From Theobroma cacao (lineage: Eukaryota > Streptophyta > Magnoliopsida > Malvales > Malvaceae): DNA of 64,000 bases. The DNA lies in contig NC_030855.1 in NCBI RefSeq assembly GCF_000208745.1, positions 849,531 to 913,530 on the forward strand. The letters are read 5' to 3'. The notes under the pieces are model-generated. The model did no database searches and was not told where the DNA came from. It saw only the letters and a program-made list of their open reading frames with translations. Of this stretch, positions 1 to 64,000 are shown piece by piece (position 1 is the stretch's first letter; each line of letters starts with the position of its first letter). The translations under genes and the position numbers were made by a program.

Positions 1-1529
1 CGCAAGGTTTCCTTAAGGAGAAGCAAATCAAAGATATGGAAATCCTTGGTCAAGAGTATTTTGAAGACTTAGCAATGTGCTCTTTTTTTCAAGACTTTGA
101 AAGAGATGGCGATGGCAACATAAATAAATGCAAAATGCATGATTTAGTACATGATTTGGCCCAGTTTCTGACGAAGGGTGAGTGTTTCATGGTAGAGGTC
201 TATGGTGTTGAACAGCCTCAGGTAGATACTTACAGTGAAAAAGGTCGTCATTTAATGTTGGCGCTTGGAGAGAAGGTCATATTTCCTACCTACATTTATA
301 ATGTTAAGAAATTGCGTAGCCTCCTAGTTGAACCAATCAATTTTTATGCTTCAATAATGAGCGAATCCTTACCCAAGTTATGTAAACAGTTGACTTGTCT
401 GAGAACATTGGACTTGAGTACCAAGTATCATACTATCTTTGGTAGCACAATTACAGAAATTCCAAAAGAGATAGCAAAATTGATTCATTTGAGATACCTT
501 AACATAAGTAACAATGATGATTTAGAAGAATTGCCAGAAGCATTGTGTGAATTGCTTAATTTACAAACCTTAGACCTCAGTTTTTGCAAAAAGCTAAAGA
601 GATTGCCAAATGGAATTGGAAAACTAGTAAACTTGAGGCATCTTAAGAATTATGGTACTTGGAGAGTAAGGTTCATGCCAAAAGGAATGGAGAAATTAAC
701 GTCTCTTCGAACACTAAGGGAGTTTCCATTGAGTGAAGGTGGTACTAGTTGTGAAACATCTTCGATTGGGGAACTGGGAAGCTTGACCCACCTTGGAGAC
801 TATCTTGAGATTAGAGGATTGGGAAATGTGAGAGATGTGAATAAGGCCAGGAAAGCAAATCTTCGGAGCAAGGAATGCCTCTTTAATCTGTTACTCAAAT
901 TTGATATGGATGAGAACAAGTCAGGAGGGGGGTTGCCAAATGGTGATGCACTTGTTCTTGAAGCCTTACAGCCACCTCCTTACTTGGAATGTTTAGAGAT
1001 ACATAACTACAGAGGCTCGAGCACATTGCCAAAGTGGATGTTGGCATTGACCAACTTGAGGCATCTTGCAGTCTGCTCGTGCAGAAACTGGGAGAGATTG
1101 CCTCCCCTGGGGAAACTTCCATCACTTGAATCACTTTGGATCTATGACATAAGGAGAGTAAAGAAAGTGGGAGTTGAATTTTTAGGAATAGAAAGAGATG
1201 AGGGGCAAGGATCTTCATCCTCAACTGTTATTCCCTTCCCGAATCTGAAAAGACTTGAAATTCATGACATGAATGAGTTGGAAGAGTGGGAATATGGGGA
1301 GTTTCATTTCCTTGGCAAGAGAAAAGAGCAAATTAGTATAATGCCATGTCTCAGTTTCTTAGTGATTGATAGATGCCCGAGGTTAAAGGCACTACCACAC
1401 CACCTTCAAAATTCAAGCATTGAGACATTGGAGATAAGATGGTGTTCTATTCTGGAAACAGGGTGCATTATCTCTCGCATTCCTAACATCCGAATAAACT
1501 ATATGGAGGTGAAAAGAGATAAAGTTTGA
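1..1529 (+). CDS. CC-NB-LRR (NLR) disease resistance protein, C-terminal part
   Basis: The frame is open from base 3 and stops with TGA at 1527-1529, so the window starts inside the gene and the upstream coiled coil and NB-ARC core are missing. What remains begins with the end of the winged-helix domain; the MHD switch motif is encoded at 135-143 (KMHDLVHDLAQF). After a short linker comes a leucine-rich repeat region of about 400 residues with regular LRR spacing (for example LRYLNIS, LQTLDLS, LRHLKNY, LRHLAVCS, LESLWIYD, LKRLEIHD). This arrangement is typical of RGA-type CNL intracellular immune receptors, where the LRRs sense effectors and the MHD motif holds ADP in the off state. No internal stop or frameshift is seen, so the 3' half looks functional. 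The ATG at 36 is an internal methionine, not the start. Family assignment is firm; ligand and pathogen are unknown. Confidence 0.93.
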   Translation, partial: QGFLKEKQIKDMEILGQEYFEDLAMCSFFQDFERDGDGNINKCKMHDLVHDLAQFLTKGECFMVEVYGVEQPQVDTYSEKGRHLMLALGEKVIFPTYIYNVKKLRSLLVEPINFYASIMSESLPKLCKQLTCLRTLDLSTKYHTIFGSTITEIPKEIAKLIHLRYLNISNNDDLEELPEALCELLNLQTLDLSFCKKLKRLPNGIGKLVNLRHLKNYGTWRVRFMPKGMEKLTSLRTLREFPLSEGGTSCETSSIGELGSLTHLGDYLEIRGLGNVRDVNKARKANLRSKECLFNLLLKFDMDENKSGGGLPNGDALVLEALQPPPYLECLEIHNYRGSSTLPKWMLALTNLRHLAVCSCRNWERLPPLGKLPSLESLWIYDIRRVKKVGVEFLGIERDEGQGSSSSTVIPFPNLKRLEIHDMNELEEWEYGEFHFLGKRKEQISIMPCLSFLVIDRCPRLKALPHHLQNSSIETLEIRWCSILETGCIISRIPNIRINYMEVKRDKV

Positions 1530-1724
1530 ACTCTTCTTGGGTCCAGAAGATCACAAATGCAAGCAGAAGCTCATCAGGTTCTTTTCTTTTTAAATCTATT
1601 ACTACCTTGCCAATTTGGAATACATAATCTACATTTTTGTCTGAATCATTGCATGCATACATGGTTTATTGATGCAAAATTTAGCTGAATATCGAACTGG
1701 TTTGCATAATTAGCTGATGCAATG

Positions 1725-1870
1725 AGGTTAGAAAGCCCACTAAGGTGAAAAGTGGCCAAACTACCGTATTGGTTGGCCTAACCAAGAATAACTAGAACCT
1801 CTCCCTCTTTTGAAAAGAGTCTAGAAAGAATAAGCACTGCTCATTCAAGAATAATATTCTTTTTTAATGT
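1725..1870. repeat. Dispersed repeat, LTR-like, copy A
   Basis: About 140 bases (beginning near GGTTAGAAAGCCCACTAAGG) match 18989-19135 with many point differences. Two unrelated places in the window carry it, so it is an interspersed repeat, probably a retroelement LTR piece. It lies between the NLR stop and the orphan DC1-type tail exon and may mark the junction that joined them. Confidence 0.5.
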
Positions 1871-2075
1871 TAAAATTGAGAGAAAGCTCATACATTCATT
1901 AAAGTTAATAAAATTGAAATGTTTGCATGTGCTTGGTAACACTTAATTTCGAAAGTTTTTGTTGTATAATCTGCGGACAAACTATATATGCTTAATATTG
2001 CAATTTATTTCCTAGGAAGTGTATAATATTTGTGAGGTCTACATTTTTAGAACCTAACAAAATCCACGCTTTTAG

Positions 2076-2288
2076 GAGGAAGAAGCTGAACCAGCACTAG
2101 ATGCTCTATCCAAGCTGAGAGATAAAGGAATCAAACAATAGCAGCAGAGTGATGAAGAAAATCCAACCATGAAGGAATCGACAGAGGAGCAGCAGACTGA
2201 TAGAGAAAATCTAGCCATGGGGGAATCAATAGAGGAGCAGCAGACTGATGAAGAAAATCCATCCATGGAGGAACCAACAGAGAAGTAG
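2076..2288 (+). pseudogene. Orphan acidic C-terminal exon of a DC1 gene
   Basis: A splice acceptor (CTTTTAG) precedes a frame that starts EEEAEPALDALSKL, and the 150 bases before it match the intron in front of the same exon at 59167 and 31923, where it follows DC1 sequence. Here no DC1 exon precedes it; the NLR stop is 550 bases upstream. A TAG at 2139-2141 ends the frame. Beyond it the same frame runs through three copies of a 14-15 residue acidic repeat (EEQQTDEENPSMEE type) to a double stop at 2286-2291. It is best read as the leftover last exon of a deleted DC1 gene; use as a 3' UTR exon of the NLR gene cannot be excluded. Confidence 0.6.
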
Positions 2289-2310
2289 TAGGGGGAAAAA
2301 AATATTAGTT

Positions 2311-2372
2311 TTGGCCTTGTCTATCTTTTTTTTTTTTGAATAAGTAAGGATTTTCATTGGCCTTGCCTATCT
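2311..2372 (-). mobile_element. Tiny retroposed insertion with target-site duplication
   Basis: A 16-base direct repeat (TTGGCCTTGTCTATCT at 2311-2326, one mismatch at 2357-2372) flanks about 30 bases that begin with a T-run. On the minus strand this is a very short sequence ending in poly(A), the form of a severely 5'-truncated LINE or SINE insertion. Confidence 0.5.
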
Positions 2373-4928
2373 AGTTGAAGCAGGATTCTCCTTGTACTTG
2401 TTGTCTAGCATAAGCTTTGACTATCTTTGGGTTGTATTTCAATATTAATTGCAGGCTTGCTCACAGAATTTTCATCACGAGAACATTTATATCATCAACG
2501 TTTCTCAAGACATTGATTTATGGATCCTCTGCCTTTTCATGGAGTGACTTTCCTCCCTTCCTCTTCTTTTCTTCCACAGTGCACTGCTTCTTCATCGAGC
2601 AATCCTTAAGGGAAAAAGGATAGTGATGATAAGCCATTGCGATCAAAGACTGTCCCTCAACTCTATTCAAGTTCAGGCGATTACAGGTTGAATTTATAGG
2701 TGTATGAACAACCCTTATTCTAGTAGGATTCGGACTGGTATTAATCCCTCTCTAGTAGTGAAAAACAAATAACTATCAGGTTATCTTAATAAAGACATAA
2801 ATTATCTAGTTATCTTAATAAAGACAAATAAAATATTTGTATGCATATGTCTACAATTTAAAGTATTCAAAGGGTAAACATGATACATGGTCACTAAATT
2901 CAAAGGAGGCACGAGTAATGTTACTAGCTAAGAAAAGTATTATAAGGTTGATTAAATAAATATTGTATCATCTTACTCAAAAATACAATAACATCTAAAT
3001 TCTTTTTTACTTATATTTTAATACTTACTTCTTTGACCTGAAACAACATTTTAAACAAACAGAAAATGGAACACATGGAATCTTAATTAATTAACATAGA
3101 GCAAATGGAAATTAAGATCACCCCAGAGGATTCTGCACTGGATGTGAACTGAAGGGTATCCTTAGGGTGTGAAGACCTTTCCTTGACACGTTCTTGCAAA
3201 ATTAACAAATCAATTAAAAGTATAAAACCTGGTCCTATCGAGCTTGGTAGTCCTTTTATTCCATTCGTACCAAAATCTTCACCTCCCGCCCATCCCAAGA
3301 GTGGTGGTTCCACTTAGCCATCTAAAACTCATTACTCAGTAACATATATGATTTGAAGAATGTAGCAGTATAATCTGTATCTGATATTTTAACCAGCTTG
3401 TTTTTTGTATCCTGTCCAGACAATAACTTCAAGTTGCTTATGTATGCAGCTTAAATTGTAATATATTTCTTAGTTAATAGGATTATATATTAAGAACTTA
3501 ATGTTGTGGCTTAGTATATATTAATTTATAATATACTTGAAAAGAATTAAAGAAACCTCAATTTCACATATCATACTAGTTTGTCAACTCTATGTATTTA
3601 TAATAATCATGCTTATAAAATTCATAGATATATTAGCGAATATATTTTAAATATGCATTTAAAATTTGGTAGCACTTCACCACAAATTTATTATACATGT
3701 TAATTATAATGTATTTCTTAGTCAATAGGATTATATATTAAGAATTTAATGTTGTGGTTTAGTATATATTGTTGTTGATACAGAGAAACTAAAGCTATGC
3801 CAAGTGATTGGATTATAGAATGGCAAGCTTCTAAATATTTACACACACAAAAATATGAGATTTTCAAAATAAATCAAAAAAATTTTGCGAGGGAGTCGAC
3901 AAATGCATTTGTCTCTCCATGAACAAATTTGACATCACCAATGATACTATTCTAGCAATCAATTTGGTCGGGAATCCACCATTTGTTTCAAGACTTTGAG
4001 TTAGCATTTCAAATTCAAGATAGCGTCACCTTTGAATCGAAATCAATAACATGTTTTTTGGTACCATCAAGGTTTTATTACATTTCAAACTCCAAAATAA
4101 TTGGATTGCTTGTTTGATTGCAAGCAATAATGAAAAATGACATAGTCATTTCCCTGACCAAATATATCATAAATTCTTTTAACTTTCAAAAAAAAAAAAT
4201 TATTCAGCTCTACTAGCACTACCTTTGAGACCAATAGAGATTAAACATTAAATCTTAATCTTTGAAATTTCTTAATATGTCTTGTTAATATGAATCGGGT
4301 CTAATTTGGAAAAAATTTCTGTGTTTGAGATTGAAAAATTACTTTCACATCACATCAGACTAAGGCTGCTTTATCTTGCTAATATTCTGCAACTTGTTAT
4401 CCTCAGAAAGGCAAAGGTTAGTTATGTCTTCAAAATGTTTAATCGAAAGGAGATTGATTCTTCATCATGACTTCAAGGATATATAATTGCCTATTTAAGA
4501 AGTGGGTTTAAATACTTGTGAGTTGTTTTGACGATACAAGGGCAGTTGACTGAAATCTTGCAAAGGGGACTTTTTGGGGGAAATTATTTAGGAAACAGCT
4601 AAGCAGTTGGAGTTCAGCTTTAATATGAAGATATTAAGGTAACTATGCAGTAGTCATTTGGCTTTACTATGGAGATAATTAAGTGATTCCCACTAGTTTT
4701 ATTATAAATAATATGATAATAGATGCACTTAAATATTTGATTCAATGATAGGTGCATGTATCCCCCACTAAATATCCAAATTGAACAACCTAAACACCTT
4801 TAAATGACAAGTGGGCAGTTATACCTCTTTTGCAGTAATTGCATAAATTCACTTGAATTGGCTTGCATGTGGAGAACTAGTCAGTGGACTTGTTCAGCGA
4901 GTTTCACTGAGCTATCATTTGTTTGCAG
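2373..4928. other. Intergenic, AT-rich; no convincing gene
   Basis: No frame longer than about 80 codons and no protein similarity was seen on either strand. The only clear structure is a pair of about 68-base direct repeats at 3455-3523 and 3705-3772 (ATTTCTTAGTTAATAGGATT and onward). The rest looks like decayed intergenic DNA. Confidence 0.5.
3455..3772. repeat. Direct repeat pair, about 68 bases, 250 bases apart
   Basis: Positions 3455-3523 and 3705-3772 are about 90 percent alike, both ending in GTGTTTAGTATATATT-like sequence. The cause is unknown; a local duplication is the simplest reading. Confidence 0.6.
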
Positions 4929-6282
4929 GATTTGTTGGGATAAAGAAGACCGAAGCATCACCAGATCTAATTTATACTTCAAGGACCTATTTCGTCGGTA
5001 TGGATTGCACTTGTATAAAATAAAGGTACCTTCTATTGCATATTGACCACCTAATAAGTAGTTGATAATGCTTTTTTAAACTGAATAATCTGTTAGTTTT
5101 CTTGTAAATGCTTTTGACAACTGTTGTTTCATGAGCCATAATTCTAACTATATTTTGACACTGAAAGAATATACGATACAAAAAGCTGCGCAGGTCTGCT
5201 GTGGTATCTTAAATGGTGCTCAAAGTTCTTAATCAGCCTCAACTTCCAATTTTTTTTTTTTAATTCTGAAAAACAAAAACCCCTCACTGGCTAAAATAAA
5301 GTGGGAATCAAATCAGTTTGGTACAATTTGTAGATATGATACATTTATGCCACCAATGATACTTTGCTACAGAGTTATCTATATCATATATTCTTTTTGT
5401 TTTTCTTATTATCAATCATTTTTACGGAGAAATTATGATCTTGAAGTCAAAACTGGATGTTGGAATAATTAAAGTAATAATCAACCTCAAAATTGTGTGC
5501 TGGGTTATGGCGGTAGAGGGGGTCAACTAGATGTAAGTGACACCATTTGGACTTATACCATAAAATGAAACCAAATTCCAACAAAGATTAGCTGCCAATC
5601 CATACGGTTGTGTTTGTTAAACATAACTTTTGACTTGCAACATAACAAACCTACGATGACACATCTAAAACTGATAAGTTTATATAGATCATGCACTAAT
5701 AGCCTCATATGTTGCAGTGTCTTAATAACTAAGTCTCTAAGCAAACATTCAAAAATTTAGATCTTTGAACTTTTAAAATATAATGTCTAGCTAAAAACAT
5801 TCAAAAATTTAGATCTTGATAGGTGTGGGCTTTATAGGATGGGAGGGCTTCTCCTATTGTGAAGCCCACATTCCAGAAACTTTCAGATGTGCCCCAAAAA
5901 CATAACACTAGTGAGAGGCGTTGTGTGATCTATATTGTTTGGTAGGTTTTAGATATCATATCATCTTTTGTATCCTTATATACTTATTTGATGTTGCTGA
6001 GTTGAATCGATAAGGGTGTGATTTCTAGTTGCATGTTCAAAGTTCCCATTAGAAATAGGGGCAGGTTTGGTTTGCAATCCCCCTACTTCAGTTTACGGTT
6101 TTCAGCTATCATAATGTATCCTTTTGTTATTTATTTGTTTATTGTTTTGGAAACAGGACCAGAAAGGACTCCCTGAGGAATTGTTTGCTGTAAAGATGTA
6201 TGCTTTAACAACTGAAGTGCCAAAGAAGGTTCTTAAGACAAGATCCAAGGCGCAAGCCAACAGACCTGGCATCATCAAATGA
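4929..6282 (+). pseudogene. Two terminal exons of an unrecognised gene
   Basis: An exon-like stretch at 4929-5025 (acceptor TTTGCAG, donor AAG|GTACCT) and a second at 6157-6282 (acceptor AAACAG, ending in TGA) join in phase 0. The second gives 41 residues starting DQKGLPEELFAVKMYALT and ending RPGIIK, basic near the end, with codon use that looks coding. The first gives 32 residues in the matching frame (ICWDKEDRS onward); another frame of the same exon (GFVGIKKTEASPDLIYTSRT) looks more protein-like but meets a stop just before the donor, which hints at a frameshift. I do not recognise the protein and see no further exons upstream, so this may be the transposed or eroded 3' end of a single-copy gene. 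Confidence 0.35.
5270..5610 (+). repeat. DC1 5'-flank repeat module, isolated copy
   Basis: This matches the sequence upstream of the DC1 genes (around GATACATTTATGCCACCAAT) and, further on, 33215-33310 (GGTCAACTAGATGTAAGT and onward). It sits inside the gap between the two unrecognised exons and so records a rearrangement or an independent insertion. Confidence 0.55.
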
Positions 6283-6529
6283 TTTGTTGCCTATAACTTG
6301 TTGCATTGTTGTAGGAGTACTCAAACTTTCTGGTGTAGGATGTGATTGTATCTTCCTATGTAATTTATTAGCGTATTACCTCAAACTCGTTTTACTTTAC
6401 AAGCTCCTTGTGGACAAATTTTGCTCTTTTTCGTTTGAAGCTGTATATTTATCGCTGGTATACGTTTGAGTTGAATGACCATATATTTGTTCACTGTTGA
6501 TGGAAAGAATCTTTACAAGTTGCAATTAT

Positions 6530-7400
6530 AAAGTCATTTGTTCATGTTATTTCATAGCTTGTCTAAGGAAGAAGCAAATCCTTATGAATTTTCCATTATA
6601 AGAAGAAAGATGGAAGACCAAAGAGGGCATGAATAGAAATTACAAGAAATGATTGTACTTTTATTGAACTTATTTGGGATAATCAATCATAAACATATAT
6701 ATATATATTATGAACTTTGAAGCTTTGTCAATTAATGAGCTTGTTTGAGGCATGTTCTCGTAGCAGCACAAGTCTTTTCACAAATTTTTCTTTTTTGGAA
6801 CGTATATCTTTCTTAATGATTAGAGCAATTGAAACTTCTGTTGAAAAGGGAAGAAAGGGGATTCGAAACTTGAAATTTTGATCTTCTTAAAATCCAATAA
6901 GTAGAGTAAGGCTTAGTATCTTTAAAGTGATTTGCTTTCAAAATGTCCAAAGTCCTTGATGCTCTTCTTCTGTAAACAAAACGCCCTCACTTGCTAAATT
7001 AAAGAGGGAATCAATTCAGCATGGTACAATAATAAAAATCAATGCTGCTCCTACTTGGCCTAGATGAGGCATATACCTTTTTACAGATTTAGAACAATTG
7101 AAACTTGAGTTTAAAGGTAAAAAAGGGATTCCAAACTTAAAACTTTTATCCTCTTAAAAATCAATAAGTAGAGTAATAAGGTTGATTATCTATAAGTGAT
7201 TTGAGGTTCTTGGTGTTTTTCTTCTTTTGTAAACAAAACTAAAGTGGGAATCAATTAAGTAGGGTACTATTTATAGAAATGGATACATTTATGCCACCAA
7301 TGATACTTTGCTTCAGAGTTATATCTATCATGTCTTCTTTTTGTTTTTCTTAATATCTATCATTTTTACATAGACATTAAGAGAATAAATGTATACTGGT
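6530..7400 (+). repeat. DC1 5'-flank block, copy 1
   Basis: This block is closely related to 19390-20335 upstream of copy 2: the same order of landmarks, including a short TA run, GAACTTTGAAGCTTTGTC, and the ATTTATGCCACCAATGATAC stretch. It shows that the duplication unit included the upstream region. The 500 bases nearest the gene in copies 2 and 3 are largely missing here. Confidence 0.75.
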
Positions 7401-7557
7401 ATAATTAAGGTCCTTTGAAAAACAAATAAATGGGCAAGTCTGCCATTGGAAGTAGGCCCAAAAGTCTGCAAAGTCTTGCACATAAAAAAATAGTGTCTAC
7501 AGCCTTTCCCATCAAGAGGCTGTCATCTCTCTTTCCATCTACCATTCTTTGTTTGAG

Positions 7558-8613
7558 ATGGCTATCAAATCCATCTTTCATGAACACCACTTGCTCTATG
7601 ATGACTCCAATGAATATGAATACGCACTTTGTGATATATGCAGTCAGCAAATTTGTGGTTTGGTCTATTCTTGTGAAAGATGCAAGTTTGCATTACATGT
7701 TTCTTGCGTTCATCAACAGCTACCTCCTCAGATAAGTGCACATCCTTTCCATTCCCAACACAATCTTACTCTCGTAAGGTCAAATTACATAGATTACATA
7801 TGTGCTAAATGTTTCAATCTTTCTCGAGGCCATAGAAACCATTGCAAAGATTGTGATTTTAGCCTTGAGTATGCATGTGCTTTTTCAACTAATGATGTGA
7901 AAAATAGACTCAATGATGATGGTTTCAACAAGTCCTTCACCCTCTTTAACTATAGGAAAGTGAGAAAGTATGAGTATATATGCAGTTGGTGTGAGAACCA
8001 TTTGTCTGGAATGTCCTATGGTTGTCTTGACAATGATGTTTATATCTGGTTCCACGATTCCTGCCTAATCAACATGCCTAGCATAATCGTCAAACACCCA
8101 TCTCATCCATCACACCCTCTTCTATTATGCAATAGTCACTTTGATAATAGGTTGTGCAGTGCTTGCAACCTACCAATATGGGAGTTCAGAAAAGCCTATT
8201 GGTGTAGAAAATGTGAATTCCACCTTCATCTTCAGTGTGCTAAACTACAACCCAGTCTCAAGGTTGAGTTACATGAGCATGATCTTACTTTTTTCCAAAT
8301 AAAAGCTAATACCGCTACCCACCTATGCAGGATATGTGGTATTAATTTTGATTTTCATGCTATAGGTGGTGAAATTGCTTTTAATCGTTGTGTCCAGTGT
8401 AATTTCAATTACCATTTCAAATGTCTTAGAATACCAAATTTTACTTCACACAAGTATCATAGGCATGAGCTCATGCTTATGGATTCCTATATAGAAGATG
8501 ATTCTAAGAAATATTATTGTGATATATGTGAAGAGGAAAGAAAACCCAAGCATTGGGTTTATTGTTGCGAGAAATGCAAATTTGTTGCTCACATCAAATG
8601 TGCACTCAATAAG
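7558..8613 (+). CDS. Exon 1 of copy 1: six DC1 domains, open frame
   Basis: The start is the ATG at 7558 (MAIKSIFHEHHLLYDD), aligned with MDIKP of copies 2 and 3; an in-frame TTG just upstream is not a plausible start. Six DC1 repeats follow, each with paired CxxC and a closing HxxC or HxxxxC; the last (YYCDICEEERKPK ... FVAHIKC) ends just before the donor AAG|GTAAGG. DC1 domains are plant-specific relatives of the C1 phorbol-ester/DAG-binding fold and bind two zinc ions; most members have no known ligand. If transcribed, this exon plus three codons would give a soluble 355-residue protein with no signal peptide or membrane segment. Confidence 0.8.
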
Positions 8614-10676
8614 GTAAGGAGACATTTACTCTTTCTCTAAAGAAATTTAATAAATGTTTTTTTCATTAGATAAACTATTAATTATAGCTCACATATAATG
8701 TGCCCTTTCGAAAAATTTTGATGCTAATATTGTCATTTCCCCAGGTTGTAGTATGAAACTTGACCAAAGTTCAAACTCTAGTTTGTTGGATAGTGAAGCT
8801 TCAACATTGAAGGTGATGGAATTGGGTCTTCTATACTGATATTATTGTGATGTTTTCACTTGCCAATAAATTTTTTTGAAGTTTGCATCACTTTAGGTCT
8901 TCTATTATTCCTTGGATTTATATATTATAAAGATTTTTTAGTAATAAACACCAATTACGTTTTAGAATAAAATTCAATGAAAAAAAACTAAAAACTGTAA
9001 ATAATATAGGTAAGAAACCTCTACTTATATAGCCGTATTCAAAATTAATTGGAGACGGCGTTAGTAAAACTATTGAATGTTGAATAAAATAAAAACAAAT
9101 ACGTGCATCATATTAATTTATGAACATATATATTTGATTGTTTAATTATTGCTTCTACATTTTAGTTTTATCTTAAATTTTCATTTCTTTTACTTTTTAA
9201 ACAAAAATAAAAAGTAAATTTTACTATTAATATTGATCTAGTTGTAATTTTTCATTTTCATTCATCCATTTTGAATTTGTTCCAAATCTATCTGTATATT
9301 AACATGCGAGGAAAATATAAATGGAATTTGTCTGATAAATTCCACATGTTATGTGAATTATGTGAATGTAGTCACATGGACGTAAATGTAGTGCTTAGAT
9401 GGCAAATTCGTTCCATATTTAATAGTGTATTGATGGATAGATGAATTTAAAATAAATTCAAAAAGATATAGATGGAAAAAATTGAGTTTGTTTATTCATA
9501 AATGAAAATAAAATATTATGACAATGTTACAAACTAAGGATGCCCTTTACTTAAAAAATAGAGGAAGATTAATAACTTTATTCACTCAACTTGGTTGTGT
9601 AGGTGCATATTGAACATTTTGATCATCAACATCCCTTGAGCTATAATGAGGCTATTGAGCAGAATGAAAGTCTTCTTTGCAATGGTTGCTGTCAGGAAAT
9701 TTTTGATCAACACTATGCTTGTGAAGATTGTAAATACTACTTACATGGAACGTGCACTACATTGTCGTATGAGGTGTCACACCCTCTTCATTGCCAGCAT
9801 CCTCTCAAGCTCTTCACGGATAAAGTTGAATTTATATGTCATGGATGTAGGGACCATTCTAATGGGTTTGCTTACATGTGCCTTCCATGTGATTTCCAAC
9901 TTGATGTGAAATGTGCTACCACTCCAATCCCACCTAAAAATGAAGGGCAAAAGCAGACAGAGATGGAGGAAGTTTCCAAGCTGTGCCCTTTCAATCAAAA
10001 TCATAAGCTAGACTTCTTCAACCGTAGACCCAATCTCAAAGATTTGGCTTTGGAATGCGATGCTTGCAAGCTACCAATCTTGGGTCCAGGTTATACTTGT
10101 GGTGATTGTTTCGGTATCAAATTTCATGAATCTTGTCTTGCACTTATGCGGGAGATGCAACTCACCATTCATCCATTACACACCCTTCATCCACAAATCG
10201 GCGATTGGATAAATCGTTCTACCTGCGGATTTAAAATCATTGAAAGTATCAATTATAGTTATTGGCAGTGTGATTTCCAGCTTCATCTTCATTGTGCTAA
10301 TTCCCTGAAGCTGGCCTTAAAAATTAAGTCTCACATGCATAATCTTTATTAGTTTGAACCATATTATGAGAAATCCTACCACTTTTGTAACAAATGCAAA
10401 AGTTACATTGGTGAGGAACCTTTCTATTATTGCGTGGAGTGCAATATGAATTTGCACTTAAAATGTGTTCCCATACCATGTTCAGTTAAATCCAAATGTC
10501 ACATGCATTGTTTGGCTCTTAAAAATCATTTTGTGGAAGACGATTTTGGAGAATACTATTGCGACATTTGTGAAGAAGAAAGGAACTCAAAAATTCATTG
10601 CTATTATTGTGAAGAGTGTGCTGGACAATTTGTTGCTCACATCGAGTGCGTGCTTCTTACAGTAAGTTTATCACTA

Positions 10677-11205
10677 TAATTTTCTCTGTAGAATTTTTCT
10701 ATACCATATTATTGAATTTTTTAAAGGAAAATAAGAATCCAAATTACATATCACATGATCATATCCACCACCTCTTTGATTGATTGGACTTTATTAATGG
10801 TTAAAATACCTCATAGGTCCATATACTATAGATTTTTCATTAATTTAATCTCTTTATCCAAAATTGGTTAATTTAGTCTCTATGCTATGAGATTTTATGT
10901 AATTGAGTCATTTTGCTTAACTCCATCCAAATTAACCATTAGTGATGCTGGCGTCGCATTGATATGTCAAATAAACAAAAAAATTGGCCATGTGGCATTT
11001 TTTTCTTTCCTCATTTTTTTTCTCTTATTTGTTCAAAACTACATTGTTTTAGACTACTATTTAATGTACATTTAGCTTTTATTTTTCATTTTCCTTCTTT
11101 CCTTCTCTCTAGCTCTCTTCTCCCCCTAGATTCTAACCCCTAAATGCAAATTCTGGATGTCGATCGCTAGTGGTATGAAATCTAATAAAAAAATAAAAAA
11201 AATTC
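10677..11205 (+). repeat. Left arm of PP2-flanking inverted repeat, copy 1
   Basis: It begins just after the exon 3 donor, within intron 3, and pairs imperfectly with the reverse complement of 12400-12866. Landmarks are ATTGGACTTTATTAATGG, CCTCATAGGTCC, CATCCAAATTAACC and a polypyrimidine stretch. The outer 125 bases also occur in PP2-less DC1 paralogues. Confidence 0.75.
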
Positions 11206-11369
11206 ATTTTTTTGTGATATTTCCCATAATTAGGGTAGCTTTTTCAAAATCTATCTCGATTTTCCTAAATCTAAAATCATAAACTTGCAAAAAAAAAAAC
11301 TTGTTTCTTTCCACTGCTATGTCCTCGACTTGATATTAATGATCAAGGGTTGTGTTTTCCATGTTGTAG

Positions 11370-12212
11370 AATTTTGAATTTGCAGATGGAAATTTCCATG
11401 AATTTTCCAACTTGAAAGATGTTGACTCACCTGTTGAGAGTTCCTCTATGGATAAGTTGCTTTCCCAACCCCACGCCGAAGTGTACTTGAACCAAAACAG
11501 AATGGTAGTTAAGTCCCATGTAAGTGAATTTTAAAGATCTCATCTTTTATGTGAAAATTAATTTTATTTTATGAATAGTTGAATGGAAGAAAAGTTTCAT
11601 GATTGTATGGTGGCCATTGTTGTTGTAGAAGTACTGGGTGGATAAGAAGTTAAGCAAATACTATTTCATGTTGTTTGCAAGAGATCTTACAATCACTTGG
11701 TCAGAAGACCACCGTTACTGACATTGGTTATACCAAAGAGAAACAAACAGGTTAGTGTAGATTTATTATCCATTCAGAATCCGTACTTCATACTTCAAGC
11801 TCGAGAGCTTTCCTAATCCATAAACTTTTAATTTTGCAGCGATGTGTTGATTAATGTTGCCAAACTTCTAAAAGTGTGTTGGCTAGAAATGCATGTGAAA
11901 TTCAATGTAAAAAAGCTCTCACTGGAAACTTTGTATGGAGTTGTATTCGTGTTGAAGTTGACAGATGAAGCATATGGATGGGAATATCCAGTGAAGTTCG
12001 GAGTCACTCTTCCAAATGGGTACAAAGTTGAATGTGAGGATTATTTGATGACCAAGCCGAGAGGAGTATGGATAAAAATCTTTGTTGGAGAATTTACAAC
12101 TTCATCAAAAAATATTGGAGAACTAAATATTTACTGTCGCGGATATTATGGTGGGAGATGGAAGGGAGGCTTATTGTTAAAGGAGTTGCTATTTTGCCAA
12201 AGAATTAAGTAA
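11370..12212 (+). pseudogene. PP2 module of copy 1 (exons 4-6)
   Basis: Exon 4 is a 45-codon linker (NFEFADGNFHEF ... YLNQNRM), exon 5 carries the PP2 start (KYWVDKKLSKYYFMLFARDL ... EDHRY) and exon 6 the rest, ending in TAA at 12210-12212 (FCQRIK, where copies 2 and 3 end ILPKN). The TGA at 11719 replaces the second-last tryptophan of the W-x3-D-x-R-Y-W-x-W motif. The exon 5/6 junction splits a Ser codon (AG|C), as in the other copies. Confidence 0.8.
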
Positions 12213-12399
12213 TAAATTAGTATTTTCTCACAACAAATCTAAAAGCACTATAGTTTCTTCATTTGTTCATAATCTTGTAAATTCTAAAATGACATGAACT
12301 TGAAAGGAACAAACTCATCCAATCATCACCTTAGCAACCAATTTTCTGGCCTTCATTATACTGTATAGGTTCCATGCTAAATGCAACAAACAAGCCCAT

Positions 12400-12866
12400 T
12401 GATTTTTTTGGTATTTTTATTAGATTTTTTGACCACCAGTGACTAGTGGTTGGTTGTTGGAATCTACGTTTGGGGATCAGAATCTAGAACAAAAGGATTA
12501 GATAGAGAGCAAGAGAGAGCAAGAGAGAGAAGGAGAGAAGGAAAAAAAAAAAACTAAATGTCCTTCAAATAGTAGGCAAAAAAGAAAAATAAAAGCCACG
12601 TGATCAATTTCTGTTTTTAGTCTAACACATCAATGTTAGCATTTTCTGACATGTTAGCGCGACGTTAGCAACATTGACAGTTAATATGGATGAAGTTAGA
12701 CAAAAAGACTCAATGGTACAAAATATGGATGTACAAAGACTAAATTAACGAGTTTTGGGTATATGGATTAAATTGACAAAAAAAATTTAATATAGGGATC
12801 TATAAGGTAAAATGACGATTAATAAATTTCAATCAACCAAAAGGTGATGGATATGATCATGTAATT
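12400..12866 (-). repeat. Right arm of PP2-flanking inverted repeat, copy 1 (truncated)
   Basis: This is the reverse complement of 10677-11205, ordered from the loop side outward. It breaks off in its outer part at 12866 where a small LTR element begins; the outermost bases do not reappear after the element. Confidence 0.75.
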
Positions 12867-13059
12867 TGAACTTTTATAAAAATCATGGCTTTGCACTTTT
12901 TTCTTTTTTATACTTTCATACTCTGTTATGCTCTGTTTTTGATTCCGTTGAACTTAAGTTTCATTATTTTTTTAATTGATGAAATATAAGGGATCTTTTC
13001 TTGGTAACCAATTCAACTTTCCTTTTAGTTAAGATACTTTAAGCTCATCTCAACTAACA
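12867..13059 (+). repeat. Left LTR of the gag-only element
   Basis: 193 bases, TG...CA ends, about 85-90 percent like the right LTR by eye; the divergence says the insertion is not very recent. Confidence 0.75.
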
Positions 13060-13140
13060 ATTGGTATCAGAGCAAATTTTTAAGTTTTGTAGGTTTAACA
13101 ACCTTTAAGAGATTCTAAACAAAAGCTTAAAACAACAACA

Positions 13141-14390
13141 ATGGCATCCTCGAGTTTCATTTGTGAAAGACAATCTATGATGCAACCTCCTCTATTCAAA
13201 GGTGAAAACTACTCATTTTGGAGGATGAGGTTTGAAAATTTTATACAATCTATTGATCTAAATCTTTAGGATATTATTATTAACAGATCTTATATTCTTG
13301 GCAAAACATTGGTGGTGTGAAACATGTTAAACAAGAGCTAAATGGAATGACAAGGATAAAATGCTGATTCTATTAAATCACAAAGTTATGATAGCTATCT
13401 TATGTGCTCTTAGTGAGAGTAAATTTAACAGGGTAATTAGGTGCATTTCAGCAAAAGAAATTTAAGACACATTAGAAAATTCTATAAAGGCACAATTCAA
13501 GTGAAAGAGTAACAAATTAGTATCTTGATTCTAGATTATGAACTCTTTAAGATAAAGGATGAGGAATACATTAAAGAGATGCTTGAGAGGTTCACCAAAA
13601 TTATAAGGGGACTTAAATCTTTAAAAAGAGAATTTCCTAATGCTCAATTAATGAAGAAAATCCTCCACTGCCTACCAAAGTCTTGAAGACCTAAAGTCAC
13701 TACCATAGAAGAAGCCAAAGACCTAAATGTACTTACACTAGATGAACTTTTAGATTCTTTACTCACTTACGAGATGACCATTAGGCATGAGAAAGAAAGA
13801 GATGAAACAATTAGAGAAAAGAATCAAAGCGAAAAGACATTGCTTTTAAAGCTGTAAAATAGAATGATGGAAAGTTACTTGAGAATTGTAATGATGTACC
13901 TTGTTGATAAGAAACTTCAATAGATTCTTAAGAAACAAACAAGGAGATAAGAAACCTTTTAAGAGGGATGAATGAAGAAATATAAGAAGAGACATACCAA
14001 AGGATGACCATGTTAAAGACCATATAATTTGCTGTGAGTGCAGGAAGCCCAATCATACCAAATATGAATGCCTAAGTCTTAAAAAGAGTCATCATAAAGA
14101 CTCGAAAAGAAAAGCTATGATGGCTGTTTGGAGAGGAAGAGCAAGTAGCCACTTTGTGTTTCATGGGAATTGAGGACCTTAAGGTACACTCCTCAAACAA
14201 TGGCTCTTGCTTTTATGAATTCAATGATGATTCATACACATTTGATGAACTTCAAGATGCATATAATGATTTAGCATTTGAATTTGAAAATATGACCTTG
14301 AAATATAAAAAGATTATCTCTAAACTCAAGGCTAAAATGATTATCTTGAGAAAATCAAAGCCGAGTTTGAAGATAAGGTCAAACATCTAG
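13141..14390 (+). pseudogene. Copia gag (broken)
   Basis: The frame starts at ATG 13141 with MASSSFICERQSMMQPPLF followed by KGENYSFWRMRFENFIQS, the standard N-terminus of Copia gag (UBN2-like region). A TAG soon follows (LNL*DII), and several more stops and frame changes occur. Near 14033-14072 a CCHC zinc knuckle is visible (CECRKPNHTKYEC). The stretch 14154-14390 (IEDLKVHSS ... FDELQDAYNDLAFEFENM) is the coiled-coil region that follows the knuckle in this family. Gag packages element RNA into virus-like particles; this copy cannot. Confidence 0.7.
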
Positions 14391-15699
14391 AAAATGAAGT
14401 AAATCTGTTGAAATAGAAAAATGAACAATTAAATGAATCATTCTCTAAATAGAGTGTGAGCTCACGAGAGACAAATGAGATGCTTGAAGCTTAAAAACGT
14501 TATTTGACAATGAAGGTCTAGGCTATAATTAGACACAAAAAGAGGCTAAGACAAAAACTTTCTTTGAAAAAGAAAAAAAAAAACATGGTGCATCACATTT
14601 ATATATACGCTGTTATAAGGTTGGTCATTCTATATATTTTTGCTTTCTTAGAAAACCATCACTCAAAGGAAAAGTTATCAAATAGGTATGGGTTCCGAAA
14701 GGAACCAAGCCTACTTTTGGCAAATTTGTTGAGGTCAATGAGGTTTCAAAAAGAACTAACACAGTTAGTACTAACAAAAGGATCCAAAGAAATTTGGATA
14801 CCAAAAATAAAATGAAAAATGTATTTTGTAGGTGATTCAAAGCAAAGAGGAAGACATTCATGGAGATCCAATGCACCACTAGGTGATTGCTATACCAAAA
14901 CTCTTCAGAGGGCTGCGAATCTTGAATGTGCTATTTCAGAACAAAAATTTCTTTCAAAGGCATTAATCTAAAGTTGGAAAAGTTGAAATTGTTCAAGAAA
15001 TCTCTCAAGATTTTATCTTTGAAATTGGTTTTGGAAAGGATACTTTCTCTCAAACATAAACCCATTATTTTTCTTAAGAAAGAGTTAGTTCAACACATCA
15101 AAACCAACATCTTTCTTTCAAACCCATTTAAAAGACATCAGAAAAGAAAGGAAGGAAAAGAAAAAGAATCAGAAAAAGTGCAAAAAGAGAGGGAAAACAA
15201 GAAAAAAATATTCTTGAAAGACTTGAAAAAGAAAAATCATTCCTTTATTCTAGTAGTGAGCTGATCATCTCTAAAGATCACACCTTTCCTCACTACAAAA
15301 AGTTTCTAAGCTTAGATATTTCTATTTTTGACCTTTATTCTTAGAAAGCTTGCACCTTTAGTACTCCCATTGCTCATCAGCCTTTTTTAAAGGCATAAAG
15401 TTTATACTTTTATAATCTACTGTTATATTTTGTTATACCTCCAAACAAAAGGTAGAGAGGTTGTGCTTTAACTGTAAAGAGAAAGAGACTTTGTGAAAGG
15501 TTATGCTTTAACCTTGAAAAGGCAATGACGTTGTGAGGTTGTGCTTGCTTCTCTTGAAAAGGCAACGATGTTATGAGGTTGTGCTTGGTCCTCTCCAAAG
15601 AGTAGTGTTTGTGAAGGTTATGCCTGCTCCTTGGAAGACAGTTTATAGTGGATTTAAACTCATTATGATATCAAGGGAGAAGATGTAGGCATTGAAGGC

Positions 15700-15896
15700 T
15701 GAACTTTTATAAAAATCGTGGCTTTGCACTTTTTACTTTTTGGCACTTTCATACTCTGTTATGCTTTGTTTTTTATTTCGCTGCACTGCAGTTTCATTAT
15801 CTCTTTAATCGATGAAAAAGAGAGGATCTTCTCTTGGTAACCAATTCACCTACCCCCTTTCTTTGTTAAGATACTTTAAGCTTATTTCAACCAACA
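15700..15896 (+). repeat. Right LTR of the gag-only element
   Basis: 197 bases matching 12867-13059 from TGAACTTTTATAAAAATC to the CCAACA end. Confidence 0.75.
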
Positions 15897-17285
15897 TATT
15901 GCATGAAGCAATGAAGGCAAATGAGTAGTCAAGATAGGATTCACCACTCCAACTGATTAAGGAGACATATCTCGATTGTTAATGCACTAAGTTAGCTTAT
16001 GTAAAGACTCTGGCCAAAGCAGTATGGTTTTTAGGAAATGGGTTTCCTATAATCCATGATAGCTAATCAAAGGCATGATTGATATGGAAAAGTTTTAGGA
16101 GTTGACATTACACCATTCTTCTAAGCTTTCTGAGATACATGGTGAAAGGATTGAATTGCACTAAAAATTTGATCACTAAAAGGTTGAGTCAAACCATCTT
16201 GACTCTTCTAAAATGTAGGTGGTCATGATGGATTGTTAAATTCCGCTCTTAGTCTGTGATCATAAGATGGCTGATATGATCAATGATAAATTCATATTAG
16301 TTTGAATTTATCTAATCCTTAAATTAGTTTATGGATTACATCTTAAAATCATTGCCAACATGTTGGAAGCCTAATGGGTGACACATCTAAAATGAGATTT
16401 GAAAATAAAATGGGATTGGTGATTAAGTAAAACTTAATCAAATTAAAAGACATAAGCTACTAAGCACTTAATAAAAAAAGTTAAATTAAGTGAGGGGTTA
16501 ATTCATAATGACATAAAGGTTATGTAATTTCCTACACATGGGCTGAAATTAACCCTAACTATGAAAGCTTAACTAGAGCCTCACTTTCATGAGAGTGTGA
16601 AAAACACAAAACCCTAGCCATTCCATAGCCGCCAGTTGTCAGAGAAAGAAAATTGTTTTCTTCTCTAAAGCATTTGGCCAAAGGAAGTGTGTGCACTTGA
16701 GAAAGTTTGATTGTTGTAAACAACCTAGCTAGCACTTTGTAGAGGCAAGAGTAATCCCAATCCTTGAGAAGGATTTTTGGAGATCATTAGTGTGGACTTT
16801 TATCAGATGTTGCACAAGATTTTTTTGGATAGCTTTGGTTTGTAACAACCAAGCTCAGTGTGAGGTCTATGTAACGGTTATTCATGTGTTAAAATAAAGG
16901 ATCCAGCTTCCTTCATGTTAGAAATGTTAACTCAATGTATAAGTGGCAATAATGTCCAAAAGGAAAGTGAATTGGACTTTAAAAATTCTAAAATTTGAGG
17001 AACAAAGAGCTATAGTCAACTATAGTAATCCTTTAGTCAATTCTAGACTAGAAAACTTGTTTTCAAATCTTAAGAACAAGTTTCTAAAGGATTTTGATGA
17101 ATAAGCAAATCCTAAGAAATTTAGCTCAATCAAGCATAGGTAAATGACCACTCTTGAAATATTTAAAACATTTTTCAAATATAAATCAAACATGAGTATC
17201 TCAAGAAAAATGTTTAGGAAAATCTTTTTGTTAAAAGAATCAAAACTAAGATGTGAAAAATATGAATTAAATCGCAAGAACTTTA
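15897..17285. other. Unassigned repeat-like DNA
   Basis: No gene is seen. Stretches such as GATGGATTGTTAAATTCC (about 16228) and the leader-like AAAACCCTAGCCATTCC (about 16608) resemble LTR sequence, possibly a decayed solo LTR of about 0.7 kb, but no ends or target duplication could be fixed. Confidence 0.35.
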
Positions 17286-18130
17286 TCACGACCCAAATTT
17301 CAGGCCATGATCGGTGCAAGGGCTCAATAGATGTAATCCATTAAGCCCAAGCAAGCCTATCTATTTATCCCACTCATCATTCCATCAAATATTGCTAAAT
17401 CACAATTTATAACTTTAAATCAAAATGGTGACAGACATTGCCAACTTGTATTGGCATTACTCATTTAAAATATACATACATTGTCTACAGCATGTATTCC
17501 AATAATTTACATTAGGTTCGTCTATACACAACAAAAGAATACTCGACTTCCAACGGAGGGACTCGGATGAATGTATAGCTACTGAATGCCGAGACACTTA
17601 CCAAAAGATGGATACAAGTCTACAAGGACACCTCGTCCTAGTTACCGATTGCCTTGTGATATGAAAATATGAAGTTGAAAACAGTGAGTATAAACTCAGT
17701 GAGTGAACAAGGAAGGGAACAAGCAACAATAAGGGAGAATTTAAAAATCATGATGCACTTCGTTCAAAACAATGCAATTTAGTTCCATTCATATTAAAAA
17801 CCCCTCATCAAGTCCTTAAATGATTAATCATTTGAAAATCATGAACCCATACATAATGAACCATTTGAAAAATGAAAGCTTCAATGATACGCAAGCAAGT
17901 CAAATACGACAACGAAATTGTGACCCAAAAACAGAAGGTTTCTCGCTACAGCGAAATTTAGCTGATGAAACAGAGAGTTTTTCGCTGCAGCGAGATTCCT
18001 TTTCGCTGCAGCGAGAACCAGTTCTGGTGAAGGTTCTCAAACCCGAGAGTTTCTCGCTGCAGCGAGAATGATTCTCGCTGTAGCGAAATATAGGGCACCA
18101 AATGAAAATTTCCCTTTCTCCCAAAGAAAA
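17286..18130 (-). repeat. Gypsy-type LTR fragment with palindrome array
   Basis: It starts TCACGACCCAAATTTCAGG, the reverse complement of the GGGTCGTGA end seen on the two large LTRs at 46481 and 52830, and has the same kind of AGTGAGTATAAACTCAGTGAG landmark. The other end is not resolved. It contains the palindrome array at 17941-18087. Confidence 0.45.
17941..18087. repeat. Five copies of a CTCGCTGCAGCGAG-type palindrome
   Basis: Copies lie at about 17941-17955, 17980-17995, 18002-18016, 18052-18067 and 18073-18087. The fourth is a perfect 16-base palindrome (TCTCGCTGCAGCGAGA); the others differ by one or two bases. Spacing is irregular (about 20-50 bases), unlike a simple tandem repeat. 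GC content is well above the surroundings. Confidence 0.8.
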
Positions 18131-18579
18131 ACCATCCTACTGAAATGTTCAAACCAACATGAAACGCATAACAATAGACTTTATTTATATGATTACATTT
18201 AATAATTTTATTAATTATCGCTATAATTTTTATAAGATATAAGTTGTGTCATTAATTTCATATTTACAATAAAGTAATATATTATATATACATATATTTA
18301 ATTTATACAAAATTTGTATATTTTATAATTATGAATGAAGTTTGTAAATTTTAATATTATAATTTGTAAAATAAGGTGATAAAATTTTGGTCCATTGGTT
18401 CAAAACCAAATCATTCAAACCAATTCAATATTTGATCGGTTTGATCTTTTTTTATGTTCAGTTAGTTTTAGTTGGTTTTCTAAAACTATTTGGTCTATTT
18501 GGTCTTGAGGTATGGTGGATCAAACTATCCAATCCACCAATTTGCTCACCCTTATCCGCATGTAACCTCCCATGAAAAT

Positions 18580-18830
18580 CAATTATCTTCAATCTTGACT
18601 CCTTCACCATTAAATCAAGGCCATGTAGTAACCAGTTTTCCAATCCAACTTTTGCCACTTGATTCGCGGCCAATCCATCTTTATCACTAGATCTAATGTT
18701 GTTGATTTGAGTATCACGTCTTGTGAGTTGATCTTGTAGTTCTTGAATTTGGCGACGTAATTCCTCAATCTTGATCTCATGATCAATTCTTTGATGATTT
18801 CAGCATCTTGGTGACATTTTGTTGGCTCAA
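18580..18830 (-). pseudogene. Possible Gypsy gag N-terminal fragment
   Basis: On the minus strand one frame reads IEELRRQIQELQDQLTRRD near 18710-18770, a coiled-coil leader common at the start of plant Gypsy gag proteins. No capsid domain is left. The assignment rests on this short stretch. Confidence 0.3.
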
Positions 18831-18988
18831 ATGAGGAACTACAATTATGGCAGTGATGATATGGTGGTGACATGGTAATGACGATATAGCGATGTAAAAA
18901 AAATGATGATAAAACAATAAAACAATAAAAAAGACTAAATGACCCGAACAAGGAAAGTTTACGTTGTGAATACACCAATTTTGACATG

Positions 18989-19135
18989 GTTAGAAACTCC
19001 ACTAAGGTGAAAAATAGCCAAACTCTCACTTTGGTTGACCAAGCCAAAGATGCTAGAACCTTTTACTCTTTTAAAAAGAGTCTATAGAAAATAAGCACCG
19101 CTTATTTAAAGAAAATAATCTTTATTAAATATCAA
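18989..19135. repeat. Dispersed repeat, LTR-like, copy B
   Basis: Matches 1725-1870 (shared CCACTAAGGTGAAAA and AAAGAGTCTA landmarks). The following 250 bases are AT-rich, with no gene seen. Confidence 0.5.
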
Positions 19136-19389
19136 CTTGAATATATAATAACTAAGTCTAAGGGTGCTATTTATAGTGTAATAGTCCTAAATCCTAATAA
19201 AACTCTACTTCTAATTGTCTAAAGAATTAGAGTAATTAACAAGATATTTAAATAAAATAAGTGTTTTACTCCTAAATAAAACATGACTAGCCTAAAATCC
19301 TAGTACAAGTAAATTAAATAAAAAAGGAATTCTATTATACCTATAATTTTTAAATAATAATAACTTATAATATACTCCTATATTACATT

Positions 19390-19540
19390 TGTTCATATTA
19401 TTTCATAGCTTTTCTAAGCAAGAATCAAATCCTTAGGAATTTTCCTTTATAAGAAGAAAGATGGAGGACCAAAAGAAGGCATGGATAGAAATTGCAAGAA
19501 ATTATTTTACTTTTATTGAACTTATTTAGGATAATCAATC

Positions 19541-19603
<63 letters not shown>

Positions 19604-20335
19604 GAACTTTGAAGCTTTGCCAAGTAATGAGCTTGTTTGAGGCATGTTCTCATACTAGCACAAGCCTTTTCATAGATTATTCCTTTTCGGTACATATTCC
19701 TTTCTTAATGATTAGAGCAATTGAAACTTCTGTTTAGAAGGGAAGAAAAGGGGATTACAAACTTAAAATTTTAATATTCTTAAAATCCAGTAAGTAGAGC
19801 AAGGTTGAGTATCTTTGTAGTGATTTCGTTTCAAAATGTCTGAGGTCCTTGATGCTTTTCTTCTTTTGTAAACAAAACACCCTTACTTGCTTAACTAAAG
19901 TGGGAATCAACTCAGCATGGTACAACATTGAAAATCAATGTTGCTCCTTCTTGGCTTAGATAAAGCATATACTTTTTGACAGATTTAGAGCAATTGAAAC
20001 TTAAGTTTAAACGTAAAAAATGGGATTCCAAACTTAAAACTTTTATCCTCTTAAAAACCAATAAGTAGAGTCAGGTTGATTTTCTACAAAGTGATTTAAT
20101 TCTGAAATGCTTGAGGACCTTGATATTTTCCTTCTTTTGTAAACAAAACTAAAGTGCGAATCAATTCAGCATTCTACAATTTATAGAAATGGATACATTT
20201 ATGCCACCAATGATACTTTGCTTCAGAGTCATATCAATCATGTCTTCTTTTTGTCTTTCCTTATCTATCACTTTTGCATAGAAATTAAAAGAATAAATGT
20301 ATACAGGTATAACTAAAAGAATAATTAACCTCAAA
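19390..20335 (+). repeat. DC1 5'-flank block, copy 2
   Basis: Homologous to 6530-7400 with the same order of landmarks; the TA run here has expanded (19542-19600). It runs into the conserved proximal promoter of copy 2. Confidence 0.75.
19542..19600. repeat. (TA)n microsatellite
   Basis: An uninterrupted TA dinucleotide run of about 58 bases within the 5'-flank block; the corresponding site upstream of copy 1 has only about 10 bases. Confidence 0.95.
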
Positions 20336-20812
20336 ATTTTAGTTTGCCACTGTTATATTTTGAAATTTAGTTTTAATAATGATGCTTCCCAACAAAAAGT
20401 TTAAAAGCGAGAATAGAAGATTCCAAACTTCAAACCTTTATCCTTTGAAAAACCAATAACTGGGCAATGTTGTTTTGAAAAAAGTAATTTGATTCCGAAA
20501 TGCTTGGGGTCCTTGATGCTTTTCTTGTTTTCTCTTCTTTCCTATTTACTGTTTTAGATACAAATTTGTGGTACTAGCATCTTTGATAGCCACATTTGGA
20601 ATAAAAATGTAGCAATTAAAAGAAGCATTTTGTCTTTAATGATGAGTAAGTTTCCTTTTTTTTGAATGAAAAATAGAATAATTTTAAAGCAAGAAAGATT
20701 GGCATAATAAATAAAGCAGCACTTGCTTTCATATTTTCTCAATAATTTCCTTAGCATATGCCATATTCTTGTTGTTGGTTCAAAATGCTTGAGGGAATCT
20801 TTGTTTAGCCTT

Positions 20813-20822
20813 TATATATAAA
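20813..20822 (+). promoter_or_regulatory. TATA box of copy 2
   Basis: TATATATAAA lies about 90 bases before the ATG at 20903, in the same place as TATATTTAAA before copy 3 (34251) and before the two orphan promoter blocks (29626, 42944). The conserved leader CATCAAGAGGCTAG follows. Transcription would start about 30 bases downstream. Confidence 0.6.
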
Positions 20823-23800
20823 CACCTTCTCCCATCAAGAGGCTAGTTGTTGATCATATCTCTTTCTTCATCTACCTGAATTTCTTTGTTTGTTGGTTTA
20901 AGATGGATATCAAACCTTTCCTTCATGAACACTACTTGCTCTTTGATGAATACATAGAACAAAAGGCACGTTGTGATAAATGCAATTGGAATATTTATGG
21001 TTGGGCCTATTCTTGTGAAAGATGCAAGTTTTGGTTGCACAAGTCTTGTGCTGAATAACAGCTACCTCGTCAGATAAGTGCACATCCTCTCCACTCCCAA
21101 CATAATCTTACTCTATTCTGCAAACCTTGGATGAATTACCTATGTGCTAAATGTTTCAATCTTTCTACTGGCCATGGATATAGTTGCGAAAAAGGTTGTG
21201 ATTTTAGGCTTGAGTGTCTATGTGCTTTTTCAACCAATGATGAGACAAATAGACCCTCAATTAATGGCCACAGATCCAAAAAAATTCAGCATTTCAGCTT
21301 TAACGAACCGTTGACCCTTTTTAACTACAGGAAAGTGAGAAAGTATGATTTTTTCTGTAATTGGTGTGAGAAACATATATTTGGAATGTGCTATGGTTTT
21401 CGAGATGAAATCTTTTTCCACTATTCTTGCTTAAACAACATGCCTAACGTCTTGAAACACCCTTTTCATCCATCACACCATCTTCACTTACGCAGCTCCT
21501 ACTTGGGTATTCGACTTTGCAAAGCTTGTAACAAATTAATGAAGGAGTGGGAAAAATCCTATTTTTGTCCAAAATGCACATTCCACCTTCATGTTCTTTG
21601 TGCTAGACTCCAACCCAGTCTCAAGGTTGAGTTAGATGAGCATGATCTTACTTATTTTCAAATAAAATCTTATGACACTACCTTTTTGTGCAAGATATGT
21701 AATTCCAATTGTGGTGCCGGATATAAGGAAAGTGTTTTTTATCGTTGTGTTCAGTGTGATTTCAGTTACCATTTCAGTTGTCTTGGAATACTAGCTTCTA
21801 CTACACATAAGTATCATAGGCATGATCTCATGCTTATTGATTCATTTATAGAAGATGATTCGAAGGAATATTATTGCGATATTTGTGAAGAAGAACGAAA
21901 GCCCAAGTGTTATGTTTATTGTTGCAAGGAGTGCGAATTTGTTGCTCACATCGAATGTGCACTCAATAAGGTAAGGAAATATTTACACTCACTCACTAAA
22001 TAAATTTATTAAATTGTTTTTTTATTAAAAAAGTAGCATAGGTCGCATAAATGTTTCCCCTAGAAAAATTTTGGTGCTAATATTTTCACTTTCCCAGGTT
22101 GTAGATATAAAACTTGACCATGGCTTGTTGGACAACAAAGAGGAAACAGAGCAGAGAAATGCAAAAGTTCCTACTCATCTTAGCGTAAGTGTACAATTAA
22201 TGGAGCGATAGTTTATTTTGGCTTTATTATTCATTTCCATCAAGCAAGAACAATTATGTTTTTGGTTTATATAAGCAATATGTTAGAGAAATAGAAACTC
22301 AAGTAGTTGAGAAACACCAATACTAAGAAGAACACTAGGATTTTTTTTGGAAGTTTACATCACTTCAGGTCTTCTAAAATGACTTGGATTTTTATATTAT
22401 AATGAATTTTTAGTAATAAACACCATTTATGTTTTTGAATAAAATTCAATAAAAAAAACTAAAAAACGTCAATAATAAATGTACCAAACCCCTATTAATA
22501 TAGCAAGTTTCAAAATTAATTTGGAGACTGCTTTAGTAAGAATATTGAATTTTTAAATAAAATAAAAACCACATACATGCATCATGTTAATTTATAAATA
22601 TATATAATAATTATTTAATTATTGCATCCATATTCTACTTTTATTTTAAATTTTCATTTCCTTCTTTTTTTTTTTGCATTTTAAACATGAACAAAGAATA
22701 AATTGTATTATCAATCTTGATCTATTTAGAATATTTCATTTTCATTTGTGCATTTTGAATTTGTTCCAAATGCATCAAGTCTATTAATGTACCAATAGAA
22801 TATAGATGAAATTTTCCATCAAGGTGCCACATGTATGTCCAATTATGTGAATGCAGTCACAAGGACATACATGTAGCAATTAGATGGCAAATCCCTTCCA
22901 TATTTTAACACTTTATTGATGAATAGATGAATCTAGAATAAATTCAAAAAGTCGTACATGAAAAAATCAAATTTGTTTAGTTACAAATGAAAATAAAATA
23001 TTATGACAATGTTACAAATTAACAATGAACTTAAAAAAATAGAGAAATATTAATGAGTTGCCTCACTCGCTCTCATTTTACAAATGCAGATTGAAAATTT
23101 TGATCATCCACATCCCTTGAGCTATTATGAGGCTATTGAACGGAATGAAAATCCTATTCCTCTTTGTGATGCTTGCTATCTAGAAATTTCTGGTCAAGCC
23201 TATGCTTGTAAAAATTGCAAATACTACTTGCATGAAACATGCGCCACATTGCCGTATGAAGTGTTACATATTCTTCACCCCCAGCATCCTCTCCAGCTCC
23301 TCACCTTTGCTAACACCTTTACATGTTATGAATGTAAGGGCCATTCTTATGGGTTTTCTTACAAGTGCTATAAATGTGAGTTCACACTTGACGTGAAATG
23401 TGCTACCACTCCAATTGCACCTAAAAATGAGGGCCAAGGGCTAATAGAAATGGAGAGATTCTCCAAGTTATGCCTTTTCAATCAAAATCATAAGCTAGAG
23501 TTCTTCAATGTTAGATCCAAGTCGCTAGATTTGAAATGCGATGCTTGCCGCAAACAAATCGTGGGTCCAGCTTATAGATGTGGTAGTTTGTTTTGCAACT
23601 ACCAGCTTCATGAATCTTGTCTTGCACTTGTGCAGGAGATGCAACACCCATTTCATCCATTGCATCCTCTTCATCCGCAAGTCTTTCGGTCACAATATTG
23701 TTCTGCTTGTAAACAACAAATGAATGCCATCAGCTATAGTTGTCAGCAGTGTGATCTTCACCTTCACTTTGATTGTGCTAGCTCCTTGAAGCTAGCATTA

Positions 23801-24171
23801 AAATTGAAGTTTCACCAACATAGTCTTTATTATTTTGGACCACATACTGTGCATTCCTTCGGTTTATGTGACAGATGCAAAAACCATGTTAGTGGGGCAC
23901 CTCTCTATCACTGCATGGAGTGTGGTATTTCTTTGCATTTTGGATGTGTTCAAATACCACATTCAATTAAATCCAAATGTCACATTCATCCTTTGACTCT
24001 TAAAGATAGTTTTGTGGAAGATGATTCAGGAGAATACTATTGCAACATTTGCGAAGAAGAAAGGAACTCAGAAAATCATGTCTATTGTTGTGAAGAATGT
24101 GATGGACAATTTGTTGCTCACATTGAGTGCATGCTTCCTACAGTAAGTTTATTATCATCGTTATCTTTGTA

Positions 24172-24720
24172 GAAGTTTTCCATACCACATATTATTTAAT
24201 TTTTTTTGAAGGAAAATAAGAATCTAAATCACACATACACATCACAAGATCATATCCACCACCTTTATTAATGTTCAAAGTACATCATAAGTCCCAGACT
24301 ATAGATTTTTCCTTAATTTAGTTCCTCTACTCAAAATTGATTAATTTAGTCCTATAATATGAGATTTTATGCAATTGAGTCCTTTTGGCTTACTCTGTCC
24401 AAATTAACCGTTAGTGTTGCTGACATGGCATTGACATGTCAGAAGATGTTGATGTGGCATTAACGTATCAGTTTAAAAAAAAAATTTGGCCACATGATTT
24501 TTTTTCTTTCATTTTTCCAAAACTATATTGTTTCAAGCCTACTATTTAAAGCACATTTTGTTGTATTTCATTTTTCTTTCTTTCCTTTTCTCCTTAGCTC
24601 TCTTTTTTCTCTCACCACCTTGCCTTTTTGATCTCCCCCAAATTCCAACCCCTAAATGTACCAATCACTAATGGTCAAAAAATTTAATAAAAATAGAAAA
24701 AAAATCATTTTTTTGGCCCC
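24172..24720 (+). repeat. Left arm of PP2-flanking inverted repeat, copy 2
   Basis: Lies in intron 3 directly after the exon 3 donor and pairs with 25905-26334 plus 28540-28690. It has an extra duplicated stretch near GACATGGCATTGACATGTCAG compared with the other copies. Confidence 0.75.
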
Positions 24721-24891
24721 CTTTCCCTTAGTCAGGATAGTTTTTTTCTAAATCTATCCTAATTTTTCTAGATCTAAAATCATAAAATCATAAAATCATA
24801 AACTTGAAAAAAAAAAAAACCTTGCTTCTTTCCATCGTTGGGTCCTCAACTTCGTGTTGATGGTCACGGGGTTGTGTTTTTCATGTTGTAG

Positions 24892-25715
24892 GATTTTGAA
24901 TTTGTAGATGGAAATTTTCATGAATTTGCTGACTCACCTACTAAGAGGTCCTCTATGGATAAGTTGCTTTCTCAACCCCATGAAGAGGTTTACTTAAACC
25001 AAAATAGAATGGTAGTTATCTCTTATATATGTTCATTTTAAAGATCTTATCTTTTATGCAAAAATGAATTTTATATTACGAATAGTTGAATGGAAGGAAA
25101 GTTTCATGATTTTGTGGGTGCCATTGTTGTTGCAGAAGTATTGGGTGGATAAAAAGTCAAACAAATATTGCTTCATGTTGTTTGCAAGAGATCTCTTAAT
25201 CAGTTGGGTGGAAGACCAACGTTACTGGCACTGGTCATACCAAAAAGAAACAAACAGGTTAGTGTAGATTTATTATCCATTCAGAATCCTTACTTCAAGT
25301 TCCAGCTCAACAAGTTTTCTAATCTGTAAACTTTTTATTCTATAGTGATGTGTTAATTGATGTTGCCGAACTTCTAGCTGTGTGTTGGCTAGAAATGCGT
25401 GTGAAATTTAATGTAAAAAAGCTTTCACCAAAAACTTTGTATGGAGTTGTGTTCGTGTTTAAGTTGACAAATGAAGCATATGGATGGGATATTCCAGTGA
25501 ACTTTGGATTCACTCTTCCAAATGGGTACAAGGATGAACTCAAGGAAACTTTGATGACCAAGCCGAAAGGAGTATGGATAGAAATCCCTGTCGGAGAATT
25601 TACAACTTCATCCGAAATTGTTGGAGAATTAGATATTTACTGTCACCAATATGATGTATTGACATGGAAGGGAGGACTTATTATTAAAGGAGTTTCTATT
25701 CTACCAAAGAACTAA
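24892..25715 (+). CDS. PP2 module of copy 2 (exons 4-6), intact
   Basis: Exon 4 (40 codons) ends YLNQNRM; exon 5 encodes KYWVDKKSNKYCFMLFARDL and the conserved W-x3-D-x-R-Y-W-x-W motif (WVEDQRYWHW); exon 6 encodes DVLIDVAELLAVCWLEMRV through GVWIEIPVGEF to WKGGLIIKGVSILPKN. These are the hallmarks of PP2-A/Nictaba-like lectin domains, which bind N-acetylglucosamine-type glycans in the cytosol, nucleus or sieve elements. The domain is full length (about 160 residues) with no lesion, so if the upstream TAA is bypassed the fusion could be functional. A separate PP2-only transcript would need its own promoter; none is evident. Confidence 0.85.
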
Positions 25716-25904
25716 GTTATAAATTTGTATTTTCTCACAATAAATCTCAAAGTACTATGGTTTTTTTATTTGTTCTTATTCTTGCAAATTCCAAAATGAA
25801 ATGAACTTAAAAGGAACCAACTCATCTAATTATCAACTCTACACTTGAACCAATTTTGTAGTCCTCATTATACAATATAGGTTCCATGGTAAATGCTGCA
25901 AACA

Positions 25905-26334
25905 AGCCAAATGATTTTTTGGTATTTTTTATTAGATTTTTTGGGATTAAAATCTGGGATAGAAGGATTTAATAAGGAGGGAGAGAGAAGAAAGGTAGAA
26001 AGAGAAGGAAGAAAAGGGAAAATGAGAAAAAAATACTAAATGTGATTTAAATAATAGGCTTAAAATGAAATAATTTTGGACAAATGAGAGAAAAAAGAAA
26101 AAGAAAAAGAAAAGGCACATGACCGATTTTTTCTTTTAATTTGACACGTTAGGGTCAAGTCAATGTTTTCTGACATGTTAACACGATGTTAGCACCATTA
26201 ATAGTTAATTTGGATGGAGTTAAGTAGAGGGATTTAATGGTATAATATCATAAAGTACATGACTAAATTAATCAGTTTGAATAGTTGGACTAAATTGATA
26301 AAAAAAATCTTTAATATGATGACTTATGAGGCAC
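25905..26334 (-). repeat. Right arm of PP2-flanking inverted repeat, copy 2, inner part
   Basis: Reverse complement of the inner part of 24172-24720. It is split at 26334 by a LINE fragment and resumes at 28540-28690 (ACTTTGACCATTAATAAATTC and onward). Confidence 0.75.
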
Positions 26335-26369
26335 CCTTTTTTTATATATAGTGAAAAAAGAATAACCTA

Positions 26370-26762
26370 TTACATCATTCTAAGCCAAGCAACTCCTAAA
26401 ACATCAGCTAGTAAAAGAGAAATAATGCTAGAAGGAGGAGACTCAAAAACACTAAGTACCAAAGGTAAATTATCATGATGAGTGGCCATCCAGTCGGCAC
26501 ATTGGTTCGCTTCACAAGGTATGTGAGATATTTTACAATCCCAATCTCGTAGGAGTAGTTCTTTTATATTCCTCAGCAACTTGACATTAGGATCTAAAAT
26601 ATTACTTTCCATCGACAACTTCTGTATAGCAAAGAGGGAGTCAGACTCCACTTGAACCTTCCTAAATCCCCTTCTCCAACACAAATTTAAACCTTGAAAT
26701 AATGCCCATAGCTCAGCATTTATCGAAAAAATTATACCAATTTTATGAATGAAACCTAGCAT
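26370..26762 (-). pseudogene. LINE RNase H domain
   Basis: The minus-strand frame has NAELWALFQGL, VQVESDSLFAIQ and HIPCEANQCADWMA, the core acidic and histidine motifs of plant LINE RNase H (RVT_3). It is separated from the reverse transcriptase frame by stops around 26957-27151, so the polyprotein is broken. The expected N-terminal DG motif lies beyond the frame start and is degraded. Confidence 0.85.
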
Positions 26763-27151
26763 CCATTCTCCCTTGTCATCACGAATAATTCCACCTGCCG
26801 CTGCTTCACCAGGTTGGCCTCTGGCACTCCATCAACATTTAGTTTAACAAATGTCTTGCTCGGTTTTTTCCAAGAAATCAATACTTCATGTTTCACCTTT
26901 TGTTGAGTTTTACTTAAGATATCAAAAGCCTCTTTGGTTTTCGTCCAGATTTGCTGCTACGGATTATGAGGCCATGTAAAAGAGCTATCAAAGATGAGAA
27001 GATTTCTCCAATACCAAAATAGCCATATGGTGTACACAAAGATAGAACTCCACGGCAACCCATCAAAAACAGTATTATCTTGAATATTCTTCAGTATCCA
27101 TTGCTGTAAGTTGAGACTGAAAAAATCAGAACAGAATAAATTTCCTCTCAA

Positions 27152-28528
27152 CTACAACCAGACATTTTTGGAAATATTGCAATCCCTTAAATCATGCAGT
27201 ATATCTTCATTAGAGCTGCCACAACGGATGTAACCAGGAGATGAACTCAAGTTCCTTTTAGCTAACCAAAAGGAAGTTGGTAAAGAATCATGAAGTACTC
27301 TCCATAGAAAAACACGAACCTTACTAGAGCTTTTGATTTGCCATACCTGTTTCCAAAAATTCATGCTAGATTTATTTTTCTCCATTTGAAGAACATAGGC
27401 TGACTTAACTGAGAAAACTCCATTGCTTGTTTCCAACCAAAAGCCAACGTCTTCTTCCTCACTAGTTGGATCTATAAGAACAGCAACTATCATGGAGACA
27501 ATTTCTGGAGGAAGCAAATGTGTAAGCATATCAAAATCCCAATTACCAGCCTCATTGCAAAAACTTGCAACAGATAATTCTGCTTCAAGAGCTGAGATCT
27601 CAGCACTAACATATTTTATTAAAGGTCCACAGCTCAACCAATTGTCAGTCCAGAATTTTGTTGAGTGCCCATTACATACATTTTTCCCCAAACCTCTCAC
27701 CAATACATCACGTCCTTTTAGAATGCTTCTCCAAACATAGGAGTTTGATGCCTTAGCCTTCACATTCAAAAGATCCTGACTTCTCAAATATTTCTTTTTA
27801 AGAATATCTATCCACAAGCTTTTCTTATCAGTCCATAAACTCCAACCAAGTTTGGCTAGAAGAGCAAGATTAAATTTTCTAGAGTCCCTTATTTGCAAAC
27901 CACCTTCAGCTTTATTTAAGCAAACTTTCTCCCAACTAACACTATGAATTTTTCTGGTTTCTCCAATGTGCCCCCAAATAAAGTTTCGATTCAATCTATC
28001 TATTTCTTGAATAACATTTTCAGGAATGAATATTGTTTGCATTAGATGAGCCGTCATAGAGCTTGTCATGGATTGCACTAAGGCAATTCTCCCAGCCATA
28101 GACAGATTTCTATTATTCCATCCTTCCAACTTTTGCTTCACCTTATTAAGCAGCTCAGAAAAAATTCCTTTAGAGAGACGACCATGGATTACTGGTGTTC
28201 CAAGATATTTTCCAAAACTTTTAATTAATGGAATCTTGGCAATTCTACTGAGGGCTCTTGCTTTTATATCACATAAATTTGAAGAAACCAACATGCGAGA
28301 TTTTACGAGACTCACCTTTTGTCCTAAAGCTTCACAGAAATTATCTAAGATTCTCATCATAGTTTTCACTTGATTCGTTGTAGCAGCTCCAAATAACATC
28401 AAGTCATCTGCAAAGCAAATATGAGACAAATTCGGTCCCTTTCTCGTTAGTTGGAAAGGCTTCCATTTACTAATCTTGATTGCATCATCTAGCAGGTGAG
28501 ATAATTTTTCTAGACACAATACAAACAA
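27152..28528 (-). pseudogene. LINE reverse transcriptase, C-terminal part
   Basis: 458 open residues on the minus strand. The frame contains the catalytic FADD box (CFADDLMLFG), the KSxxxxS and KYLGTPV region, the thumb segment (GWNNRNLSMAGRIALVQS), a long conserved connection domain (W..VCLNKAEGGLQIRDSRKFNLALLAK) and a degraded zf-RVT motif near the end (FWKQVWQI ... VFLWRVLHDSLPT). Fingers and endonuclease domains are absent through 5' truncation. The frame is unusually long for a dead element, so the insertion is fairly young. Confidence 0.9.
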
Positions 28529-28539
28529 ATAGGGTGATA

Positions 28540-28690
28540 GACTTATGAGGCACTTTGACCATTAATAAATTCCAATCAACCAAAAAGATGGTCGATATGA
28601 TCATGTGATATGTGTATGTGTAATTTAAATTCTTATTTTTCTTCAAAAAAATTCAACAATGCGGTATAAAAAATTCTATATACAGAGAGA
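28540..28690 (-). repeat. Right arm of inverted repeat, copy 2, outer part
   Basis: Resumes after the LINE and runs to AAAAATTCTATATACAG, the reverse complement of the sequence just after the exon 3 donor. Confidence 0.7.
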
Positions 28691-29625
28691 GAAAATAATT
28701 GTTGGCACCTTAGCATTTTGTGAAACCTTTTCTGAAACCTTTTCAGCACTTTGAAGCTTTGTCCATTAATTAATGAGCTTGTCTTGACGCTATACAGAAC
28801 CTTTTGTTTCTTTTTGACCTTCTGCAATCTTGAGTAGGGCTAGTTGTGTATATAGTAAAGCCCAGTCGTGCATACGCCACACAAAAGGCTCTAATCGTAT
28901 AGGTATTTCGAGGATAAATTCTGGGGTGAGTCATGCTGAATGTAAGACTCATAAAAGCATTCTTCCCTTCCATAGCTTATTGAAAGAAATTTATTTTTCA
29001 AAAAAAAAAAAGAGATTAGGAGCACTTCATAAATGAAGGGGTTTAGTTTGAGTTAATAGCTTCAAGTATGGAAGATGAAAAAGAAGATTCCGTTGCTTAT
29101 TTTTTTCCTTTGTTTTTGTTTTCTTGTGTCAGCATTATTTTATGTCGACATCCTTATCAATTCATCATGGTTAGTCATCAGTAGCTTCAATAATTATGCT
29201 TCCCAACAAAAAGTTTATAAGGAAAAATAAGAGATTCCAAAATTAAAACTTTTATATCCTTTGAAAAACCAATGTAAATAGACAAGGTTGATTTTTTTTT
29301 TATTTCAAAAAAGTGATTTGATTCCGAAATGCATGAAGTGCCTGATGCTTTTCTTGTTTTCTCTCCTTTTCTGTTTTCTTTTTGAGATACAAAATTGTGG
29401 TACTAGCATCTTGATAGCCACATTTGAAATAAAAGGGTAGTAATTAAAATAAGTATTTTATCTTTAATGATGAGTAAGTTTTCTTTGGCCTTTTCTTTTT
29501 CATATTCTCTCAATAATTTCCTTCTTTAAATATATAGAGAAAAAAAACAATGTTGATAGGACATAAAGCACATGCCATTTTCTTGTTTTTGGTACAAAGG
29601 GTTGAGGAAATCTTTGTTTAGGTTT

Positions 29626-29635
29626 TATATTTAAA
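29626..29635 (+). promoter_or_regulatory. TATA box in orphan promoter block A
   Basis: TATATTTAAA followed by CACTCTTTCTCATCAAGAGG, as before copy 3, but with no DC1 frame downstream. Confidence 0.45.
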
Positions 29636-30532
29636 CACTCTTTCTCATCAAGAGGCTAGCAATTGATCATCTCTCTCTTTTCATCTACCCAAATTTCTTT
29701 CTTTGTTTATATGAGAAAACAAGGCAGAGACTTTTCTGCCATGGGGATATCCTGTACTTGCTTTTGACAGAAGTTTAGTACCTCTTCAAGTCCTCAATCG
29801 TCTTGGCACTGCAAAGAGGGGGGTGTAGCTAGAAATTAACAACATAAAAATGCAAGCAAGACTGCTGATGCGAATGATTTAACAACATAAACAATTCTTT
29901 GAATGCCAAATACACTTTCATATATTTAAGCTTATTCTTCATAATGTGTAGGAGTACAGGGCATTTTATTCAATTATATTTTCATTAGATTGTAGGGAAA
30001 AGAAAGCTAGAGAATCTTTTCATGACAATGGCAAAGAGACAAAGGAGAGAAAACATTTTTAGACAATGATTCAAAATTTTTATTAATAAGTTAAAAAATT
30101 ACAGCAAACTAGCATAAAGTCAAAAAACCATTTTCTGCTCCTTTTATTCTCTCTTGGCCAGAAGCGATGTCCATTCTCAAACTAGTGAATTGGCAAATAA
30201 GTGGCTGCCTTTCTTGTATACTTTTGCGTTGAATGACCAAATACTTGTCCACTCTGTATGAATTTATGTTAATATTGAAGTTTTTTATATTTAAATGGAT
30301 TTGTATTTGATGTATTGATAATGTATAAAAAATACATTGTTAGTGCATTAAATATAAATCTTATTTAAATAGATTAGGAGTACTTAAGAATTGTAGGGGG
30401 TTTAATTTGAGTTAGTAACTTTTTGCATGAAAGAAGAAAAAGGAGATTTTGCTGCTATTTTTTTTTTGTATTTGTATTTGTTTTATTGTCTCGGCTTGAT
30501 TTTATGTCAAGAGCCTTATCAATTCAGCATGG

Positions 30533-30632
30533 TTTTTTTTTTTTTTTTTTTTATAATTGGAGGAAGAAGATTCGAACCCTACTCTTTAGGCAGGAGGATA
30601 ATGCACTAACCAATGAGTCAAATGCTCAAGTG
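30533..30632 (-). mobile_element. Short tRNA-derived SINE-like insertion
   Basis: About 100 bases flanked by TTATCAATTCAGCATGG (30516-30532) and TTATCAATTCATCATGG (30633-30649), a 17-base target duplication with one mismatch. On the minus strand it has an A-box-like TCATTGGTTAGTGC, a B-box-like GGTTCGAATC and a poly(A) tail (the T-run at 30533-30553). The paralogous block at 43805-43840 has the uninterrupted site. Confidence 0.82.
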
Positions 30633-31189
30633 TTATCAATTCATCATGGTTAGTCATCAATAGCTTCAATAACGATGCTTCCCAAAAAAGTTTAGAAGGG
30701 AAAATAGGGGATTCCAAACTTAAAACCTTGATGTCCTTGATGCTTTTCTTGTTTTTCTGTCCTTTTCTATTTATTGTTTTAGTTACAAAATTGTGGAAGT
30801 AGCATCTTCATAGCTACATTTTCAATAAAAAAAATACCAATTTAAAGAAGCATTTTATCTTATGAGTAAGTTTTCTTTGATCCTTTTCTTTCTCTTGAAA
30901 GACAAAGAGAATAGTACTCCATAAAAAAAGGTGTGTCTTAATTAAATTATTTGAAGGCAAGAAATTAAGATTAGCATCAGTATTCACTTTCAAATTCTCA
31001 TAATTATTTCCTTCTTTAAATAAAGAAAAAGTTAATGTTATTTTTATCACTCACTCGATCAATTAATTTACAATTATTGTTGTATTATCAAAATGAATCG
31101 TAATCATAACATACGCACGATGTGTTTTCATCGTGCAAGTAATTGTTGCATAACTAAAGCAAAAGAAAAGTAATTGCTATATAACATTG

Positions 31190-31512
31190 TTTACTTAGAA
31201 AGCAATATTTAACTAAAGAAAAAAATGGTAATTCCAAAGTTAAAATCTTTATTCTCTTAAAAACCAGTAAATAGAGCAAAGTTGATTCTCTATAAAGTGA
31301 TTTGACTCCAAAATGCTTTCCTTGATGCTTTTCTTCTTTTGTAAACAAAACACTTCTGCTTGCTAAAGTAAAGTGGGAATCAATTAAGTATGGTACAAAT
31401 TATAGATATGCATACATTTATGCTACCTGTGATACTTTGCTTTAGAGTTATTTTTTTCATGTCTTCTTTTTGTCTTTCTTAATACCAATCACTTTTACAT
31501 AGAATTTAATTT
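31190..31512 (+). repeat. DC1 5'-flank module joined to exon 3 end
   Basis: Matches the module upstream of the other DC1 genes (CATTTATGCTACCTGTGATAC) and runs straight into the last codons of a DC1 exon 3 at 31513, so a deletion removed everything between. Confidence 0.6.
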
Positions 31513-31970
31513 GAAAAATGTGATGGACAATTTGTTGCTCACATTGAGTGTTTGCTTCCTATAGTAAGTTCATCACCATGATCTTTTATGTAGAACTTTT
31601 TGACGGAAAATAAAAATCTAAATTACACATACCACATGATTCGTTAATTGGAATTTATTAATCTAAGCTCCTTCGATAAATTTTAATATAATAGGCTTTA
31701 TATTTTACATAAAGAGCTCTCCTTTTATCTTATTTTCTAGTAGAAGCCAAATTGAATTTTTGCATGTGCTTGGTAAAACTTATTATTTAAAGTTTTTTTT
31801 GTATAATTTGTGGACAAATTATACATAGACTATATATGCTAAACATTGCAATTTATTTTCTTGGAATAGTATAATAATTTTGAGGTTACATTTTTAGAAC
31901 CTAACGAAATCTATGCTTTCAAGAGGAAGAAGTTGAACCAGCACCAGAGGCTTCTTGCATTTTGAATTAA
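31513..31970 (+). pseudogene. Relic of a PP2-less DC1 gene
   Basis: 31513-31563 encodes the end of the twelfth DC1 domain (EKCDGQFVAHIECLLPI) and keeps the donor ATA|GTAAGT. The intron follows and then an acidic tail exon-equivalent at 31923-31970 (EEEVEPAPEASC ... stop), whose acceptor AG has become AA. The intron contains the outer left-arm sequence up to ATTAAT and then continues without a PP2 cassette. Exons 1, 2 and most of exon 3 are gone. Confidence 0.7.
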
Positions 31971-34240
31971 TCTATGTACTATACAGGCTGAGAGCTAAAG
32001 GAATCAAACAAGAGCAAAGAAAATCCAGCCTTCGAGGAATCAATAGAGGAGCAGCAGAGTGATGAAGAAAACTCTTCCTTTATTCATTTTCTAAATAAGA
32101 GCTATTGATGCCTTTGTTTGGCATCAGAAGAGTAATTTAGTTAATTACTGTTTCTACATTGAAAAAGGTCATGCAAGAAGTCTCTTTCTTTCTTTCATTC
32201 TTGACTTTGTTTGCTTGCTTGTGGTGGTTATTCTGATGCATAGATTGCTACAAGGGATACTTCGTGACCCTAAAGCTCTTATTTGGGTTTCTTATTTGTA
32301 CTTTTAAAAAAAAAAAATTGAGAAAAGGGAGATTCGAACCGTGCTTAATCATGCACCAACTAATAGTATGATTTCTTCATAAATTTAAAGTAATCTAAAA
32401 TTTAAATTAATTACAATTCAATTCAATGATCATCCAAACAGATAATGTCATTAGTATCATCAAGCAACCATAAAAACTAAAAATTTTGTAATTCAAATGT
32501 ACCACGAAATAATAGAATATGGATTGAATCGTGGATACCGAATGATAGAAAGGTGATGTAGTATTGGTGAAGCTATAACATTTGGTTTTATCCCACGTCT
32601 CAACTCATAATTTTCATATTTTCTATGACTTACTCTTTTATTACCTTATTTGTTAATTATTTTTTTATTATTTTAAATACGAGGATCAACATTTTCCATA
32701 TATTGTTTCAAAGAGCTGACAACTAACTAAATTGTTGGTTGATTGTGGGAATGAGAGATAAATTCCACACTACTTAGTTGGATAGAACAGCAATGGAGAA
32801 AATATTGAAAATTAATGTTGCCCTTGCTTGGCTTAGATGAAGCATTATTTTTTTTTTTTGCCTCGAACATATACTTTTTCAATTAATTGAAACTTCTATT
32901 TAAAAGGAAATGAAAAAAGGGATTCCAAATTTAAAACCAACAAGTAGAGTGAGGTTGATTCTCTATAATGTGATTTGATTCTAAAATGCTTGAGGCCCTT
33001 GATGTTTTTATTCTTTTGTAAACAAAACACCCTCACTGGCTAAACTAAATTGGGAATCAATTTAGTATGACACAATTTATAAAAATGAATACATTTATGC
33101 CACCAATGATACTTTGCTTCAGAGTTACCTCTATACTGTCTTCTTTTTGACTTTCCTAATATAGATCACTTTTACATAGAATTTAATTTTATTTGTACAG
33201 TTCGATTGTTGTGCTGCTGGGGTACAGTGATAGAGGGGTCAATTTGATGTAAGTTAATCAACTTGGATTTACAGCATAAAACTCAACCAAATTCCGACAA
33301 AGATTTGTTCCCAATCCATACACATATGACGAAATTGAAGCAATTTTATCTAAAGGAGATGAGCTTAATTTCATTCCAATAAGTTACTTGAGTGATTTAC
33401 TTTGAAGAAGTAAATTTGCATGTCAATAGTGAAAATATTGATCAATATAATTACTTTTGGCTGAAAAAAAAAGAAAATATAGAATTACCACTAGGGCTTA
33501 CTAAATTTGATAAATAAATCATCTTAATAAGCAATAAATATGTATGCGAGGGCTAATTATCTGAGTTAACATTCCGTGAAATATACATCAAAATTGATGT
33601 TAATATTCTAGGTTGTGATTAAGTCAAATATTCAAGTTTTTAACATTTGAATAGATTAGGAGTATTTCATAAACGAGGGGGTTTAGTTTGAGGTAATAGC
33701 TTCAAGTATGGAAGAAGAAAAACAAGATTATGCTGCTTATATTTTTCGTTATTTTAATATTTTCTTGTCTCAAGTTGATTTTATGTCAACACTTATCAAT
33801 TCATCAAGGTTAGTCATCAATAGCTTCAATAATTATGATTCCCAACAAAAAGTTTAAAAGGGAAAATAAGGATTCGAAACTTAAAACCTTTATCCTCTTA
33901 AAACCAATAAATAGAGTGATTTGATAATGTGATTTGATTCGGAAATGCATAAGGAGATTAATGCTTTTCTTATTTTTTTTTCATATTTACTGTTTTAAAT
34001 ACAAAATTGTGGTAGTAGTCTTGATATCCACATTTAGAATATCAAAGTAGCAATTAAAAGAAGCATTTTATCTTTAATGATGAGTAAGCTTTCTTCGATC
34101 CTTTTCTCTTTTTTGAAAGACAAAGCGAATAATATTCTTTCCTTGCTTAAATAGAGGCAAAAAAAAAAAAAACAATGTTGACAGAGCATGAAGCATATGC
34201 CATATTCTTCTATTTGGTTCAAAGGCTTGAGGGAATCTTT
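31971..34240. other. Upstream region of copy 3, repeat-rich
   Basis: No gene is seen. 31980-32080 still shows the acidic repeat in decayed form (EEQQSDEE). 32800-33330 is another copy of the 5'-flank module, and 33620-34240 matches the proximal flank of copy 2 and the orphan blocks. A possible SINE remnant with GATTCGAACCGTGC lies near 32330. Confidence 0.5.
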
Positions 34241-34250
34241 GTTTAGCTTT

Positions 34251-34260
34251 TATATTTAAA
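34251..34260 (+). promoter_or_regulatory. TATA box of copy 3
   Basis: TATATTTAAA is 75-85 bases before the ATG at 34335 and is conserved in sequence and spacing with copy 2 and both orphan promoter blocks. Confidence 0.65.
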
Positions 34261-34334
34261 CACTCTTTCACATAAAGAGCCTATTGGTCATCTCTCTTTC
34301 TCGTCATCTACCAAAATTTCTTTCTTTGTTTAAG

Positions 34335-35700
34335 ATGGATATCAAACCCGTCCTTCTTCATGAACATCACTTGCTCTTTGATGAATACAATGAATCAAAG
34401 GCACTTTGTGAACTATGCAATAAGAAAATTTCTGATTTATCCTATTCTTGTGAAAGATGTAACTTTTCGTTACATAATTCCTGCGTTCAACGACAACTAC
34501 CTCCTCAGATAAGTGCACATCCTTTCCATTCCCAACACAATCTTACTCTCTCATGCTCAAAACACATAGATTACATATGTGCTAAATGTTTCAATCTTTC
34601 TCGAGGCCATAGATACTATTGCAAAGATTGTGATTTTAGCCTTGAGTATTCATGTGCTTTTCCAATCAATGATGAGAAAAATAGACTCAATGATGAGACA
34701 TCCAAAAAAATTGGTCTTCTCAGCAATTCGTTGACCTTATTTAACTATAGGAGAGTGAAAAAGTACGAGTATATATGTAGTTGGTGTGAGATGCATCTGT
34801 CTGGAATGTCTTATGGTTGTCTTGAAAATGGTGTTTATATCTGGTTCCACGAGTCTTGCCTAATCAACATCCCTAGCATAAACCCATTTCATCCATCACA
34901 CCCTCTTTCATTACTCAACATTCGCTTTGATAATGGGCTTTGCAATGCTTGCAACCTACCAATATGGGAGTTCGGAAAAGCCTATTGTTGTAGAAAATGC
35001 GAATTCCACCTTCATGTTCACTGTGCTAAACTACAACCCAGTCTCAAGGTTGAGTTACATGAGCATGATCTTACTTTTTTTCGAATAAAAGCTACGGCTA
35101 CCCACCTGTGCAAGATATGTGGTTTTAATTTTGATTCTATAGGGAAGGAAAGTCCTTTTTATCGTTGTGTTCAGTGTAATTTCAATTACCATTTCTATTG
35201 TCTTAAAATACCGTATTCTACTTCACATAAGTATCATAGGCATGATCTCAAGCTTATGGATTCATTTGTAGAAGATGATTTTAAGGAATATTATTGTGAT
35301 ATATGTGAAGAAGAAAGAAAACCAAAGCATTGTGGTTACTGTTGCAGGAAATGCAAATTTGTTGCTCATATTGAATGTGCACTCAATAAGGTAAGGAGAC
35401 ATTTACTCTCTTTGTAAAGAAATTTATTAAATGTTTTTTTCATTTGATAAACTATTAATTATTTGATCATAGGTGACATATAATATGCCCCTTAGAAAAA
35501 TTTTGATGCTAATATTTTCACTTCCCCAGGTTGTAGATATGAAACTTGACCAAAGTTCGACCTCTAATTTGTTGGATAGCGAAGCTTCAACATCAAAGGT
35601 GATGGAATTGGGTCTTCTATATAAATATTATTGTGATATTTTCATTGTTAATAATTTTTTTTTGAGGTTTACATCCCTTTTAGGTCTTCTATAATTCCTT

Positions 35701-35758
<58 letters not shown>

Positions 35759-35759
35759 N

Positions 35760-35800
<41 letters not shown>

Positions 35801-38800
35801 AGATTTTTTTATTAATAAACACCATTTATGTTTTGAATAAAATTCAATAAAAAAATAAAATCTGTAAATAATATACGTAAGAAACCTTTACTTATATAGT
35901 AGTATTAATTCAAAATTAATTTGGAGGCAGCTTTAGTAAAAATATTGAATGTTGAGTAAAATAAAACCACATACGTGCATCATGTTCATTTATAAACATA
36001 TATATTTGATTACATTTAATTATTGTTTCCATATTTTAGTTTTATCTTAAATTTTCATTTTTTTTACTTGTTAAACAAAAATAAAGAGTAAATTTTACTA
36101 TTAATCTTGACTTATTTTGTAACGTTTCGTTTTCATTCACCCATATTGAATTTGTTCCAAATCCATATGTCTATTAACATGCCAATAAAATATAGATGGA
36201 ATTTGTCATGTACGTGTCACATATAAGTCCAATTATGTGAATGTAGTCATATGAACATACTTAGATGGCAAATCTCTTCCATATTTTAATAATGTATTAA
36301 TAGATAGATGAATTTAAAATAAATTTAAAAAGGCGAAAATGAAAAAAATCAAGTTTGTTTAGTAACAAATGAAAATAAAATATTATGACAATGTTACAAA
36401 CTAAGGATGCACTTTACATAAAAAATAGAGAAAGATTAATAACTTTCTTCACTTGCTCTGGTTGTGCAGGTGCAAATTGGACGTTTTGATCACCCACATG
36501 CCCTGAGCTATAATAACGCTATTGAACAGAATGAAAATCTTCTTTGCAATGCTTGTCGTCAGGGAATTTTTTATCAACACTATGCTTGCAAAGATTGTAA
36601 ATACTACTTACATGACATGTGCACTACATTGTCATATGAGGTGTCACACCCTCTTCATCGCCAGCATCCTCTCAAACTCTTCACGGATATAGTTGAATTT
36701 ACATGTCATGGATGTAGGGACCATTCTGGTGGGTTTGCTTACATGTGCCTTCCATGTGATTTCCAACTTGACGTGAAATGTGCTACCACTCCAATTGCAC
36801 CTAAAAATGAGGGCCAAAGGCTGAAAGAGATGGAGAAAGTTTCTCAGTTGTGCCCTTTCAATCAAAATCATAAGCTAGACTTCTTCAACCATAAACCCAA
36901 TCTCAAAGATTTGGCTTTGGAATGCAATGCTTGCAAGCTACCAATCTTGGGTCTAGGTTATGCATGTCGTTATTGTTTCAATATCAAAATTCATGAATCT
37001 TGTCTTGCATTTATGCGGGAGATGGAACACGCCTTTCATCCATTACACCTGCTTCATCCACAAATCGGGGATTGGGAAAATTGTTCTGCCTGTAGATTTA
37101 AAATCATTGAAAGTATCGGTTATAGTTGTCGGCAGTGTGATTTCCACCTTCATTTTCATTGTGCTAATTCCCTGAAGCTAGCCTTAAAAATTAAGTCTCA
37201 CATGCATAATCTTTATTATTTTGGACCAGATTATGTGAAATCCTACCAATTATGTAACAAATGCAAAAATTGCATTGGTGAGGAACCTTTTTATTACTGC
37301 GTGGAGTGCAATATGAATTTGCACTTAATATGTGTTCCCATACCATGTTCAATTAAATCCAAATGTCACATGCATCATTTGACTCTTAAAAATCATTTCG
37401 TGGAAGATGATTCTGGAGGATACTATTGCGACATTTGTGAAGAACAAAGGAACGCAAAATATCATTGTTATTGTTGTGAAGAGTGTGCTGGACAATTTGT
37501 TGCTCACATCGAGTGCGTGCTTCTTACAGTAAGTTTATCACTATCATTTTCTTTGTAGAATTTTTCTATACCACATTATTGAATTTTTTGAAGGAAACTA
37601 AGAATCTAAATTACATATACACATCACATGATTACATCCACCACCACTTTGATTGATTGGACTTTATTAATGGTCAAAGTACCTCATAGGTCCCTATATT
37701 ATAGATTTTTTGTTAATTTAGCCCCTTTACCCAAAACTGGTTAATTTATTATCTATACTCTGAGATTTTATGCAATTGCGTCCTTTTGCTTAACTCCATC
37801 CAAATTAACCATTAGTGGTGCAGACGTGGCATTGACTTGTCAAATAAAAGAAAAGAAATTGGCCACATGGCAATTTTTTTCTTTTTCTTTTTCTTTTCTC
37901 TCATTTGTTCAAAATTATATTATTTTAACCTACTATTTAAAGCACATGTAGTTTTTATTTTCATTTTCCTTCTGTCCTTCTTTCTTGCTTTTTTCTCTTT
38001 CTACCTTGCTCTACTCTCCCAAAATTCTATCCCCCAAATCCAAATTCTGGGTGCTGGTTACTAGTAGTAGGAAAATCTAATAAAAAATATCAAAAGATTC
38101 ATTTTTTTGCCCTCTTTCCCTTAATTGAGATAGTTTTTTCAAAGTCTATCTCGATTTTTCTAAATTTAAAATGATAAACTTGTAAAAAAGAAGCTTGTTT
38201 CTTTCTACCGCTATGTCCTCGACTTGATGCTAATGATCAAGTGGCTGTGTTTTTCATGTTGTAGGATTTTGAATTTGCAGATGAAAATTTCCATGAATTT
38301 TCCAATTTGAAAAATGCTAACTCATTTGTTGAGAGGTTCTCTATGGATAAGTTGCTTTCCTATTCCCATGCCGAAGTTTACTTGAACCAAAATAGAAAGG
38401 TAGTTAAGTCCTATATAAGTTCATTTTAAAGATCTCATCTTTTATGTGAAAATGAATATTATTTTATGAATAGTTGAGTGGAGAAAAGTTTCACGATTTT
38501 GTGGGTGCAATTGTTGTTGCAGAAGTACTGGGTGGATAAAAAGTTAAACAAATACTGTTTCATGTTGTTTGCAAGAGATTTCTCTATCCTTTGGGCAGAA
38601 GACCACCGTTACTGGCGCTGGTTATACCAAAGAGAAACAAACAGGTTAGCGTAGATTTATTATCCATTCAAGATCCTTACTTCATAGTTCTAGCTCGAGA
38701 GCTTTCCTAATCCATAAACGTTTGATTTTGCAGTGATGTGTTGATTGATGTTGCCGAACTTTTAGATGTGTGTTGGCTAGAAATGCATGTGATGTTCAAT

Positions 38801-39103
38801 GTAAAAAAGCTCTCACCGAAAACATTGTATGGACTTGTGTTCGTGCTTATGTTGACAAAAGAAGCACGTGGATGGGAACATCCAATGAACTTCGGATTCA
38901 TTCTTCCAAATGGGTACAAGGTTGAACGCAAGGAACCTTTGAAGTCCAAGCCAAGAGGAGTATGGATAGAAATCCCTATTGGAGAATTTACAACTTCATC
39001 CGCAATTGTTGGAGAAGTAGATATTTATTGTCATCAATATTATACAAGTAATTGGAAGAGAGGACTTATTGTTAAAGGAGTTACTATTCTGCCAAAGAAT
39101 TAA
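34335..39103 (+). CDS. DC1-PP2 fusion protein, copy 3 (intact, about 936 aa)
   Basis: Six exons: 34335-35390 (residues 1-352), 35530-35598 (353-375), 36470-37528 (376-728), 38265-38399 (729-773), 38523-38644 and 38734-39103 (774-936). All introns are GT-AG; the first four junctions are phase 0 and the last splits a Ser codon (AG|T). No stop or frameshift was found. Residues 1-352 hold six DC1 domains and 376-728 six more, each with paired CxxC and a closing H-x-C; 774-936 is a complete PP2 domain with W-x3-D-x-R-Y-W-x-W (WAEDHRYWRW), DVAELLDVCWLE, GVWIEIPIGEF and LIVKGVTILPKN. The start is MDIKP, matching copy 2; an in-frame ATG 17 codons earlier lies in the leader. No signal peptide or membrane segment: a cytosolic or nuclear protein is likely. 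DC1 repeats bind zinc and possibly lipid or protein; PP2 domains bind glycans. A defence role is inferred from family and context. Confidence 0.88.
35700..35796. repeat. (AT)n microsatellite containing an unresolved base
   Basis: Nearly 100 bases of alternating AT in intron 2 of copy 3, with an N at 35759. Its true length is uncertain. Copies 1 and 2 have no such run at this place. Confidence 0.95.
37548..38100 (+). repeat. Left arm of PP2-flanking inverted repeat, copy 3
   Basis: Begins 20 bases after the exon 3 donor and is the imperfect reverse complement of 39300-39902 over its whole length. Shared landmarks in order are TGTAGAATT, ATTATTGAATTTTTT, TCTAAATTACA, TTTATTAATGGTCAAAGTAC, CTCATAGGTC, CCATCCAAATTAACCAT and CTACTATTTAAAG. 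Confidence 0.85.
38265..39103 (+). CDS. PP2 module of copy 3 (exons 4-6)
   Basis: A 45-codon linker exon (DFEFADENFHEF ... YLNQNRK) followed by the two PP2-domain exons. The KYWVDKK and FMLFARD start, the WAEDHRYWRW motif and the C-terminal SNWKRGLIVKGVTILPKN match PP2-A lectins across the full length. PP2 domains in plants are known joined to TIR, F-box or AIG1-type partners; joining to DC1 repeats is not one I recall. The module is bounded by inverted repeat arms on both sides. Confidence 0.88.
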
Positions 39104-39299
39104 GTAATGAATTAGTATTTTCTCACAATAAATCTTAAAGAACCATAGTTTTTTATTTGTTCATAATCCTACAAATTCCAAAATGACATGAACCTGAAAG
39201 GAACCAACTCACCCAATTATCACTTCTATGCTCAAACCAGTTTTTTGCTCTTTAGTATACTATATAAGTTCCATGCTAAATGCAACAAACAAGCCCATT

Positions 39300-39902
39300 G
39301 ATATTTTTGGTATGTTTTATAAGATTTTTTGACCACCAGTGACTAGTGGCTGGCTATCAAAATCTGGGTTTGGGGATCAGAATCTAGGATAGAAGGATTG
39401 GATTGAGAGCGAGAGAGAGAAGAGAGCTAAAGAGAGAAGGCAAAAAGGAAAAATGAAACATGAAAAAAAGAAAACTAAATGTCCTTTAAATAGTAGGCTT
39501 AAAATGACTAGTTTTGGACAAAAGAGAGAAAAAAGAAAAAGAAAAGCCATGTGACCTATTTCTTTTTTTAGTCTAACATGTCAATGTTAGCATTTTCTGA
39601 CATGTCAGTGCGACGTAAGTACCACTGATGGTTAATTTGGATGGAGTTAGATAGAAAGACTCAATGGTACAAAATTTGGGTGTACAAGGACTAAATTAAC
39701 TAGTTTTGAATAGATGAATTAAATTGACCGAAAAATCTTTAATATAGAGACCTATGAGGTACTTTGACCATTAATAAATTCCAATCAAGCAAAGAGGTGA
39801 TAGATATGATCATGCGATATGTATGTGTAATTTAGATTTTTATTTTCTTTCAAAAAAATTCAATAATATGGTATAAAAGAATTCTACAACGAGAGAAAAT
39901 AA
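39300..39902 (-). repeat. Right arm of PP2-flanking inverted repeat, copy 3
   Basis: Reverse complement of 37548-38100, running from the loop (TGACCACCAGTGACTAGTGG) to ATTCTACAACGAGAG. It starts about 200 bases after the PP2 stop, so it probably falls in or just past the 3' UTR. Confidence 0.85.
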
Positions 39903-39956
39903 TTGTTGACGCCTTAGCATTTTTTGAAACCTTTTTAGCACATTGAAGCTTTGTCC

Positions 39957-42455
39957 TATAGACACTCACTTAATAAATAAAATAAATTGAACCAAAAAAA
40001 AAAAACAAACAAAAAACAAGAAGGAAGTCTGGATACCCACATGGCCTCCATTGTCAAAAAAATACGGAGCATTAAATGCTTCTATGGTGGCTGGGATTTG
40101 AAGATCATTTTTGGCGGATTTATTTTTGACTTGAAAGCCACCTATTCAAAATTCATGCTGAATAAAGCATGATTGCCCTCTCTGATTGTCCAAAAATTTA
40201 GATAACTGGGTTCTATAAGAACCCTAAAAACTCTGAAGCTGAGGAGGAGATTTTTGGGGAGAAGCCAAGAAACAACTCAGAAAACCTAATCTTTCAAAAG
40301 AAACCAGATAAAAAAAACAACCAAAAAAATCCCATCTCTAAACCAACAAAACCACAAAATCAGATTCAAAGATCCTAAATTCTACCGGCAAACTACCCTA
40401 GCCACAATAAAAAAATAAATCAAAATCAATTAAAAAATTAAAAAGCACAAAAAAAAAAGAAAATCAGTGTTTTAAAAGGGGGTTCGGGTAGTGTGAAAAA
40501 AAAAGAGTTGATTTGTGTGGGTGTGGTAGGCCAGCGGTGAGAGGAAAGAGAGCATTTGAGCTAGAAGGAAGACAAAGAGAGAAAAAAAAGAGAAAAGAAA
40601 GATAGAGAGGGGGAAGAAAGGCGCCGACCAAAGGGAAAGAAAGAAAGAATGAAAGAAAGAAAGGAAAAAGAATAAGAAAGAGAGAGAGAAAGCCAGAGAA
40701 AGAGAGAAAAAAAAGCAGGAGGGAAGAAACCGGCCAAAGGGAAAGGAAGAGAAAGAAAAGGAAGGAAAAAAGAGAGAGTAAAGGAAAGAGAAATATCAAC
40801 GGGCCAAGAAGGAAAGAAAGAAAAAAGAAGAAGAAAAGAAGTTAGGGAGAGGATAAAAAGAGTGGCGGCTAGAGAGAGAAAAAGAAAGAGGAAGAAGAAA
40901 AGAAAAAATAAAAATAAGCTTGTATAGTTAGAGGGAGGTTTTTCAAACGGCGTCACATTGGCTTTTCCTTTTCTCCCAAGTGGTGCAACAAAAGCAAACA
41001 TGTCTTCATTGCACCATACGGTGCGTTGCACGAGGCTGGGGCACCTGGAAGTGGAGCAGACCGGTGTTGCCCCTTGGAGCTAGAGTGAGCTTGTAATTCA
41101 CTTGGAAAAATCAGTTTTTGGACATTTGGTTGGAAGCCCATTAAACCAAAGGTCTTTGGGCTTGTTTTGGCCTGTTAGGTAATGGACCTTTCCTTAGATG
41201 TTGATTTGACTTATTCTTGGGCTTGGCATTTTCTGGTTTGCATGTTTATGATTTTTTCTTTTGTTTTAGAATTTATGCAATAGTTTCCATTTTCTTAATA
41301 TATTTACACATACGTGTTATAAGCACAAGATAGAACTTTGAAATATCATGAGTCATAAAAAATAGACCAAGTAAGATAATAATAATAATAAAATATATAA
41401 CCACATAGAAAGGAATTAAATAAATAGAAGAGAAAATATATCTAATAAAAATAAATTAAGTATATAATAGCAAAAATACAAACTTATCTATATAAAAAAA
41501 ATAATAAATAACATGACTTAGTATAAAACCATAAATATAAAAATATAATGATTATCTTAGGATCAATACCGTTGATAGAATTTCACCTAAAAAGGGCAAA
41601 GAGTTACCTTTTTCTGGTGTATTTCTTAAGTGCGGAGTTCGAGATGAATTTTCACCAAAGCATTGGGATAAATCTGAAGTCTAAACTCTAATACCCATTA
41701 ACTCAAATAATCGTTAGTAAAAAATAATAATAAATATATGAATAAGATAATAAATCATCTTAAATTATTAAACATATTATTTTGCGAATAATGAACCAAC
41801 TAAATTAATAAACGCGTTCATATAGATATCATTCTTTTATCCTGTCATAGCATGCCACATTTATTTTGTTGTTGGGGTGAGAATTTCGATGATGGGCTTT
41901 CCTTGAAGAACTCATAGAGACGAGTTTTTTCGGGGATATCCCTAGGTGAGGAAAACTTCGAGACTTCACCAAAGTATTGGGATGGTGTACAAATGATTTT
42001 TCAATAAAAGATTGTCGACCTCACCATTTAAAATTGAATAAATTACAACATCATTTTACGATTGCATCATGTACATCCGTGAAACCGAATAAGAGATTCA
42101 ATCAGATAACAAAATAAAGAATTAATTAATAAGCAAGGATTAAGGAAACGTAGGAATAAAATCAAGGTAAGCTATGATAGGATAACTTAAGATTAAATGG
42201 TACCGTTCGTGGAACTGGCATCACGGAGGTGTTAATTCTTTTTCGTGCGTAACCGTACTCCTGAACCCATCTTAAAAAACATAGACCAGACCTCATTCTT
42301 TCGACGGACCTAAAATTAATTTAAGACTTCGTCGATTAGAATTGGGTTAATGGGTGGCCAATCACACCTAAATAAAAAAGATTGGTGACGACTCCTAGTT
42401 ATTTTATTTTTATGAATGTCTGGCGATCGAGTTCCCAAACCCGCACGTTACGACA
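39957..42455 (+). mobile_element. Solo Gypsy-type LTR
   Basis: Flanked by the 5-base duplication TGTCC (39952-39956 and 42456-42460); removing it restores GAAGCTTTGTCCATTA as found at 28753. It begins TATAGACACTCAC and ends CACGTTACGACA. Related LTR sequence occurs at 51906-56908 and 59640-60440. The middle has a long purine-rich tract (about 40560-40910) whose minus strand gives spurious Phe/Leu/Ser-rich frames. No internal coding region is present, so it arose by LTR-LTR recombination. At 2499 bases it is a large LTR. Confidence 0.85.
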
Positions 42456-44446
42456 TGTCCATTAGTTAATGAGCTTGTTTCAGGCATGTTTTTATAGTAA
42501 TACATGTCTTTACGCTGTATAGAACCTTTTGTTTCTTTTTGACCTCATGCAATCTTGAGCATGGCTGGTTGTGTATATAGTGGAGCATAGTTATGTATAT
42601 AGGGAGATGTATGCCTAAGCTGCAGGGATGGTTTTTGTTCATCTGCTTTTGTGTAAATTGATTTTGCTTAAGGTATAAAGGTATAGCATTTCAATAAAAA
42701 GAAAAAAAAACAAACAAAATTGTGGTATTAGCATCTTGATAGCCACATTTGGAATAAAAAGTAGCATTTAAAAGAAGCATTTTATCTTTAATGATGAGTA
42801 AATTTCTTTGGCCTTTTTCTTTTCATATTCTGCCAATAATTTCTTTCTTTAAATAGAGAAAAAAATAATGTTGACAGGACATGAAGCCCATGCCATTTTC
42901 TTGTTTTTGGTACAAAGGCTTGGAGGAATCTTTGTTTAGGTTTTATATTTAAACGCCCTCTCTCATCAAGGGCTAGTAGTTAATCATTTCTCTCTCTCTC
43001 TCTTCATCTACCTAAATTTATTTCTTTTTTTGTTTGAGAAAACAAGGTAGAGACTGTTCTGCTATGGGGATATAATATGCTTGTTTTTAACAGAAGTTCA
43101 AAACCTTCTCAAGTCCTCAACTGTCTTGCTATTGCAAAGAGGGGGTTGTAGCTAGAAATTATCAACATAAAAATGCTAGCAAGACTACTGATGTGGATGA
43201 TTTAGCTTGGTTTGGGTTATACAAGGCACAACAATTCTTTAAATGTCAAATACACTTTCCTATATTTAAGCTATTCTTCATAATGTGTAGGATTGCAGGG
43301 CATTTTATTCAACTTTATTTTGGTTAGATTGTAGGGAAAAGAAAGCTAAATAATTTTTTCATGACAATGGCAAAGAGATAAAGGAGAAAAACATTTTTAG
43401 ACTGATTCAAAATTTAATTTCATTAATAAGTTAAAAAGTTACAGCAAACTGTCAATGTACAAAAAAGAAATTTTTTCTGCTCCTTTTATTCTCTCTTGGC
43501 CAATACGTTCTCAAACTAGTGAATTAGCAAATAAGTGGCTACTTTTCTTGTATGCCTTTGAGTTGAATGACCATGTACTTGTTCACTCTGTATATTTCAG
43601 TAAATTTATGTAAATATTCAAGTTTTTAATATTTAAATTCTATACACTATCAATGCATCAAATATAAATCCTATTTAAATAGATTAGGAGTACTTAAGAA
43701 ATGCAAGGGTTTAATTTGAGATATATAATAGCTTTCTGTATGAAAGAAGAAAAAGAAAATTTTGCTGCTTTTTTTAATTTTTTTGGTTTTATTGTCTCAA
43801 CTTGATTTTATGTCAATAGCCTTGAGAATTCGTCATGGTTAGTCTTCAATAATGATGCCTCCCAACAAACAGTTTGAAAGGGAAAATAGGGGATTCCAAA
43901 CTTAAAACCTTGATTTCTTGTTTCTCAGTCCTTTTCTATTTATTGTTTTAGTTACAAAATTGTGGAAGTAGCATCTTGATAGCCATATTTTTCAACAAAA
44001 ATGTACCAATTTAAAGAAGCATTTTATCTTTAATGATAAGTAAGTTTTCTTTGGCCCTTTTCTTTTTCTTAAAAGACAAAAGAGAATAGTATTCTATAAA
44101 AGAGGTTACGTCTTAATTAAATTTTTTGAAGACAAGAAATTAAGATTAGCATCAGTATTCATTCCCAAATTCTCACAATTATTTTTTTTTAAATAAAAAA
44201 AATATTGTTGTTTTTGTCACTCACGCGATCAATTAATATGAAATTGTCATTGTATTAGCAAAACAGATTGAAATCTTAATATACTTGTGACATGTTTTCA
44301 TCGTGCAAGTAATTGTTGTATAACGAAAGCACAAGGAAAGTAATTGCTATATAACATTATTTAACTTAAAGGGTAATATTTAATTAAAGAAAAAAAAGTA
44401 ATTCCAAACTTAAAACCTTTATCCTTTTAAGAACTGATAAATAGAA
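42456..44446 (+). repeat. Orphan promoter block, copy B
   Basis: Aligns with 28740-31270, but lacks the SINE (clean site at 43805-43840). It carries the TATA box at 42944-42953 and leader CATCAAGGGCTAG with no DC1 frame after it. It breaks off at about 44447 (GATAAATAGAATTC), where other sequence begins. Confidence 0.7.
42944..42953 (+). promoter_or_regulatory. TATA box in orphan promoter block B
   Basis: TATATTTAAA in the same context as 29626 and 34251; there is no DC1 gene downstream. Confidence 0.45.
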
Positions 44447-45160
44447 TTCTCAGAATTTGAATTTACTAACAGTCAAGATGTCCATACGGCAAGGCGATTG
44501 AAGAAGGCAAGATGCTCAGCACACAAATTATCCCGACAATTGGAAATCTAGGCTTTTTTCCTTTCGTGTCGGCAATTTGAACCCCGATTGTGACATGGAG
44601 GCAGTTGAATGAGATCCTTCAAGCTTTTTAAGGTGGTTGTTGACATTTCATCTGAAAATCCAAGCTTCTTGAATGGAAGAATAGGGCCATTTTTTCCTTC
44701 ATTTGACAGAAGTATGTTCATGAAATGCACACAACTATTGAACAGGGTAATGGTACGTATCTAGAGGGTAGAAGGATGATTATTAATAGAGCGCTTTCTA
44801 CAAAGTCACGTGAACACTAAAGCTCTACTCGTTCAGTCACTTAGGTGAACAATAAGCGATCTTACAAAGATGCCCTTCTTCTGATGGTTAACTGAAAAGC
44901 AAATAGATCAACTGAGTAAGTTAGTTGTGAGGCCCCATCCAACCGTATAAAATGATTGATAGGTAGAAGAAAGATTTGATTCATATTGAGGTGGATATCC
45001 CAAATCGAGAGATTGAATGGGTGAATAGAAATGCAATGGCTCTCATGCATGAAAACTTTTATCCTAAAGTGGTCCAATCTAGATTGATGTAAGAAGGCGT
45101 CCCGATGGTGGTTCAAAGTCTAAGTGATTTCAAAGTGCTGGTGTCAAAAAGGACAGATAT
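44447..45160. other. Unassigned sequence, possibly retroelement coding remnant
   Basis: Between the promoter block and the Copia element. A plus-strand frame near 45000-45180 reads NRNAMALMHENFYPKVVQ and later SDFKVLVSKRTDM, with a stop between, and looks like decayed protein-coding DNA, perhaps from the first ORF of a LINE. I could not name it. Confidence 0.3.
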
Positions 45161-45651
45161 GGTGAATGAAGGAAAACGATGCTAGCATAGAGATAATTTC
45201 ACTGGACATTCTCATTGATTTTCTAACTCTAGGTTAGAGTATTACAAGGCTATATATATGTATAGCATTGAATTAATTTAAGAAAAAAATAAGTTTGTTT
45301 CTAACTAACTAATAATTACAAGCTAACTAACTTTTAAAAGAGACTTAAATGAAGTGCTGGGTTTTGAGCTTCCTTGGTCTTTTATTGAAGCGGTGAGTTT
45401 TTGGTCCTCTGTTTTGATCTTCTTTCCCAGTAGAGGACTTCTTCTTCATTCCTTGTCTATGTTTATGCTTATTGGGAAAGCTTATGTTCACTGCTGATCC
45501 AGTCAATGTTTAATACTCCCCCTCAAGATGAACTGTGAATATCATGAACATTCGTCTTGCTCATCAAGAAGTGGAATTGCCTTGGTTGGTGTGCCTTGGT
45601 GAAGATGTTAGATAGTTGTGACTATGTTGAGATGTACAAGGGGTTAATTAA

Positions 45652-48600
45652 TCATGCCATTACCTTTTCCCTGATGTAATGACAGTCCATCTCTATATGT
45701 TTTGTTCTTTCATGAAGTACTGGGTTTTTGCTGATGTATATTGCTGATTGGCTGTCCGTGTACAGATTCACTACTTCAGGATGATTTATGTGAAAGTCTA
45801 CCATCAAGGATTTTAACCACATGATTTCACAACAGGCTGTTGCCATAAATTGATACTCGGCCTCAGCTGAACTTCTGGCCACAACAGATTGCTTATTCGA
45901 TTTCCAACTTACTAGTGAATCACCAACAAAGATGCAATACCCTGTGACTGACCTTCTGGTATATGGACAACCTGCCCAATCACTAATTAAGTATCTAGAT
46001 ATCTTTAAATTATTCTTTGACTTCATTAGAATTCCCTGACCTGGTGCCTTTTTTATGTACTTTAGGACTCTATGAGCTGCTGCAAGGTGTTTGAGTCCTG
46101 GTTTGTCCATAAATTGTGAAAGCACCTGTACAGCATAAGTAATATCAAGTCTGCCAAATGTCAGGTATAACAACTTTCCAATTAACTGTCTGTAGCTAGT
46201 AGCATATGTAAGCTTATCTTCACCATTGCTCTTGACTAATTTGTGGTTGTAGTCAATTGGTGTACTTGCAGGCTTTGTTCCAAGTAACCCGTGTTCTTCC
46301 AAGAGATCTAGAGCATACTTCCTTTGGCATATTGATATGCCTCGATGATCTGGCTATCTCAGTCCTAAGAAGTATTTGACTTTCCCAAGGTCTTTAAGCT
46401 TGAACTCTGAACTCAAGTAACCTTTGACATCATTTTCTGCTTGAATGGAAGAACTGGCAATTAATATGTCATCGACATATTGTAAAGCCTGACTTTATAA
46501 ATACTTGTCATGACATACATGTGATGGATAACATGTTTGCATGCTAGAAGAGTCCCGAAAAAATTTACAAAAGTAGGTATAGTTCCTAGAGGTACAACAA
46601 AGTTGATTTAAGCCTCGAACTAGATCAAATAGGAATTTTAAGTTGAAATTAAGAGCTTCACAGTCCAAGGATGACTCAAAAAGGTAATTTGGAGTTTGAG
46701 GATCAATTTGGAGTCAAACTGAAATTTTCACTATCTAAGGGCAAAATGGTCATTTGCCACCTGGGGACAAAATGAAAATTTTTAGAAAAGATTTTTTGGC
46801 CCCATTTGACTTATTGGAGTAGAATTTGAGGTTGAGAAATGAAAAAAATTGTAATCTTGGTATTTTTCAGAACATAGGGGTAAAATGGTAATTTTGTCAC
46901 CCTAAGGGCAAAACTGTAATTTTTCACCACCAGGACATTTGTCCAGCACATGGTCTTCCCTTATCCTAATTTTGACCTTTGACTAATCATGTGGTAGAGA
47001 TAAAAGGTTTAAAATTTTAAAAATTTTAAAAATGGACCAATAAGAAAATGACAAGTGTCAAGCTTATAATATTTTATTATTTTCTATAAAAATCAGCCTA
47101 TAAACCCCTCATTTCTCTCCAAATATTCGGCCACACTAAGAACAAAGGGAAAAAGGAAGAGAACAAACCCTAGGTGGGGAATTTGAAGAGAAAAAGTGTG
47201 GAAAATCAAGAAAAATAAGTGAAAAAGGTAAGATTTTTCAATTTAAACTTGAAATCTATTTTCCTCAAGCATTTCTCCTTATTTTTCATGCTTAAATTAC
47301 ATGCTTTCATGATGAATTCATGGCTGGTCAAAATGGATATGGAGAGAGAAAGATGTTGGAATTATTTGATTTTAAGTTATGTTAGTGTTTTTAGTTAGTT
47401 TAGCATATTTAGAAGCAAAACAACAAGAAAAGAATCCATTTTTCCTATCAATCTTCATTGGTCGAATCTTCCTTGATATGTTTGGGAGATGGATTATTAT
47501 TATTTCAAGAGAAATGGCTTAGAAAATGATGAATAATGGTGAGAAAATTAAGTAGGAAAAATCACGATGTTAGTGCATTGTAATGGCAGAATTTTTTCCA
47601 TGAAGAAATGGGAAGGTTTTGATGCTGAAATTGGTGTTATTTGAATAATGTTTGGTGAATTGAGGTATTAGAAAAGAAATGGAGTAATTTGGGATTAAAT
47701 TGGACGCGTTAGTAATTTAATCGGGTGATAAGACGAATTAGGCCAATACCGAGTTTAGATAGTTACCAGTGCATTTTTACATTCCATATCATGCATTAGT
47801 AGTCTAAATTAGTTTAATTTCAATTTAGTACCAATGTGGTGAATTTCTCGATTTTGTACTATGTCAAGGTGGTGAGTCCTCCAATAAAGGCAAGGGAATT
47901 ACACCCGAGGACCAGTAGTTTGAGTATTTCGAGAATCTGCACTCTAGACATAATGAGTAAACTTACTGTCTTATTATTATCTAGGGTGGTTTTTAGATGA
48001 TTTCATGAATTCTATGGAAAAATGGATTTTAAAAGGTAAATTTTCATGTTTTATGAATACATGTGTTTCAATGAAATTAATTTATAAATTGTTTTGAAAT
48101 TAATTATGATTTTGAAAAATAGAGTACATGGAGACTACTATTTGTTGTAATGTGATTGTTTACATTGATTGGTTTATGATAAATTGAGCATGATTGGCTG
48201 GTTGGCAATTGTATTGAAATACGGATTGTTTGGTTGCCTTGAAAGGCTATGAATTACAATAATTGCCATATCATGTTATTGAATTTTATTGATTGGTGGG
48301 ATAATTATTAACTTACTGCAGTAGGCGGGTTCCGTGGACCAGCCTATGAGAGGGGCACGGTAACCCTGTTTATATGTGCTCACCTCTATTGTAGAGGCGC
48401 GTAAGGTAGCTCCTGAGATGATATTTGAGATCACTTCACGTCAAACCACCACGTGATGGTGAACTCAGCCAACGCCAAGGAACGGCTATAATATCCAACG
48501 AAAAATGTGTTTTATGTGAAATATGAATTTTTAACAGCCTTGGTGGTCTCTGTAGGATGCCTCGGCCAAGGTGTCCCCGAGGATGGATTTATGGCATAAG

Positions 48601-51264
48601 CCTAGTTTTTATAAGATTCATAAGCCTCTTTACGTATTTTGAATGAAATGTGTTCTAATGATGTGATCTAGTTTGTGATAATTTACTTTATTGTCTCCAT
48701 GTACTCAACTTTAGATGTTTATGATGATTTTGTTTACTCACTAGGATTTTATAATCTCACCACCCTCTTTTCCACCCATTTCAGGCTTAGTATAGGCTGT
48801 AGATAGCTGATAGCGTTGAAGGCTTCAGTTGACTTGACTACTTCAAAAATCGTAGGTTCATAGCCTTCTTTCAGTTTTCTCATTTGGGGACTCACATGTC
48901 ACTGTAAATTAAATTTCATACTTTAGTTATCTGTACTACTGTATGTAAGAATTTATTTTGTTTTTACTCTGAAAAAAAAAATTAATTACGCAATGTTCTA
49001 AAAATATTATTTTAAGTTGGACATGAGAAGCTGATTTTAAAGCCTTGCGGGGTTCCGATTGACATTTCAAGTAATGAGTGTCAATCGGAACATCGTGGCG
49101 GTTGTCACGGGCTCAAAGGGAGTTCCGGGTCGTGACACATATACTAAAACTGTTATGAAATCTCCATTATGTGTCTTCATGGTGAAAAGTGAATAGTCTG
49201 AATTCGACTGTTTAAAACCATACTTCAGAATTGATGCAATGAGTTTTGAATTCCAAGCTCTTAAAGCTTGCTTGAGTCCATAAAGTGACATGTGTAGCTT
49301 GCAAAGTAACCTTGAACCAGTAAGATACTCCCCCTTGATTGTGTACCCTTGTGGTAATTCCATGTAAACCTCTTCTGTTAATTCACCATTCAAGAATGCA
49401 TTATTTATGTCCAGTTGTTACAAATGCTAATTCTGTGCTGCTGCTAAGGCAAAAAACATTCTCGTTATTGTTTGTCTGGCTACAAGACTAAATGTTTCCT
49501 GGTAGTCAAACCCTTCAATTTGGTTATACCCTTTTGCAACCAATCGTGCCTTATATCTTTCCATTTTGCCATCAGCATTTAGTTTCACCTTGTACACCCA
49601 TTTGTACCCTACTGCATGACAATTTAAAGACAATGATACAATGCTCCATGTTCCATTATCTTTCAATGCTTTCAATTCAATATCCTTGGCTTCTTTCTAG
49701 TGAGAATGAGCTACTGCTTGCTGGTAAGAGTTTGGTTCAAATATAGTTGATAAAAAGATAGTAAATGATCTATGTGCTGGTGACAATTGGTGACAGGAAA
49801 GATATTTGGTAATTAGATGTGAAGTGATGGTATTGGTTTTATGTGGTGAGTCAAGTTGATATGCCTCTAGTTACTTAGGAAGGTGTTTTGGCCTAGTGCT
49901 CTTTCTAATTGGCATCTGTTGTTCAATGACAAGGTCTGGTTCAGTTTCATCAGTGCTACTAGTTGCAGGATCACTAGCAGTGTCAGAGGTAAGCTAATTC
50001 AAATCATTTGTGTTTGATGTTTTAGGTTCATGGCTTGATGGTACATGTTCAGGTGAGCTTATCTCAGCTGATTGTAGGTCTTGGTGATTGAAATTCGTTG
50101 GATTTGAGTCAAAATGGTCAAGAAATCTGTCAAGTCCATCAAGTGTTTGATGAAATGTTTGATGTGTTGAATTATGCTGTAAAGTATGAAAAGGAAAAAT
50201 CTCTTCATGAAAAATCACATTTCTTGAAATGAGGACCTTTTGTGCATTGATATCATAAACTCTATACCCCTTTATGTTGCTTAGATAACCTAGAAATATG
50301 CATCTACTAGCTCTCTCATCCAATTTCTTTTTATTTTGAGTTAGGGTAGAGACGTAACACAAGCATCCAAACACTCTAACATGTGTATAGGATGGTGGTT
50401 TTTTTATGAAGCAATTCATATGGGGATTTGTTTTTGAGGACTATGGTAGGTATTCTATTTATGACATGCACTGCTGTTAGGACTGCATCCCCCCAGAACT
50501 TGATTGGAAGCTTTGAATGGAACATTAAGGCTCTAGCCACCATTAGAATATGCTGATGTTTTCTTTCTGCTGTTCCATTCTGCTAATGATCCTCTACACA
50601 AGATAACTGATGTACTATTCTTGTTTTGCAAAAAAATCAAAAAGTTTGAATTCTTGACCTTGGTCAGTTCTTATACACTTAATTGTAAGATCATATTGTC
50701 TTAAAACAAAGGCATTGAATGAATGTATGATGCTTGAAACTTCTGTTTTGTTTTTCATAAGGAAAATCCATGTAAAGTGAGAATAACCATCCACTATTGT
50801 AAGGAAATATTTCTTATTTTGCAATGTGGGGGCTCATAAAGTCCCCAAATGTCAATACGAATCAGTTCAAAAGCTCTTTTGGTGCTCTGAATATGAATTA
50901 CAAAAGGTAACTTCCTTTGCTTAGCCAAAGGGCAGATTTCATAAAATAGCTCATTTGAACATTTAACTGTTGGAAAATGTTGATTTATTACATTGATTCT
51001 TTCAATTTGAGCATGTCCAAGTCTGAAATGCCATAAATCAAAAGTCCTATGCACTGTATTACAACTTTTATCTGATGAAACAAAGGAAAACTTGAAAACT
51101 TGAAAGCATTCTATTATTTCAATCATGCATACAAGCCTAGCCATGCACATGGTCATTTTCAAGACAAGAAACCAAATTAATGTCCCAAGCTTTGAAAGTA
51201 GGAATCCACCTGACTTAAAATGTTGAGGTCGTAAAACTTTGATAGAAAGATTTGAATTTTTCAT
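45652..51264 (-). pseudogene. Copia pol polyprotein (broken)
   Basis: Pieces on the minus strand: 51264-50794 GAG-pre-integrase (WHFRLGHAQIERINV, ICPLAKQRKLPF); 50824-50615 integrase core (FLTIVDGYSHFTWIF, IRTDQGQEF); 50419-49994 integrase C-terminal part ([25 protein letters not shown]); 49675-49427 and 49393-49143 reverse transcriptase ([42 protein letters not shown], then TVLVY); 46478-45652 the rest of reverse transcriptase from VDDILIASSS and RNase H (SAEAEYQFMA, YTDSQSAIYIS, RTKHIEMDCHYIRE). Stops and frameshifts separate these, including a stop after KYFLGLR, so it is inactive even without the insertion. Such proteins copy element RNA and insert the DNA. Confidence 0.88.
46481..49137 (+). 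mobile_element. Solo LTR inserted in Copia reverse transcriptase
   Basis: Begins TGTAAAGCCTGACTTTATAA and ends CGGGTCGTGACA (TG...CA ends), flanked by perfect CATAT duplications at 46476-46480 and 49138-49142. The insertion falls inside the codons for the YVDD catalytic box of the host Copia. Related to 52830-55780 in the opposite orientation. No coding domain was found in its 2657 bases. The part at 48300-48600 has landmarks shared with that relative (CACGTGATGG, GGCCAAGGTGTCCCCGAGG). Confidence 0.9.
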
Positions 51265-51289
51265 TGTGAAGTTGACATTAGATTTTTTA

Positions 51290-51850
51290 GATCTAACTTG
51301 TTGTGAGATAGGTCGAGCTTAGATTAAGTTTGAGTTTTTAAATCGAACCTGTTGTAGGTTGAGCCTAGATGAAGTCTAGGAATTTTAATTTTTTAATCAA
51401 AGCTGTTTTGAGATAGGTCAAGGCTAGATTAAGTCTGAAATTTTCAATTTTTTATATTGAACCTGTTCTAAGATAGGTCGAGCCTAGATCAAGTCTAGGA
51501 ATTTCAATCTTTTAATCGAACTTGTTTTGAGATAGGTCGAGCCTAGATTAAGTCTAGGAATTGCAATTTTTATATCGAATCTGTTTTAAGATAGGTCGAG
51601 CCTAGATCAAATCTAGGCATGTCAATTTTTTAAATCGAATCTGTTTTAAGATAGGTCGAGCCTAGATCAAGTCTAGGAATTTTAATTTTTAAATTGAACT
51701 TGTCTTGAGATAAGTCGTACCTAAATCAAGCTTAGAAATTTCATTTTTTTTTAACTTAGTTTAGGGATTTCATTTTCAAACTTGTTTCAAAGTAGATCAA
51801 GCCTAGATTGAATTGCTTAAAACAAACTTGCCTCAAGATAAGCTGATACA
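51290..51850. repeat. Tandem repeat array, about 60-base unit
   Basis: Around nine diverged copies of a unit with core GATAGGTCGAGCCTAGATCA followed by AGTCTAGGAATT and a T-rich stretch. It sits just before the polypurine tract of a Gypsy element, a place where many plant Gypsy elements carry tandem repeats in the spacer between pol and the 3' LTR. Confidence 0.85.
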
Positions 51851-52829
51851 GTGTCTACATCTTTGCACTATTCTTGATTCTCAATAATATGCAAAGAGGG
51901 GCAACTATAGACACCCATCCAAAATCAACCAAACATAAAAATAAAAATGAAAAAATAATAATAAAAAAAAGAGAAGAAAACAGGGAGAAGACTGAGCGTG
52001 TATTCAGCCCCCCCTCTCTGGCACGTCATTACGGGGCATTTAAGTCACTTGGAAAGTAGTCAAATTTTGGGGAATATTTACCTCCGGCAATTAGCTCCCA
52101 TTTATGCCCGAGCCTTGTGAAATCATGCTCAGAAGAGTATGATTTCATCATTGGATTGTCTAAATTTTTGGACAATCCAGCTCTTAAAAAGGGGTTGGCA
52201 GTAGGCAAAAGGGGAGGGAGGTTTTTTAGGCAGCTAAAAGGAGAGAGAGGATAGGTGGTTTTGGGTGACCGGCGATAAAGGAGGAAGAGCCCGATTTGAG
52301 CATCGAAAAAGGGGAGTTTTTTTTTTTTTTTGGCTAAAAGGGGTTGAATCAGCGATTAGGAAGTAGAAATAGTGAGATCTGGCCGGCGGCACAAAGGGGA
52401 GACTTTTGGGGATCTAGATCTGCCGATCTGAGGTAGGGAGTAAGAGAGAGAGAGATCACTGAAGAAAGGCTTGACGCCGGTTGAGTGAAAAAGAGAGGAA
52501 CGAGGGGGTGCGAAGGCAGTGTTGCCGACGTCAGATCTAGAGACTGCGAAAGTCAATGGGAGGAGTTGAGAGAAAGAGAAAAAGAAAACTTTTAGAGAAA
52601 AGGGAGAGAGTGACCGACTAGAGAGAGAAAGTGAAGAGGGAAGGATAAAAATGGGGTTTTTATAACCAGGTATAAGAGAGCTAAACGACACCATTTTAGG
52701 GGAGTGGGGAACTAAAAAGGTTAAGGCCTAAACGACGTCGTATAGAGTAGTGTTACAGGCACCAAATGGTGTGTCTCGAAGAGCAGTATTGCAGGCTTGC
52801 TGAGTAGATTTCGTGGTGCAGTTTTGGGC

Positions 52830-55780
52830 TGTCACGACCCGGTACTCCCTTCGAGCCCGTGACAGCCGTCGTGGTGTCCCGGTAGACACTTATTGCCCGG
52901 AATGTCAACCCGAAACCCCGCAAGGCTTTACTTTCAGTTTCTCTGTTCCCTTGTGAGCAAACATTGTCAAATATCGTGTTCTAAAAGATTTTAAGCTGTT
53001 TCCAACTTTAAACAAATAAAATATTAATTTTTCGTCTCACAAGGGTATTTTGGTCATTTTTCTCAAAAATTTTAAAACTGGCTAAAACGTAATATACAAG
53101 TACAAAACACATAATTCATATTCAAAATGAGTTTAAAAGTCTAAAATCTTCATTTAAAACGAAATTATGGTTATTTGAATATAATAAGAAAATAAAAGAA
53201 ATATTAAGTAAAATATTCTATTTTCTTATAAAACAATATTTATAGAGTTATACGTGAATAATTTTTATAGCGTAAAAGCTAAATAAATTTATACATACTG
53301 AAATACAGTAAGCCAAAATATTTAATTTAATTTACAATAACAAGAGGGCCCCCGAATAAACAAAAGTAAAGAGGACTGTGAACCTACGGTTTGGAAAATG
53401 CAGATCCAATGGTAGTCCTCGATGAGATCAGCTATCTACAGTCTATACTGAACCTGAAATGGGTGGAAAGGAGGGTGGTGAGATTATAAAATCCCAATGA
53501 GTAAACAGACATCATCATAAACATCTAGAGTTGAGTACATGGAGACAATAAAGTAAATCATCATAAACTGGGTTATACAATTAGAACACATCTCGTTCAA
53601 AATACGTAAAAAGGCTTATGAATCTCATAAAAATCTAGGCTTGTGCCATAAATCCATTCTCGGGGACACCTTGGCCGAGGCATCCTACCGAGACCGCCAA
53701 GGCTATTAAAATTCACATTTCACATAAATCATGTTTTTGTTTTGAAAACATAGCCGTTCCTTGGCGTTGGCTGAGTTCCCCCTCACGTGGTGGTTTAGCG
53801 TGAAGTGAACCCTAAACTTTACCCCAGGAGATACCCTACGCGCCTCTCCGTTCGAGGTAAGAATATAATGGGGTTTACCGTGCCCCTCTAAAAGGCTGGT
53901 CCACAGAAACCCCCTACTGCAGTGATTAATTAATATATAATCCACCATATAATAAAACTCAATAACATGATATGGCAATTTTGTAATTCGTAGTTTTTCA
54001 AGGTAACCAAACAATTCGCATTTCAATACAATTGCCAACTAGCCAATCATGCTCGATTTATCATAAGCCAGTTAATTTAAACAATCAAATTGCCACAATT
54101 AACAGTCTCCGTGTACTCTATTTTTCAAAATCACTATTAATTTCAAAACAATTTATAATTTAATTTCATTGAAACTCATTTATTCATAAAACATGAAAAT
54201 TTATCTTTTTAAATTCCTTTTTCCATAGAATTCATGAAAGCATCTAAAAACCACCCTAGATAATTAAAATGACAGTAAGTTTACTCACAATGTCTAGAAT
54301 GCAGACTTTCGAAGCACTCTGTCTACTGGTCCTCGGATGCAATTTCCTTGCCTTTATCGGAGGACTCACCACCTTGACACAGTACAAAATCGAGAGTTTC
54401 ACCAAGTTGGTACTAAATCAAAATTAAACTAATTTAGACTACCAATGCATGATATGGAATGCAAAAATGCACTGGTAACTATCTAAACCCGGTATTGGCC
54501 TAATTCGTCTTATCACCCGATTAAATTCCTAACGGGTCCGTTTAAACTCCAATTTAATTCTTTTCAGTTTCTATACCTCAATTGCACCCAAATTAACTTA
54601 ATGTCCCTCAGTGTGGTGCAAATTATCAGTCCCAACAGCAAATTACGAAAATACCCCTAGTGGGTAAAAATTCGTATTTTTGCTCCGAAAATTCCCATTA
54701 TTTTTCTAGGCTCATAATTCATCATTCCTTAACCAATTCTCCTAGAATAAAATCAAACTCATCCTCACTCACTACATGGTAAATTCAGCCATTAATGGTT
54801 GGGGGAGAAAATAAATTCTTTTCTTGTTGTTTTGTTTCTAAATATGCTAAACTAACTAAAAACACTAACATAAATTAAAATCAAATAAATCCAACAACTT
54901 TCTCTCTCCTAACCCATTTTTTCAGAATTGAATTCATCATGAAAACATGTAATTTAATCATGGAAAATAAAGAGAAATGCTTGGGAATAAGAAAACTCAA
55001 GCTTAATAGAAAAAATCTCACCTTTTTCACTTAATTTCCTTGAAAATTCACACTTTTTCTTTGATTTTCTCTCTCTAGGGTTTTGTTTTTTTTTTCTCTC
55101 TCTTCTTGCTGGTTTGGCCGGCCATGGGGTGGAAGATGGGCTGATTTTGTGCCTTTTAAAAAGGAAAATAATAAATTAATAAAGGCATGACACATGGCAT
55201 CATGTCATTGGCCCGTTTTTAAAATTTTAAAAATTTAAACATTTTATCTCCACCACATGTTTAGTCAAGGGTCAAAGATGAAGACAAAGGAAGACCATGT
55301 GCTGGAAAAAATATCCTGGTGGTGGAAAATTACAATTTTGCCCCTGAGGTGGCAAAATTACCATTTTACCCCTATACTCCAAATTATACCGAAATTAAAA
55401 TTTTTCACTTCTAAACCTCAAATCATACTTCAATAAGTCAAATTATACTCTAATAAGTCAAATGGGGTCAAAAAAATCTTTTCTAAAATTCCCATTTTGT
55501 CCCCAGGTGGCAAATGACCATTTTGCCCCTAGTTAGTGAAAATTCCGATTTGACTCCAAATTGATCCTCAAACTCCAAATTACCATTTTAAGTCATCCAT
55601 GAACTGTGAAACTCTTAATCTCACCTTAAAATTCCTATTTGATCTAGTTCGAGGATTAAATAAACTTTGTTGTACTTCTAGGTACCGACTTTTGTAAATT
55701 TTTTGGGACTCTCCTAGCATGCAATCATGCTATCATCACATGTATGTCATGAATAGTATTTTATAAGGTCGGGCTTTACA
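52830..55780 (-). mobile_element. Solo LTR nested in the Gypsy LTR, inverted
   Basis: Begins TGTCACGACCCGGTACTCC and ends AAGGTCGGGCTTTACA on the plus strand, the reverse complement of the 46481-49137 type. A perfect TGGGC duplication flanks it (52825-52829 and 55781-55785). At 2951 bases it is about 300 bases longer than its relative. No coding domain is present. Confidence 0.9.
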
Positions 55781-57718
55781 TGGGCCTTCTGTGGGTCATT
55801 AATTTTGGCTAATCTAAGCTCGAAAAGGTATAGTTCTCCTTGGATTTGAGCTTGTTTTAATTGATTTTGAATCTAGCCCATTTTACTCAAATTAAATGTA
55901 TTTTTAGCTTAATTTTAAAACCAATGATAAATAAAAAAAATAACAATACATGATATAAATATAATTAGTATAAAAAAATAAAATAAAATAAAAATAGTTA
56001 TTTTAAGTGATTCAATGATAGAATTTCACCTTAAAAGGGGCAAAAAGTTGCCTCTTTCAGGTGGGTTACTTAGGTGTGGAGTTTGAGACGGATTTTCACC
56101 GAAGCGTTGGGATAAATTCGAACTCTATGTTTCAACACTCATTAATTCAAATAATTGTTGTTAAAAATAATATATATAAATAATAATAATAATAAATATG
56201 TAAACAAGGCAATAAATCATCCTAAACTATTAAACACATTATCACATGAATTTTAACTAACTAAATCAATAAACACGATCATATAGGCATCATCATCTTA
56301 TACTGTCATAGCATGCCACATTCTTCTTGTTATTGGGGCGAGAATCCCAATGATGGGATTTCCCTGAGGAACTCGTAGAGACGAGTTCTTCCTGGGATAT
56401 CTCTAGGTGAGGAAAACGTCGAGACTTCACCAAAGTGTTAGGATAGTCTACGAATGATTTCCCGATAAGCGATTGTTGACCTCATTGTTTTAAAATTGAA
56501 TAATCATGACATCATTTTATGATTGCATCATGTGCATACGTAAAACCGAGTAAAAGACTCAATCAACTAAATAATTAGTTAATAGGCAAAGGCTAAGGAG
56601 ACATAAGAATAAAATCAATGTAGGCCATGATAGGATAATTTAAGATTAAATGGTACCGTTCGTGGAACGGGCTCCACGGAGGTGCTAACCCTTCTCCGTG
56701 CGTAACTGTACTCCCGAACCCATCTCTAAAAAACGTAGACCAATTCTTGTTCTTTCGACGGACTTAAAATTAATTTAGGATTTCATCGATTAGAATCGAG
56801 TTAACAGGTGGACAATCACACCTAAATAAAAAGATTGGTGGCGACTTCTAATTACTCGATTTTTGCCTACTTCTAGCGGACGGGTTCCAGGACCCGCATG
56901 TTACAACAGTACATATAAACAATATCTTATAAACATAGAAATTCAATTACTTGAGAAACACTAATATTAGGAAGAACACTATATGAGTTTTGTTTTTTTA
57001 ATTTACATCGCTTTAGGTCTAAAATTGCTTGGATTTATATATTATAATGAATTTTTAGCAATAAACACCATTTATGTATTTTAATAAAATTCAATACAAA
57101 AACTAATAATGTCAATCATAAAGGTAGGAAACCTCTACTAATATATCAATATTCAAAATTAATTTGGAGACTGCTTTAGTAAAAATTTTGGGATAAAAAT
57201 AAAAACACGTACATGCATCATGTTAATTAATGAACTCATATATTTGATTATTTAATTATTACATCCATATTCTACTTTTATCTTAAATTTTCTTTTTTCA
57301 TCATTTTTTGTTTTTTAAATAAAAATAAATAGTAAATTGTACTATTAATCTTGACTTATTTGTAATATTTCATTTTCATTCATGTATGTTTAATTTGTTT
57401 CAAATCCATCCGTCTATTAACATGCCAATAGAATGTCGATGGAATTTGTTACCACATATATTTCCAATTATGTGAATGTAGTCGCATGGATATAATATAG
57501 TACTTAAATGGTAAATCCCTTTCATATTTTAGCGGTGTATTGATGGAGAAATAAATTTAGAATAAATTTAAAAAAACATAAATGAAAAAATTGAGTTTAT
57601 TTAGTTACAAATGAAAATAAAATATTATGACAGCATTACAAACTAATGATGGACTTTTACTAAAAAAATAGAGGAAGATCAATGAGTTTCCTCGCTAACT
57701 CTCATTTTACTAATGCAG

Positions 57719-59214
57719 ATTAAAAAACTTGATCATCAACATCCCCTTAGCTATAATGAGGATATTAAACAAAATGAAACTCTTTTCTGCAATGCTTGCT
57801 ATTAGGAAATTTTTGATCAGCACTATGTTTGTGAAGATTGCAAATACTACTACATGAAACATGCACTACATTGCTCTATAAGGTGTCATACCCTCTTCAC
57901 CACCAGCATCCTCTCAAGCTCTACACCAACATAGCTGGATTTATATGTTATGAATATAGGGACCATTCTGGTGGGTTTGTTTACATGTGCATTCTATGTG
58001 ATTTCAAACTTGATGTCAAATGTGCCATTGCTCCAATTGCATCTAAAAATGAGAGCCAAAGGCTAATAGAGATGGAAAGACTCTCCAAGGTATGCCCTTT
58101 CAATCAAGGTCATAAGCTAGAGTTTTTCAACCGTATACCCCATTTGAAATATTTGGAATGCCATGCTTGCAAGCTGCCAATCGTGGGTCCAGGCTATACA
58201 TGTCATGATTGTTCTTACACCTTCCTTCATGAATCTTGTCTTGCACACATGAGGGAGATGCAACACCCATTTCATCCATTACACCCCCTTCATCTGCAAT
58301 TTCACTACTATCGTAATTGTTCTGCTTGTGGATTTGATATCTTTAACAACATTTGTTATAGCTGTCAATAGTGTGATTTTTGCCTTCATCTTGATTGTGC
58401 TAAATCTTTGAAGTTGGCCTTAAAATTGAAGTCTCATCAGCATAATCTTTATTATTTCGGACCAAATACTGCAAATCCATACATTATATGTAACAAATGC
58501 CAAAACCATATTGGTCGTGCACCTTCCTATTACTGCATGGAGTGCTGCATGCGTTTGCACTTCAAATGCATTCTCATACCACATTCAATTAAATCCAAAT
58601 GTCACGTTCATCCTTTGACTCTTAAAGATCATTTTGTGGAAGACGATTCAGGAGAATAATATTGCAACATTCGCGAAGAAGAAAGGAACTCAAAAAATCA
58701 TGTCTATTGCTGTGACAAGTGTGATGAACAATTTGTTGCTCACATCGAATGCATACTTTCTACAGTAAGTTTATCACTATCATTTTCTATGTAAATTTTT
58801 TCTATACCATATTATTGATTTTTTTTAGAAGAAAATAAGAATCTAAATTACACATACACATCACATGATCATATCTACCACCTCTTTCGTTGATTGGAAA
58901 TTATTAATCTATCTACTTTGATCAATTCCAATCTAATAGGCTTTATACTTTACATATGGCGAACACTTCTTTATCTTATTTTTTTAAGAGGTAAGATGAA
59001 ATTTTTGTGTGCTTGGTAAACCTTATTATTGAAATTTTTAGTTATATAGTTTGTGGACAAATTATACATAGACTGCATATGCTAAAATTTACAATTTATT
59101 TTCTTGGAAGAGTATAATATTTCTGAAGTGTATTTTTCTAAAACCCAACAAAATCTATGCTTTTAGGAGGAAGAAGTTGAACCAGCACTAGAGCCTTCTT
59201 TCATTCAGAATTAA
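57719..59214 (+). pseudogene. DC1 gene copy 4, no PP2 domain (disabled)
   Basis: Exon 3-equivalent at 57719-58764 (acceptor TAATGCAG, donor ACA|GTAAGT) encodes six DC1 domains in the style of the fusion genes, then an intron, then an acidic tail exon at 59167-59214 (EEEVEPALEPSFIQN, stop). Lesions: TAG at 57803-57805, a 1-base deletion near 57849, TAG at 58369-58371, TAA at 58657-58659, and loss of several cysteines (for example YEYRDH for a CxxC). Exons 1 and 2 are not found; the retroelement complex ending at 56908 sits in intron 2. The tail exon is what the fusion genes appear to have lost when they gained PP2, so this copy shows the older gene structure. Confidence 0.85.
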
Positions 59215-59640
59215 TCTATGCTCCATCCATGCTGAAAGCTAAAGGAATTAACAAAAGAGCGATAGAGTGATAAAGAAAATCCAACCATGGAGGAATAAAT
59301 AGAGGGTAACATCAGCAAAAGAACCCTGCTAATAAACATGTTCTTATAGTTATATGCATTTAAACTTTGACATTGTGGTGTGATGTTTTTCTCTTATAAA
59401 CTTTGTTGAAATATGCCATTTACAAATTATAACAACAACTAAGACTAGAATTAACCATTTACCTTTAGTTAGAGTTTGGAGAGAAAGTATATGTGAAAAA
59501 AAAAACAAAGGCTCTCGAGTTTCTCTATTACTTCATGAATTTATACATGTAGACAATTTAAGCAGATATTACAAGTTAACCAATTTGAACTAAGTTAACT
59601 TATATCGAGGAGTGGTAAAGCCCTTACATAAAATGATACT
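59215..59640. other. Downstream flank of DC1 copy 4
   Basis: 59215-59310 retains decayed acidic-repeat sequence like that at 2142-2288; the remainder is AT-rich with no gene. Confidence 0.4.
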
Positions 59641-60440
59641 ATCGTAACATGTGGGTCCAAGAACCCATCCGCTAGATGTGAAAAACTAGGAGTCATCACT
59701 AATCTTTTTTATTTAGGTGCCATCAGCCACTTATTAAATTTATTCTATTCAATGAAGTTATAAATTAATTTTAGATTCGTCTAAAAAATAATGACCTAGT
59801 TTACGAATTTTAGAATTGGGTTCAGAAGTATGGCTACGCACGAGGAAGGATTAGTACCCCCTTGATGCCCATTCCATGAACGGTACCATTTAATCATATG
59901 TTATCCTGTTTTAACCTTAACTTTTACTTTTATTCTTATGTTTCCTTAATTATTATTTATTTATTTTATTCTTTACTTTATTAGCAAATTAAAATATTTT
60001 TATTCGGTTTTATGGGTGTGACATGCACATGATGCAATTATGAAAAGCATGGCATAAACTCTGGATAATGCCAAACAAAAACCTGTTATTAAGGACATTT
60101 TCCAAATCCATCCATCATACTAGCGAGATCCGAGGATACTCTCTCACCAGGGAAATACTTGAGAAACTCACATTTGTAAGTTTAACGAGTAAATCTCATC
60201 ATCAAGGTAGTCGTCTACAAGTAAAAATAATATTTTCATGAACACAAATCCTAACACAAGCAAAAGCCCTTTATTAAGGACATTCTTCGAGTCTTCCCAT
60301 CAAACTGGTGGGACTCGAAAGTATCCTCTCACCTAGGAAATTTTCTAAAGGAACTCGCCTTTGTAAGCTCCTTCAAAAAGTCCTATCATCGAGGCTTAGA
60401 CCTGCACACCCAATTCGTCTATATGCCGTGATATCTGAAT
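59640..60440 (-). repeat. Gypsy LTR fragment
   Basis: Minus-strand relative of the ends of the LTRs at 39957-42455 and 51906-56908 (CGTAACATGTGGGTCC, then ACGGTACCATTTAATC near 59880). It ends where a Copia integrase begins. Two imperfect copies of an AAGGACATT...CAAATCCATCC-type stretch occur near 60090 and 60270. Confidence 0.6.
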
Positions 60441-60449
60441 GATGCAACG

Positions 60450-63400
60450 ATGGTGTTTCATATAATTCAAGTTTGTCTTGATGTCTCTTATAAGGAAAAT
60501 TTAGTTTGTTATATTTGTCCTTTAGCTAAACAAAAATGTTTACCTTTTCTAGTACATTTGAAATCTTCCAAAGCTCCATTTGATTTAATACACACTAATG
60601 TTTGGGGACCTTGCTATATTAAATCAATACATGGACATCAATTTTTCCTTGCCATTGTTGATGATTTCACAAGATTCACTTGGGTTTTTCTTATGAGATC
60701 TAAATCTGATGTTGCATCCATTATACCTTCTTTCTCTAATATGTTAAAAAACCAATTCAATAGCACTATAAAGGAGCTAAGTTCAGACATTGGGACAAAA
60801 TTTAACTTGTTTAAATTTTATGCTTCTAATAGAATAATACATACTTTGTCTTGCGTAGAAACACCTCAACAAAATGGTGTTGTTAAAAGAAGGCATCAAC
60901 ATTTAATAATTGTGGCTAGATCCTGATTATTTCAATCATCCTTACCTATTAGATTCTGGGAACATGTTGTTGTAGCAGCAACGCATTTAATTAATAGAAT
61001 TCTTACAAGTGTTTTTAATAACAAAAGAACCCTATGAGATGTTATATCACAAAATTTTTTCTTATTCTCACCTTAAGGTCTTTGGGTGCTTATGTTTTGC
61101 TTCAACTCTTTCTAAAGATAGAAGAAAGTTTCAACATCAAGCTAAAAAGTGTATTTTTTAAGATATCCAGTGAACACTGTGAATGACATCAATGATTCCA
61201 CATTAAAAATTACCACAAGCCCATCATTGATTTGTCTAATAGTTCTTTTCCAACACTGATTTTTCAACATTGCATACTGATCATGTAAGTCATAATGATG
61301 CATCAACCATTGTTAATTGCACTTCATCTACACCAGTTTCTACTTCAAGTTCACCTTATCTTCATGATATAGGTAATGATGATGAGCCTCTTTCTGATTC
61401 TGTTAATCATAGAACCCTCCTTTAAAATGACCATTATAACCTTGATACAGAGAATACCATTTCAATCCTTAATTTTTCTCACGAACCAACCTTAAAGGCA
61501 AAGTACTAGACAAAAGAAACTTCCCAAATATCTTGTAGTTTATGATCACTCATTTTCTTGTAATCTTGCATTGCTTAAAACCATCACTGCACATCTTATA
61601 CAAAACCATATTTCCATTACAAAACTTTCCAGTACTCATAAAAGCTACACTATAGCATTATCAGATAATCCATAACTTACCTTTTATCATCGGGTTATTT
61701 AATTTTTTAAGGGGGAGGATGCCATGTACACAGAATTAAAGGCTTTAGAAGAAAATAAGACGTGGACATTCATGTCTCTTCTTTCTAGTTTTCAACCCGT
61801 TGACTATAAGTGGGTTGATAACTCTATGATATAGAGCTATTTGGACTTAATTTTGATAATAATTTAACTTAATTCTTGTAGTAATGCATAAAAAATAGTG
61901 GATTTTATTTAATTATTTTAAATTAGTTAATTTAGATGCTTCAATCTAATCTTAGTTAATTTTATGCTTAATTGGGTGTTAATGTGATTAAGATAGGTTG
62001 TTGTTAATTTATTCGTGCTTTTGTAGGTTTTTAATGAAGGAAGAATTTTAATGGAAGAAGGAGAGCAATTTCAGGGTGCAGACTTTCCTTGCACATATTT
62101 TGGTATTTTGATCATAACTCTCTCTACAAAGCTCCAAATGGATGATTCTTGGACCATTGGAAAGTTAAGAGAAAAAGATACAACTTTCATGTTTACCATT
62201 TCATCTAATTCGGCTTGGAAGGTGATCAAAAATCTTATCAAAGTTGAAGCACTACAGCAGTCCAAGAGTAATTGCAATTTCTACTAATTAATGGGTCGAG
62301 GCTACCACTCACATAGTCTGATGAGGAAATCTTAATTTGAATTGACTTCTTGCTTCATCTAACTTGACCCAACTTCAAAGTACTATAAAAACAACCTTTC
62401 ATAGGACTTTTAGAGAGAAGAAGGAGACACCAGATTGACAACTGAGATTCAAGTCACAAAATCATTGAAAACAAAGTATCATTGGAGCTAAAAAGAAACT
62501 GAAAGATTCAAGAAGATTTAGAGATCAAGAGTTTCACTTTTGGAGTTTCTTTATTCTTGATTTTTCTTAGCTTAGTTTCAATGTTTAAAATTTATTTGAT
62601 GATGATGTGTGACTTGATGGGGAACTAATTTATTTATCTAAGATTTTGATTGAACTCAATACGTAGTCTAATTTTTTTTATCTCTCTTTTGGTTATGTTT
62701 GATGGATTTAAGTTATTTATTTTATTCTGTTCTTAATGCTTCTAATTACCTGATCACCAATTAGATTGAATTGGAAACCTAAGTTAAACTTTGACGAAGG
62801 AGATTTAGGTAAACTTTAAATAGAATAGCGTATGATCGAATGCACTTAGTTGATTAGGTGATTTAATTTGCATATAGGGTAGATATACACCTATAAGCCA
62901 TATGTAGCTAGAATTAGAGCCTAAATTTAATGAATCTTTCTCTAATTTAATTTGCATAGAAAATAGTAAATTAATTGAGAGATATATTTTTATGAGAAAC
63001 TCGACAAAGACTTGTAAATAATTTATGACTCTAGGTTAGCAACTTAATCCATTAAGCTAAGTTAAGAGAGAGAGAGACAATAATCAGATGAAGTATTGAG
63101 GGATACCATAATCTTAGGTCTAAAAGTCAATCAAGTTTAGAAAAGTAATTTTGCTGAGTAAATTTATAGTAGTTTTAGTTTTTAAATTTTATTTTTCTAA
63201 TTCAAAATTTTAGTGTTTGGATAAAATTAGGGTGTGTAATTTTAGTAATTAATAGAAAGAATTAATTCAATTCTCTGTGGGATCGACACTCTACTCATCA
63301 TTATAATATTTTTACGATATGTATACTTGCATGGGTAGAAAATTAAACAACATAGGTTTTCAAAGTAAAATTGCATGTTGATGAAACTGTTGAGAGGTAT

Positions 63401-64000
63401 AAAGCAAGGTTGGTAGCCAAGGATTTTATTGAAAGAGAAAGGTTTGATTATAATGAAACTTTCAGCCTTGTTGTTAAACATACCATAGTTCCAATGTTCT
63501 TTGCTTTAACTGATATTTGTTGGCATCTCTCACAACTTGATATTGACAATGCTTTCCTATATGGTGATTTGCATGAGGATGTTTTTATGGATTTGCCTCA
63601 AGGGTATATTGTCAAAAGGGAATACGCATCCAATGCTAGATTAGTTTGCAAGCTTCATAAGTTCTTGTATGGCCTTAAACAGGCATCAAGGTAATGGAAT
63701 ACAAAATTCACAGAACGTTTGATGAATTATAGATTTGTGCAATCTAAAGTTGACTACTTTCTCTTTACCATGAATTCTGGGGACAAGTTCATTGGTTTAC
63801 TACTCTATGTTGATGACATAGTGATAACTAGCTCAAGTCTAGACCTTGCAATGATAGAAATCATTTGCATAAAAGTTTTAAACTTAAAGACATACAAACA
63901 CCAAAGTACTTCCTAGGCTTGGAAGTAGCAAGATGCAATAAAGGCATTTTTTTGTGTCAAAGGAAATATGTTCTAGATCTATTAAATAAACATGGAATGC
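60450..64000 (+). pseudogene. Copia pol polyprotein (broken, continues past window)
   Basis: 60450-60926 carries ICPLAKQKCLPF and the integrase core (FFLAIVDDFTRFTWVFLM, LSSDIGTKFN, ETPQQNGVVKRRHQ, with GVVKR where GVVER is usual); stops and frameshifts follow to about 61560. At 61730-61815 the reverse transcriptase begins (EDAMYTELKALEENKTWTF, DYKWV) and resumes after the insertion at 63358 ([50 protein letters not shown], then a stop, LLYVDDIVITSSS). The YVDD box is intact but the frame is broken after LKQASR. Confidence 0.88.
61816..63352 (+). mobile_element. Athila-like Gypsy solo LTR inside Copia
   Basis: Starts TGATAACTCTATGATATAG and ends AATTAAACAACA; flanked by TGGGT (61811-61815) and TAGGT (63353-63357), a target duplication with one mismatch. 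Removing it restores the Copia codons for KWVFKVK. The end segment CTGTGGGATCGACACTC followed by TACGATATG and ACTTGCATGGG is typical of Athila/Tat LTR ends. 1537 bases, no coding domain. Confidence 0.8.

Follow-up and report, generated by a model that had tools for sequence, protein, structure and literature searches.

Pack-MULEs are well known in plants. In the sections of two papers available to us, Pack-MULE and Pack-TYPE elements carry a host gene fragment between inverted repeats and add 3' exons to host genes (PMC8903248, PMC8277862), and protein-coding Pack-MULEs are called rare (PMC8277862). As for the lectin domain PP2 (Nictaba), the accessible parts of PMC5485960 and PMC12355970 place it at the C-terminus, after another N-terminal module, in F-box/, TIR/ and AIG1/Nictaba proteins, and the former agrees with the three partner domains named in the initial annotation of the locus described here. 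In cucumber, three proteins also combine DC1-type modules with a plant lectin domain, although this lectin is jacalin and the table lists C1-like(1-3)/DC1 (available portion of PMC5485960). Two papers list C1_2 and PP2 together as partner domains, and one protein with both is not demonstrated in the sections at hand. Our literature search found no description of a DC1-PP2 protein, and it returned nothing usable on DC1 function or on four gene names.

Here, we describe a gene (C3) in a window of 64,000 nucleotides of Theobroma cacao contig C6. Like the Nictaba chimeras it ends in PP2; unlike them it carries DC1 modules, which they lack, and has no Pfam match to F-box, TIR or AIG1. It is set apart from the Pack-TYPE elements above by a cargo that spans a full domain, by amplification of the fusion and by purifying selection on PP2. 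Domain gain by transposon is already known in principle, whereas the DC1-PP2 architecture appears undescribed. The initial annotation had said as much of the architecture, and our literature search agrees, even though the predicted protein is already in databases, uncharacterised, and a DC1-jacalin combination has been reported.

Results

Gene structure and domain content

C3 lies on the plus strand (34335-39103). Exon 1 (34335-35390), an open frame with a GT donor, encodes the first DC1-module block, and exon 3 (36470-37528) encodes the second and ends at the fusion-junction donor, which is GT in 8/8 copies; both blocks match C1_2. Between them, exon 2 (35530-35598) encodes a linker of 23 residues, and exon 4 (38265-38399) is a further linker; both are modelled with low confidence, residues 353-377 and 731-778, respectively, having pLDDT <50. 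The fusion-junction acceptor stands immediately 5' of 38265 and is AG in all eight DC1-PP2 copies, and codons 1-14 of exon 4 (38265-38306) do not derive from the PP2 gene. Exon 5 (38523-38644) starts the PP2 domain and exon 6 (38734-39103) holds the remainder with the stop, as indicated by the frame and by Pfam. All five introns are GT-AG, with exon entry phases of 0,0,0,0,0,2, and the spliced frame comprises 936 codons plus stop and no internal stop. The protein that we spliced by hand is identical to P0001, 'PREDICTED: uncharacterized protein LOC108662397 [Theobroma cacao]'. Exons, introns, phases and database protein therefore agree on the single-frame gene of six exons with matching phases that had been proposed.

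Pfam recognises C1_2 in 12 stretches of C3 (E 4.2e-80), the multiple modules typical of the DC1 family, and in 11 stretches each of P0002 and P0004. Moreover, PP2 (PF14299) is matched over its full length at residues 783-934 (profile 1-148/148, E 2.8e-34), which upholds the claim of twelve DC1 domains and a full PP2 in one protein. A structure comparison limited to residues 773-936 found a PP2 beta-sandwich fold in the predicted model. Paired CxxC motifs occur in 11 of the DC1 modules and a looser full Cys/His zinc-ligand pattern in 10; by eye, module 82-107 has Glu and module 454-479 Asp at the usual His position. No NB-ARC or LRR was found in C3 by Pfam scan with E up to 1, and C3 is not an NLR with an integrated domain. 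The initial annotation had placed C3 next to an NLR gene, which is loose: the window does hold a separate NLR fragment (3-1529; winged helix and LRRs), but its end is separated by ~6 kb from the first DC1-PP2 copy and by ~33 kb from C3.

A tandem family and its DC1-only relatives

At least eight DC1-PP2 copies are present in cacao within about 209 kb of contig C6, six of them with open frames. Three lie in the window (C1, C2 and C3) and five elsewhere on the contig. C1 (7558-12212, plus strand) is a pseudogene with a stop at 10350-10352, a stop in exon 5 and a frame break near its end, while C2 (20903-25715, plus strand) has a stop at 21056-21058 and a right repeat arm split by a LINE. Given that C1 and C2, although interrupted by stops, have the same block order as C3, and that five copies occur elsewhere on the contig, this order is beyond chance. 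The genome searches scored the best 49/233, 40/84 and 40/82 candidates, so the copy numbers are lower bounds. A database protein search yielded two DC1-PP2 proteins in Herrania, and the architecture was seen only in Theobroma and Herrania by searches that depend on shared words of 5 residues and on length bounds and may thus miss distant DC1-PP2 proteins. The architecture first noticed is hence real at the sequence level, and in two genera, but the first reading missed its tandem family with pseudogenes and its transposon origin.

DC1-only relatives retain the matching empty site. In the window, all on the plus strand, these are C4 (57713-59305), truncated and broken, and a remnant beginning at the end of exon 3 (31512-32071), both with an uninterrupted intron 3 followed by an acidic tail exon; a further remnant (1911-2291) covers the acidic tail region. 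The paralogue L013 (P0011, LOC18595136) shares with C3 the two DC1 blocks, exons 1-3 and the start of intron 3, whereas it lacks the element and PP2 and ends in a tail exon of 15 residues. This tail exon was found neither between C3 and C4 in the window nor in locus L014. No match to the intron segment was found in three DC1 loci from C5 and C10, a weak test at ~50% protein identity.

A Mutator-like element in intron 3

The first part of intron 3 of C3 (37529-37671, plus strand) is ancestral and common to DC1-only copies. It is followed by a Mutator-like element (37672-39769, plus strand) that contains the PP2 exons between a left (37672-38095, plus strand) and a right (39305-39769, minus strand) terminal inverted repeat. 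As in Pack-TYPE elements, the outer ends of these repeats are those of a dispersed family. A start at 37540, 11 nt into the intron, was dropped, as 37540-37671 is common to DC1-only copies and dispersed copies start at 37672. Target duplications have the ~9 bp length expected of Pack-MULEs (~9-10 bp) at L041 (9/9) and L039 (8/9), while that at L046 (7/9) is within chance. Three family members of unproved type, checked for a Mutator-type transposase, have no frame >104 aa. Beyond the element, the left intron segment recurs as an inverted copy (39770-39906, minus strand) that replaces the original right flank and is read as a later rearrangement.

The cargo (38307-39153, plus strand) includes both introns and ~50 nt past the stop, and is 83% identical to a stand-alone PP2-A1-like gene that lies 20.6 Mb from it (C6:21.45 Mb, encoding P0084). 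It is thus a captured genomic copy of a host gene, introns included. P0084 shares with C3 the PP2 domain and the positions of both introns, but has its own ~60-residue N-terminal region starting MGAS and no DC1. In a tree, stand-alone PP2-A1-like proteins are the nearest non-fused relatives of the fusion PP2. The fusion grouping needs three label changes in the tail tree because P0081 and P0082, which are the ends of DC1-PP2 loci, fall inside it. Judged from these sequence features, the gain of PP2 was very probably a domain capture of the Pack-MULE type followed by tandem amplification.

Selection and the sugar pocket

Pairwise dN/dS over exons 5-6 was 0.82 (0.48-1.51) for C3-C1, 0.57 (0.32-1.15) for C3-C2 and 0.51 (0.27-0.91) for C1-C2. 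These values, which involve the broken copies, were not clearly below 1. A comparison over the six intact copies gave 0.54 (0.38-0.83) for the PP2 exons and 0.44 and 0.30 for the DC1 blocks. The PP2 exons are under purifying selection. Five of the nine named Nictaba pocket positions are kept in C3, including Trp15 and Trp41, the sugar-contacting tryptophans of Nictaba according to a review. Of the four positions that differ, Ala40 and Asp148 make main-chain bonds. In P0002 (L010), the Trp151 equivalent is missing as well.

Discussion

Could ordinary segmental duplication or unequal recombination have brought the PP2 exons, with the surrounding repeats inserted later and independently? The right flank is rearranged in seven of the eight copies and C3 itself has no target duplication, as such a history would allow. 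However, L014 retains an entire element in a 9-bp target duplication (8/9), flanked on either side by original intron, of which 58 nt is kept, and dispersed copies share the outer ends of the repeats; the L014 footprint makes this origin hard to sustain, and we consider it very improbable. It is also unlikely, though less so, that the joined model is an artefact of two adjacent genes, namely a DC1 gene that terminates with exon 3 or shortly afterwards and an element-moved PP2 gene that starts at the exon 4 Met. P0081 and P0082 do begin at this internal Met; they correspond to the ends of L012 (99.5%) and L011 (98.4%), two copies that another annotation splits. In addition, the frame past exon 3 meets a stop after 10 codons, and one of four Pack-TYPE insertions tested in the available part of PMC8903248 gave no merged transcript. 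Yet the Met is missing in L009 despite its open frame, and the stand-alone cacao P0084 has Val at that position, inside the chain. Moreover, all eight copies retain the junction donor and acceptor and an open frame over the 14 codons that lead into the PP2-derived part, where the sole DNA-level length change (C2, -15 nt) preserves the frame, and database models of two species join DC1 and PP2.

A possible, although not favoured, explanation is that the fusion is translated and kept for its DC1 function, with PP2 a degenerate passenger that no longer binds sugar. The higher dN/dS of PP2 than of the DC1 blocks, the four changed pocket positions and the loss in P0002 are consistent with this, and another activity, that of hinokiresinol synthase, is known for PP2-fold proteins. 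On the other hand, dN/dS is below 1 even at its upper limit, both tryptophans are present and two of the changes affect main-chain contacts.

Overall, we put at roughly four in five the probability that C3 is a true transposon-made chimera, amplified in tandem, whose product is a glycan-directed chimerolectin. As the sequence shows, a Mutator-like element with ~0.4 kb terminal inverted repeats gained an intron-bearing copy of the 3' part of a PP2-A1-like gene from the same contig and inserted in intron 3 of a two-block DC1 gene, duplicating a target of ~9 bp. The kept splice sites and open frames suggest that the DC1 exon-3 donor was then spliced to an acceptor within the element, which would have added 14 new codons followed by the PP2 exons in frame and replaced the original short tail exon. 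The fusion was amplified in tandem, with 6/8 recognisable cacao copies open and PP2 under purifying selection. In the last and least certain step, PP2 would bind GlcNAc-type glycans and direct the DC1 array, a putative binding scaffold stabilised by zinc, to glycoproteins, with a role in stress or defence being most likely. We lean, somewhat less firmly, towards the view that a Pack-MULE put a whole, in-frame and still functional lectin domain in an intron of a zinc-finger gene that was itself duplicating in tandem, and that a new DC1-PP2 family for glycan sensing arose from this in the cacao lineage.

A single genome here preserves the donor and the cargo, the empty site, the footprint of the insertion, the spread of the fusion and the signature of selection, which allows domain gain by transposon to be traced step by step. 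If this account is true, cacao and its sister genus possess a family of defence-type proteins with putative glycan binding. Genes of this kind are left unnamed or split in current annotations.

The DC1-PP2 gene family on contig C6

The six exons proposed in the initial annotation at window 34335-39103 (copy C3) were confirmed in position; their introns are GT-AG, and joining them gives a single frame of 936 residues. Pfam likewise recovers the twelve DC1 domains claimed for it, as 12 C1_2 stretches, together with the complete PP2 domain, and the product is identical to the predicted Theobroma cacao protein LOC108662397. In the cacao genome the window corresponds to C6:849531-913530. Moreover, it has two further DC1-PP2 copies with the same arrangement, C1 (7558-12212) and C2 (20903-25715), each disrupted by stops, and a truncated DC1-only copy, C4 (57713-59305). 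At least five more were found elsewhere in the genome (L009, L010, L011, L012 and L014), and at least eight copies with all exons recognisable occupy C6 at ~753.9-962.9 kb. Six of these eight (C3, L009, L010, L011, L012 and L014) lack internal stops and retain a terminal stop codon. The donor after exon 1 is GC in L009, and C2 lacks GT and AG at the positions that align with the donor and acceptor of intron 2. A ninth PP2 piece, near 938 kb (L051), is incomplete, and the locus L013 is a DC1-only gene matching P0011 (LOC18595136 isoform X3).

Duplicated stretches at window 28780-31275 and 42505-44445 hold sequence resembling the DC1-gene promoter with the exons absent, and record repeated loss of genes from the array. 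The window also contains an NLR fragment (3-1529) that carries winged-helix and LRR domains and is left open by the window start. Two large inverted repeat copies of ~2.7-2.9 kb (46481-49137 and 52830-55780), with 79-89% similarity, surround retroelement-like frames, and at 51282-51753 there is a tandem repeat whose period, judged by eye from self-matches, is roughly 60 bp.

Source of the PP2 part

The closest non-fused relatives of the fusion PP2 are PP2-A1-like proteins of 256 residues, P0084 in cacao and P0083 in Herrania. The fusion tails form one group in the tree with the 182-residue models P0081 and P0082 (100/99), which correspond to the ends of L012 (99.5%) and L011 (98.4%), and this group joins P0083/P0084 at 100/99. 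The stand-alone PP2 gene, L015, lies at about C6:21,454,830-21,455,686. It aligns unbroken with C3 38307-39153 at 83% identity, both introns included, indicating that the captured cargo was genomic DNA, taken from a point within a coding exon onwards; its identity to the six intact copies is 83.1-85.6% over 838-863 columns. From C3 38306 back to 38265 (14 codons), no match to the stand-alone PP2 gene was found.

A Mutator-like element in DC1 intron 3

Long inverted repeats flank the PP2 piece in the copies examined; in C3 the element spans window 37672-39769. Within each arm, the inner portion (37672-38095 on the left) consists of a dispersed repeat; of the 41 matches listed, 26 lie beyond the cluster and are distributed over contigs C1 to C9. 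When a longer query including the intron was used, 20 of the 21 dispersed matches listed started within 10 nt of 37672, and the flanks of the dispersed copies are unlike one another. Both ends were visible in 3 of the 16 dispersed loci fetched. The flanking 9-mers of two of them agree at 9/9 (chance 0.003) and 8/9 (0.029), as computed among equally AT-rich pairs; those of the third agree at 7/9 (chance 0.20), hence no evidence of duplication. Long inverted repeats and 9-10 bp duplications are, in the available text of PMC8277862, criteria that place an element nearer to MULEs. Since a transposase frame was not seen in three family members, we name the element Mutator-like and go no further.

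The landing site is preserved in three DC1-only sequences (L013, C4 and a remnant at window 31512-32071), where intron 3 is uninterrupted, a single TTATTAAT stands at the insertion spot and a short tail exon follows the intron. The DC1-only relatives in other Malvaceae have short, varied and often acidic C-terminal tails. In L014 the element has TTTATTACT at its left border and, one base in, TTTATTAAT at its right border, a match of 8/9 with a chance of 0.011; the following 58 nt are 81-86% like the uninterrupted intron of the three DC1-only copies. L014 is thus an insertion with target duplication, alongside the empty site in the DC1-only copies. In the other seven DC1-PP2 copies the left intron segment recurs, inverted, as the right flank, which we read as a later exchange between repeats. 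Among the three window copies, arm divergence is K2P 0.28-0.36 within a copy vs 0.18-0.28 (left) and 0.21-0.33 (right) between copies, which suggests that the insertion preceded the gene duplications. The right repeat arm of C2 is split by a LINE (window 26335-28538), whose reverse transcriptase is encoded on the minus strand in the frame at 27152-28561; ~15 bp of the arm occur on each side of it.

Is the fusion product made?

The exon-3 donor GT (exon end 37528 in C3) and the exon-4 acceptor AG (exon start 38265) are retained in all eight copies, and none of these has a stop within the 14 new codons; the only exon-4 length change seen at the DNA level, 15 nt less in C2, keeps the frame. These features point indirectly to the predicted exon 3-exon 4 fusion. 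Another annotation instead begins a separate PP2 protein at an internal Met, and its split models count against a fusion, as does the finding that one of four Pack-TYPE insertions tested gave no merged transcript (PMC8903248). However, L009 has Thr in place of this Met, and the stand-alone P0084 has Val at the same position. Over six intact copies (100 resamplings), mean dN/dS was 0.54 (0.38-0.83) for PP2 exons 5-6 and 0.44 (0.33-0.57) and 0.30 (0.22-0.39) for the DC1 blocks, while the 14 junction codons alone, too few for such a ratio, gave 0.55 (0.11-2.29). Selection of this kind shows the PP2 part to be in use, and by itself is no demonstration of use as a fusion.

Distribution and relation to known architectures

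Nine proteins were found among 284 candidates in the protein database, of which six combine the two domains; these six come exclusively from T. cacao and Herrania umbratica. The same six are the only ones with PP2 among the 77 listed relatives on the DC1 side with E values of at most 1e-20. The available text of a PP2 survey in four cotton species gives PP2 domains with or without an F-box only (PMC10439568). Six Hibiscus and Gossypium protein clusters (P0041, P0051, P0053, P0057, P0061 and P0068) are annotated with DC1 modules and armadillo/importin-alpha type repeats (in P0041, nine C1_2 stretches, five Arm stretches and an importin-beta-binding domain), representing either a further fusion that involves DC1 or a recurrent joining of gene models. 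A further PP2 partnership, precomputed with PF12165 in the 627-residue P0007 of Zizania latifolia, may be a gene-model join.

Within the portions available, PMC5485960 reports DC1 with jacalin in cucumber and, elsewhere, the F-box, TIR and AIG1 partners that the initial annotation attributed to PP2. For Marchantia, an MCA channel study (PMC8049495) lists both C1_2 and PP2 as partner domains, without placing them in a single protein. Cacao appears under C1_2 and under PP2 in an NLR survey, again without indication of whether a single protein has the two (PMC4759884), and is included in a 38-genome lectin survey whose architecture table, according to its text, concerns other species (PMC6362431). 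A term search of the main text of a cacao NLR study returned neither DC1 nor PP2 (PMC12405883). Our literature searches, which covered few subscription papers and leave absence unproven, found no paper describing DC1-PP2. Pack-TYPE elements that supply host genes with additional 3' exons are already known (PMC8903248), and the cacao case is therefore a variation on a known type of event.
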